Shown: positions 1 through 43,298 of the stretch, piece after piece
Layout of the letters: each line of letters begins with the position of its first letter
Numbering within the stretch: the first letter of the stretch is position 1
Origin: Pyrinomonadaceae bacterium
GTDB lineage: Bacteria; Acidobacteriota; Blastocatellia; Pyrinomonadales; Pyrinomonadaceae
Length of the DNA: 43,298 nucleotides
Direction of reading: 5' to 3'
NCBI GenBank assembly: GCA_023717565.1
Contig: JAMQPI010000386.1
Location: 1-43,298 of the forward strand
Position numbers and translations under genes: made by a program
The notes under the pieces: model-generated
Told to the model about the DNA's origin: nothing
What the model saw: the letters and a program-made list of their open reading frames with translations, nothing else
Database searches by the model: none

Positions 1-1
1 T

Positions 2-1294
2 GACGCAGCGGGAGATCTAGTCACGACCTCTGAAATCAGAAATGGGCAAACCAAGACGATGAGTTTGGCCTATGACGGCGATGGCAAGTTGCTCTATGAG
101 TCAGTCAACGGCACTACTTCTGACTATCTGATTCGCTCAACGGTGCTCGGAACAGTGCTAACCAAGCTCACAGCGACGGGCGGGAAAGATATTACCTACG
201 TGCCAGCCAACGGCCTGGTGGCTCCGATGCAGAACGAGAATCCCGGCTTCACGCCGTTTATGTCGTGGGTGCAGCGCGACGCATTGGGAGTCCAGGAGCG
301 GCAAAGTAACGCCGCCGACAATGTGAAAGCGTATGATCCTTTTGGCGGTTTGATCCCTAACACGCAACCACCGTTGGGTGGAGGGCCCCCGCCGTATGTA
401 CCCTTCTATGGCGCGACTTATGGGGGCGTAACTCTGTCTGCCTTCATAACCGCAAACAACCTTTCTAGTGGGTGCTATTCAGCTACGTCGGGCGCTCCAG
501 ACACTTGCAGTAACGCTATGTTGCAGCGGATGAGCTGGGAATTCGTCTCTAATCTTCCGGGCTTTAGCGGCAATCAAGTCAAGGCGGAAGATGAGCACGC
601 TTTTAATTATAGAAGAGCGACGGGAAGTTTCCGCCAATTTGACGATAACGGTCGGTCTTATTTCAACCATGCAATTCGAAACGGGCTGTTTAACGAAGAA
701 GAAGCCGAGCCGCAGAATACCACAGGCATTGGGGTCTTCCCTTGGATAACATCGATTCATAACTCCATCATTGACGGAATTGCTCCCTGCCTGACTTTAA
801 GAGAGCGCCGACAAATGAAGACAGCGAGCGCTGATGTTGACGAAGATCAAAGTCTCGACGGATCTTATAAACATGCAATGCGAGCACCTGGACAATCCGT
901 GTACGACGCATACCTGTCCTCGACTCTATTCATCTTTGAGGCTGTTCTCGGCGCGCGCGAATTACAGCAAGACTATGCAGCGAACGGCGGCAAGGGATTT
1001 TCACCGGACGCGCTTTACGCAGTTGGAATTGCGATACATACCGTGACGGATAGTACCTCCCCAGCACACACGGGTTTTCAGGTATGGCACGGTCTAGACG
1101 GTCCCATTAACCTCATACGAGCCGCACGACATGGCGTGCTCGAATCTGAGATTACACCGGCGCAGCAAACTGAAGCCGTAAACAAAGGCCGTGAGATTTT
1201 TCGAATGGCCTTTGGGCTCAAGCTTTCCGCTACTGCTTTCCCATCAAAATCAGGAAAGTGCGTTGGAAACAAAGGCTCTAGATCTCTGAACTAG
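2..1294 (+). CDS. Rhs/YD-repeat protein, C-terminal part, with phospholipase C/P1-nuclease-like tip
   Basis: The reading frame is open to the first base, so this is the 3' end of a longer gene. The first part has YD-repeat character (SLAYDGDGKLLYESVNG) and a DPFGG motif near the end of the Rhs core. After a Pro/Gly-rich stretch the last ~270 residues form a separate domain. It contains AIHTVTDSTSPAH, which has the HxxxDxxxPxH spacing of the zinc site in bacterial phospholipase C and S1/P1 nucleases (compare HYFADLTQPMH), and a further WHG soon after. Seen: the motif and the modular layout. Known: Rhs proteins often end in variable toxin domains. Inferred: a metal-dependent lipase or nuclease effector. 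It could equally be a harmless surface protein, since no secretion genes lie in the window. The next gene follows after 15 bases and may be its partner. Confidence 0.7.
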   Translation, partial: DAAGDLVTTSEIRNGQTKTMSLAYDGDGKLLYESVNGTTSDYLIRSTVLGTVLTKLTATGGKDITYVPANGLVAPMQNENPGFTPFMSWVQRDALGVQERQSNAADNVKAYDPFGGLIPNTQPPLGGGPPPYVPFYGATYGGVTLSAFITANNLSSGCYSATSGAPDTCSNAMLQRMSWEFVSNLPGFSGNQVKAEDEHAFNYRRATGSFRQFDDNGRSYFNHAIRNGLFNEEEAEPQNTTGIGVFPWITSIHNSIIDGIAPCLTLRERRQMKTASADVDEDQSLDGSYKHAMRAPGQSVYDAYLSSTLFIFEAVLGARELQQDYAANGGKGFSPDALYAVGIAIHTVTDSTSPAHTGFQVWHGLDGPINLIRAARHGVLESEITPAQQTEAVNKGREIFRMAFGLKLSATAFPSKSGKCVGNKGSRSLN

Positions 1295-1309
1295 AAAGCG
1301 TTATATGCG

Positions 1310-1825
1310 ATGAGAATCAATCGTAAGTCCAAAAAGACAACAGCCGCTTCGCACTTGGTAGTGTTGCTCATACTCTGGGCGGGATTTTTGGTGGCTTCTG
1401 ATTTGCGCAATGCTCTTGCTAATGGCCAAAGCACTGGGACAAAGCCGAGGCAAAAAGTTGCTACTACACAGCCCGCTTTTCGCTATGTCATAGTAAGTCA
1501 ATCCCTCGTACACAATGGTCGCGTGGTGATTGTCCTGTTTGACATCAAACATTTCACAGAAGTCAACTTGAGAGAATTATTCAGGCTTATATCAAAACGA
1601 TTTCCCGAGCCCGACGAGTTGCGGGTCGGTGTGTTTACTGCTCTCGATCAACTTCCGACGCCTGAAGAAGAGGACTACGAAAGATTATTCTCAACGAACG
1701 ATTTAGCGTACGTTAAGCAAATAGAAAAATATCCCAACGCGACTTACATGCGAACCAAAAACCGGGAGGAGTTTCAGTACTCCATCGGTGAGGGCCAACC
1801 GCGGCAACAGGTAATAATCAAATGA
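1310..1825 (+). CDS. small exported protein of unknown function, candidate immunity partner
   Basis: I do not recognise a named family for this 171-residue protein. It starts with a basic stretch (MRINRKSKK) and a hydrophobic segment around residues 13-30 that ends near ALANG, which looks like a signal peptide. The mature part is mixed alpha/beta and has no cysteines in an obvious metal or lipid-attachment motif. A phrase near the middle, LRVGVFTALDQLPTPEE, seems to be the best-conserved type of segment. It lies 15 bases after an Rhs-type gene with a toxin-like tip, the usual place for an immunity gene, and an exported product would fit protection of the envelope. That role is inference from position alone. 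No strong ribosome binding site is seen before the ATG. Confidence 0.6.
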   Translation: MRINRKSKKTTAASHLVVLLILWAGFLVASDLRNALANGQSTGTKPRQKVATTQPAFRYVIVSQSLVHNGRVVIVLFDIKHFTEVNLRELFRLISKRFPEPDELRVGVFTALDQLPTPEEEDYERLFSTNDLAYVKQIEKYPNATYMRTKNREEFQYSIGEGQPRQQVIIK

Positions 1826-1870
1826 AGAGAGCGCCATTTAGGTCACCGAGAACTGTTATCCCGTACTTGA

Positions 1871-2038
1871 TGGTCTTGCCCTTTGGTTACAACTAGTTTT
1901 CGACTACAACTCTACAGTTACGATTCGGGCACGCAGTTTGTGAGCCTTCTCCCGCAGAACCCTGTGCCACTGCCCAAGGAACTGTTGGCTGATACGAACG
2001 GCCTCGTGCCGAAATCCTCAGGAATGGAACTTGAATAG
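1871..2038 (+). pseudogene. possible decayed coding remnant in a gene-poor gap
   Basis: The gap between 1826 and 2230 holds no convincing gene. One frame reads about 55 codons in protein-like composition (including LYSYDSGTQFVSLLPQNPVP) and ends with TAG at 2036-2038, but has no start codon before an upstream TGA. It may be the tail of a deleted gene, perhaps another piece of the Rhs region. The evidence is composition only, so the call is weak. Confidence 0.25.
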
Positions 2039-2230
2039 TTAAGCGCGACCAGGTCAAGTTGTGGATAAGCCAGCTTGGTCCTGTAGTCAATGCTGGCAGG
2101 CAAGCAAGATGTCAGACTTAGACGGCGAGCAGTCTGTTAAACCATCTGAGAACTCCCCCGAGTGTTTTCGAGGACTTGCCGGGGATGGGATAAAAGACCA
2201 TAATGGGTCGCGGAATGGACGCTAGGTGGT

Positions 2231-2255
2231 AAGCGAGCTTTAAGCTCGCTTTTTG
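2231..2255 (+). terminator. intrinsic terminator-like hairpin
   Basis: The arms AGCGAGCTT (2232-2240) and AAGCTCGCT (2242-2250) are perfectly complementary and are followed by five T residues. It lies just before the ribosome binding site of the next gene, so it would end read-through from the left or act as an attenuator for the TonB-domain gene. A 9-bp stem with a one-base centre is tight for a loop, so the inner pairs are probably open. Confidence 0.6.
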
Positions 2256-2274
2256 CATTTGAGGAGTCAACGTA

Positions 2275-3501
2275 TTGAAGGTAAAAAGTAATTTGGTTGG
2301 AAATCCCCTGGGTACACGAATCTCCTTGCCGCTAGTTCTTCTTGCCTTCCTCGCCATTATCCCGACCGTAGTATCTGCCCAGGAATCCAGTCAGGCAGCA
2401 AAGACTGAAGGCGCAAAGACCGACGCCGCGAAAGCTGAAGCAGTCCAGACTGACTCCAGTGAAGCAGCAAAGGCTCAGGCCGCTACGGCTGTACAGGTTC
2501 GTATTGAGCGGGCGCGGGCGCTCGCTGCTGCTCATCGACTGCAACATGCTGCTGGGGAACTCGAGTCCCTTCGCGCCACAGCTACCGACGAGGTTGTGCA
2601 CAACGTTACGTCAGTAATGTTGATGAGCATCTACCTGGAAGAAGGCAACTACGCGCGCGCTGAATCCCTGCTTGAGGAGACATTTCGCGCCCGGGCCACT
2701 CAGAAAGATCGCTCAATCCGTACCTACTTTGCGCTGGCGGGCCAGGCGGTGAACGGAGCTCGCGCCCATATCGCACGTTATCGAAATTTTGGGATCAATG
2801 TATCGGATGCAAAGCTTCCGGTTGAGGCTCTGGCCGATTTGGATCGTCTGCGCGTGCTGATCGAACGGATGATTGCCCAGGCTCGTGAAATCTCCCAGGA
2901 CGATTCAAAGGCTTATGACTCACTAGCGCTGCTCGAAGACGTCTTAGGGATTCGCCTCTCACTGGCTCGGGAAGGCGAAGACAACGAGAGATGGTCGACT
3001 GAGTATGCGGGTGCACGCCACGGACTCTCAATATCGCAAAAGCAGGTCGCCTCAGTTGGCGGGATCCCGCCGTTTTCGTCCCCGGACGTGAGGTCTCCGG
3101 CTGCGGGAATGGTCACGCCTTCAGTTCCAGAAGGTGAAAAGTCGGCGCCTACCACTCAGCAGCCGAACACCCCAGCGACCCCTGCCGAGGGAAGCGTGGA
3201 GAGTGCTAATGCTGCCGATTCCAACACCCTAAGCGTTGGGTCGCTGAACCACTGGGCCACAAAGAAAGTGGTCCCTATCTATCCGCAACTGGCAAGGTCT
3301 TCCAGCATTGCGGGCGTAGTCAGGGTGTATGTGACCACAGACACCGCCGGGAGAGTTGTTGATGTCTCGCGTTCTGAGGGCCCTCCGGTTCTGAGGCAGG
3401 CTGCGGAGTTTGCGGCGCGCCAATGGCGGTTTCAGGCGGCCATCGTCGCCGACAAACGGTTCGGACTCTCCGGGTACATTGAGTTCAACTTCACGCTGTA
3501 G
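2275..3501 (+). CDS. periplasmic TonB C-terminal domain protein with alanine-rich helical region
   Basis: The 408-residue product begins with a signal peptide or membrane anchor (hydrophobic around residues 17-35, ending VVSAQ). Next comes an Ala/Lys/Glu-rich repetitive stretch (AAKTEGAKTDAAKAEAV) and a helical part resembling TPR-like repeats at about residues 75-240. After a Pro/Ser/Thr linker, a TonB C-terminal fold occupies about residues 320-408 (VVPIYPQLARSSSIAGVVRV, then FAARQWRFQAA). TonB tails contact outer-membrane receptors or other envelope partners. No ExbB, ExbD or receptor gene lies nearby, so the partner is unknown. The TTG start at 2275 is chosen because GAGGAG stands at 2261-2266 with 8 bases of spacing. 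The function beyond envelope location is not shown. Confidence 0.75.
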   Translation: MKVKSNLVGNPLGTRISLPLVLLAFLAIIPTVVSAQESSQAAKTEGAKTDAAKAEAVQTDSSEAAKAQAATAVQVRIERARALAAAHRLQHAAGELESLRATATDEVVHNVTSVMLMSIYLEEGNYARAESLLEETFRARATQKDRSIRTYFALAGQAVNGARAHIARYRNFGINVSDAKLPVEALADLDRLRVLIERMIAQAREISQDDSKAYDSLALLEDVLGIRLSLAREGEDNERWSTEYAGARHGLSISQKQVASVGGIPPFSSPDVRSPAAGMVTPSVPEGEKSAPTTQQPNTPATPAEGSVESANAADSNTLSVGSLNHWATKKVVPIYPQLARSSSIAGVVRVYVTTDTAGRVVDVSRSEGPPVLRQAAEFAARQWRFQAAIVADKRFGLSGYIEFNFTL

Positions 3502-3522
3502 TTCTGCCTGCCGAAAAACAAG

Positions 3523-3551
3523 ATCCACGAAACCACACGAAACACCACGAA
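3523..3551 (+). repeat. dispersed CCACGAAA-type intergenic repeat, copy 1
   Basis: The tract repeats CACGAA-type units after ATCCACGAAA. Near-identical tracts occur at 10857-10884 and 25916-25980, always between genes. It is non-coding and short. Its origin is unknown. Confidence 0.75.
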
Positions 3552-3640
3552 GTGACGCCCTGATTTCGAGTCGACTTGAATCAGGGCAGTTGTTGACGCG
3601 CCTTCGCCTGACCGGCCCTTATCTGGTTATCGGACAGCGG

Positions 3641-3680
3641 CTTACTTAAAGTTGACTTTAAAGTAAGGTTTAGCTAGACT
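3641..3680 (+). promoter_or_regulatory. promoter with overlapping palindromic operator before the Rrf2 regulator and suf genes
   Basis: TTGACT (3652-3657) and TAGACT (3675-3680) are separated by 17 bases, a good sigma-70 type promoter. The -35 box sits inside an inverted repeat at 3641-3667, with arms CTTACTTAAAGT and ACTTTAAAGTAAG around a central TG. The left arm lacks one T. A dyad over the -35 box directly before an Rrf2 gene is the expected layout for autorepression, as with IscR or SufR. The repeat and promoter are seen; the identity of the binding protein is inferred. The transcript would have a leader of about 85-90 bases. Confidence 0.7.
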
Positions 3681-3771
3681 GCCCCCGGAAATGAAGAATC
3701 GAAGGGTTGCGGGGGGCGTAGTTGAGTTTAGCCAGCCAGAAGACCAACCGGGCTCGGATTAATTAACTCGA

Positions 3772-4251
3772 ATGAAGATATCGGCACAAGAGGAATTTGG
3801 ACTGCGTTGCTTGCTGCAGCTGGCGCGAGCCAGTGCTGCGGGCGAGTCACTAACCCTGGCTCAAATTGCCGAGCGGGAAGGTATCTCGGTGGCTAACGCC
3901 GGGAAGCTGATGTGGATTCTGAATAAGGCTGGACTGGTGCAATCGCAGCGTGGAATCAAAGGTGGCTACCACCTGGCTCGACCGGCCTCCGATATCCATC
4001 TCAACCAGGTGATTCGCGTGCTCGACGGCGAGCGAGTTGACTCACACTGCAAGAGCTACGCAGGTGTGCTCGAATCGTGCGTCCATACCGGTGACTGTGG
4101 AATACGACCGGTGATCGTCGAGCTTCATTCGATTGTGGACAATGCATTGTCGGAAATCACTCTGTCGCAGTTACTGGGCACTGAAGCCAACGTTGATGCG
4201 ACGCTGCATCAGATTCAGATCACCAAGCAGCGGACAGAACAAACGGCCTAA
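3772..4251 (+). CDS. Rrf2-family Fe-S-responsive transcriptional regulator, IscR/SufR-like
   Basis: The 159-residue protein has the Rrf2 winged helix-turn-helix at about residues 1-80 (MKISAQEEFGLRCLLQLA, with recognition-helix region ISVANAGKLMWILNKAGLV and wing GIKGGYHLAR). Three cysteines, C93, C103 and C109, lie in the loop that binds a [2Fe-2S] or [4Fe-4S] cluster in IscR-type members. It precedes sufB by 46 bases in the same direction, so it most likely senses Fe-S status and controls this suf cluster. The palindromic promoter upstream supports autoregulation. Whether it is an IscR or SufR functional equivalent cannot be told from sequence. Confidence 0.9.
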   Translation: MKISAQEEFGLRCLLQLARASAAGESLTLAQIAEREGISVANAGKLMWILNKAGLVQSQRGIKGGYHLARPASDIHLNQVIRVLDGERVDSHCKSYAGVLESCVHTGDCGIRPVIVELHSIVDNALSEITLSQLLGTEANVDATLHQIQITKQRTEQTA

Positions 4252-4297
4252 GAGCAAGCGGACGAAGAACTATTAGAAGGCTAATACTTAAAACAAG

Positions 4298-5734
4298 ATG
4301 AGCACAGCAGAAAATCTGGTCAGCCAGGAATACAAGTACGGGTTCGTAACCGACATTGAGTCCGACACCATTCCCCGGGGACTCTCGGAGGACACTGTCC
4401 GCCTGATTGCCGCAAAGAAAAATGAGCCGGAGTGGATGTTGGAGTTTCGCCTGAAGGCTTATCGGCACTGGTTAACCATGACCGAGCCGAAGCACTGGCC
4501 CAACCTCACCTATCCAGAGATCAATTATCAGGACATGATTTACTACAGCGCTCCGAAGCAGAAGGCTTTGAAAGCTAGTATGGATGAGGTCGATCCTGAG
4601 TTGCTCAAGACTTTTGAAAAGCTCGGCATCCCGTTAACCGAGCAGAAACAACTCGCCGGTGTTGCTGTTGATGCTGTTTTTGATTCAGTTTCGGTGGCCA
4701 CAACTTATAAAGAGAAGCTCAAGAAGCACGGCGTCATCTTCTGTTCCTTCAGCGAGGCTATTCGCGAATATCCGGACCTGATTCGCAAGTACCTGGGCTC
4801 TGTGGTGCCAACTAACGACAACTTCTTCGCCGCCCTTAACAGCGCTGTGTTTTCCGACGGTTCATTCTGTTTCATCCCTAAAGGCGTTCGTTGTCCGATG
4901 GAGCTCTCGACTTATTTCCGGATTAACAACTCAGAATCCGGCCAGTTCGAAAGGACTCTGATCGTCGCGGAAGAAGGCTCTTACGTTTCTTATCTCGAAG
5001 GATGCACCGCGCCCAAGTTCGACAAGAACCAGTTGCACGCCGCGGTGGTCGAGCTCATTGCCTTAGACGACGCGCAAATCAAATATTCTACGGTGCAAAA
5101 CTGGTACGCCGGCGACGAAGAAGGTCGTGGCGGGATCTACAACTTTGTTACCAAACGGGGCAAGTGCGCGGGTCGCAATTCCAAGATCTCCTGGACGCAG
5201 GTGGAAACGGGTTCGGCGATTACCTGGAAGTACCCGTCGTGTATTCTGCTGGGCGACAACTCAATCGGTGAGTTTTACTCAGTGGCGCTGACGAATCACG
5301 CACAGCAGGCCGACACGGGAACGAAGATGATTCACCTGGGCAAGAACACGCGCTCGACAATCATCTCCAAGGGTATTGCCGCCGGCAAATCAAATAACAG
5401 TTATCGGGGCCTGGTGAAGGTCATGCCCAAGGCTGAGAACTCGCGCAACTACACACAGTGTGACTCGATGTTAATTGGTTCAAACAGCGGCGCTAATACT
5501 TTTCCCTACATCGAGGTCATGAACAACTCTTCGGCGGTGGAGCATGAGGCTTCCACGTCGAAAATCAGCGAGGAACAGTTGTTCTATTTGCAACAGCGCG
5601 GCATCTCTCAGGAAGACGCAGTCTCTTTGATTATTAACGGCTTTTGCAAGGATGTGTTTCTGCAGTTGCCGATGGAGTTTGCCGTCGAAGCCCAGCGTCT
5701 GCTTGGTATGAAGCTTGAAGGCAGCGTCGGTTAG
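4298..5734 (+). CDS. sufB: Fe-S cluster scaffold protein SufB
   Basis: SufB is the scaffold subunit of the SufBC2D complex, where Fe-S clusters are assembled in the cytoplasm. The 478-residue length is typical. Family segments are clear: [20 protein letters not shown] at the N-terminus, [20 protein letters not shown] in the middle, [20 protein letters not shown] and [10 protein letters not shown] in the beta-helical core, and [20 protein letters not shown] near the end. The ATG is preceded by only a weak AGAAGG. It is the first structural gene of the cluster and is followed by a repeat-filled gap before sufC. Its substrates are sulfur from SufS/SufU and iron from an unknown donor. The call is secure. 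Confidence 0.97.
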
Positions 5735-5737
5735 AGA

Positions 5738-5846
5738 TGGGACGGGGCGAAGGGGAGACACGGAGACGGGGAGACACGGAGACACGGCGAGGCAGAAGTT
5801 TTTCTCCCCGTCCCCCTATCTCCGGTTCTCCCCCTCTCCGTGTCAA
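5738..5846 (+). repeat. GGAGACACGG repeat cluster with inverted copies between sufB and sufC
   Basis: The 137-base gap between sufB and sufC is filled by purine-rich units of the type GGGGAGACACGGAGAC, followed after a short spacer by pyrimidine-rich complements such as TCTCCCCGTCCCCC and CCCCTCTCCGTGTC. The two halves could pair into a long imperfect hairpin inside the suf transcript. The sufC ribosome binding site (AAAGAGGAG, 5854-5862) lies just outside it. Confidence 0.8.
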
Positions 5847-5871
5847 GATTCTTAAAGAGGAGCAATAATAC

Positions 5872-6651
5872 GTGTTAGAAGTTCGCGATTTACATGCAAG
5901 CATTAATGGTAGCCCGATTCTGAAGGGTATCGATCTCACGATCAAGAAGGGTGAGATTCACGCCATCATGGGTCCTAACGGATCCGGAAAATCAACCTTG
6001 GCCAAAGTGCTGGCCGGCCATCCCGCCTACGAAGTAACCAAAGGGCAGGTGCTCTACGAAGGCAAGAACCTTTTGGAGATGGCGCCTGACGAGCGCGCGC
6101 GCGAAGGCGTGTTCATGGCCTTTCAGTATCCGATCGAAGTTCCCGGTGTCTCGAATGCGCAGTTTCTCCGGTTGGCTTACAACGAAAAGCGCAAGCACCT
6201 CGGCGAGGAAGAATTGGATCCGCTGGAGTTCAAAGACTTGCTGAAAGAGCGCGCCAAGATAGTTGAAATGGATGCGAGCTTCATGACCCGGTCGGTAAAC
6301 GAGGGGTTCTCGGGCGGCGAGAAGAAACGAAACGAGATCCTGCAGATGGCTGTGTTGGAGCCGAAGCTGGCGATTCTGGACGAAACCGACTCCGGCCTCG
6401 ATATTGATGCGTTGAGGATTGTTGCGGGGGGCGTCAATCATCTGCACAACTCGGAGAATGCAGTTGTCCTGGTTACTCACTATCAGCGTTTGCTCAACTA
6501 CATCGTGCCGCACTATGTACATGTGCTGGCCGGCGGGCGCATTGCTCGCGAAGGCGGCAAGGAGCTGGCCCTGGAGTTGGAGGAGAAGGGATACGACTGG
6601 ATTACTTCGTCCGTAACGGGAAGTGGGAGCAGCGCGGTGAGCGTAATTTAA
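5872..6651 (+). CDS. sufC: Fe-S assembly ATPase SufC
   Basis: SufC is the ABC-type ATPase that drives conformational change in SufBC2D; it is soluble and not a transporter. In the 259-residue product the Walker A motif GPNGSGKST lies at residues 34-42. The ABC signature is [11 protein letters not shown] and the Walker B region is [12 protein letters not shown] with the family-typical DSGLDIDAL, followed by the switch histidine in LVTHYQRLL. The start is GTG at 5872, placed by AAAGAGGAG ten bases upstream and by the family's LEVRDLHA beginning. It ends 5 bases before sufD. Confidence 0.97.
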
Positions 6652-6656
6652 AGAAG

Positions 6657-8006
6657 ATGGTGTCTCAAATCGTAAAAGAAGAAAATCAATATCAGGCAGC
6701 GTTCCGGCAGCTTCAACAAAGGACGACAGCGAGCGACGTAGCGTGGTTTGGACGGTTGCGCGAGAGCGCGATGGATCGGTTCGAACAGTTGGGCTTTCCA
6801 TCAGTGAAAGAGGAAGAATGGAAATACACCAACGTCGCGCCCATAACTAAGCTGACCTTCGATCCGGCTCTACCAGCTATCGATGTTGATTCCCTGGCGA
6901 CATCGACTGAGTTGGCGAGGTTTGGTTACCCGGAAGCACAAACGAGCCAGTTGGTGTTCGTAAACGGGGCTCTACGGAGCAACCTTAGTTCATTGGCCGG
7001 CGTGCCTGCCGGAGTCGTCGCGATTGATTTGGTTGAAGCCATCGCAGATGCGAAATATGGGGAGCTTATTCGCGAACAACTCGCCCGCAGTGCAGATTAC
7101 AACGCCAATGCCTTCACAGCATTGAACACCGCGTGTGTCTCTTCCGGCGCGTTTATCCTGATTCGAAAAGGAACTGAGCTCGAATCTCCGCTCCACCTCA
7201 ACTTCGTAAGCGATCCATCAGCCCCGAATTCAGTGAGCTTTCCGCGCGTTTTGATCATTTCAGAAGAGAACAGCCGAGCCACAGTTATCGAGAGCTATGC
7301 CGGAACTAACGACGCAGCCTATTTTACCAACGCGGTTGTGGAGATAGTGCTTAAAGACGGAGCACGCCTCGAGCATTACAAAGTTCAGCGTGAAAGCGTT
7401 GAGGCCTATCATGTTGCTACCACCAGCGCCGACCTGGGTCCAAACAGCAGTTACGACAGTACTACGATCAACTTTGGCGCCCGGCTTTCGCGGCATGACA
7501 TCCACGTGAAGATGGCTCATGAAGGAGCTGAATGCTGGGTGGACGGACTGTACGTTGTCAGTTCTGACCAACACACCGACACGCATTCGGTCATCGATCA
7601 CCAGCAGCCGCACTGCACCAGCCACCAACTCTATAAAGGGATTCTGGACGGTAAGTCGCGCGCAGTTTTCAATGGCAAGATCTTTGTTCGTCACGGTGCC
7701 CAGAAGACTGACGCGATGCAGACGAACAAGAACTTGCTGCTTTCAGATGAAGCGCGCGTCGATACCAAGCCCCAGCTGGAGATCCTTGCCGACGACGTCA
7801 AATGCGCTCACGGCGCGGCCGTTGGGCAGTTGGAGGAAGACGAGCTGTTTTACCTCGAGACTCGGGGGATCCACCCTGAGCTGGCGAAGAATCTTCTGAC
7901 CTACGGTTTTGCGGAAGAAGTGATTGGCAAGATAAAGGTTGATTCGATAAGGGAGCAGCTGGATGAAGCTGTGCTGAATCGAATCAACGCTAGGCTGGAA
8001 GCATGA
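6657..8006 (+). CDS. sufD: Fe-S cluster assembly protein SufD
   Basis: SufD is the SufB paralogue that completes the SufBC2D scaffold. The 449-residue protein has the SufD N-terminal helical region with GFPSVKEEEWKYTNVAPI, a beta-helix core, and the conserved C-terminal block HGAQKTDAMQTNKNLLLSDE followed by VDTKPQLEILADDVKCAHGA and LFYLETRGI. It starts 5 bases after sufC and overlaps the next gene by four bases (ATGA), so translation of the three genes is probably linked. The length and the C-terminal motif separate it clearly from SufB. Confidence 0.96.
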   Translation: MVSQIVKEENQYQAAFRQLQQRTTASDVAWFGRLRESAMDRFEQLGFPSVKEEEWKYTNVAPITKLTFDPALPAIDVDSLATSTELARFGYPEAQTSQLVFVNGALRSNLSSLAGVPAGVVAIDLVEAIADAKYGELIREQLARSADYNANAFTALNTACVSSGAFILIRKGTELESPLHLNFVSDPSAPNSVSFPRVLIISEENSRATVIESYAGTNDAAYFTNAVVEIVLKDGARLEHYKVQRESVEAYHVATTSADLGPNSSYDSTTINFGARLSRHDIHVKMAHEGAECWVDGLYVVSSDQHTDTHSVIDHQQPHCTSHQLYKGILDGKSRAVFNGKIFVRHGAQKTDAMQTNKNLLLSDEARVDTKPQLEILADDVKCAHGAAVGQLEEDELFYLETRGIHPELAKNLLTYGFAEEVIGKIKVDSIREQLDEAVLNRINARLEA

Positions 8007-8584
8007 TTGTTCTGGAGGTTGCCTTGTCAGCTAGAGTCGATCCCATCCTCACAGTCGCCGATCTGGATTTAATGCCAGACGACGATAATCGATACGAGCT
8101 CTTTGAAGGAGAAATATTCGTGTCCCGCGCACCCGGTCTACCTCACCAGACGGTTCTAGCGAATTTGCTGACTCTGATCAGAGTGTTTCTGGCACAAAAT
8201 CCAGCCGGAAAAGTCTGGCCGACACCAGGCGTCATTCTTGACAATTTCAACGCCGCGATACCCGACATAGTGTTTGTGAGCACTGAGCGCCTCGAGGCTA
8301 TAGCATCGGGCGAAAAAGTTACCGGTGCGCCCGATCTAGTCATCGAGGTCGTTTCGCAGGGAGTTGAAAACGAGCGTCGCGATAAGACGGTCAAGCGTCA
8401 GGCTTATAGCAAATTCGGCGTAAATGAGTATTGGGTGGTTGATCGATATCACCAGACAATCGAGGTTTACCGCCTGAAGGAAGGCCAGCTAGTGTTGGTA
8501 ACTACTCTAGCGGACGGTGATCAGCTTACGACGCCGTTGCTGCCGGCGTTCACGTGCTTGATAAGCCAGGTTTTCGAAGGATAA
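8003..8584 (+). CDS. Uma2-family (DUF820) PD-(D/E)XK nuclease-fold protein
   Basis: The 193-residue product matches the Uma2/DUF820 pattern: YELFEGEIFVSRAPGLPHQTV near the start, then PDIVFVSTERLE, PDLVIEVVSQGVENERRDKTVKRQAY and the Tyr/Trp-rich FGVNEYWVVDRYHQTIEVYRL. The Asp and Glu-x-Val residues plus the Lys and Tyr resemble a PD-(D/E)XK nuclease core. These proteins are common in cyanobacteria and soil bacteria and mostly lack known substrates. Its ATG overlaps the sufD stop, which puts it in the suf transcript between sufD and sufS. No Suf-related role is known for the family, so this may be an insertion. Confidence 0.88.
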   Translation: MIVLEVALSARVDPILTVADLDLMPDDDNRYELFEGEIFVSRAPGLPHQTVLANLLTLIRVFLAQNPAGKVWPTPGVILDNFNAAIPDIVFVSTERLEAIASGEKVTGAPDLVIEVVSQGVENERRDKTVKRQAYSKFGVNEYWVVDRYHQTIEVYRLKEGQLVLVTTLADGDQLTTPLLPAFTCLISQVFEG

Positions 8585-8601
8585 ATCTCAATGATCGCTA
8601 A

Positions 8602-9051
8602 ATGCTAAAACGATATCGGGTCTGGCTTTGGACAGCCGTAGTATTTCTGCTCCTCACGGCGCTGATACATGCGTTGACGCTCTTTATTCAGCCAGCGCCG
8701 CAAAATGAAACCGAGCGGCAGCTCTTAAGCTTAATGACCAGTTACAAGCAGGACTTCGGCGGCGGTTTTCAGCGCTCGACGAAAGAACTTGTTACGGCCC
8801 TAAGCGCGTGCTTTTCACTGGTTTGTTTGTTGGGAGGACTCACGCTTGGATTCTTAACGAGAGCAAAGGCGGAGGTTCGCATCCTTAGAGGTGTCGTCGG
8901 CGTACACATCCTGGTCTTTGGAATTTGTCTTGCCGTGATGCTGGCGTTTACTTTCCTGCCGCCGATCGTACTGACAGGATTGATCTTCGTATCTTTGGTA
9001 ATTGCCTTCTTGACTATGCCGAGACAGGAAGCTGAGTCTCCGGTTGCGTAG
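8602..9051 (+). CDS. four-helix integral membrane protein of unknown function
   Basis: I do not recognise this 149-residue protein. It shows a first membrane segment at about residues 8-30 (VWLWTAVVFLLLTALIHALT), an outside or inside loop with polar residues at 31-65, and three more hydrophobic segments near 68-87, 97-117 and 119-139. There are no obvious catalytic motifs. It sits 17 bases after the Uma2-type gene and 61 bases before sufS, so it is carried in the suf cluster. The two genes together may be one insertion into an older sufD-sufS junction. Confidence 0.65.
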   Translation: MLKRYRVWLWTAVVFLLLTALIHALTLFIQPAPQNETERQLLSLMTSYKQDFGGGFQRSTKELVTALSACFSLVCLLGGLTLGFLTRAKAEVRILRGVVGVHILVFGICLAVMLAFTFLPPIVLTGLIFVSLVIAFLTMPRQEAESPVA

Positions 9052-9112
9052 CCAGGTAGTGTCTCAAGTTGAGATCGAGTTTGAGCTCGAGTGAATAGGA
9101 ACTAATTACGAT

Positions 9113-10378
9113 ATGTTAGCCGAAGCGAAATCAGCGGAATCAACACAGGCTCCGGGCACGACCTGGGACGTCGAGCGCATTCGCGCGGATTTCCCAGTGC
9201 TTCATCAAACGGTAAACGGCAAGCCCTTGGTCTACCTGGACAATGCCGCGTCTTCTCAAGTTCCCCAAGTCGTAATCGAACGGGGCAGCATGTATCTGGA
9301 GCAGGAACACTCCAACATCCACCGGGGTGTGCATTATTTGAGCCAGAAAGCGACCACGGCCTACGAGGGCGCGCGCGAGACAGTGAAACGTTTCATCAAC
9401 GCTCGGGAGTCGAAGGAGTGCATCTTTGTCCGCGGCGCGACCGAGGGCATTAACCTGGTGATGCACGGTTACGGCCGCAAGTTCGTCTCCGCAGGGGACG
9501 AAATCATTATCTCTGCCATGGAACACCACGCGAACATCGTCCCCTGGCAGATGCTCTGCGAGGAGAAAGGCGCCAAGCTGCGCGTCATCCCGATGAACGA
9601 TGCCGGTGAGTTGTTGCTGGACGAGTATGAGGGCCTGCTGAACGAAAGAACCAGGCTGGTGGCAGTTAATCACGTGTCAAACGCGCTGGGGACGATCAAT
9701 CCCATCAAAGCGATGATTGAAAGCGCACACAAGTATGGAGTGCCCGTCTTGATTGATGGGGCCCAAGGCGCCCCGCACATAATTGTAGACGTGCAGGACC
9801 TCGACTGCGATTTCTATGCCTTCTCAGGTCACAAGATGTATGCCCCGACGGGAAGCGGAGTGGTTTTCGGCAAGGCCCGTTGGCTCGAGGAAATGAATCC
9901 GTTTCAGGGCGGCGGCGATATGATCAAGAGCGTGACGTTTGAGAAGACGACCCTCGCGGACCTTCCCAACAAGTTTGAGGCGGGCACACCAGCCATTGCT
10001 TCACAGATTGGTCTGGGCGCGGCGATCGACTACCTGAACAGTATCGGCCGCGAGCAAGCAGCCCGGTATGAACACGAGCTATTGCGCTACGCCACCGAGC
10101 GGCTTTCCGGTATCGAAGGTGTTCGGATCATCGGCACCGCGAGGGAAAAGGCCAGCGTGCTTTCTTTCGTGATTGACGAGATCCACCCGCACGACATCGG
10201 CACCATCCTGGATCAGGAGGGAATCGCGGTCAGAGCCGGCCATCATTGCGCGCAGCCGGTGATGCAACGATTCAACGTCCCGGCGACGGCCCGGGCTTCC
10301 TTCGCCTTCTATAACACGAGGCAAGAAGTGGACGTGCTGGCCAGCACGATTGAAAAAGTTATCGAGATATTCAGCTGA
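9113..10378 (+). CDS. sufS: cysteine desulfurase SufS (group II, PLP-dependent)
   Basis: SufS takes sulfur from L-cysteine as an enzyme persulfide and passes it to SufU. The 421-residue protein carries the PLP lysine K241 in FSGHKMYAPTGSGVVFGK and the persulfide cysteine C379 in RAGHHCAQPV, the group II form (RxGHHCA). Other family segments are VYLDNAASSQVP, SNIHRGVHYLSQ and AVNHVSNALGTINPI. The first ~15 residues are variable. A GAATAGGAA stretch upstream may serve as ribosome binding site. sufU follows within 10 bases, the usual pairing for this desulfurase type. Confidence 0.96.
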   Translation: MLAEAKSAESTQAPGTTWDVERIRADFPVLHQTVNGKPLVYLDNAASSQVPQVVIERGSMYLEQEHSNIHRGVHYLSQKATTAYEGARETVKRFINARESKECIFVRGATEGINLVMHGYGRKFVSAGDEIIISAMEHHANIVPWQMLCEEKGAKLRVIPMNDAGELLLDEYEGLLNERTRLVAVNHVSNALGTINPIKAMIESAHKYGVPVLIDGAQGAPHIIVDVQDLDCDFYAFSGHKMYAPTGSGVVFGKARWLEEMNPFQGGGDMIKSVTFEKTTLADLPNKFEAGTPAIASQIGLGAAIDYLNSIGREQAARYEHELLRYATERLSGIEGVRIIGTAREKASVLSFVIDEIHPHDIGTILDQEGIAVRAGHHCAQPVMQRFNVPATARASFAFYNTRQEVDVLASTIEKVIEIFS

Positions 10379-10387
10379 AATGTGCAA

Positions 10388-10837
10388 ATGTCTGAACTAA
10401 GCGAGCTATACCAACAGGTCATCCTGGACCACAACAAGAAGCCGCGAAACTTTCGTAAGCTCGAGCACGCTAATCACAGCGCCGAGGGTTACAATCCTCT
10501 GTGCGGCGACCAATTGACCGTTTATCTGGAGTTAGAAAACGACTCGGTTAAGGACGTCAGCTTCGAGGGGTCCGGCTGTGCTATCTCCAAAGCCGCAGCC
10601 AGCATGATGACCCAGGCGGTTAAGGGAAAAACCAAACCGCAAGTGGAGCAGCTGTTTCAGGAATTTCATACCATGGTAACCGGCGACCCAGAGGAAGAGA
10701 TCGAATCCAACCAGCTCGGCCACCTGAAGATTTTCGCGGGTGTGCGTGAGTTTCCCGTGCGGGTAAAGTGCGCGACGCTTTCGTGGCATACGATGCACGC
10801 CGCCCTCAATAATCAAGAGATCGTTTCCACGGAATAG
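10388..10837 (+). CDS. sufU: SufU zinc-dependent sulfurtransferase
   Basis: SufU accepts persulfide sulfur from SufS and delivers it to the SufBCD scaffold. The roughly 149-residue protein has the U-type features: NPLCGDQLTVYLELE with the first cysteine and aspartate, FEGSGCAISKAAASMM with the second, and VRVKCATLSWHTMHAAL with the third, plus the 18-21 residue insertion (LGHLKIFAGVREFP) that separates SufU from IscU. A GTG six bases earlier would add two residues; ATG at 10388 matches the family start MSELSELYQ. It is the last gene of the suf cluster before a terminator. Confidence 0.95.
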   Translation: MSELSELYQQVILDHNKKPRNFRKLEHANHSAEGYNPLCGDQLTVYLELENDSVKDVSFEGSGCAISKAAASMMTQAVKGKTKPQVEQLFQEFHTMVTGDPEEEIESNQLGHLKIFAGVREFPVRVKCATLSWHTMHAALNNQEIVSTE

Positions 10838-10856
10838 GGTTACGAAAAAAACAACG

Positions 10857-10884
10857 ATCCACGAAACACACGAAACAACACGAA
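10857..10884 (+). repeat. dispersed CCACGAAA-type intergenic repeat, copy 2
   Basis: The tract carries ATCCACGAAACACACGAAAC and further CACGAA units, the same family as 3523-3551 and 25916-25980. It lies between the sufU stop and the following terminator hairpin. Confidence 0.75.
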
Positions 10885-10890
10885 ATAAAG

Positions 10891-10924
10891 AGGGGCACCA
10901 AAAAGCTGGTGCCCTTCTTTATTT
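10891..10924. terminator. bidirectional intrinsic terminator between convergent genes
   Basis: The stem GGGCACC / GGTGCCC encloses an AAAAAGCT-type loop. It is followed by CTTCTTTATTT on the plus strand and by CTCTTTATTT on the minus strand. It closes the suf transcript and the convergent nuclease gene, whose stop is at 10944. Confidence 0.85.
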
Positions 10925-10943
10925 GAAATGGCTTAGAGTTTTA

Positions 10944-13900
10944 CTAAGGGATAGTAACCCGCTTGCTGCTACTAAACGTGCCACCCGTGTACGTCCCGCC
11001 AACGGATAAGGTTGAGCTGGCTCCAGGTGTCGCATTTGTGAAGCTCACAACCGCATTCACAGTCGCCCCGGGAGCAATGTTGCCCAAACTCTGAGGCAGG
11101 GGCGCTCCAACTGTCGAGCCTAGCTTTGCTGTTGTGACTGTTACTTCATTGGCCACTTCGGAGCCGATGTTCTGCACAGTAACAGCGGCTTGCACCGTTG
11201 ACGGATCGCTGCGAGTGACTTGGGAAGTAACTACCAGCCGCACTCCTCCGCACGGAGTAGTACAAACAAACCCGCCGGCTGAATCTACTCCCAGAGTGAA
11301 ACTGTACGTTACGGTTCCCAGATCAATAGCGCCGTCCTGGAGATGTAATGTTGCCGTTATCGTACCCCCGCACGTTCCCGTGGCAGTGAAGGAGAAAGCT
11401 CTCGCTGCATTGTTACCAGGAGCGATTGCTCCGTAACTCTGCGGGCCTGATGGGGCGACCACCCCGCCTGACGATTGCAAGGTCGCCACCAGATTCGAGG
11501 TAGCGGCAGTGCCTGTGTTGGTTAGGCTCAGATTTACAGTTACGCGTTCGCCGGGATCGACGGCGTTGTTAAAGGCCGGACAGCTTTCGTTTACGAGGGT
11601 GGAACCGGCTGTTGCGAACGCGGCGCCCTCGAGACAGTTCTCGACGTTGTCCGGCAGGTTCGAGAAGAAGTCGTAACCGGTCAAGGCCTCAACCTGGTTA
11701 ACCGAGACGATATAGTTTTGCCAGGGGTCATTTCGGATGCCCTGAATGTTTGGCATGATGACGGCGATGACTTGCGTCCCGCAGGTCACGCGGGCAACGT
11801 CATCGCCGCTGGCCTTCGGAAGCACTAGTGCCACTTTCCAGGTTTGCGCTGGAACAGTTACGTTGCCATTAGCGATTGTATTTACGGTACCAGAACCGGC
11901 GCTGCCAATACCTCCTGTCCCGGCGCCACCAGCAACGATGTAGATCTCGTTAGCTGGGAGAAGCGTTCGCAGATGGCCTTCCAGGCTGGCCCATGGTCCC
12001 TGGTTATTGTCCGGCGATTGGGCAAGCATATTCGTCATCAGGAATGTAGCTTGATTGATTGGAATTGAAGTTTCCTTGTCGCGATCGGCATTGGGAACCA
12101 TGTGCCCGCGATCGAACCCGGATCCGGTGTAATCCAAACCTTGCACGCGGTACCAGTCGGGGGGAATTGCGGGATCCGCGCGGAACGTGTCGACACGAGC
12201 CAGAGTACCGATCCATTCGTCGGCCAAATGCCAGCTAACCCAGTTCGGTCCGCCGCGAGACCGATTGTATGAAAGGGTGAACTCGGGTTTCTCCATCAGG
12301 TAGTTGTCTGGCTGGCCAAGGTCAGCAGTCGCGCTATTCGGATTGCCCATCGTTAGATGAACGCTTGAAGGGTAGGGAGGCGCCGTGCCGGTCGCTACCG
12401 TAAAGGTAAAGAGGAAGTCGGCCGGCAGCGTGTCGGCGTTGGTTCCAGTGTCGTCACTATCCACATCGTGAATTGCGTTTTTAAAGATGGTGACGGTGCA
12501 CTGTTCGCCCGGCTGGAAGTTAACGTTGGGCGTAATAACATGAGCGTCACCGCCGAAGAAAGAGGCCTCTGTCGCACTATTATGGAGACCAGTAACGGTG
12601 CAATTAATATTGTACCAACCGGCATCCACCGTGACAGGCTCAGTGAAATTAATGGTTAGGCTCGCATCACGAGGTGCGGATGAAGCGTTATTGCGCGGGT
12701 CGGTGCCAAAGACCGATGGTCCGATCTCGACTATGGGCGCCGTACGTCGCGGGTTGGGTGTGCCCGTAGCAAAGTCAGCTAAATTGTTGTCAGTGTCTCT
12801 AGCTCCGTTGTTATTGCGGAGCAGAGCAGTAGTGTTGCTCGGTGCTGCTGCTCTAGTGCCTTCGGCGCAGTTGGCCGTTCCCCCGTAACCTACAAAATCA
12901 ACGATATCGGGGTCACCGATTGGGCAAGTGCCTACCAAAGGATCGAAGTTGCTGACCAGGGCGATTTTCCCGGTCGTCGCACTCATGTTTATGTCACCCG
13001 AGATGTTCGGGGCGGGAAGATCAGCGCCTGTGGCACCGCCAGCCAGGGCAACCAGGTAGTACTCTCCCGGTGCAATCGTGCCGCCGAGTGGTTGCGTCGT
13101 GAATTCCCAGGTGTCGCCAGCGGCAGAGGTATACTGGAGTGACCAGCCCGTGAGATCGAAAGTTACGTTGTGAGGGTTGTAGAGTTCGACGAAGTCTCGA
13201 TTAAAGGTAGCGCCGCTATTGCCTCCACCGCCATATACCTGACTGATTGTAACGTGATCTGGAACCAGTGGCAGGACACCTAACAGAATATTCGTGTTTG
13301 CCGTACGAGACTGGGCATCGCCAATGGTCACGGGTAATGACTTCATGCCCGGTGGGTTATTCGAGGGCACGTTAGCCACGAAAGTAAAAGTGCTTCCGCT
13401 GCCGCCAAAGGTCTGAGTGGCTGAACCACCAATAGTTGAAAGATCGGCGGTTACTGTAATGCCGGTACTGGTTGGATTCTGACCTGGAGCCACGTGGACC
13501 GTCAGAGTGGTGGACTCTCCCTGCAAAACCGAGCTGGGATTTGCCGAACCGAAGCCGGAAAGAGCTGTACAGTCGTTTGTTGGTGAGGAACTATTACGCG
13601 GATTCGGATCGCCTAAAACGAAATCATGCGCATTATCGTTGGAGTCAAAACAACCGTTGTTCAACCTGAGGTCGGCCACAGTGTTAGAAAGTAGTGGCGC
13701 GGTCCCTGATCCTTCAAAACAATCGGTTGTGCCATAGCCGACGAAATCAACTATTCCGGAGCCGGTCGGGCAGGTCCCAGTCAAAGTCGTTGTGTTGTTT
13801 AGCACTGCCACTTTTCCGGAGGTTGAACTCACTGGAATAGTCCCAATAGCATCGGGCGTTGGCAGATCCTGGGTGCCGCCCGCACCCTGAGATTCTTGCA

Positions 13901-14936
13901 CCAGGTAATACTGACCCGGTTGAAGTGTGAAGTTTGTAAGCGGAGTTACCTGCCAGGTTGAGGTCACTGTCGAGAAGACTTGGACTGACCAGCCGCTTAG
14001 ATTAACCGGCGCAGAACTGTGGTTAATGAGTTCGATGTAATCATTTCTTAGAGTAGAACCTGTGTTACCGCCTCCGCCGTAGACCTGACTGATGACGACG
14101 ATAGCCGGGTCGACAGTCGGGGTGGGCGTAGGTGTGGGTGTTGGGGTCGGTGTGGGAGTAGGGGTTGGCGTGGGAGTAGGGGTTGGCGTTGGGGTTGGGC
14201 CGCCCCCACAGGGATTCAGGGCCGTGCTGGTGTTGCGCGGCGCGGGCGTCCCGGGAGATACAGGAGCTACAGCACTGGAGAAGTCAGCACTGTTATTATC
14301 TGTGTCGACGCAGCCCGCGCTGTCTCGGAAGTCAGATGTCGTGGCGCTGATTGTCGGAGCAGCACCGGCACCTTCAAAAAAGTTCGCGTTTCCATAACCG
14401 ATAAGGTCGACAATTGTTGCCAGTGCAGCTGGCAAACATGCGGTTGAACTTCCATTACATCCCAGCGGAGTCGTTGTATTAACTAACGCGACTTTGCCTG
14501 CGCCGGCGGCCATTTGTATTGGCGTGAGGTCCACGTGATCGGCCGTTGGCAAAGGGACACCCACTGCGGCGTTGCTTGCTTCCTGCACCAGAAAGTATTG
14601 GCCTGGCTGGATTGTTACCGCGGGCAGTTCGGTGATCAAGGTAGAACTGGAACCAAAATTGCCCGTACCAGTAGCGCTCGTGTACTGAAGCGACCAACCC
14701 GAAATAGATACGGGCGCGTTGCTGATATTGAACAGTTCAATGAAGTCGTGTGTGAAAGTGGCACTCGCATTACCCCCGCCTCCGTATACTTGGCTGATGA
14801 CAATTGACGTTGATGCTGCATGTACGTTGCGTGCGAAGTAAACTTGGTGGACGACTATAAGAATTGCAAATAACGCGGCCACAAGGGCAATGAACAGACG
14901 AGTCCGCTGCGTGGATGGGAGCACAGTATTAGGCAT
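10944..14936 (-). CDS. secreted multidomain nuclease: three lamin-tail domains plus DNA/RNA non-specific endonuclease
   Basis: The 1330-residue protein has a signal peptide at residues 1-40 (RLFIALVAALFAILIVVHQ, ending VHAA). Three lamin-tail domains follow, each opening with ISQVYGGGGN, at about residues 44-160, 283-400 and 565-690. A Pro-Thr linker of about 14 dipeptides joins the first two. A bacterial Ig-like part precedes the catalytic domain, which has the DRGH motif of NUC1-type beta-beta-alpha-metal nucleases (FDRGHMVPNADRD, general-base His H945), then TNMLAQSPDNNQGPWASLE with the metal-binding Asn. The last ~220 residues are CARDB-like adhesion or Ig modules. It probably degrades extracellular DNA or RNA for nutrients or biofilm turnover. 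GAGGAA lies 7 bases before the ATG. There is no LPXTG or autotransporter tail. Confidence 0.88.
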   Translation of the reverse strand: MPNTVLPSTQRTRLFIALVAALFAILIVVHQVYFARNVHAASTSIVISQVYGGGGNASATFTHDFIELFNISNAPVSISGWSLQYTSATGTGNFGSSSTLITELPAVTIQPGQYFLVQEASNAAVGVPLPTADHVDLTPIQMAAGAGKVALVNTTTPLGCNGSSTACLPAALATIVDLIGYGNANFFEGAGAAPTISATTSDFRDSAGCVDTDNNSADFSSAVAPVSPGTPAPRNTSTALNPCGGGPTPTPTPTPTPTPTPTPTPTPTPTPTPTVDPAIVVISQVYGGGGNTGSTLRNDYIELINHSSAPVNLSGWSVQVFSTVTSTWQVTPLTNFTLQPGQYYLVQESQGAGGTQDLPTPDAIGTIPVSSTSGKVAVLNNTTTLTGTCPTGSGIVDFVGYGTTDCFEGSGTAPLLSNTVADLRLNNGCFDSNDNAHDFVLGDPNPRNSSSPTNDCTALSGFGSANPSSVLQGESTTLTVHVAPGQNPTSTGITVTADLSTIGGSATQTFGGSGSTFTFVANVPSNNPPGMKSLPVTIGDAQSRTANTNILLGVLPLVPDHVTISQVYGGGGNSGATFNRDFVELYNPHNVTFDLTGWSLQYTSAAGDTWEFTTQPLGGTIAPGEYYLVALAGGATGADLPAPNISGDINMSATTGKIALVSNFDPLVGTCPIGDPDIVDFVGYGGTANCAEGTRAAAPSNTTALLRNNNGARDTDNNLADFATGTPNPRRTAPIVEIGPSVFGTDPRNNASSAPRDASLTINFTEPVTVDAGWYNINCTVTGLHNSATEASFFGGDAHVITPNVNFQPGEQCTVTIFKNAIHDVDSDDTGTNADTLPADFLFTFTVATGTAPPYPSSVHLTMGNPNSATADLGQPDNYLMEKPEFTLSYNRSRGGPNWVSWHLADEWIGTLARVDTFRADPAIPPDWYRVQGLDYTGSGFDRGHMVPNADRDKETSIPINQATFLMTNMLAQSPDNNQGPWASLEGHLRTLLPANEIYIVAGGAGTGGIGSAGSGTVNTIANGNVTVPAQTWKVALVLPKASGDDVARVTCGTQVIAVIMPNIQGIRNDPWQNYIVSVNQVEALTGYDFFSNLPDNVENCLEGAAFATAGSTLVNESCPAFNNAVDPGERVTVNLSLTNTGTAATSNLVATLQSSGGVVAPSGPQSYGAIAPGNNAARAFSFTATGTCGGTITATLHLQDGAIDLGTVTYSFTLGVDSAGGFVCTTPCGGVRLVVTSQVTRSDPSTVQAAVTVQNIGSEVANEVTVTTAKLGSTVGAPLPQSLGNIAPGATVNAVVSFTNATPGASSTLSVGGTYTGGTFSSSKRVTIP
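14115..14201 (-). repeat. hexanucleotide microsatellite encoding a (Pro-Thr)n linker
   Basis: The plus strand reads as degenerate GGNGTN hexamers (GGTGTGGGTGTTGGGGTCGG and similar) for about 85 bases, giving about 14 Pro-Thr dipeptides on the minus strand. Six-base changes would alter linker length without shifting the frame. Such linkers are usual between secreted domains. Confidence 0.85.
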
Positions 14937-15164
14937 AAATATTCCTCACAAAATTCAGTTTTAGGCTTCCGCACGAGTTTTGGAGGAATACCGAGCTGGG
15001 AAAGGAGCTGGCGGTAGGAAATGTGTGAAGCTTCTACCAGCTTTGCAGGTAGAGGTCAAGGCAACCAGCCTTAACTCCATGTTGCCTCGGACCGCCGAGA
15101 GTGCAGGCTGACAAACTCGCTCACGCACAGGCATAATCCCCGTGCGGAGGGTTTCCCCAATTTT

Positions 15165-16301
15165 ATGCTCATTAGTGAGATTGAACTGCGCGAGATTCGT
15201 CTGCCGCTGGTCCACTTTTTTGAGACGAGCTTTGGCCGCACCACAGAACGCCGGATCGTGCTTGCCCGGGTCATCGACAAGGATGGGACCGAGGGTTGGG
15301 GCGAGTGCACCGCCGGCGAAGGGCCTTTCTACAGCGACGAATGGACTGACGCAGCCTGGGCTACTCTCAAAGAGTTCCTGGCGCCGATGGTCGTGGGCAA
15401 TGAGCTGGAAGGCGCTGCCGGCGTGTTCCCGCTTATGAGTCCGGTGCGCGGGCATCGCATGGCTAAAGCGACGATCGAGACGGCTTGTTGGGAGATCGAA
15501 GCAAGACAGGCGGGTCTGCCTTTGTGGAAGCACCTCGGCGGCACATTTGATGAAATTCCGTGTGGCGTTTCGATTGGTATTCAGGACTCGCCTGACGAAC
15601 TGCTCGAAAAGATTGCCAGGGAGCTGGCCGCCGGCTACCAACGGATCAAGATCAAAATCAAGCCGGGCTGGGATTGGGACATAGTAGCGCGCGTGCGGAA
15701 GCGCTTTGGTGATATCCGTCTGATGGGTGATGCTAATTCCGCGTATACCCTGGCCGATGCACCGCTCTTCCAGGATTTGGACCAGTTCAATCTGATGATG
15801 CTGGAGCAACCACTCTCGCATAACGACATTTTCGACCACGCCGAACTTCAAAAGCAGATCAAGACGCCGGTCTGTCTCGATGAGTCCATCCATTCCAGCG
15901 AAGATGCCCGGCATGCTATTGAGTTGGGTTCATGCCGCATCATTAATGTGAAACTCGGCCGGGTTGGCGGTCATGCGGAAGCTAAACGGGTCGAGGAGGT
16001 CTGCCGGGAAAACAACATCCCCGTATGGTGTGGGGGCATGCTCGAATCTGGAGTTGGCCGGGCACACAATATCGCGATGGCTACGCTCGCCGGATTCACT
16101 CTTCCCGGCGATGTTTCCGCCAGTTCGCGCTACTGGGCCGAAGACATAATCGACCCTCCCGTTATCGTCACCGCGCAAGGCACCATCATGGCACCAGAAG
16201 GACCTGGGCTGGGCTTTGACGTAAACATGGCTCGGATTGATTCGCTCACTGTTCGCAAAGAGACGATTGCGAGAAAGAGTTCCGCTTCTGGTCTGCGGTA
16301 G
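15165..16301 (+). CDS. menC: enolase-superfamily o-succinylbenzoate synthase / N-succinylamino acid racemase
   Basis: The 378-residue protein belongs to the muconate-lactonizing subgroup, OSBS/NSAR family. Seen: the capping domain with [17 protein letters not shown], then the barrel with the KIKIK catalytic lysine motif at residues 162-166, metal-binding D and E in [10 protein letters not shown] and [10 protein letters not shown], then CLDESIHS, and the second catalytic lysine K263 in [13 protein letters not shown] members make o-succinylbenzoate for menaquinone; many close relatives instead, or also, racemise N-succinylamino acids. No other men gene is near, while an M20 amidohydrolase starts 24 bases downstream, which favours the racemase role. 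GGAGGG lies 13 bases before the ATG. The gene symbol names the family, not a proven function. Confidence 0.85.
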
Positions 16302-16324
16302 CCGCCGGACCTTCCAACAGCAAA

Positions 16325-17500
16325 ATGGCATCCGAAACTTCAAGCGCACTAGTCCGGCAATTTCAACAAAGGTTTCATGAAAAACAGACGGAGATAGTCT
16401 CTCTGATTCAAGCGCTTGTGGAAACCGAGTCGCCTTCAGGAGATGAGTCCGGCAGCGGTGCTGTGGTCGAGCTATTGGCCAACGCGGCAGCCGAAGCCAG
16501 ATGCGTCAGTGCCATTCAGCGAGTTGACGTACCAGGGTTTGGACAACATTTGGTGATTCGCGCCTTCGGTGGCCAGGACGAGGCCGGAACGATCCTAATC
16601 ATTGGCCATACCGACACTGTGCATCCGCGCGGGTCGATTGCCAGTCGACCGTGGCGGGTTGCGGGAAACAGGATCTACGGTCCCGGCATCTTCGACATGA
16701 AGGCCAACTGCGGATTGGCAATCGCCGTACTGCTAGCGTTCGACGATCTCGGAATCGTCCCTCGCTGTGGCGTCACGTTGGCCTTAACTTGTGATGAAGA
16801 AGTCGGGAGCTTCTCAGGCTGGCCGTTGCTGGAAAGACTGGCCCGGGGCAGCGCGGTCCAGTGCGGGTTAGTACTCGAGCCACCGGTCTCGGGCGGGAGC
16901 GTCAAAACCGGCCGCAAAGGGACGGGAATGTTCACCATGAAAGTCGAAGGCCGGGCTGCGCATGCCGGCTTAGATCCGGAGAAGGGCGCCAGCGCCATCC
17001 TGGAACTAGCGAGACAGATTGAGCGATTGCACGCGCTCAACGATCTGGGAGGCGGAGTCACAGTCAACGTGGGTCTCATTAGCGGTGGCACCAGGTCGAA
17101 CGTCGTTGCTGCTCAAGCCGATGCTGAGATTGATGTCCGCTTTTCAACGGCGGAAGAACTTAAAGCAATCGAACGGGCCGTGCTCGCGACCACACCCTTT
17201 GACGACCGAGTGACTGTGACTCTGACAGGCGGCATAAACCGGCCACCGCTGGAAAGAACGCCACAGGTCGTTGAGCTCTATGAGTTAGCGAAGAATGTCG
17301 CGGCTACCATCGGGTTCGACCTTCAGGAGGCACAGGTTGGCGGAGCGTCTGACGGAAACTTTCTGGCTGCGATGGGAATTCCGATTCTTGATGGACTCGG
17401 GATCGACGGTGATGGTGCGCATGCGGACCACGAACATATCCTTATCGATGACATTCCTCGGCGCGGCGCGCTACTGGCGGGACTGATCGCTTCGCTCTAA
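16325..17500 (+). CDS. M20-family metallopeptidase/deacylase (carboxypeptidase G2-like)
   Basis: The 391-residue protein is an M20 dinuclear zinc hydrolase. Seen: the first ligand His and catalytic Asp in IIGHTDTVHPRG, the bridging Asp in GPGIFDMKANCG, the general-base Glu pair in TCDEEVGS, the ligand Glu in LEPP, and the last His in HADHEHI. The dimerisation or lid domain lies at about residues 190-300 (KGTGMFTMKVEGRAAHAG). Relatives cleave C-terminal glutamate or acyl groups. Adjacency to a putative N-succinylamino acid racemase suggests N-succinyl-L-amino acid hydrolysis, the third step of the D- to L-amino acid route known in Geobacillus. The succinyltransferase of that route is not in the window. 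Confidence 0.88.
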   Translation: MASETSSALVRQFQQRFHEKQTEIVSLIQALVETESPSGDESGSGAVVELLANAAAEARCVSAIQRVDVPGFGQHLVIRAFGGQDEAGTILIIGHTDTVHPRGSIASRPWRVAGNRIYGPGIFDMKANCGLAIAVLLAFDDLGIVPRCGVTLALTCDEEVGSFSGWPLLERLARGSAVQCGLVLEPPVSGGSVKTGRKGTGMFTMKVEGRAAHAGLDPEKGASAILELARQIERLHALNDLGGGVTVNVGLISGGTRSNVVAAQADAEIDVRFSTAEELKAIERAVLATTPFDDRVTVTLTGGINRPPLERTPQVVELYELAKNVAATIGFDLQEAQVGGASDGNFLAAMGIPILDGLGIDGDGAHADHEHILIDDIPRRGALLAGLIASL

Positions 17501-17876
17501 GTTCCGAGTTCTGAGTTCTGAGTACTGAGTTCTGAGTACTGAGTTCTGAGTACTGAGTACTGAGTACTGAGTTCTGAGTTCTGAGTACTGAGTTCTGAGT
17601 ACTGAGTTCTGAGTCCCTAGTTCTCAGTTGAGCTTCGGGTTTAGGTTCTCAGTCCCGTTAGGGACGGAATGTTTATAGCCTCAGTTGCATTTAGAAGTGG
17701 AAAGCTCCGTAAGTGCTGAATGTTACCCGTGGCGCTCCTACGGAGCTACGAGAGGAATAAGGAGCCATGACTATAAACATTCCGTCCCTAACGGGAGTGA
17801 GAACCTAAACCCGAAGCTCAAACTCAGAACTCAGCACTCAGAACTCAGCACTCAGAACTCAGAACTCAGAACTTGA
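17501..17876. repeat. large nested palindromic repeat element (GAGTNCTGA arrays around a 51-bp inverted repeat)
   Basis: Outer left: about 120 bases of tandem GAGTTCTGAGTACTGA units (17501-17620). Outer right: about 50 bases of the complement, ACTCAGAACTCAGCACTCAG (17822-17873). Inside lies a 51-bp inverted repeat, arms 17628-17678 and 17771-17821, with one mismatch by eye; it contains CCGTTAGGGACGGAATG and TTTATAG. The inner ~90 bases hold a further stem (AGCTCCGTA / TACGGAGCT). The whole tract can fold as one nested cruciform. No open frame or transposase is present. A related piece lies at 25852-25877 and related GAGTNCTGA arrays at 39351-39475. Confidence 0.9.
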
Positions 17877-17879
17877 ACG

Positions 17880-18647
17880 ATGAAAATCGCTACCTGGAAC
17901 GTTAACTCCATAATCGCCCGGCTGCCTCATTTGACGAGATGGCTCGACTCTGTGCAGCCCGACGTACTCTGTTTGCAAGAGACCAAGTGCACGGACGACA
18001 AGTTTCCCGTGGATGTCTTGAGAGAGCGCGGCTATAGCTGCATAACGTTCGGGCAGCAATCCTACAATGGCGTCGCAATTCTTTCTCGCGGTGAAGGTGA
18101 GAATGCACAGCGCGGCTATCCTGGAGTTGAAGAGGCGACGCATGCCCGTCTATTGTCGGCTCGGTTTGCGGGAGTAGATATCGTCAACGTCTATATCCCA
18201 AATGGCCAGGCGGTTGGCTCTGAAAAGTTTGAGTTCAAGCTTGACTGGATGCGGCGACTACGGTCTTTTTTTGAAACCCGCTACCAGCAGACAAATCCGA
18301 TCTTGCTTTGCGGGGACTTTAATGTCGCTCCAGAAGACCGCGATGTTCATAATCCGCAGCTTTGGCAGGAGCGCATCATGTGCAGCCAGGCCGAGCGGGA
18401 GGCGTTAGCTAGAATCAAGGCGTGGGGATTTGACGACTGTTTCCGAAGGCATCATGAGGAAGCCGGAAAGTTCTCCTGGTGGGACTATCGAGCGGGCGCA
18501 TTTCGACGCAATCATGGTCTCAGAATTGACCATATCTGGACCAGCGCGTCATTGACCGCGAGCAACCTGAATACCTGGATCGACATTGAGCCGCGCACAT
18601 GGGAACGGCCGTCCGATCATGCACCGGTCGTTGCAGAGTTTGGTTGA
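17880..18647 (+). CDS. xth: exodeoxyribonuclease III (Xth family AP endonuclease)
   Basis: This 255-residue enzyme cuts DNA at abasic sites and trims 3' ends in base-excision repair. Seen: ATWNVNSI at residues 3-10 with the metal/active-site Asn, LCLQETKCTDDKF with the metal-binding Glu, VYIPNGQAVG, LLCGDFNVAPEDRDV with the catalytic Asp-Asn pair, SWWDYRAGAFRRNHGLRIDH, and the final catalytic SDHAPV. The palindromic repeat ends only about 4-7 bases before the ATG, so there is no recognisable ribosome binding site and the leader would be structured. Confidence 0.95.
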   Translation: MKIATWNVNSIIARLPHLTRWLDSVQPDVLCLQETKCTDDKFPVDVLRERGYSCITFGQQSYNGVAILSRGEGENAQRGYPGVEEATHARLLSARFAGVDIVNVYIPNGQAVGSEKFEFKLDWMRRLRSFFETRYQQTNPILLCGDFNVAPEDRDVHNPQLWQERIMCSQAEREALARIKAWGFDDCFRRHHEEAGKFSWWDYRAGAFRRNHGLRIDHIWTSASLTASNLNTWIDIEPRTWERPSDHAPVVAEFG

Positions 18648-18698
18648 TTCTGTCGGCTAGGCTCAGCTTAAATGGTGTCCTGAGCCCGCCACAGAATC
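18646..18698. terminator. two-tier stem-loop between convergent xth and the 89-residue membrane gene
   Basis: The outer arms GATTCTGT / ACAGAATC and inner arms GGCTCAG / CTGAGCC are nested around a 13-base loop. The element begins within the xth stop codon and ends just before the convergent gene's stop. The T-tract is poor on both strands, so termination is likely but not certain. Confidence 0.5.
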
Positions 18699-18707
18699 GG
18701 TTTCGAC

Positions 18708-18977
18708 TTAAGGAGTATTGGTAGGCATCGTACCGTAGCTGAAGCCACCAGTCATCCCGTTGACCACGCAGGCCAGAATAATCAGGATGGTCCAAATTAT
18801 CATGAGATTCTTGATGTTAAGTCTCGTTGCATTCATCCAGCCCCAGATGAAAACATAGAGCCCGCAGAGTAATCCGAGAATTCCCTTCAATGCACCTTCA
18901 TTCTGAAAGAGCTTGATCAGAATGATGATTTGCAAGATTACAGCGGCCAGAAGTAACAACGCTCCTAGAGCAGCCAT
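18708..18977 (-). CDS. small two- to three-helix membrane protein of unknown function
   Basis: The 89-residue protein has hydrophobic segments at about residues 4-22 (LGALLLLAAVILQIIILI), 33-48 (ILGLLCGLYVFIWGW) and 59-76 (MIIWTILIILACVV). No motif is recognised. GGAGGAAAATCGCA stands directly before the ATG and is one of the best ribosome binding sites in the window, which supports a real gene. It follows the DUF2752 gene at a distance of 42 bases on the minus strand. Confidence 0.75.
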   Translation of the reverse strand: MAALGALLLLAAVILQIIILIKLFQNEGALKGILGLLCGLYVFIWGWMNATRLNIKNLMIIWTILIILACVVNGMTGGFSYGTMPTNTP

Positions 18978-19019
18978 TGCGATTTTCCTCCGTTAGTTTT
19001 CTATCTAAACACCAAACGT

Positions 19020-19475
19020 CTATCTTCGAATTAGCTGGAAGAATGCTGTTGGGAACAACAGCAACCTCGCCAACCAGTAAAGAACCAGACCAACAAGAAT
19101 TATGACGGACAGGCCAGTGCGCCGTTCGATGTCCTCGAGTCTGTCGACGAGAGGTTCGCGCTTTTTTTGTGGAAGCACGCCAGAGATTCCGCTCAGAACG
19201 ATACCTGCAAGGAATAGTGGGGCGAACGCGTGGAAGGCCAGAGCGGCATGAAGATCGCCGTGGGCCAGAAGACCTATGGCCCGGGTTAGCCCACATCCCG
19301 GACAAGGAACTCCGAACAAATTAAGAAATGGACATGGCCAGCCTGGGAGCCCAAACCAAAACAGCCCAAGCTGGGCCATCGCAAGTCCCCAAAGCCCCAA
19401 CGCGACATTCCTCTGACGGAACAGCGGTGAAAGGGGCGCCGGGAGATCTAGTGACAGTGACATTGGCGGCCGCAT
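19020..19475 (-). CDS. DUF2752 family membrane protein
   Basis: The 151-residue protein carries the family signature FGVPCPGCGLTRAIGLLAHGD (written here only in part: PCPGCGLTRA) with its paired cysteines in the first half. Two membrane segments lie at about residues 26-44 and 76-98, and a third at about 125-143. DUF2752 proteins are widespread inner-membrane proteins without an assigned biochemical role; the CPGCG motif may bind a metal. It sits 33 bases after preA in the same direction. Confidence 0.88.
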   Translation of the reverse strand: MRPPMSLSLDLPAPLSPLFRQRNVALGLWGLAMAQLGLFWFGLPGWPCPFLNLFGVPCPGCGLTRAIGLLAHGDLHAALAFHAFAPLFLAGIVLSGISGVLPQKKREPLVDRLEDIERRTGLSVIILVGLVLYWLARLLLFPTAFFQLIRR

Positions 19476-19508
19476 TCTATAGCAAGAGTGCTTTCATGGC
19501 GAAGTTTT

Positions 19509-20609
19509 TTAGTTTGAGGTGAGTTCAGCGGTTTTCTCAGTGATGTCTTTTTGCGCCCACTCGTTATCACGACTGGCTTCACCAGCCTTGGCGCGCTTGG
19601 CGGCTTTCATCTTTTGCACCAGATCCATGTGAGTTGAAAAATATTGGAGGCTTTTCCCAACGATCTCCTGGACAGAAGCAAACCCTTTGTCGGTCATAAA
19701 CTTCTCCAGACCTTCGTTAAGCTCGTCGATCATCTTCACCCCGTGAAGCATGACCCCGGTGCAAAGCTGAACGGTTGAAGACCCAAGCAACATAAACTCC
19801 AGAGCATCGTGTGACGACTCGATGCCGCCGATGCCACTTATGGAAACCTCTTTGGGCAGACTGAGGGCCAGCTGGCTTACCATGCGCAGCGCTATGGGAC
19901 GGACAGCTTGTGAAGAATAACCGCCGGGGACCGTGTGACCTTCTACGGTTGGCATGGGCCTGAGCGTATTCAGGTCGACGCCGATGACCGACAGAATAGT
20001 ATTGATCGCTGAAACGCCAACGGCACCGCCCCGTACTGCGGCGTGGGAAGGCTCCTTGATATTTGTAATGTTGGGCGTCATCTTAGCCCACACCGGAATC
20101 CGGGAAACCTCGGTGACCCAGCCAGTAACTTCCTCGGTGAGATCAGGATGTTCGCCCATCTCCGAACCCATCTTGCGCTCCGTCATCCCATGAGGACAGG
20201 AGAAGTTTAGTTCAAAAGCATCGACGCCGGTGTCCTGCACAAGTTTCGTCAATTCCTGCCAGCGACTCTTCTCATACTCTTCCATGATCGAAGCAATCAG
20301 GATGTGATGAGGATAGTCTTTCTTTAACTGGCGAAACTCATCCAGCCAAACATCGATTGGCCGGTCGGAGATCAATTCAATGTTCTCAAACCCGATCACT
20401 TCTCCGGACACTTTCGAGCGCAACTTTCCATAACGCGGCACAACATTGACGACCTTGGCAGACTCGAGACTGATAGTCTTGGCCACAGCGCCGCCCCAAC
20501 CGGCGTCGTACGACTTCGCGATTACTCGCGCGTTGGTTCCCGGCGGCCCTGAGCCCAGCAGGAAAGGGTTGGGGAATTTCATTCCGTTGACGGTGATCGA
20601 TAGATCCAT
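19509..20609 (-). CDS. preA: dihydropyrimidine dehydrogenase catalytic subunit PreA, lacking the C-terminal ferredoxin domain
   Basis: PreA reduces uracil and thymine to dihydropyrimidines in an FMN barrel. The 366-residue product has the DHOD-like fold: PNPFLLGSGPPGTNA at the start, WGGAVAKTI, the active-site cysteine in FELNFSCPHGMTERKMGS, VWAKMTPNITNI, and the FMN-phosphate segment ISGIGGIESSHDALEFMLLG. E. coli PreA is about 411 residues and ends in two [4Fe-4S] ferredoxin motifs; here the tail is charged (MKAAKRAKAGEASRDNEW) and has no cysteine motifs. PreT, the NADH-oxidising partner, is not in the window. The start is set at the second ATG because GAGGA touches the first ATG at 20615 but stands 6 bases before this one. 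Confidence 0.88.
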   Translation of the reverse strand: MDLSITVNGMKFPNPFLLGSGPPGTNARVIAKSYDAGWGGAVAKTISLESAKVVNVVPRYGKLRSKVSGEVIGFENIELISDRPIDVWLDEFRQLKKDYPHHILIASIMEEYEKSRWQELTKLVQDTGVDAFELNFSCPHGMTERKMGSEMGEHPDLTEEVTGWVTEVSRIPVWAKMTPNITNIKEPSHAAVRGGAVGVSAINTILSVIGVDLNTLRPMPTVEGHTVPGGYSSQAVRPIALRMVSQLALSLPKEVSISGIGGIESSHDALEFMLLGSSTVQLCTGVMLHGVKMIDELNEGLEKFMTDKGFASVQEIVGKSLQYFSTHMDLVQKMKAAKRAKAGEASRDNEWAQKDITEKTAELTSN

Positions 20610-20622
20610 GGACATTCCTCGA

Positions 20623-20655
20623 TTTTTGATTTCAGATTTCTGATTGCCGATCTGT
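20623..20655. repeat. GATTTCGGATTT-type short repeat upstream of preA
   Basis: A run of GATTTxxGATTTC units (GATTTCAGATTTCTGATTGC) lies directly before the preA ribosome binding site. It belongs to the same family as 20995-21024, 21951-21976 and the in-gene copies near 40.5 and 42.4 kb. Confidence 0.6.
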
Positions 20656-20681
20656 CTCTCGGTTTTTCGATCAGATCACTT

Positions 20682-20930
20682 CTATCTCAGTGCCTCAAAG
20701 ACGGCAGCGACTAGAACTGCGAAAAAAAGGATTGAAAAGAAGAGGGCCGCAACTAACATGCCTGCCAGATACATGGCATCGTACGCTTCTCTTTGCTCTT
20801 GATGGTCCAATTTATAAAGCCGCCAAGCTCCTTTCTGAAATTTGTAGCGGGTTGATTTTTTAAGAACCAAAATCCAACAGCCGGCGCTACATAAGAGAAG
20901 TGAAAGAAGAATCAGTACTTTCTCTGTCAT
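20682..20930 (-). CDS. small membrane protein of unknown function
   Basis: Two hydrophobic segments (about residues 3-22, VLILLSLLLCSAGCWILVL, and 57-80, AGMLVAALFFSILFFAVLV) flank a basic and polar loop with KKSTRYKFQKGAWRLYKLDH. The first ATG giving MTEKVL is chosen; the frame could extend 22 codons upstream, but that part includes another hydrophobic stretch and has no better ribosome binding site. It sits between preA and the ureidopropionase gene. No function is proposed. Confidence 0.55.
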   Translation of the reverse strand: MTEKVLILLSLLLCSAGCWILVLKKSTRYKFQKGAWRLYKLDHQEQREAYDAMYLAGMLVAALFFSILFFAVLVAAVFEALR

Positions 20931-20994
20931 TACTCTTATTACTACCTGCCAGCGAAGCAAGACAACAATCGCGACTTCGTTTGTTGCAACGAGC

Positions 20995-21024
20995 AAATCG
21001 GCAATTGGAAATCGGAAATCGGCA
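20995..21024. repeat. AAATCGG-type short repeat downstream of the ureidopropionase gene
   Basis: The tract contains GCAATTGGAAATCGGAAATC followed by GGC, a member of the same short family seen at 20623 and 21951 and inside two hydrogenase accessory genes. Confidence 0.6.
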
Positions 21025-21030
21025 AAGTCC

Positions 21031-21900
21031 CTAGTCAGCGACCAACGCCCCGTATGAATCCGGTCGGCGGTCGCGGAAGAATTGCCAGGTGTTTCGCACC
21101 TCGCGGATCAAATCCAGATTCAAGTCTGCCACCACTACCGCATCCTGGTCGCGAGGGGCTTCGGCGATAAACTGCCCCCGCGGATCGCAGAAATAGCTTT
21201 GTCCGTAAAACTCACCGATGTCCCAGGGCTGTTCATGACCCACTCGATTGATGGCTCCGACGAAATAGCCATTGGCTACTGCATGAGCTGGTTGTTCCAG
21301 GCGCCACAAGTACTCTGAGAGACCGGCCACGGTTGCCGACGGATTGAACACTATCTCGGCCCCATTCAAGCCGAGAGCGCGAGCTCCTTCCGGGAAGTGA
21401 CGGTCGTAGCAGATATAAACACCGATGCGTGCGAACGCTGTGTCAAACGCGGGATATCCGAGATTGCCCGGCCGGAAATAGAACTTCTCCCAGAACCCCG
21501 GGTTAACGTGTGGAATGTGGTTCTTCCGATACTTACCCAGGTACTTTCCGTCGGCATCGATAACTGCAGCGGTGTTGTAATAGATGCCGGTGATCTCCTC
21601 CTCATAAATAGGCACGATGATCACCATGGCGTGCTCTTTAGCGACTTCCTGCATCAGTCGCACGGTTGGCCCGTCCGGAATTTTCTCCACGGCCTCGTAC
21701 CAGCGCGTTTGCTGCTCGGCGCAAAAATAGGGCGTAGTGAACACCTCCTGCATGCAGAGAATCTGCACGCCCTGCTCGGCAGCTTGCTCGATGAAGCCCA
21801 GGTGCTTCTCAATATTGATCCGTTTGATGTCGTCTACCGGCAGATCCGTCGGTGCAGCGTTTGAACACTGAATCAGTCCGCATTTAACAGTTCGGGGCAT
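21031..21900 (-). CDS. beta-ureidopropionase / N-carbamoyl hydrolase (nitrilase superfamily)
   Basis: The 289-residue enzyme is a carbon-nitrogen hydrolase with the Glu-Lys-Cys triad: Glu in CMQEVFTTPYFC, Lys in GKYRKNHIPH, Cys in GVYICYDRHFPEGAR. The closing segment AVANGYFVGAINRVG is typical of the beta-ureidopropionase/N-carbamylputrescine amidase group. It would hydrolyse N-carbamoyl-beta-alanine to beta-alanine, CO2 and ammonia, the third step of reductive pyrimidine breakdown. This assignment rests on the neighbouring preA, transporter and dihydropyrimidinase genes. ATG at 21900 is preferred over GTG at 21906 because GGAG lies 5 bases before it. Confidence 0.9.
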   Translation of the reverse strand: MPRTVKCGLIQCSNAAPTDLPVDDIKRINIEKHLGFIEQAAEQGVQILCMQEVFTTPYFCAEQQTRWYEAVEKIPDGPTVRLMQEVAKEHAMVIIVPIYEEEITGIYYNTAAVIDADGKYLGKYRKNHIPHVNPGFWEKFYFRPGNLGYPAFDTAFARIGVYICYDRHFPEGARALGLNGAEIVFNPSATVAGLSEYLWRLEQPAHAVANGYFVGAINRVGHEQPWDIGEFYGQSYFCDPRGQFIAEAPRDQDAVVVADLNLDLIREVRNTWQFFRDRRPDSYGALVAD

Positions 21901-21950
21901 ATCCACTCCAGGGTTTTAGGTTTAAGTCTCAAGGATCTGAGATCTGAGAG

Positions 21951-21976
21951 ATTCCGAAATTCCAAATCCGAAATTC
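21951..21976. repeat. CCGAAATTCCAAATCC-type short repeat
   Basis: The gap between the ureidopropionase and NCS1 genes contains ATTCCGAAATTCCAAATCCG and a further AAATT. It is the same family as the repeats inside the hydrogenase accessory genes at 40492 and 42437. Confidence 0.65.
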
Positions 21977-21982
21977 TTCTGT

Positions 21983-23515
21983 TTAGGCCGCTTTGGCCAA
22001 CGCCGCCGCCGGTTCGGGCGGCTCATCCGGTTGTGACGGCCAGAGCTTCGTCAGAACCAGGTGCGTTAGTCCAGCGACGCCAAACCCTACGAACCAGGCA
22101 TAGTCATAAAGTGGTCTCAGGGCGGGTACTACTAATCCAATCCAGGCCAGTCCGCACCCAAGCAATGTCGCCACGACGGCTCGCCAGTTCCAGCCGCCAT
22201 TGTAAGTGTAAACACCTCGCGGTCGGTAGAGATCTCCAAGCTTCAGTCGCTTCCTCCGCAGAACCCAGTAGTCGAAAATCAACACTCCGGCGATTGAACC
22301 AAGCCCGCCTGAATAGCCCACCAGCCAGGCGAAAATATAACCCGAAGGATCGGCTAGCAGTCGCCAGGGCTGCATCAGGATGCCGATGATCCCGGTAATT
22401 AGTCCGCCAGTGCGGAACGAGATCAACCTGGGAAAAGCGTTGGCGAAATCATTTGCCGGAGAGACAACATTAGCGGCGATGTTAACCGCCAGCGTTGCCA
22501 CGACTACCGTGAACATCGAAACCGCAACCACCCACACATTACCGAACTGCCCCACCAGCTTCATTGGATCCCAGAGTTGTTCGACCTTCATGTGGGGATA
22601 GATAACCACCGCTGCTGAGGTAATCATAACCCCCATAGCGGCGAAGAGCGTCATCGTGGTGGGCAGTGCCACAACCTGGCCAATCACCTGATCTCGTTGG
22701 CTCTTACCAAACCGTGTGAAGTCGGGCATGTTGAGCGATAGCGTGGCCCAGAAACCGATCATCCCTGTCAGCGACGGAATAAAGATAGGCCAGAACTCTC
22801 TCAGACTATGGAATTTTCCCTGCTGGCTTAATAAGTAGCCTAGCCCCTGGGCTTTCCAAATTGCCCAACCGAGTAACAGCGCGGTCATGATCAGGACGAA
22901 CGGCGCGGCCCAGTTTTCGACCCTTCGCAGCAGATCCATACCACGATAGATGATGTAGATGTTCAGGCCCCAGAACAGGAGAAACGAAAACCACTCAGTA
23001 ACACTATGTCCTCCGAAGGGACCACCCAACAGGCCTTTCCATCCGGGAATGACCGCCCCGAAGAATACGTTCAGAGCTTCGCCGCCGATCCATGCTTGAA
23101 TTCCAAACCAACCGCAAGCGACGATGGCCCTCATTAGGGCCGGCAAGTTTGAGCCATAAGTGCCGTAAGCTGCGCGAGCGAAGACGGGGAAGGGAATCCC
23201 GTATTTGGTTCCCGGATGTGAGTTCAGTAGAATCGGAGCTAGAACAATGGTATTTCCCAGCAGGATCGTAATGAGCGCTTGCCACCAGTTCATGCCCGCG
23301 CTAATTAATCCGGAGGAGAGCATGTAGGTGGGAATACAGTGCGCCATGCTGATCCAGAGCGCGGCATAGTTGTAGGTAGTCCAGTTGCGTTTCGCTACTG
23401 GAACTGGCGCGAGGTCTTCGTTGTAGAGTGGACTGCGACTGATTTCCTGGGCCACATCTTCGCGCAACTCAACGCGGCCGTCGGAATGCTGAATGACCTC
23501 ATGGTTAGTGGTCAT
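21983..23515 (-). CDS. NCS1-family nucleobase/hydantoin/allantoin cation symporter
   Basis: The 510-residue protein has about twelve membrane segments between residues 45 and 490 and a polar N-terminus (DLAPVPVAKRNWTTYNYAALW) that is typical of NCS1 carriers of the PucI/Mhp1 type. Further family segments are GTKYGIPFPVFARAAYG and GWFGIQAWIGGEALN. The substrate is likely uracil, thymine, dihydropyrimidine or a hydantoin, judged from the neighbouring catabolic genes; sequence alone does not decide. It sits between the ureidopropionase and dihydropyrimidinase genes on the same strand, which fits an uptake-and-degradation unit. Confidence 0.92.
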   Translation of the reverse strand: MTTNHEVIQHSDGRVELREDVAQEISRSPLYNEDLAPVPVAKRNWTTYNYAALWISMAHCIPTYMLSSGLISAGMNWWQALITILLGNTIVLAPILLNSHPGTKYGIPFPVFARAAYGTYGSNLPALMRAIVACGWFGIQAWIGGEALNVFFGAVIPGWKGLLGGPFGGHSVTEWFSFLLFWGLNIYIIYRGMDLLRRVENWAAPFVLIMTALLLGWAIWKAQGLGYLLSQQGKFHSLREFWPIFIPSLTGMIGFWATLSLNMPDFTRFGKSQRDQVIGQVVALPTTMTLFAAMGVMITSAAVVIYPHMKVEQLWDPMKLVGQFGNVWVVAVSMFTVVVATLAVNIAANVVSPANDFANAFPRLISFRTGGLITGIIGILMQPWRLLADPSGYIFAWLVGYSGGLGSIAGVLIFDYWVLRRKRLKLGDLYRPRGVYTYNGGWNWRAVVATLLGCGLAWIGLVVPALRPLYDYAWFVGFGVAGLTHLVLTKLWPSQPDEPPEPAAALAKAA

Positions 23516-23551
23516 AGTTTAGTCATAGGTGGGTCCCAAATTCTAAAACTT

Positions 23552-24271
23552 CTAGTGAAGTTCAAAGCTGACAACTACGCGTGCCGTGATTGAGATTTGA
23601 CCGAGAGCAATAGTGCTCCCGCCATCCGAGTAGGAACCCTCAACTCCCCTAGAGAAATTTGCAGTGGTGTTGTTGGCCGAATATGGATTGTTGATCCCCT
23701 CCTCCGAAATCGAATACGCCTTTCCGATCGTTTGCCCGATTTCGCGTGCGAGAGCGCTGGCTTTCTCCTGCGCTGCCTTAATTGCCATAGCCCGCGCTTG
23801 ATCCTTGAGCTTGCGGCTCTGCGTCGTGCGAAACACCACGCTTTTAATGCGCGTTACGCCTGACGTGAAGATGTCTGCCAGCAATCGTTCGGTCTTGGCG
23901 ACATCTCGAAGCACAATGGCCATCTCTTTGCTGACTGAATAGCCCAGGAAGACGGAAGGCTTTCGGGTCGCCTCTTCGTCAGAATATCTTTCGTCGAGGC
24001 TGATGTAATCTGTTTGCACCAACTCTGGCGGAATCTGATAACTCCTGGTCAAGGCCAGGACCTTTTTCACGACCTCGTCATTTCTTTTTTGCCCGTTCGC
24101 CAGATCTTTATCAAGGGTCAGTACTTGCAAGTTGAAGACAGCTTCATCCGGCACTACCATTATTTCGGCCTGTCCGGACACCGTCACCAATGGCCGATCC
24201 GGAGTGCTTTGCGCAAGCACGTTAATGGTCGCTGTCGAGATTACAAGGACCAGAGAGACAAATTTGAACAT
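23552..24271 (-). CDS. periplasmic SIMPL-domain (DUF541) protein
   Basis: The 239-residue protein has a signal peptide (FKFVSLVLVISTATINVLAQ) and the DUF541/SIMPL pattern: VTVSGQAEIMVVPDEAVFNL, an internal KDLANGQKRNDEVVKKVLAL helix, then the AMAIKAAQEKASALAREIGQ helix. The family has a periplasmic or outer-membrane location; an E. coli member (YggE) is linked to oxidative stress, but the biochemical role is open. It stands between dihydropyrimidinase and the NCS1 transporter with no known link to pyrimidines. AGGAGG lies 11 bases before the ATG. Confidence 0.9.
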   Translation of the reverse strand: MFKFVSLVLVISTATINVLAQSTPDRPLVTVSGQAEIMVVPDEAVFNLQVLTLDKDLANGQKRNDEVVKKVLALTRSYQIPPELVQTDYISLDERYSDEEATRKPSVFLGYSVSKEMAIVLRDVAKTERLLADIFTSGVTRIKSVVFRTTQSRKLKDQARAMAIKAAQEKASALAREIGQTIGKAYSISEEGINNPYSANNTTANFSRGVEGSYSDGGSTIALGQISITARVVVSFELH

Positions 24272-24342
24272 CAGGCGGCAACCTCCTGGGCCTGGGCTGG
24301 ATTGAATCGGGTTCTTTCGCCCACCTTCGCAGCTTTTGAACT

Positions 24343-25725
24343 CTACACCGCCGCGCAGGTTCCCCGCTTCAGGAATTGTCCGTCGCCGGGCTTGCCTTTG
24401 TATTCTCCATTTTCAATCACTACCCGGCCACGTGAGAGCACAGTCTCGACGACGCCTTTGATTTTCTTGCCTTCATAAGTGTTGTAATCGACATTCATGT
24501 GACTGGTCTTCACACTCAACGTCTGTTCCTTCTCGGGGTCGAAGATCACAATGTCGGCGTCGGAACCGACGGCTATTGTTCCCTTCTTTGGAAACAGACC
24601 AAACATCTTGGCCGCGGCGGTTGACGTGAGTTCCACGAAGCGATTGAGACTGATCCGGTTTTCGACTACCCCACCGTTGTAGATCAGCGGCACACGGTTT
24701 TCAACGCCGGGAGCCCCGTTGGGAATCTTGGAAAAGTCATCACGTCCCAGCTCCTTCTGCTCCTTCATGCAAAAGGGGCAGTGATCTGTGGAGATCACTT
24801 GCAGGTCGTCCATCTTCAAACCTTTCCACAGTTCGGCCTGGTTCGATTTATCGCGCAGCGGTGGCGTCATAACATACTTCGCGCCTTCGAAGCCCGGCTC
24901 ATCATAGTTGTCGAGCGAGAGAAAGAGATACTGCGGACACGTTTCAGCAAAGGCCAGGATCCCACGGTCACGAGCCTGACGGACCTGGTTGAGCGCATCC
25001 GCGCAGGAGAGATGGACGATGTAAACGGGGGTCTCGGCCATTTCGGCAATCGCTATAGCTCGATGAACACCCTCGGCCTCGGCGATGGTGGGCCGGGTCA
25101 ACGCGTGATACTTCGGCGCCGTTCGGCCTTGCTGCAGTGCGCGTTTGATTATTTCGTTGATGACGATGCCGTTTTCGGCGTGCATGCAGATCAGTCCGCC
25201 TCGTTCGCCGGCCGCGGACATGGCGCGAAAGATAGTGGCGTCGTCAACCAGAAAGACTCCCGGGTACGCCATGAACATTTTGAAGCTCGTCACACCTTCG
25301 TCCATGGCAGTATGCAGTTCTTCAATCTGATTGTCTTCGAGTTCCGTTGTGATCAGATGGAAGCCGTAGTCGATGGCCGTCTTGCCTTCCGCTTTCGCGT
25401 GCCAGTTGTCGATGCCCTCGATCAGTGACTGGCCCTTGTACTGCACGGCGAAATCAATAATGGTGGTGGTGCCGCCGTGAGCGGCCGCCAGCGTTCCGGT
25501 GCGGAAGTCGTCGGAAGCCTGGGTGCCGCCGAAGGGAAGTTCCATGTGCGTGTGTGGGTCAATGCCGCCGGGAATGACCAGCTTCCCCGCGGCATCGATA
25601 ATCTTGTCGGCTTCCATGTCCAGCTTTGTGCCAATCACGGATACAACCTCTCCGTCTATTAAGATGTCTCCGTGATAGTTGTCGGCGGCGGTGACGATGT
25701 GGCCATTGCGGATTAGAGTTTTCAT
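24343..25725 (-). CDS. hydA: dihydropyrimidinase / D-hydantoinase
   Basis: This amidohydrolase opens dihydrouracil to N-carbamoyl-beta-alanine. The 460-residue product has the metal-binding HTH in GGIDPHTHMELPF, the carboxylated-lysine segment SFKMFMAYPG, metal-ligand histidines in CMHAENG and YIVHLSCADAL, and the final Asp region ISTDHCPF. The N-terminus KTLIRNGHIVTAADNY is typical, so the ATG at 25725 is used; a TTG at 25752 would add nine residues without homologous character. Neither start has a good ribosome binding site. It is the first gene of the run that includes the transporter, ureidopropionase and PreA. Confidence 0.93.
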   Translation of the reverse strand: MKTLIRNGHIVTAADNYHGDILIDGEVVSVIGTKLDMEADKIIDAAGKLVIPGGIDPHTHMELPFGGTQASDDFRTGTLAAAHGGTTTIIDFAVQYKGQSLIEGIDNWHAKAEGKTAIDYGFHLITTELEDNQIEELHTAMDEGVTSFKMFMAYPGVFLVDDATIFRAMSAAGERGGLICMHAENGIVINEIIKRALQQGRTAPKYHALTRPTIAEAEGVHRAIAIAEMAETPVYIVHLSCADALNQVRQARDRGILAFAETCPQYLFLSLDNYDEPGFEGAKYVMTPPLRDKSNQAELWKGLKMDDLQVISTDHCPFCMKEQKELGRDDFSKIPNGAPGVENRVPLIYNGGVVENRISLNRFVELTSTAAAKMFGLFPKKGTIAVGSDADIVIFDPEKEQTLSVKTSHMNVDYNTYEGKKIKGVVETVLSRGRVVIENGEYKGKPGDGQFLKRGTCAAV

Positions 25726-25851
25726 AGGATCAGACAGCGGCAATGATTTCAAATCAAAGGTGAACGATCAGTTGAATTTGTAACGGCGTTACCAATCAGT
25801 AGGACGTTGGTCCCTTTGGGGGGCGAGGATAGTCTAGAGAGACCGCGGTGT

Positions 25852-25877
25852 CTATAAACATTCTGCGTCTGGCGGGA
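25852..25877. repeat. CTATAAACATTC repeat fragment
   Basis: CTATAAACATTCTGCGTCTG followed by GCGGGA resembles the arm of the large palindrome at 17771-17796 (CTATAAACATTCCGTCCCTA followed by ACGGGA). Thirteen of the first fourteen bases agree. It seems to be a solo half of the same element, in the gap upstream of hydA. Confidence 0.6.
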
Positions 25878-25915
25878 TGCAGAAAACCCGAGAGCAGGTA
25901 AAGAACCGGCAAAAA

Positions 25916-25980
25916 CGATCCACGAAATCACACGAAATCACACGAATTAAGACATCTATTTCGTGCAGTTTCGTGGATCG
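25916..25980. repeat. dispersed CCACGAAA-type repeat with inverted end, copy 3
   Basis: CGATCCACGAAA (25916-25927) and TTTCGTGGATCG (25969-25980) are perfect 12-base inverted ends around CACGAAAT-type tandem units. This is the only copy in the window with both ends, so it may show the complete element; 3523 and 10857 have only one side. Confidence 0.8.
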
Positions 25981-26041
25981 TATTGGCTTTTCAGAGATCG
26001 TAACAAGTCTAACGGAACCTGATTTGTGTGCGGTGGGGAGG

Positions 26042-26070
26042 GGCGGCAGAGTCGGTACGACTCTGCCGCC
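26042..26070. terminator. very stable GC-rich stem-loop at the end of the S9 peptidase gene
   Basis: A perfect 12-bp stem, GGCGGCAGAGTC / GACTCTGCCGCC, encloses GGTAC. It lies 21 bases past the stop codon of the minus-strand S9 peptidase. No T-tract follows in either direction, so it may act in Rho-linked termination or mRNA 3'-end protection. The remaining bases of the 25726-26090 gap hold only the two repeats listed separately. Confidence 0.65.
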
Positions 26071-26090
26071 TTGCGTTGCTTTCGGGACTA

Positions 26091-28814
26091 TTAAGGCATC
26101 AATTCCGAAGTCAGCAAAGCACCTTGTAAATTCACCAATACGGCGCTGAGCTTAAGAACTCGTCCAGTGTCTTTAGCGATCCAGACGGTTTGCTTGTCGG
26201 CGTCGTTCTCAGTGTCCACAATATCTACCTTGTAGGCGTCGAAGGTGCCGGCCGGTACCGTCACGCTTTCAATTTTCACAACCTTTAGTTGCTTGAGTTG
26301 CGGCTTCTGTTTTTGCACATCGAAGTTGCGGAAGCTGAGACTGTAGCCTTCACCTAGTGGCAAAGCGGCGATTATTTCTAAACTGCCGGCGCCATCGGCG
26401 AAAAGACTCCCACCCATATCGACGTCGATCGGTTTTGACTGGCCGTTCATTGTCATCGTGCCAGTCGCCTTGCTTCCTTTTACATCGAGCTCGATCTCCA
26501 CTGGCCCCTGTCTAATTGAACGGTGCTTTAGCAACAGGCTTCCTTTTTCGATGGTGGAGATATCGACAATGTCACCCTGCGGGGTTTCCGCAGTATCAGT
26601 TACGACCCAAACGCCGTTTTCTTCCTTGATTTCAGTCTTGATCGTAATTGGAATCGTCTGACCGCCAATCTCGACTACCGCTTTGTAGATCGACATCCCA
26701 GCTTTCAAGTCTTTAACAGGTTTAGGTGAGCCGGCAGCGACAGTTGCTTCAACCTTCTTGGGTAGGGTCACGGTCTTCACATCGACTGTGATCTCTTTCA
26801 ATCGAGTCGCAACTTCCGGTGTCAGACTCTCCTGGAACCGGCCTCCCAGATGTTTGGCCAGAAACTTTTCAGCGGTAGCAAACATGGACATGTTATTTAC
26901 CGGCCGAGCAAAGCCGTGGCCTTCGTCGGGTGCGACAAGGTACTCAACCGGAAAACCGCGATCGCGCAAGGCAATCACAATTTGATCCGACTCGCGCTTA
27001 GTTACCCGCGGATCGTTTGCTCCCTGCACTACGAGTAGCGGTGTCTTGATCTTATCGGCGGAGCTGAGCGGTGATTGACGCAGCAATTGGGCCTTGCCCT
27101 CAGGAGTATTGGGGTCGCCCATGCGTTCGTAGAAAAGTTTTCGTATTGGTTCCCAGTAGGGTGGAATCGACTCCAAGAGTGTAATGAGATTTGAAGGTCC
27201 GACAATCGACACGCCGGCAGCATATAAGTCAGGTGTGAACGTGACTCCGGCAAGTGTGGCGTAGCCGCCGTAGGAGCCTCCCATAATACCCACCCGTTTT
27301 GGATCGGCGATACCTTCGGCAATCAGATACTTCGCGCCCCAGGTCACGTCGTCCTGCATTTTTTGGCCCCACTCTTTGTTGCCAGCATCCAAAAACTTCT
27401 TGCCGAATCCGGTGGACCCGCGGAAGTTTGGCTGCAATACCGCATAGCCGCGATTTGCCAGAAACTGGGCGAAGCCGTTATAGCCCCACGAGTCGCGTGC
27501 CCAGGGCCCGCCATGAGGGACGATGATCGCGGGCAAATTCTTAGCCGCGACGCCTTTCGGGACCGTCAAGTAGGCGGGAACCTCCAGTCCATCGGATGAC
27601 TTGAAACGCACAGCCTTCATTGAGGTCAAAGATGCGCGTGGAAGTTTCTCGCGGACCCGATACTGCAACGTCAGCTTTTTCGTCTGACGATCAAAAAGGT
27701 ATCGTTCACCTGGTTCTGTATCACTGAACGCAGTAATCAAAAATAGGCGCTCATCCCTGGTTGAGTTCGAAAAGGCTAACTGTTTACCGGGCAGCTTCTT
27801 TTGCAGCAACTTGTAGTCAGATTCGAAGCCTTTGTCCTTCCAGTAGATTCGCTCCTGGTCGTCGTTATACGACGTGGCGATCAGTTCGTCAGTCACTTCA
27901 GAGAAGGATGCATTCCCGAAGTCAACCCGGTTCATCGGATCGGATTCGACTAACTCTTCCTTGCCGGTAGCCGGATCAAAAAGGACGAGTTGGGTAAGAT
28001 TCAGGGCTGGGCCCTTGTTCGTTTCGAAGTAAACCCGCTGGCCATCCTTGTGGTACTGAACTGGCCCGCAGCTTTCAAACACATTGCACGAATAGACCTT
28101 CGTGAAGCCTTTGTCATCCACCCGCAGAACTTCCGTGTCACCATTCTCCGCGGCTCTGGTGGCGAGCTTTAGCTGATCCTTCAGATCGAAGACCCAGCCG
28201 GTGATTCGTTCCGTATTTTGGCGAATCAGAGTTCTCTCGCCAGTGGAAATCTTGACCTTATACAAATCATGCCAGGCCTTGTCGCGGTCATTCAGACCAA
28301 TGTACATGGCGTCAGGTTCACTACGCGGCACGGCGTAGATTGCCGCCCGTATGCCCTTCGCGTCAGTTAAATTTCGCGCGGCGGGGACATCCTCACCGGC
28401 GGCGGGGCTATCGGCCGGGTTTACGGCGTAGACGTTGAAGTTCTCATCGCCGGCCTTGTCCTGCGCGAACAGGACGTATTTGCCGTCACGACTCCAAAAG
28501 TACTGGGTGACGGGGCGGCTCTTGTCGGCAGTGATGGGCTTCGCGGCTTCGAACGGTTCCTCGGTGCGTTTGACCCACACGTTGCGCGTACCCTTCAAAG
28601 GCTTGATAAACGCGAGGAACTTCCCGTCGGGCGAGAGTTGCGCGCCGGAAATTTCGGGGTCGCCGAAAAACAACTCACGATCGATGATTTCGGGTTGAGA
28701 CTTAGCCTGGGCGAGTGTGGTACCGGGTGCGGCGAGCATCACGAGCATCGCGCCCGCCAGTAGAATCAGAGGGAATGTCGATCGAATTAGTACTGTTCGA
28801 CTAAATATTCGCAT
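26091..28814 (-). CDS. secreted S9-family prolyl oligopeptidase-like peptidase with C-terminal extension
   Basis: The 907-residue protein begins with a signal peptide (hydrophobic residues 13-33, ending TLAQA). A beta-propeller of WD40/TolB-like blades covers about residues 45-390 (FLAFIKPLKGTRNVWVKR, KYVLFAQDKAGDENFNVYAV). The S9 catalytic alpha/beta hydrolase follows, with nucleophile S514 in GGSYGGYATLAG, Asp in GANDPRVTKRE and His in DEGHGFARP. The normal family ends near residue 675; about 230 further residues form a beta-rich region (DLKAGMSIYKAVVEIGGQTI) resembling DUF3108-like domains. It likely degrades peptides in the periplasm or outside the cell. AAGGAAGG lies 6 bases before the ATG. 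It sits among pyrimidine genes without a clear functional link. Confidence 0.9.
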   Translation of the reverse strand: MRIFSRTVLIRSTFPLILLAGAMLVMLAAPGTTLAQAKSQPEIIDRELFFGDPEISGAQLSPDGKFLAFIKPLKGTRNVWVKRTEEPFEAAKPITADKSRPVTQYFWSRDGKYVLFAQDKAGDENFNVYAVNPADSPAAGEDVPAARNLTDAKGIRAAIYAVPRSEPDAMYIGLNDRDKAWHDLYKVKISTGERTLIRQNTERITGWVFDLKDQLKLATRAAENGDTEVLRVDDKGFTKVYSCNVFESCGPVQYHKDGQRVYFETNKGPALNLTQLVLFDPATGKEELVESDPMNRVDFGNASFSEVTDELIATSYNDDQERIYWKDKGFESDYKLLQKKLPGKQLAFSNSTRDERLFLITAFSDTEPGERYLFDRQTKKLTLQYRVREKLPRASLTSMKAVRFKSSDGLEVPAYLTVPKGVAAKNLPAIIVPHGGPWARDSWGYNGFAQFLANRGYAVLQPNFRGSTGFGKKFLDAGNKEWGQKMQDDVTWGAKYLIAEGIADPKRVGIMGGSYGGYATLAGVTFTPDLYAAGVSIVGPSNLITLLESIPPYWEPIRKLFYERMGDPNTPEGKAQLLRQSPLSSADKIKTPLLVVQGANDPRVTKRESDQIVIALRDRGFPVEYLVAPDEGHGFARPVNNMSMFATAEKFLAKHLGGRFQESLTPEVATRLKEITVDVKTVTLPKKVEATVAAGSPKPVKDLKAGMSIYKAVVEIGGQTIPITIKTEIKEENGVWVVTDTAETPQGDIVDISTIEKGSLLLKHRSIRQGPVEIELDVKGSKATGTMTMNGQSKPIDVDMGGSLFADGAGSLEIIAALPLGEGYSLSFRNFDVQKQKPQLKQLKVVKIESVTVPAGTFDAYKVDIVDTENDADKQTVWIAKDTGRVLKLSAVLVNLQGALLTSELMP

Positions 28815-28936
28815 AGTTGACCTTCCTTAGGTGGCTTGATGGCGTTGAGAATCGGAATACAGATAGGTTGTTACGTCCCGGGGTGGTCGCGAGTTTCACG
28901 AATTAAAAGGAGATCTGCCGAATTCGGCTCATTGCG

Positions 28937-30241
28937 CTAAACCGTCGCGAGACCGGCGTCCATTGCAGCTATCATTTCATCCACATGATCCTTCGTGGAG
29001 TTCAACATCAACCCGGTGCGGATTACGTTTCCGTAAAGTCCGCCCTTGCCTATCAACACGCGTTGACGTTTCGTCTCCTCGAAAACTTTGACGACGGCCT
29101 CAGGAGCCGGCTCCTTCGTCTCCCGATCTCTTACCAACTCGACGCCTTGCATTAGTCCCAGGCCACGAACATCACCAATGACCGTGTACTTTTGCTTCAG
29201 TTCTTCCAGTCGCTGTCGCAGATAGGCTCCAACCTCAGCGGCGTTGCGCTTCAGATCCTCCTCTTCGATAACCCGGATTACCGCGAGCGCTGCGGCCATC
29301 GAAACCGGATTGCCGCCGAAAGTCGAAAATGTCAGACCCGGGTACTTGTCCGCCACTTCCGGTGTAGCCACGGTTATACCCAACGGCACTCCATTGCCGA
29401 GACCCTTCGCAGAAGTAATGATGTCCGGCTGGACGTCCCAGTGTTCGATAGCAAACCACTTATCCCCGGTCCGTCCCCAGGCCGTTTGCACTTCGTCTGC
29501 TATGAAGAGCCCGCCGTGTTTGCGCGTAATCTCGACAGCGCGTTCAAAGTAGCCCGGAGGTGGAACAATGAAACCACCCACGCCCAGGATGGGTTCGGCC
29601 ATGAACGCCGCAATCTCGCCGGTGGTTGTCGTCATGATCAACTCTTCGATGTCGTTTGCGCAGGCCAGCCCACATTCCGGATAAGTGAGCTTGAACGGAC
29701 AGCGATAACAGTAAGGCGCGCGCGCATGAACGAAACCGGCAACTTGAGCCGGCAAAGGTCGCCAGGTTGAATGCCCCATTGCCGATAACGCAGTAGCCGA
29801 ACGGCCGCTGTAGCTGTGACGCAGCACGACGATCTCGTGACGACCGGTTGCAGTTTTGGCCGCGTGGATTGCCGTGTCGTCAGCTTCGGTTCCGCTATTC
29901 GTAAAAAACGATTTCTTCAAACGACCGGGCGTGATCTGGTGAAGCTTCTCAGCCAGGTCCGACTACGGTTTGTTAGCGTAAAGCGTGGAAGTGTGTTGCA
30001 GCGTTTTGACTTGATTGATGATTGCTTCACTAACCTTGGGGTTTGCATGGCCCACGCTTACCGTCAACACGCCACCGAAACAATCAAGATACTTGTTACC
30101 CTGGTCGTCCCAAACATGGAACCCCTCACCGCGCACCAGCGCGATCGGTTCCTGGTAGTAGGTGGCTACTGCTGGGAAGAGAAACTCTTTGTGCTTGCGG
30201 ACGGTTTCGGATTGCGTTGTTTTGATCTCAGCGGTACTCAT
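28937..30241 (-). pseudogene. class III aminotransferase interrupted by one in-frame TAG codon
   Basis: Two pieces are in the same frame and together give a full-length PLP aminotransferase of about 434 residues. The N-terminal piece (30241-29963) reads FHVWDDQGNKYLDCFGGVLT and ends LYANKP-TAG. The reading resumes SDLAEKLHQITPGRLKKSFF and continues through NSGTEADDTA, ADEVQTAWGRTG, the PLP lysine in SAKGLGNGVPLG and GNPVSMAAALAV to a normal C-terminus. Relatives usually have Gln after the Pro here, so CAG to TAG is the simplest change. The rest looks intact. The family (AGXT2-like) includes beta-alanine and omega-amino acid transaminases, and the context points to beta-alanine to malonate semialdehyde. 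TAG is an ordinary stop in many neighbours, so routine read-through is unlikely. A sequencing error is possible. GAGGAAACCTC precedes the ATG. Confidence 0.88.
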
Positions 30242-30315
30242 GAGGTTTCCTCGTTACGGTAATGAAGCGGTCGCCAGCAAGTAGAACGGTTCTGAATTAG
30301 TGTAGACGACAAAGG

Positions 30316-30666
30316 TCACAATGCTACGGACTTGGTTTCGACGTTAGATGTTTGCGGGTGGCGCTGGCTGAAAGCAGCGACAACCAGAAGAATGATCACG
30401 CCTGCGAATAAGAAGTCCTGGCATACCTGCGCCACAGCGTAGAGGCGGCCAATGCTATCGTAGGTCCAACCACTGTCCCGCAACCTGGGCAGAAAGTAGT
30501 ACACAAACATGAAAAAGAGTGATTGAGATAGAAAGACGCCCATGCCGATCGCTGTCAATAGAGAGACTCTTGGATGTCGCTTCCAGCGTGCGATAGCGAG
30601 CACAATCCCCACCAGGGCCAACAAGATAATCGGCAGACGCCTTGCCAGAAGGTAAACAAGTTCCAT
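30316..30666 (-). CDS. small membrane protein, paralogue of the upstream gene
   Basis: The 116-residue protein has three to four hydrophobic segments (about 8-26, 37-60, 87-106) and the motif IARWKRHPRVSLL between the first and second. The neighbour at 30706-31068 has IVRWKRHPRASLI at the same place, so the two are tandem duplicates. The C-terminus is short and polar. No family is recognised. It probably shares a transcript with the aldehyde dehydrogenase and aminotransferase genes. Confidence 0.65.
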   Translation of the reverse strand: MELVYLLARRLPIILLALVGIVLAIARWKRHPRVSLLTAIGMGVFLSQSLFFMFVYYFLPRLRDSGWTYDSIGRLYAVAQVCQDFLFAGVIILLVVAAFSQRHPQTSNVETKSVAL

Positions 30667-30705
30667 GACGGTTTTAGGATCTTAGTCGCAAATATTTTCC
30701 TTTAT

Positions 30706-31068
30706 TCAGGATTCGACTTGTTGCCTTTGAGACGAGGGTCGCTGAATGAAAACAGCCAGCAACAGTACAGCCATGGCCACGGCAAACAGGACGTTGTAAA
30801 TAGTGCCTAATACCACAAAAACGCTTTGCGCACTGGCAGGATTTCCAACACTCACGACCCATCGTGGGACCCATACGAAGACTGCGGCGAACGCAAGGCT
30901 ACCCAGGCTAAGAAAAGCTAGAGCAATTATTACGATCAGCGAGGCTCTGGGATGCCGCTTCCAGCGAACGATGGCGACGACAATGCAGATCAACATCGTA
31001 AGCAGAGATGGTAACTGCGTTAGTACGTCGAGCAGTAAGCGGTAAAGATCCTCGTTAACGCTTTCCAT
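30706..31068 (-). CDS. small membrane protein, paralogue of the downstream gene
   Basis: The 120-residue protein has hydrophobic segments near 19-35, 44-66 and 84-107 and the shared motif IVRWKRHPRASLIVIIALAF, partly identical to the next gene. It begins 9 bases after the aldehyde dehydrogenase stop, which suggests coupled translation. No function is known; a regulatory or stress role for small paired membrane proteins would be speculation. Confidence 0.68.
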   Translation of the reverse strand: MESVNEDLYRLLLDVLTQLPSLLTMLICIVVAIVRWKRHPRASLIVIIALAFLSLGSLAFAAVFVWVPRWVVSVGNPASAQSVFVVLGTIYNVLFAVAMAVLLLAVFIQRPSSQRQQVES

Positions 31069-31077
31069 ATAGCGATT

Positions 31078-32556
31078 CTAGTAGAGGTTTCCTTCGCGTT
31101 TGCGGCCTGTGTAATCCACGTAGACAACTTTTAGTTCGGTATAGAAGTCCAGTGCAGTTGAGCCCTGCTCTCTGTCGCCGATCCCCGTTCCCTTGGTACC
31201 GCCAAACGGAACGTGGGCTTCGCCGCCCGTTGTGGGAGAGTTGATGTGCGTCATTCCGGTTTCAATCTCGTCAACAAAACGAAAGATACGCGCGGCGTCG
31301 TTCGAGAATATGGAAGAAGAAAGGCCGTACTCGCAGTCGTTAGCCACCCGCATGGCCTCATCGAAATCTTTTACCCTCAGTACTGACAATACCGGTCCAA
31401 AGATCTCCTCGCGCGCGATGCGCATGTCGGGCGTGACGTGATCGAACACAGTTGGCTGAACAAAAAAGCCCTTATCGAGTCCGTTGCCGCTGGCGCGAGC
31501 GCCGCCAGATACCAGAGTCGCGCCATCTTCACGTCCGATATCGATGTAGCTCAGAACCGTCTTGAACTGGCTTTCATCGACGCTTGGGCCCATCTCGGTT
31601 GTGGCGTCGCTGCCGTCACCAATTCGCATACTCTCTGCTCGCTCGGTCAGACGCTGCACAAACTTATCGGCAATCTCATTGACGACCACAGCTCGGCTCG
31701 TAGCTGTGCACCTCTGTCCACTCGATCCGAACGCGCCCTGGGCCGTTGACTCCACTGCCAGATCGAGGTCGGCGTCTTCCATGATCACTACCGGATTCTT
31801 ACCGCCCATCTCACATTGGACCTTGGCACCGCGCCGGGAGGCCTGCTCGTAAAGACGGATGCCAACTCCATTCGACCCAGTGAACGAGATGGCCTTGACC
31901 GCCGGATGATTGATGATCTCGTCGCCCGCGTGCGAGCCTGAGCCCAGTACCAGATTCAGTACGCCGGTTGGAATTCCCGCTTCCGCAAATATCTCCACGA
32001 TGCGTACAGCGGTGGCTGGAGTTAGTGAAGCGGGTTTGAAGACCACGGTGTTACCGGCGACCAACGCCGGGGCAATCTTCCAAATCGGAATCGCAACGGG
32101 AAAGTTCCAGGGAGTAACGCAAGCTACGACACCGAGTGGTTGCTTCAGAGTGTAAGCAAAGTTTGACGGCAGTTCAGATGGAATTGTTTCACCGGTCATC
32201 CGGCGAGCTTCACCGGCACAGAAATCGGCTACGTTAATGGAGCGTTGCAGTTCGCCTCGCGATTCGGCGATTGTCTTGCCTTCCTCACGAGTCAGGATCT
32301 GCGCGATCTGTTCCTTGTTGTCTTCCAGTAAACGCGCGGCCCGAGCTACGATCTTTCCGCGCGCCGGCGCTGGAGTAGCTCGCCAGCTCGGGTATGCCGC
32401 TGCAGCAGACTCCACAGCCTGCCTGGCTTCCTCTCGGGTAGCCTGGCGAATGACGCCCAGAATGTCGTCCGTGTTGGCCGGGTTCACATTTGGAGTGGTC
32501 TTTTGTGAGTTGGATTCAGCCCACTGGCCGCCAATGTAGTTGCGATACGTATCCAT
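31078..32556 (-). CDS. NAD(P)-dependent aldehyde dehydrogenase, possibly acting on (methyl)malonate semialdehyde or another semialdehyde
   Basis: The 492-residue protein is a standard aldehyde dehydrogenase. The Rossmann and substrate segments are [28 protein letters not shown] and the general-base Glu in [11 protein letters not shown]. The catalytic Cys is in [11 protein letters not shown], and [10 protein letters not shown] follows. Close in style to alpha-ketoglutarate semialdehyde and succinate semialdehyde dehydrogenases. In this cluster it could oxidise the semialdehyde made by the neighbouring aminotransferase. CoA-dependent methylmalonate semialdehyde dehydrogenase usually has a different signature, so malonate or another acid may be the product. 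The substrate is inferred from position. It is the first gene of the minus-strand block and is divergent from the hydrogenase genes. Confidence 0.9.
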
Positions 32557-32747
32557 TTTCTATGTCACGCTACTGTTGTAAAACTGAAAGATAAGAATGC
32601 TCTGAGCTTGGATTGGTGGGAGCAACCCTCGCCTCTTACGCCGTCGCAGCCGACTCTGACCGAATGATTCTAAGGAAGGCCGTAATATAACATAAGTGCT
32701 AGTGCGACTCAGCCTGAGGTTGGGCACAACACAACCGGTACATTTCC

Positions 32748-32777
32748 TTGACCGTCGCCGAGACTCGGGACTAATGT
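32748..32777 (+). promoter_or_regulatory. candidate sigma-70 promoter for the first hydrogenase gene
   Basis: TTGACC (32748-32753) and TAATGT (32772-32777) are separated by 18 bases in the 356-base divergent gap between the aldehyde dehydrogenase and the first small-subunit gene. The predicted leader is about 130 bases. I see no Crp-type palindrome or TACGTA repeats in this gap, unlike the gap before the second small subunit. No other feature is recognised in 32557-32912. Confidence 0.45.
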
Positions 32778-32912
32778 GTCAGGAACAATTCAAAAAAGTG
32801 CCGGAAGTGACGGGTGCTCCGAAGACTCTGAGAAGGAGCACCTAGAGGCCAGCAACGCAGCCGCGTTCATTAGCCTGCAAACGGCCCGCTAAGATCGTCA
32901 AAGAGGAAACAG

Positions 32913-34025
32913 ATGACTTATCGTGATGGGGCGAGCGAACAGTGTGGACCGTCCAGCGAGATTAATGTGCTGTGGGTCACCGCCGGACTAGGCTGTGATG
33001 GTGACACTATCGCGATCACAGCTGCTACACAGCCAAGCCTGGAAGAAATTATTCAGGGGGCTATTCCAGGAATTCCCAAAGTAAACTTCCTCAACCCTTT
33101 CCTCTCCTATGAAAACGGTGAGGACTTCATGGAGTTTTTCCATCGAGCGGCTGCGGGAAACCTTGAACCTTTTATTCTGGTTATTGAGGGATCGATACCC
33201 AACGAAAACAACAAAGCCGATGGCTACTGGGCGGCGTTCGGAACCGACAGAGAAACCGGACAGCCGATCACGACATGTGAGTGGATCGATCGGCTTGCTC
33301 CCAGGGCCTGGGCCGTAGTAGCAGCCGGCACCTGCGCCACCTATGGCGGAATTCACGCCATGGAAGGGAACCCCACCGGATGCATGGGCCTTGCGGACTA
33401 CTTAGGCTGGGGTTGGAAATCCACAGCTGGGATACCAATCGTCTGCGTTCCCGGTTGTCCGGTGCTTCCCGACAACTTCATGGAGACACTGCTGTATCTC
33501 CTCTATCAGTCTGCGGGCCGCGCGCCGATGATTCCTCTCGACGATGCTCTGCGGCCAACCTGGCTTTTCAGTCAAACGGTCCATGAAGGCTGTGATCGTG
33601 GCGGCTACTACGAGCAAGCAGAGTTTGCTGAGGAGTATGGGTCGCGTACTTGCATAGTTAAGCTTGGATGCTGGGGACCTGTGGTCCAGTGCAACGTCGG
33701 CAAGCGCGGATGGATTAACGGTATGGGTGGTTGTCCCAACGTCGGTGGAATTTGTATCGGCTGCACGATGCCAGGCTTCCCCGACAAGTTCATGCCTTTT
33801 ATGAATCAACCGCCCGGATCGTTATTGTCGTCAAACGCCGTAATGACCTATGGCAGGGCCATTCATGCGCTGCGAAGATTTACGCAGGCATCCCTGAACA
33901 AGGAGCCAGCATGGCGGCGGCGTTCGGGCTTGCCAAGTAATGCGAGTCATGTGGCAGCCACGAAATCGCCAGCTTCGACAAACACCGATGGATCGGAATT
34001 GGCGGAATTTGAAAAGTCCTTGTGA
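32913..34025 (+). CDS. hhyS: [NiFe] hydrogenase small subunit, group 1h-like, copy 1
   Basis: The small subunit carries the Fe-S relay of an uptake hydrogenase. In this 370-residue copy the proximal-cluster motif is GLGCDGD (C28, D31), which matches the 3-Cys/1-Asp proximal ligation described for the actinobacterial-type (group 1h/5) enzyme. The other ligands are present: AAGTCATYGG, VPGCPV, the distal-cluster HEGCDRGGYYE, then CIVKLGCWGP, GGCPNVGGICIGCTMPGFPDK (given in parts) and its neighbouring cysteines. A normal group 1h small subunit has no twin-arginine signal, and none is seen here. The C-terminus is unlike that of copy 2 (SNASHVAATKSPASTNTDGS). No large-subunit gene follows directly; a kinase does. 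AGAGGAAA precedes the ATG. Confidence 0.93.
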   Translation: MTYRDGASEQCGPSSEINVLWVTAGLGCDGDTIAITAATQPSLEEIIQGAIPGIPKVNFLNPFLSYENGEDFMEFFHRAAAGNLEPFILVIEGSIPNENNKADGYWAAFGTDRETGQPITTCEWIDRLAPRAWAVVAAGTCATYGGIHAMEGNPTGCMGLADYLGWGWKSTAGIPIVCVPGCPVLPDNFMETLLYLLYQSAGRAPMIPLDDALRPTWLFSQTVHEGCDRGGYYEQAEFAEEYGSRTCIVKLGCWGPVVQCNVGKRGWINGMGGCPNVGGICIGCTMPGFPDKFMPFMNQPPGSLLSSNAVMTYGRAIHALRRFTQASLNKEPAWRRRSGLPSNASHVAATKSPASTNTDGSELAEFEKSL

Positions 34026-34043
34026 GCAGCTTTGGTGTGAGCA

Positions 34044-35330
34044 ATGGCAACACACATCTTCGACCTAGCCAGGGTTGATATTCCCAGCGGCGAAACATCT
34101 GCGCCGCAGGACTCAGCTGTTAGTTGGGCGCAGGCCGAAAGCGTACTTCTGGACCTCGCCGCCTCCTTTCCTTTTGGCGATTCACCCCAACGACGAACTA
34201 GGAGTCACCCAGCTGAGGAGGCTAATCCCACCGGAGTTACGTTGCCTGAGGTCGATGCCCGCTACCGGACGTTGGTGGAGCAAATCCCGGCGGTAGTTTT
34301 CATGGCGTTTTTGGATAAAGGCATTGGTGAAGCCTACGTTAGCCCCCAGATAGAGGCGATCCTGGGGTTTTCGCAGGAAGAATGGCTGAATGATCCAGTT
34401 CGTTGGTACCAGCAAATACACCCGGACGACAAAGGTCGCTGGAGTGTTGAAGCGGCCCAGTTGTTTCTGTCGGGTCAACCGTTGAAGTCTCTCTACAGAG
34501 TTCTCGCTCGCGATGGACGAGTAGTTTGGTTTCATTGTGAAGCCAAGATGGTCCGCAACGACGATGGCCAACCCTGGTTTATTCACGGCGTAGCTTTCGA
34601 TATCTCTGATCTCAAGCGCGCAGAAGCATCCGGTCGTGAGTATGCGGATCGTCTAAAGTTTCTCTCAATTCGGTTAATGGAGGTTCAGGAGGCCGAGCGT
34701 CGCAAGATTGCGCTGGAGTTGCACGACGAAATCGGCCAAGTTTTGACTGGACTCAAGCTAAGTCTTGAAATTGGATCGCGTCAACCTGCTCACGAGGTTG
34801 GCGCCAGCCTCGATCAGGCCCGAACGCTGGTTAATGATCTAATGGTGCGAGTTCGGAATCTGTCGCTCGATTTGCGGCCGGCGATGCTGGATGACCTGGG
34901 CTTGCTGCCCACGCTTTTGTGGCACATCGAACACTATACGGCGCAAACGCAGGTGCGAGTTAACTTCAAGCATAGCGGGCTGGAAAAAAGGAGGTTTGCG
35001 CCGGAGGTCGAAACAGCGGCTTATCGCCTGGTGCAGGAGGCGTTAACCAATGTTGCTCGTCATGCTCAAGCGCCCGAGGCGACGGTGCGTCTTTCAACGC
35101 ATCGGCAGACGTTAGTAATAGAGGTTGAGGATCTTGGCCGAGGATTTGATATGGAGTCGGTGCTGATGTCGAGCGAAAACAGTGGTCTGGCGGGGATGCG
35201 TGAGCGGGTGGCTCTGTTGGACGGACAGTTGACCGTTGAGTCAGAGCCGGGCAAAGGCACGCGTTTGACTGCTGAATTGAGCATCGTTGACCAGCCAGCG
35301 TCCACGACGAATTCGGATATCAATGAGTGA
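34044..35330 (+). CDS. soluble PAS-domain sensor histidine kinase (NarL-type HisKA_3)
   Basis: The 428-residue kinase has no membrane segment, so it is cytoplasmic. A variable N-terminus is followed by a PAS fold at about residues 70-190 (YRTLVEQIPAVVFMAFLDKG, PVRWYQQIHPDDKGRW, VAFDISDLKRAE). The HisKA_3 dimerisation helix follows, with phospho-acceptor H227 in ALELHDEIGQVLTGLKLSLE, and the HATPase domain contains VEDLGRGFDME and SGLAGMRERVALLDGQLTVE. It lies 18 bases after the first small-subunit gene and 3 bases before its response regulator. The placement suggests that it senses hydrogenase or redox state, as HoxJ does with the HoxBC sensory hydrogenase in Ralstonia. The input is inferred. 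Confidence 0.92.
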   Translation: MATHIFDLARVDIPSGETSAPQDSAVSWAQAESVLLDLAASFPFGDSPQRRTRSHPAEEANPTGVTLPEVDARYRTLVEQIPAVVFMAFLDKGIGEAYVSPQIEAILGFSQEEWLNDPVRWYQQIHPDDKGRWSVEAAQLFLSGQPLKSLYRVLARDGRVVWFHCEAKMVRNDDGQPWFIHGVAFDISDLKRAEASGREYADRLKFLSIRLMEVQEAERRKIALELHDEIGQVLTGLKLSLEIGSRQPAHEVGASLDQARTLVNDLMVRVRNLSLDLRPAMLDDLGLLPTLLWHIEHYTAQTQVRVNFKHSGLEKRRFAPEVETAAYRLVQEALTNVARHAQAPEATVRLSTHRQTLVIEVEDLGRGFDMESVLMSSENSGLAGMRERVALLDGQLTVESEPGKGTRLTAELSIVDQPASTTNSDINE

Positions 35331-35333
35331 TTC

Positions 35334-36014
35334 ATGATGAGTGACCGAACAACAGAATCGGGCGGAACCACAATCGTACTTGCCGATGATCATCAGGTCG
35401 TTCGCCAGGGCCTCAAGGCACTGCTGGAAGCTGAGCCGGATTTTAGAGTGGTGGGCGAGGCCGGGGATGGAATCCAGGCGATTAAGCGAGTTGAGCTCCT
35501 GAGTCCGCGGGTCCTGGTGCTTGACTTGATGATGCCGGGGCTGAACGGGCTCGACGTGACCCCCCAAATCAAGAAGTGCTCCCCGCATACGCAAGTAGTT
35601 ATTCTCTCGATGTATTCGAACGAGGCTTACGTTCTGGAGGCCCTTGGCAGCGGGGCGTCTGCCTACGTGCTGAAGGATTCGAGTTCGGATGATTTGGTTC
35701 ATGCGGTTCGTGAAGCTGCTGCCGGTCGCCGATACTTAAGTCCTCCGCTATCTGATCGGGCCATCGAGGTTTATCAGCAGAAAGCGAAAGCCACCACGTT
35801 GGACCGTTATGAAACACTTACCTCGCGGGAAAAAGAAGTCCTGCATCTGACCGCTGAAGGCCGGACGAGCGCCGAAATAGCTGGACGTTTGGGGATCAGC
35901 GCCCGTACGGCGGAGACTCACCGTTCCAACCTCATGCACAAACTCGACCTCCACACTCAGGCCGAACTCATACGGTTCGCGCTGCGCCGTGGCATTGTTT
36001 CGATCGACGACTAG
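35334..36014 (+). CDS. NarL/FixJ-family response regulator with LuxR-type DNA-binding domain
   Basis: The 226-residue protein has a receiver domain with acidic pocket LADDHQ (residues 17-20), phospho-acceptor D64 in VLVLDLMMPGLNG, and the conserved Lys in YVLKDSSSDD. The C-terminal LuxR helix-turn-helix reads YETLTSREKEVLHLTAEGRT then AEIAGRLGISARTAETHRSN. It starts 3 bases after the kinase stop, a typical cognate pair. Likely targets are its own operon and the hydrogenase gene 425 bases downstream, where a regulatory gap with repeats lies. Confidence 0.95.
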   Translation: MMSDRTTESGGTTIVLADDHQVVRQGLKALLEAEPDFRVVGEAGDGIQAIKRVELLSPRVLVLDLMMPGLNGLDVTPQIKKCSPHTQVVILSMYSNEAYVLEALGSGASAYVLKDSSSDDLVHAVREAAAGRRYLSPPLSDRAIEVYQQKAKATTLDRYETLTSREKEVLHLTAEGRTSAEIAGRLGISARTAETHRSNLMHKLDLHTQAELIRFALRRGIVSIDD

Positions 36015-36070
36015 TGACGACTAGTAAGGACGACGCCGGAACTTCCGCCGCACAATTCAGAAAGACAAAA

Positions 36071-36098
36071 TACGTAACTTTGCCACACTAAATACGTA
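36071..36098 (+). promoter_or_regulatory. TACGTA direct repeats, candidate response-regulator site
   Basis: AAATACGTA-type words occur at 36071-36076 and 36093-36098, starting 22 bases apart, which is close to two helical turns. A related TACG follows at 36103. They lie directly upstream of the Crp/Fnr-type palindrome and between the response regulator and the second small subunit. Pairs of short words in this spacing are typical for NarL-type regulators. Which protein binds is inferred. Confidence 0.4.
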
Positions 36099-36116
36099 GG
36101 TCTACGAATAGACACC

Positions 36117-36134
36117 ATGTGATCGGGATCACAT
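36117..36134 (+). promoter_or_regulatory. perfect Crp/Fnr-type palindrome before the hydrogenase structural genes
   Basis: ATGTGATC-GG-GATCACAT is a perfect 8+8 dyad containing TGTGA-N6-TCACA, the Crp consensus half-sites. It sits 305 bases before the small-subunit copy 2 ATG. A Crp/Fnr-family protein, sensing cAMP, redox or another signal, would be expected to bind here. No regulator of this family is in the window. No convincing -10 box is seen at the ideal distance (a weak TAAACA at 36149). The rest of 36015-36438 holds the TACGTA repeats and no gene. Confidence 0.6.
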
Positions 36135-36438
36135 AATTGTTACCTCCCTAAACAAAGTGGAGTGCCGCTTTCGCTGGTACCCCGCTTAGGTACGGACTGG
36201 ATTTGCGTGCCGGTTGCCGGAATCTACGTCGTTCATTAATCGGATTAGTAATTCCCATTCCCTTCGTCGACGTGAGCCGTAAGCCGGCGCCCGCATAGAT
36301 AGACAGACAAGGTTTCGGGGGACACGGGACCTGTTACAAAGGGGCTCTCCTGCCGCGACTCAGGTGGTAATTCGAATCGCGACCGCTGCCTTCAGCCCCA
36401 CCGTTGTCAATTGCAAAATGAGAAAGGAGATGAAACCC

Positions 36439-37524
36439 ATGGCGGCAGAAACTGCCCCGTATGGTCGAATCACGCAGCGGCCACCGGCGGTCAAGGATGT
36501 TCACATAGTCTGGATTACGGCGGGACTGGGTTGTGACGGCGATTCGGTTTCGATCACTGCTGCGACTCAACCGAGTGTCGAAGACGTGGTGCTGGGGGCA
36601 ATTCCAGGCCTTCCGAGAGTGCACTTACATAACCCTGTACTTGCGTACGAAGTCGGCGACGAGTTCATGAAATATTTCTATCAGGCCGAACAGGGTCTGA
36701 TCGATCCATTTGTCCTGGTTGTCGAGGGCTCTATCCCGAACGAGAACCTGAGTGGCGAAGGCTACTGGGCGGCGATGGGTCAGGACGCCATGACCGGCCA
36801 ACCGATCACTACCAACGAGTGGATCGATCGTTTGGCCCCCAAAGCACTGGCGGTCGTAGCAATCGGAACGTGCGCCACCTACGGCGGAATTCACGCCATG
36901 GAGGGTAACCCAACTGGCTGCATGGGCCTGGCTGACTATCTTGGTTGGGACTGGAAATCGTCGGCAGGCATCCCGATCGTTAACGTGCCCGGGTGCCCGG
37001 TTCAGCCGGACAATTTTATGGAAACAGTGTTGTATTTGCTCTACCTGGCGGCGGGTCTGGCCCCGATGATTCCTCTCGACGATGCCGGGCGTCCCACTTG
37101 GCTCTTCGGCAAGACGGTGCACGAAGGATGCGACCGAGGCAGCTATTACGAGCAGGGAGACTTTGCCACCGAGTATGGCTCTCCCAAGTGCATCGTGAAG
37201 CTGGGTTGTTGGGGACCGGTCGTGAACTGCAACGTTCCGAAGCGCGGTTGGATGGCCGGCATCGGTGGTTGCCCAAACGTTGGCGGCATCTGCATCGGTT
37301 GCACAATGCCCGGCTTCCCGGACAAGTTCATGCCTTTCATGGATGAGCCGCCGGGCGCCAAAATCTCGGCATCAGCCATTGGCATATACGGCGCAGCCAT
37401 TCGCCAACTGCGTAGTTTGACTAACGCCACCGTGAATAAGGAACCGAAGTGGCGGCACAATCGTCCCGAACTGACCACTGGTTATCGGCCGCAAGCTATC
37501 CAGCGAAAGGAGCGAGCCTCATGA
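36439..37524 (+). CDS. hhyS: [NiFe] hydrogenase small subunit, group 1h-like, copy 2 (paired with the large subunit)
   Basis: The 361-residue protein is closely similar to copy 1 over its whole core. The proximal motif is again GCDGD (C32, D35), with AIGTCATYGG, VPGCPVQPDN, HEGCDRGSYYE, CIVKLGCWGPVVNCN and GGICIGCTMPGF. It overlaps the large-subunit gene by four bases (ATGA), so it is the natural structural partner. A longer reading from GTG at 36364 exists, but AAAGGAG at 36423-36429 stands 9 bases before the ATG at 36439, which decides the start. The product forms the electron relay of a high-affinity, oxygen-tolerant type H2-oxidising enzyme. The C-terminal ~30 residues are basic and hydrophilic. 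Confidence 0.96.
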   Translation: MAAETAPYGRITQRPPAVKDVHIVWITAGLGCDGDSVSITAATQPSVEDVVLGAIPGLPRVHLHNPVLAYEVGDEFMKYFYQAEQGLIDPFVLVVEGSIPNENLSGEGYWAAMGQDAMTGQPITTNEWIDRLAPKALAVVAIGTCATYGGIHAMEGNPTGCMGLADYLGWDWKSSAGIPIVNVPGCPVQPDNFMETVLYLLYLAAGLAPMIPLDDAGRPTWLFGKTVHEGCDRGSYYEQGDFATEYGSPKCIVKLGCWGPVVNCNVPKRGWMAGIGGCPNVGGICIGCTMPGFPDKFMPFMDEPPGAKISASAIGIYGAAIRQLRSLTNATVNKEPKWRHNRPELTTGYRPQAIQRKERAS

Positions 37525-39326
37525 GTAGTACAACCACGACAGTTACTAAGAAGCCAACCAAGCCGCGGACTTTGGTGGATATGAATTGGGATCCGATCAC
37601 GCGCATTGTGGGAAGTTTGGGTATCTACACCAAAATTGATTTTGCCAATCGCGAGGTGGCGGAGTGTTACTCGACCTCTTCAATCTTTCGCGGCTACAGC
37701 ATTTTCATGAAGGGCAAGGATCCGCGTGACGCGCACTTCATAACGAGCCGGATCTGCGGAATTTGCGGGGACAACCACGCCACCTGCGCCACCTACGCGC
37801 AGAACATGGCCTTTGGCGTAAGACCGCCGGCGATGGCCGAGTGGATAGTTAACCTCGGCGAGGCGGCCGAGTATATGTTCGATCACAACATCTTCCAGGA
37901 CAATCTGGTCGGCGTAGATTTTTGCGAACAGATGGTTAAGGAAACGAACCCTGGCGTTTGGGAAAAGGCCAAGACGACTCCAGCGCCGCACGCCGCCGAC
38001 CATGGCTTCCGAACCATAGCGGACATCATGACGGCCCTGAATCCTTTCAGCGGTGAGTTTTACCGCGAGACTTTGCATGTCAGCCGCTACACGCGGGAAA
38101 TGTTTTGCTTGATGGAAGGCCGCCACGTCCATCCTTCAACTCTCTATCCGGGAGGCGTGGGCACGGTGCCAACAATTCAACTCTTCACTGATTACCTGGT
38201 CAGGCTCATGCGCTATTGTGAGTTTATGAAGAAGGTAGTGCCGCTTCATGACGATCTTTTCGACTTCATTTACGAAGCCTTACCCGGATACGAGAAGGTT
38301 GGTCAGCGACGCATCCTTTTGGGGTGCTGGGGATCGTTCAATGATCCGAACGTGTGCGACTACACCTACAAGAACATGGACGAGTGGGGCAACTCGATGT
38401 TTGTTACCCCGGGCGTGGTGGTTGATGGAAAATTGGTGACCACCAATCTTGTCGACATCAACCTCGGCATTCGCATCTTGCTCGGTAGTTCGTACTACGA
38501 CGACTGGGACCAGTCTGAAACTTTTGTGAAGACCGATCCGCTCGGCAATCCCGTCGATCGTCAACATCCCTGGAATCAGACCACCATCCCACGGCCGCAG
38601 AAACGTGACTTCGAAAACAACTACACCTGGGTCATGTCACCGCGCTGGTACCACAAGGACGAACCGGGCGACAAGAAATACCTGGCGCTCGACACGGGCG
38701 GTGGCCCCATCGCACGTTTTTGGGCGACGGCGCTCGCAGGCAAGGTTGACATTGGCTACATTAAGGCAACGGGCCACAGTGTAAAGATATATCTGCCAAA
38801 AACAGCCATGAAGCCCGAGGTTGAGTTCGAGTGGAAGATTCCCAAGTGGAGCAACGCTATCGAGCGCGATCGTGCGCGCACCTACTTCCAGGCCTACGCG
38901 GCCGCCGCAGCTCTCCACTTCGCGGAGCAGGCACTCGCTGAGCTGCACGCCGGACGAACCAAGACCTGGTCGGAGTTCAAGGTTCCCAGCGAAGCCATCG
39001 GCTGCGGTTTCCACGAGGCAGTGCGTGGCGTGCTCTCGCACCACGTAGTGATTCGCGATGGCAAGATCGCCAATTACCATCCCTATCCGCCTACACCCTG
39101 GAACGCGAACCCGCGGGACATTTATGGGACTCCCGGTCCCTATGAGGATGCGGTGCAAAATACACCTATCTTCGAAGAGAATGGACCCGAGAATTTCAAG
39201 GGCATCGACATCATGCGCGCGGTACGCAGCTTCGATCCCTGTCTGCCGTGCGGCGTTCACATGTATTTGGGTAATGGAAAAGTGCTGGAAACTCATCATT
39301 CGCCAATGTTTGGAATGGTGAAATAA
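37521..39326 (+). CDS. hhyL: [NiFe] hydrogenase large subunit, group 1h-like
   Basis: This is the catalytic subunit holding the NiFe(CN)2CO site. In the 601-residue protein the L1 ligands are C79 and C82 in RICGICGDNHATCATYAQN, and the L2 ligands are C574 and C577 in DPCLPCGVHMY. A 21-residue tail after H580 would be removed by a maturation protease; no protease or hyp gene lies in the window, so they must be beyond its right edge or elsewhere. Further segments: WDPITRIVGSLGIYTKIDF, ILLGCWGSFNDPNVCDY, YNP-free core with VKIYLPKTAM. The ATG at 37521 overlaps the small-subunit stop and follows AAAGGAGCG. The earlier in-frame start at 37449 lies inside the small-subunit gene and is not used. The length and the overlap with copy 2 identify the working pair. 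Confidence 0.97.
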   Translation: MSSTTTTVTKKPTKPRTLVDMNWDPITRIVGSLGIYTKIDFANREVAECYSTSSIFRGYSIFMKGKDPRDAHFITSRICGICGDNHATCATYAQNMAFGVRPPAMAEWIVNLGEAAEYMFDHNIFQDNLVGVDFCEQMVKETNPGVWEKAKTTPAPHAADHGFRTIADIMTALNPFSGEFYRETLHVSRYTREMFCLMEGRHVHPSTLYPGGVGTVPTIQLFTDYLVRLMRYCEFMKKVVPLHDDLFDFIYEALPGYEKVGQRRILLGCWGSFNDPNVCDYTYKNMDEWGNSMFVTPGVVVDGKLVTTNLVDINLGIRILLGSSYYDDWDQSETFVKTDPLGNPVDRQHPWNQTTIPRPQKRDFENNYTWVMSPRWYHKDEPGDKKYLALDTGGGPIARFWATALAGKVDIGYIKATGHSVKIYLPKTAMKPEVEFEWKIPKWSNAIERDRARTYFQAYAAAAALHFAEQALAELHAGRTKTWSEFKVPSEAIGCGFHEAVRGVLSHHVVIRDGKIANYHPYPPTPWNANPRDIYGTPGPYEDAVQNTPIFEENGPENFKGIDIMRAVRSFDPCLPCGVHMYLGNGKVLETHHSPMFGMVK

Positions 39327-39350
39327 GAGAAGCGGTGCTGAATAGGAAGG

Positions 39351-39475
39351 CAGTGCTGAGTGCTGAGTACTGAGTGCTGAGTGAAAGATACTCAGCACTC
39401 GGAACTCAGCGCTCAGTACTCAGTACTCAGCACTCGGCACTCAGCACTCAGCACTCAGCACTCAGCAACTCAGTA
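39351..39475. repeat. GAGTNCTGA/TCAGNACTC repeat array with inverted arms in the hydrogenase operon
   Basis: Tandem GTGCTGAGTGCTGAGTACTG units run into the complementary CAGCACTCAGCACTCAGCAC form after a short centre near 39385. The array fills almost the whole 172-base gap between the large subunit and the NifU-like gene. It is the same family as 17501-17876. The transcript could fold into a long hairpin here. Confidence 0.85.
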
Positions 39476-39498
39476 CTTCTATTCGAAGGGAGAGAGAC

Positions 39499-40383
39499 TT
39501 GCCGCAATCGATGGAACAAATCGAAGGGCTGGTCCGCAAGATCGAAAACCTGTCTGACGATGAGGCGCGGGCCAGCGCCCTGGCGCTGGTGCAGGCATTG
39601 ATGGAGTTTCACGGGGCCGGGATCGAACGGATGATGGAGATCGTTGCTGAGTCTCGGGAGGCAGGCGATGCGATCTTTGATCGTTTTGGTGCTGACGATC
39701 TGGTAGGGAGTTTGCTCCTGCTCTACGGACAGCATCCTCTCACCCTTGAGACTCGGGTAACGCAGGCTCTCGACAAGGTGAGGCCTTATCTCGACTCGCA
39801 TGGTGGCAATGTAGAGTTGCTCGGAATTACCGACGGAGTTGTGCAGCTGCGAATGCAAGGGAGTTGCAAGAGTTGTCCTTCATCTTCAATGACGCTCAAG
39901 CTTGCTATTGAAGAAGCGATTTACGCTGCTGCTCCCGACGTCGTGGGGATAGAAGCTGAGGGTGTAACCGAACAAACTTCCGCGACAGGCTTTGTGCAAA
40001 TACACAGGTCGGTGGACAACGGAAACGGCAGCGCGGGGCGCGCTCAGAACGGTAACAGTGTGAATTCGAGCGGCAATGGCTGGGAAGAGGTGCGCGACCT
40101 TTCTGCGCTAGGCAACAGTGCGGTCCAGCTCCTTGAAGTGAGCGGCCGCTCGATCCTTTTCTGTCGCTTGGGGGAGTCGTTCTACGCCTACGGCAACAAC
40201 TGCCCCGGGTGTGGCAGCGCTTTGCAGGGCGCGCATCTTGAAGTGACGAATCTCGTCTGTCCCCAATGCGGACAGCAATACGATGTGATTCGCGCAGGGC
40301 GCGGGTTGGATCAACCGGACCTGCATCTCGAGCCGTTCCCTTTGTTGTTCGAGCAAGGTCGGGCCAAGGTAGCGTTGCCCTAA
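39499..40383 (+). CDS. NifU C-terminal domain fused to a four-cysteine Rieske-like/zinc-ribbon tail; hydrogenase electron-transfer partner candidate
   Basis: A helical region at residues 1-80 is followed by a NifU/Nfu domain at about 82-155 with the cluster cysteines C123 and C126 in GSCKSCPSSSMTLKLAIEEA. After a Gly/Asn/Ser linker (NGNGSAGRAQNGN), residues 195-294 have a Rieske-type outline, but the ligands read CPGCG (C235, C238) and CPQCG (C254, C257) instead of the Cys-His pairs. The site could hold a rubredoxin-type iron, zinc or an all-cysteine cluster. Similar NifU/Rieske-type proteins follow group 1h hydrogenases in actinobacteria (HhyE) and are thought to pass electrons onward. The TTG start at 39499 is chosen because GAAGGGAGAG stands 5 bases upstream. 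Confidence 0.82.
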   Translation: MPQSMEQIEGLVRKIENLSDDEARASALALVQALMEFHGAGIERMMEIVAESREAGDAIFDRFGADDLVGSLLLLYGQHPLTLETRVTQALDKVRPYLDSHGGNVELLGITDGVVQLRMQGSCKSCPSSSMTLKLAIEEAIYAAAPDVVGIEAEGVTEQTSATGFVQIHRSVDNGNGSAGRAQNGNSVNSSGNGWEEVRDLSALGNSAVQLLEVSGRSILFCRLGESFYAYGNNCPGCGSALQGAHLEVTNLVCPQCGQQYDVIRAGRGLDQPDLHLEPFPLLFEQGRAKVALP

Positions 40384-40459
40384 AAGAATTTCGGATTTCG
40401 GATTTAGCTCGACGGCAGAGTGTTGGTTCTATCGACCATCCGTGAGGACGGAAATCAAG

Positions 40460-41125
40460 ATGGCGAACATATCCGAACAGGACGGGTCTGCAAATCGAAA
40501 TCCGCAATCCGCAATCCGCAATTCCGACACGCCCTTTGCCGTGTTACGACGATTCGTGCGCCAGCGAACCGTTGTCGAACGTTGTGAGATGTGCAGTGCG
40601 GAGTTAGCGACAGATCACGAGCATCTGGTTGAACCCGCCACTCGCAAATTGGTTTGTGCCTGCCAGGCGTGTGCCATTCTCTTTAGCGGCAAAGCCAGCG
40701 CCAAGTACCGTCGTGTGCCGAGGCGCCTACGTCGCCTTCCGAATTTTCAATTGACGGATGCCCAATGGGATAGCCTGCTGATCCCGATCAGCATGGCCTT
40801 CTTTTTTCGTTGCAGTGTGACTGGGAAAGTAACGGTCCTCTATCCGAGCCCGGCTGGAGCTACCGAGTCACTCCTCGACTTCGAATCCTGGAATGAAATC
40901 CTGCACGAGAATCCGGTGTTACAGGAGATGGAGGCCGATACTGAAGCTCTGTTAGTTAACCGAGTACGCGGGGCCTCCGAGTATTACCTGTTGCCGATTG
41001 ACGAGTGTTACAAGCTGGTTGGACTCATTCGCACGCATTGGCACGGATTGTCCGGCGGCACACAGATGTGGGAAGCAATCGGTAAGTTTTTCGCGGAGTT
41101 GAAAGAAAGGGCAACTGATAACTGA
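40460..41125 (+). CDS. DUF5947-like hydrogenase accessory protein with zinc-ribbon cysteines
   Basis: The ~221-residue protein has a CxxC pair in CEMCSAELATDHEHLV and a second in CACQACAILF, likely one metal site at about residues 35-75. The conserved C-terminal body reads WDSLLIPISMAFFF, VTVLYPSPAGATESLL and RGASEYYLLPIDECYKLVGL. Proteins of this type accompany group 1h hydrogenases and have no known biochemical role. ATG at 40460 is preferred over GTG at 40442, because GAGGACGG lies before it. A repeat-derived piece (RNPQSAIRNS) has entered the N-terminal tail. It overlaps the next gene by one base. Confidence 0.8.
   Translation: MANISEQDGSANRNPQSAIRNSDTPFAVLRRFVRQRTVVERCEMCSAELATDHEHLVEPATRKLVCACQACAILFSGKASAKYRRVPRRLRRLPNFQLTDAQWDSLLIPISMAFFFRCSVTGKVTVLYPSPAGATESLLDFESWNEILHENPVLQEMEADTEALLVNRVRGASEYYLLPIDECYKLVGLIRTHWHGLSGGTQMWEAIGKFFAELKERATDN
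40492..40526 (+). repeat. short repeat inserted in the N-terminus of the DUF5947-like gene
   Basis: AAATCGAAATCCGCAATCCG plus two more CAATCCG-type units lie inside the coding sequence and read in frame as NRNPQSAIRNS. The same units occur between genes elsewhere in the window (for example 21951-21976). Confidence 0.75.
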
Positions 41126-41817
41126 TGCCTGATCTGAGTTTTCAAATTGAAGGTGCCGAGGCAGTTCCTTATTCGGCGGCGCCATTGCTGGCGTTCAAGC
41201 TGCGCCTCTCGAACGTGGACGCCGGAGAACTTATCCAATCGGTCGCATTGCGTTGCCAGATCCAGATCGAAGTGACGCACCGCAAGTACGAAGCTCGCGA
41301 ACAGGAGGGCCTGCTTGATCTCTTCGGAGCTCCGGAGCGTTGGAGTCGAACGCTGCGCTCGATGTTGTGGACACATGCGAACGTCATGGTGCCGCCGTTC
41401 AAGGAAAGTATCGTGGTCGATCTCCAGGTCCCGTGTACCTTCGACTTCAATGTGGCGGCTACCAAATATTTCGCCGCTCTGGCAGAAGGCGATGTTCCAC
41501 TCAACCTGATGTTCAGTGGGACAGTCTTTTACGAATCTGACGGCGCCGGCTTGCAAGTTCAGCAGATCCCGTGGGACCGCGAGGCTAAGTATCGGCTGCC
41601 GGTAATCGTTTGGCAGGAGATGATGGAACTGTATTACCCGAACAGCGCGTGGTTGTGTCTCCAAAGAGACGTTTTTGAGAAGTTGTCCCAGTACAAGATG
41701 GCGCGCGGGATACCCACCTGGGAACAAGCATTGGAGAGCCTTATTCCTGCTGCTGAGGAACCTGCGCACCACGCGGGCGACGAAGAAATTGCCATCGAGG
41801 GAAGTGTGCCATCTTGA
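41125..41817 (+). CDS. DUF6084-like hydrogenase accessory protein
   Basis: The 230-residue protein has the segments FKLRLSNVDAGELIQSVALR, CQIQIEVTHRKYEAREQEGL, APERWSRTLRSMLWTHANVM and VPCTFDFNVAATKYFAALAEG, a beta-rich body without cysteine motifs or membrane segments. Its genomic position after DUF5947 in a hydrogenase operon matches the usual pairing of these two families. The role is unknown; structural support or maturation of the hydrogenase complex is a guess. It overlaps both neighbours (TGATG and TTGA), so translation is coupled. Confidence 0.8.
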   Translation: MPDLSFQIEGAEAVPYSAAPLLAFKLRLSNVDAGELIQSVALRCQIQIEVTHRKYEAREQEGLLDLFGAPERWSRTLRSMLWTHANVMVPPFKESIVVDLQVPCTFDFNVAATKYFAALAEGDVPLNLMFSGTVFYESDGAGLQVQQIPWDREAKYRLPVIVWQEMMELYYPNSAWLCLQRDVFEKLSQYKMARGIPTWEQALESLIPAAEEPAHHAGDEEIAIEGSVPS

Positions 41818-42965
41818 CTAGTCTTGTCGAAAAGATCGCTGACGCCGTGCTCTACGAAGGGTACATCCTCTACCCTTACCGTCCGTCGGCGGTAAAGAAT
41901 CAGCAGCGTTGGAATTTTGGCGCGCTCTGTCCGAGGTCATATAGCGAGGCAAACGCCGGAACCGAAGCCTGCATGATGCAGACAGAGTGCCTGGTCCTGA
42001 GCGGCCCGAAGACCACCCTGGATGTTAAGTTGCGATTCCTGCATCTGGTAACCAGAGAGGTTGGGCAGCGGATTGGTGACTGCCAATTGCCAATTGCCGA
42101 TTGCGGTCATCGCGATTTGAACCGTTCGATTTCAGACTCTCATTTTAGCGCCGTTCCAACCCTTGAGGTTAACGGGCAACTGTTTCAAACATGGCAGGAA
42201 GCTGTCGATCGCGAAGTTCATTTACCCGGCCTCAAACTAGTCGAACCAGGCACTCAGTCATACTGGAAAACGTTTGCTTTTCCTCATAGCGAGGCGGCCG
42301 AACTGCTACGTGATGACGGTAGTGGCGAAGATATCGGGGTCGTCATTCGCACTCAGCAAGCGATCAACGGAACAGTGGAAGTTCGGATTGCAGATTTCGA
42401 AATTGGAATTGGGGAGTCGTTCGTGCAAGAGTCTTCAAATCCGAAATCCCAAATCCCAAATCCGAAATCGGTCCGGCCCCTAAAGGTTACCGTGCGAATC
42501 CATAACCGGACGACGTTCGATGACGCCAGTCAACGCAGCCGTGATGAGGCGTTAATGCGATCGCTTGTTTCGACCCACACGATTCTAAACCTTTGCGAAG
42601 GCGAATTCGTCTCGCTGCTGGATCCGCCTGAGGCATTGCGCGTGGCCGCCGGAGGGTGCAGTAACGTTGGAACATATCCCGTTTTGGTTGGCGAGGAGGG
42701 CTCCCGAGATTGCATGCTCTCGTCACCTATTATCCTCTATGACTATCCACAGATTGCGACGGAGAGCGCCGGCAATCTTTTCGACGGCACTGAGATAGAC
42801 GAGATTCTTACCCTGCGCATCATGACGCTGACCGACGAAGAGAAGCACGAAATGTCCGGTGCCGATGAACGCGCGCGCAGGATCCTTGAACGTACCGAGG
42901 CCATGCCGGCTGAGCAATTTATGAAAATGCATGGTGCAATGAAAGGCGTGAATCGAAAATCGTGA
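41814..42965 (+). CDS. conserved hydrogenase-operon protein of unknown function with repeat-derived insertions
   Basis: The 383-residue protein opens with VEKIADAVLYEGYILYPYRP and VKNQQRWNFGALCPRSY, a conserved opening in group 1h hydrogenase operons, but has no named function that I know. A middle block holds FQTWQEAVDREVHLPGLKLV and a C-terminal block SLVSTHTILNLCEGEFVSLL and PVLVGEEGSRDCMLSSPIIL. Two stretches come from the short-repeat family, DCQLPIADC (near residue 92) and NPKSQIPNPKS (near residue 210), and probably form loops. TTG at 41814 overlaps the previous stop codon and follows GAGGGAAG. It has no signal peptide or membrane segment. Confidence 0.72.
   Translation: MTSLVEKIADAVLYEGYILYPYRPSAVKNQQRWNFGALCPRSYSEANAGTEACMMQTECLVLSGPKTTLDVKLRFLHLVTREVGQRIGDCQLPIADCGHRDLNRSISDSHFSAVPTLEVNGQLFQTWQEAVDREVHLPGLKLVEPGTQSYWKTFAFPHSEAAELLRDDGSGEDIGVVIRTQQAINGTVEVRIADFEIGIGESFVQESSNPKSQIPNPKSVRPLKVTVRIHNRTTFDDASQRSRDEALMRSLVSTHTILNLCEGEFVSLLDPPEALRVAAGGCSNVGTYPVLVGEEGSRDCMLSSPIILYDYPQIATESAGNLFDGTEIDEILTLRIMTLTDEEKHEMSGADERARRILERTEAMPAEQFMKMHGAMKGVNRKS
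42081..42107 (+). repeat. in-gene short repeat, DCQLPIADC-coding
   Basis: TGCCAATTGCCAATTGCCGA followed by TTGCGG lies inside the accessory gene and reads in frame. It is related to the AATTGG/AATCGG tract at 20995-21024. Confidence 0.65.
42437..42470 (+). repeat. in-gene short repeat, NPKSQIPNPKS-coding
   Basis: AAATCCGAAATCCCAAATCC followed by CAAATCCGAAATC lies inside the accessory gene. Almost the same words form the intergenic tract at 21951-21976, so this is a repeat captured in frame. Confidence 0.8.
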
Positions 42966-42970
42966 ATTTG

Positions 42971-43005
42971 TCAGTGGTCAGTGGTCAGTGGTCAGTGGTC
43001 AGTTG
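42971..43005 (+). repeat. TCAGTGG heptamer tandem array
   Basis: Four exact copies of TCAGTGG and a fifth changed copy (TCAGTTG) lie in the 92-base gap before the last gene. ATTCACGATTCACGA follows at 43037-43051. These are a further, separate intergenic repeat type. Confidence 0.85.
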
Positions 43006-43057
43006 TTCGTTGCACGCAAGGTGAATCGTTCCGCTATTCACGATTCACGAGACGTTT

Positions 43058-43298
43058 ATGAACGAATGGGAATGGCAATTGCTGGAAGAGAAGATGACTG
43101 TGGATCATGTCTTGATCTCGGGCGTTCAACTGCGGCAAGGGGATCGGGTTCGTCTCAAGCCAAGAGCTGGTGGCGACATTTTTGACCTGGCGCTTTCGGG
43201 TAAGGTTGCCGTCGTTGAGGCAATCGAACAGGACTACGAAGGCAAAGCGCATCTGGCAGTTGTAGTTGACGATGATCCCGGCCGTGATTTGGGCATGT
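43058..43298 (+). CDS. hydrogenase-cluster conserved protein, N-terminal part (runs off the window)
   Basis: The ATG at 43058 opens a frame that stays open to the end of the window (80 codons). The sequence starts MNEWEWQLLEEKM and contains GDRVRLKPRAGGDIFDLALSG, followed by VAVVEAIEQDYEGKAHLAVV and DDDPGRDLG. This looks like the small conserved protein found in group 1h hydrogenase operons beside the hyp-type genes, but I know no function for it. There is no clear ribosome binding site. The C-terminus cannot be seen. Confidence 0.65.
   Translation, partial: MNEWEWQLLEEKMTVDHVLISGVQLRQGDRVRLKPRAGGDIFDLALSGKVAVVEAIEQDYEGKAHLAVVVDDDPGRDLGM

Follow-up and report, generated by a model that had tools for sequence, protein, structure and literature searches.

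The window, a stretch of 43,298 nucleotides from a Pyrinomonadaceae bacterium, carries two genes for small subunits of a group 1h [NiFe]-hydrogenase, the first of which (S1) is accompanied across many loci by a PAS module. Judging from sequence comparisons, S1, probably together with a shared large subunit (L), would be the sensory subunit for a PAS kinase that controls the operon of the second small subunit (S2) and L, a reading to which we give a probability of about 0.6. The first-pass annotation had supposed that this arrangement was nowhere described, which was too strong, as an additional hhyS, taken here to be S1, is already reported in the available text of PMC8027828. The part for which no account was found, among the matches listed from the open-licence literature, is the pairing of a PAS kinase with a second small subunit.

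Locus layout and lineage of the two small subunits

Gene and domain calls confirmed that the two small-subunit genes flank a soluble two-component system. The order on the forward strand is S1, soluble PAS histidine kinase, NarL-type regulator, regulatory gap, S2 and L, with the following features:

32913..34025, + strand: S1, paralogous group 1h small subunit, proposed sensory subunit (370 aa)
34044..35330, + strand: soluble histidine kinase with PAS_3, HisKA_3 and HATPase_c domains (428 aa)
34263..34613, + strand: PAS core, about residues 74-190 of the kinase, conserved beside S1
35334..36014, + strand: NarL/LuxR-type response regulator of type A, Response_reg plus GerE (226 aa)
36071..36108, no strand assigned: repeat with TACGTA at 36071 and 36093 (22 bases apart) and TACGAA at 36103, predicted regulator sites
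36439..37524, + strand: S2, small subunit of the structural operon, HhyS (361 aa)
37521..39326, + strand: L, [NiFe] large subunit, HhyL, with both CxxC motifs present (601 aa)
39499..40383, + strand: NifU-like and Rieske-like protein in the HhyE position; listed ORF start TTG
40442..41125, + strand: DUF5947 protein, compare the C. necator group 1h operon; listed ORF start GTG
41125..41817, + strand: DUF6084 protein, compare the same C. necator operon

The start of S2 was taken as the ATG behind GAAAGGAG instead of the upstream GTG (36364) of the ORF list, and L overlaps S2 by 4 bases. No membrane-like stretch was found in the kinase (highest 19-residue Kyte-Doolittle mean, 1.25). Its HisKA_3 domain with an H-box (ELHDE, residue 225) and the Response_reg and GerE domains of the regulator, which has the motif DLMMP at residue 64, are those of a NarL/FixJ-type two-component system. 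The predicted fold of the kinase had a mean pLDDT of 74, and its PDB matches were chimeric LOV kinases, DesK and others.

S1 and S2 are 72% identical across 322 residues. The closest solved relatives of S1 and L were HofK (E 8e-173) and HofG of 5aa5, respectively; therefore, the enzyme belongs to group 1h (actinobacterial-type). For further comparison, 46 S1 sequences (45 from a first tree plus that of locus L053, some of them close kin, e.g. L062 and L080) were set against 69 other small subunits, after removal of five duplicates, the outgroup L126, the broken rows L076 and L047 and short pieces. The conserved Cys/His columns were present in 46/46 S1 sequences, with one column in 45/46, so the expectation that S1 keeps its Fe-S ligand motifs was borne out for these columns, the pairing of single columns with particular clusters being presumed. 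Of 166 positions invariant in at least 95% of the other small subunits, S1 retained 127, including 66 of the 92 in its N-terminal half, presumably the side that faces the large subunit. S1 has in addition conserved residues of its own, W133 (46/46) and C122 (42/46), with Q259, G263 and S327 as further S1-specific positions, and a C-terminal tail of uneven length, whereas that of S2 is even.

The 45 S1 sequences of the first tree formed one clade (support 99), and all 42 in a rebuilt tree of 101 sequences also grouped together (99), support in both cases being SH-aLRT only. Five long sequences (S1 of L120, L077, L067 and L060, plus L107) were excluded from the second tree, as were L108, L109, L111 and eight actinobacterial sequences, and the small-subunit piece of genome G221 was too short for the trees. 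As the S1 sequences form one clade, S1 is not a recent duplicate, and both trees rule out recent tandem duplication as its origin. The first-pass annotation had named a recent lineage-specific duplicate without a conserved kinase neighbour as the outcome that would speak against a sensor; what was found was one clade, spread over many loci, with a conserved PAS neighbour.

Large subunit and PAS module as proposed partners of S1

A genome-wide PF00374 search bore out the earlier observation that S1 lacks a dedicated large subunit. In the assembly, which is 89% complete, this search found L of the window (as two pieces of one gene), the only other match being a sub-threshold one on a different contig. 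With S1 as the query, only S1 and S2 were found. In the window, S2 lies beside its own large subunit and S1 does not, nor does S1 in most other loci have a large-subunit gene as its immediate neighbour. A large-subunit match was present in all 41 S1 genomes searched, several of these matches being in pieces at contig ends; in 40 of them the match reached at least 72% identity, the threshold used here for a group 1h-like L, and in 27 it was the single large-subunit match in total. In the remaining genome, G326, the match was only 39% identical and the contig is cut inside S2. Genome G303 carries a second group 1h-like L gene.

In some loci, L lies within the S1 cassette: the order is S1, kinase, L and receiver in L049, and S1, L, NifU and PAS protein in L070. 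Genome G063 has an L without an upstream S2, and S1 was its sole small-subunit match. In four cases (L049, L055, L070 and G063), S1 was the sole small subunit seen with an L; three of these are metagenome-derived records, and the L frame of L055 is broken by a stop. Genomes G306, G329 and G332 also gave one small-subunit match each, which was ascribed to contig ends and left uncounted. The four S1-only cases favour S1 working with L.

A PAS core was encoded within 1 kb downstream and on the same strand in 45 of the 46 S1 genes, compared to 0 of the 69 other small subunits. The exception was L070, where it lies at 2.9 kb, after L and the NifU-like protein. This core was 59-85% identical to that of the window in 44 of the 45 other loci, and the kinase part attached to it varied among HisKA_3, HisKA and HisKA_2 types (10, 7 and 1, respectively, of 20 PAS proteins picked for diversity, the other 2 having no kinase domain in the given frame). 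Among 297 genomes of the phylum of the window, 9 had S1, as assigned by tree placement, and the identical 9 had a PAS match above 200 bits, the next-best match scoring 113 bits, with at most 12 candidates scored per genome. Even in genome G321, where S1 and S2 are separated by 2.7 Mb on one contig, the PAS ORF still follows S1 (L056).

In a mirror-tree analysis of 19 loci, the partial correlation between S1 and PAS given S2 and L was 0.40, with a permutation p of 0.0005 that leaves the relatedness among loci in place, and that between S2 and PAS given S1 and L was 0.11. An equally high partial correlation (0.43) was obtained between PAS and L. A fusion of S1 to PAS was rejected, as none was found in the loci searched. 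In genome G075 a second PAS kinase and regulator lie beside S2-L with no S1 adjoining (L113); therefore, the PAS module is not always beside S1. The conserved adjacency of S1 and PAS could come from joint transfer and co-regulation only. Many soil bacteria able to use trace atmospheric H2 have an extra, diverged small subunit, nearly always next to one sensor-kinase domain, which suggests a built-in sensor for hydrogenase expression.

Outside the phylum of the window, S1 was found in 1 of 294 genomes surveyed from the phylum of the L064 genome, namely that genome itself, and S1 matches were found in 3 of 288 from the phylum of the L055 genome, two of them at only 67-68% identity and outside the trees. 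Therefore, S1 is rare in both phyla. L049 and L055 fall among acidobacterial S1 sequences in the first tree, so transfer or mis-binning is possible. For L049, L054, L055, L064, L068, L070 and L079, the phylum label was taken over from the record and may be in error. The nearest relatives of the window in the first tree suggest that it is itself acidobacterial.

S1 could also pair with L as a second catalytic small subunit, suited to a different electron acceptor or growth condition. The two-component system would then merely regulate both, and its PAS domain would sense something unrelated to S1. The retained Cys/His columns and most of the invariant positions fit this reading, as do the four cases in which S1 is the sole small subunit found with an L. 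However, it leaves unexplained why the neighbour that stays constant is the PAS module and not a particular kinase or regulator, why S1 and PAS stay together where S2-L is elsewhere and why both co-occur across genomes, and the uneven tail of S1 also speaks against it; we consider it unlikely. It seems quite improbable that S1 senses without a large subunit, by docking on the PAS domain and using its clusters to detect O2 or redox state: the lack of a large subunit directly beside most S1 genes and the residues W133 and C122 would agree with this, but 40 of 41 S1 genomes have a group 1h-like large subunit, the N-terminal half keeps most of its invariant positions and L lies inside the S1-kinase cassette in some loci. 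Very little credit can be given to the reading that S1 has no role of its own and is a redundant copy preserved by chance or for dosage. It is 72% identical to S2 and, in the available text of PMC8027828, the transcript of the hhyS homolog was undetected in one of two strains (Edaphobacter aggregans), but the S1 sequences group together as a single clade, have invariant residues peculiar to them and keep their partner in many loci.

Regulator types and elements in the gap

The regulators were split into two types at identities of at least 65% versus 30-35%, with no locus in between, a split that was written down after the motif had been seen. Motifs were counted in 29 gaps, some from close kin, with four more read later, and the expected numbers came from first-order Markov shuffles and are not exact. 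TACGTA occurred in 7/7 gaps of type A loci (0.5 expected), and GGGAWTCCC in 12/22 gaps of type B loci (0.1 expected) or, with the four later-read gaps included, in 15/26, the strict motif being missing from 11/26. The TACGTA pair had a single occurrence in the 6.9 Mb assembly, in the gap before S2.

In 18 control stretches, TACGTA was absent and GGGAWTCCC was present in four. The loci of three of these (L036, L053 and L214) carry a regulator of about 31-40% identity, and the fourth (L069) is cut just upstream; the remaining 14 had neither motif. An element in the gap that matches the type of regulator supports control of the hydrogenase operon by this regulator, with putative binding at the element.

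Two other candidates in the gap were rejected. The CRP-like palindrome TGTGATCGGGATCACA at 36118 is not a conserved element, as the exact TGTGA-N6-TCACA occurred only in the gap of the window (1/29), and one opposite-strand Rfam match (18 bits against a cut-off of 39) was taken as chance rather than as an RNA element.

Proposed role of S1 and comparison with known systems

S1 would thus act as a dedicated signalling small subunit that docks on the adjacent PAS module and most probably also binds the large subunit common to S2. The PAS domain would read H2 turnover or the redox state of the iron-sulphur chain of S1 and then set the activity of the attached histidine kinase, which would phosphorylate the NarL-type regulator. 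Phosphorylation of NarL-type regulators by such kinases is established chemistry of the family. The regulator may then bind the repeat ahead of S2 and control the S2-L-HhyE operon. More tentatively, at somewhat less than even odds, one catalytic L would serve in respiration when paired with S2 and in H2 sensing when paired with S1, so that the choice of small subunit turns the enzyme into a receptor for the PAS kinase. The earlier proposal of hydrogenase-state control of hydrogenase expression is partly supported by these data, having gained the cis-element matched to the regulator type and the S1-only loci and genome that favour S1 with L.

According to the available text of PMC8027828, an additional hhyS lies about 3,600 bp upstream in two strains, Acidobacteriaceae KBS 83 and Edaphobacter aggregans, 'as observed in P. 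methylaliphatogenes'. The expression data given there relate to growth phase and to carbon limitation. In the main text, the strings 'two-component', 'histidine kinase' and 'regulat' have 0 occurrences. This additional hhyS was taken as S1, the E. aggregans copy being known here from that publication alone. KBS 83 (L046) and Pyrinomonas K22 (L080) both have the order S1, PAS kinase, regulator, S2 and L.

These results provide a candidate sensor, its output regulator and a likely DNA target for a fair number of acidobacterial loci, including the two from these cultured strains. If L is shared, enzymes would have a simple route to becoming receptors, through duplication of the electron-transfer subunit and its coupling to a kinase. 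If true, this dual use of L would represent a separate origin of hydrogenase-linked signalling, and one invisible to surveys and classifications that type the large subunit alone.

S1, S2 and L are all of the group 1h lineage (HhySL, HofKG; 5aa5), and the genes after L correspond to those of the C. necator group 1h locus, although in C. necator and Methylocystis the group 1h locus encodes a single small subunit, next to which neither a kinase nor a regulator is annotated. In Mycobacterium smegmatis, group 1h Hhy is under redox- and oxygen-sensing control by the two-component system DosST/DosR, for which the available text of PMC13098282 names no hydrogenase subunit as part of the sensor.

The group 2b system HoxBC/HoxJ/HoxA on pHG1 of Cupriavidus necator likewise combines hydrogenase subunits, a PAS histidine kinase and a regulator, which controls hydrogenase genes (PMC10073562, in its available text). 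However, HoxB is only 32% identical to S1, against the 72% of S2, which places S1 outside the HoxB lineage, and HoxB adjoins its own large subunit whereas S1 mostly has none. HoxJ is a PAS and HisKA protein and HoxA a sigma-54 activator, in contrast to the HisKA_3 kinase and NarL-type regulator of the window. The names HoxA, HoxB, HoxC and HoxJ are our presumed assignments on the pHG1 record, which itself gives products only. The window thus shares with group 2b the linked soluble PAS kinase and regulator, and neither the HoxB/HoxC lineage nor a HoxJ-family kinase. As BLASTP gave no significant match between HoxJ and the kinase of the window, the parallel with HoxBC-HoxJ drawn in the first-pass annotation holds as an analogy.

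Organization of the S1 cassette

The gene order described in the first-pass annotation, in which a lone small-subunit gene is followed by a kinase, a NarL-type regulator, a gap and a second small-subunit gene overlapping that of the large subunit, was confirmed, with the end of S2 (37524) lying beyond the start of L (37521).

32913-34025, + strand: S1, extra group 1h [NiFe]-hydrogenase small subunit
34044-35330, + strand: histidine kinase with PAS_3, HisKA_3 and HATPase_c domains
35334-36014, + strand: response regulator of the NarL kind
36439-37524, + strand: S2, the HhyS of the structural operon, preceded by a gap after the regulator
37521-39326, + strand: L, the large subunit HhyL
3' of L, + strand: NifU/Rieske protein, DUF5947, DUF6084 and one further protein

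S1 and S2 of the window are 72% identical, the nearest solved relatives of S1 and L are HofK and HofG, respectively (both in 5aa5, group 1h), and the kinase is soluble by hydropathy. S1 had been said to lack a large subunit of its own, and indeed a second [NiFe] large subunit passing the family cut-off was not detected in the genome (89% complete assembly), nor was a third small subunit when it was searched with S1.

At 28937-30241 (- strand) lies a gene that, on reading its sequence, resembles class III aminotransferases; it is split by an in-frame TAG around 29963 beyond which the frame is unshifted, which is either a sequencing error or a true stop.

As the annotation had claimed, the Fe-S ligand motifs are retained, the conserved Cys/His columns being kept in all 46 S1 sequences (one column in 45/46). 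S1 also retains 127 of the 166 positions that are invariant in 69 other small subunits, with seven lost in more than half of the S1 sequences; judged by these residues, S1 has remained a hydrogenase small subunit. Its own marks are W133 (46/46), C122 (42/46 versus 9/69 of the other small subunits), Q259, G263, S303, Q325 and S327. Counted from the GFPD motif, the C-terminal tail is uneven in S1 (48-83 residues), compared with 62-66 in most S2.

Contigs were searched with S1 alone as the query, keeping 80 of 85 loci. Of 297 genomes surveyed from the phylum, 19 had some small subunit at threshold. The tree of both small-subunit copies proposed at first pass (114 sequences) grouped the S1 of the window and 44 others in one clade with a support of 99, leaving outside the S2 of the window, the Actinomycetota sequences and every other row. 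In a second tree of 101 rows, to which HofK and a Methylocystis protein were added and from which long or unneeded rows were removed (L120, L077, L067, L060, L107, L108, L109, L111 and eight actinobacterial rows), all 42 S1 rows fell on one side of a single branch, again with a support of 99. On this phylogenetic evidence S1 is old, and mean distances over 19 loci (S1 0.26, S2 0.19, L 0.14) indicate that it evolves somewhat faster.

Association of S1 with a PAS module

A recent duplicate with no conserved kinase neighbour would have spoken against the sensor proposal; instead, a PAS neighbour was found to be conserved across loci. For 45/46 S1 genes the PAS core (residues 74-190 approximately, encoded at 34263..34613, +) starts no more than 1 kb downstream, on the strand of S1, whereas 0/69 other small subunits have it even within 5 kb downstream. 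The exception is L070, where L and a NifU-like protein separate S1 from the PAS core. As the locus search used S1 alone, PAS was not selected for. Among the 297 genomes, with at most 12 candidates scored per genome, a PAS match above 200 bits occurred in exactly the nine that contain S1; of the five with an S2-like copy only, G094, G163, G196 and G217 had no PAS match at threshold and G221 had one, at 47% identity. The core has numerous nearly invariant residues across the alignment and is 59-85% identical to that of the window in 44 of the 45 remaining loci (47% in L054; only partly aligned in L052).

The kinase part was scanned in 20 further PAS proteins chosen for diversity, two of which are not adjacent to S1 (L113 and the second of L067). 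Ten carried HisKA_3, seven HisKA (L033, with a receiver, L049, L054, L056, L064, L066 and one of the two in L067), one HisKA_2 (L068) and two no kinase domain in the given frame (L055, with the ATPase part in the next ORF, and L070). Since the sensor module is kept while the kinase output varies, these sequences suggest that the module has an input-side partner, and the constant neighbour is S1.

Two unusual arrangements were observed. L067 has two distinct PAS-module kinases near one S1, at 1907-3271 (+, HisKA_3) and 4083-6272 (-, HisKA). In genome G075, the L113 locus (3868-9563) encodes a PAS kinase, a type A regulator (the type of the window, defined by 65% identity or higher), S2 and L with no adjoining S1, while S1 is found on a different contig together with another PAS protein, which combines HisKA with a receiver (L033/L112); a single S1 may serve two kinases there.

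Regulator types and elements upstream of S2

The gap between regulator and S2 was read in 29 loci, seven with a type A regulator and 22 with the second type. All seven type A gaps contain TACGTA, 15 copies in total, where shuffled sequences would lead one to expect it in 0.5 loci. In five gaps it forms a pair spaced 21-24 bases (none expected), and six have TACGAATAGAC or TGCGAATAGAC downstream of it. TACGTA was found in 1/22 second-type gaps and 0/18 control stretches, and the pair is single in the assembly of the window, in the gap between regulator and S2. GGGAATCCC or GGGATTCCC was present in 12/22 second-type gaps (0.1 expected) and in none of the seven type A gaps. Four added second-type gaps gave 3/4 for this element and 0/4 for TACGTA, so that the strict form is present in 15/26 and lacking in 11; it also occurred in 4/18 controls, three from loci with a regulator about 31-40% identical and one cut just upstream. 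Each regulator type thus tends to have its own element before S2, the trace expected if the regulator were dedicated to the S2-L operon, and from these motifs we infer that the regulator binds there.

Other elements were seen in these gaps. A perfect CRP-like palindrome, TGTGATCGGGATCACA, lies at 36118-36133 of the window, on the S2 side of the TACGTA repeats; the other 28 gaps lack an exact TGTGA-N6-TCACA. L048 (around 11357-11700) and other second-type gaps have a ATCRGGGAATCCCYGAT-like element before S2, probably the binding site of the second-type regulator, sometimes followed by AAAAATAGT, a 9-mer common to 6/29 gaps. CAAGCGGG or its complement, a possible leader element, precedes S2 in 14/29 gaps (L046, L048 and others).

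Proposed role of S1 and relation to known sensors

In the proposed mechanism, the PAS domain of the kinase would be the reader of S1, the signal being H2 turnover if S1 is bound to L or redox state if it is not. The former appears more likely, since almost every S1 genome contains L and some cassettes include it. A large-subunit match was present in 41/41 S1 genomes, with at least 72% identity in 40; the exception was G326, whose contig ends inside S2. The match was single in 27 of the 41, G303 has two group 1h-like L genes, and the extra matches of the other genomes are pieces or more distant kin. In G063 (99% complete), S1-kinase-regulator and L occupy different contigs; L has no S2 upstream, and its neighbours are a transporter and an OmpR-type two-component pair. 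The order is S1-kinase-L-single receiver in L049, among unrelated genes; S1-kinase-L, two unassigned ORFs and a maturation protease in L055, with broken kinase and L frames; and S1-L-NifU-PAS protein in L070. Both CxxC motifs are present in L of L049, L070 and G063. These four cases, three of them metagenome-derived records, suggest that S1 can pair with L.

A mirror-tree analysis of 19 loci gave a partial r of 0.40 for S1-PAS (permutation p 0.0005) and 0.11 for S2-PAS; it fits an S1-PAS link but is given little weight, since PAS-L reached 0.43 and the effect of relatedness was not removed. The interpretation of S1 and the kinase as a sensor is strengthened beyond the evidence of one window, and not proved. 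The bolder reading, that one large subunit does two jobs, with S2 and with S1, is given somewhat less than an even chance (about 0.4), and it is directly testable in strains in culture.

An additional hhyS was described in KBS 83, E. aggregans and Pyrinomonas; transcript of the hhyS homolog was detected in the first of these strains, whereas none was in E. aggregans (PMC8027828). The additional copies of KBS 83 (L046) and Pyrinomonas K22 (L080) are taken to be S1. Loci of several strains were treated in PMC5900883, in whose main text the term 'two-component' is absent, and no published account of the S1-PAS pairing was found in the available text of the literature matches listed. HydDB assigns sensory function to group 2b and, putatively, to 2c and [FeFe] group C, and predicts for the Pyrinomonas group 1h enzyme persistence through aerobic respiration of atmospheric H2 (PMC5037454).

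The known model nearest in logic to the S1-kinase-regulator set is HoxBC-HoxJ-HoxA. However, S1 shares 32% identity with HoxB, comparison of HoxJ with the kinase of the window gave no significant match, and HoxA is a sigma-54 activator whereas the regulator is of the NarL kind, which rules out membership in that family. The proposed S1 sensor is a new variant within a known kind, the hydrogenase-linked two-component sensors.
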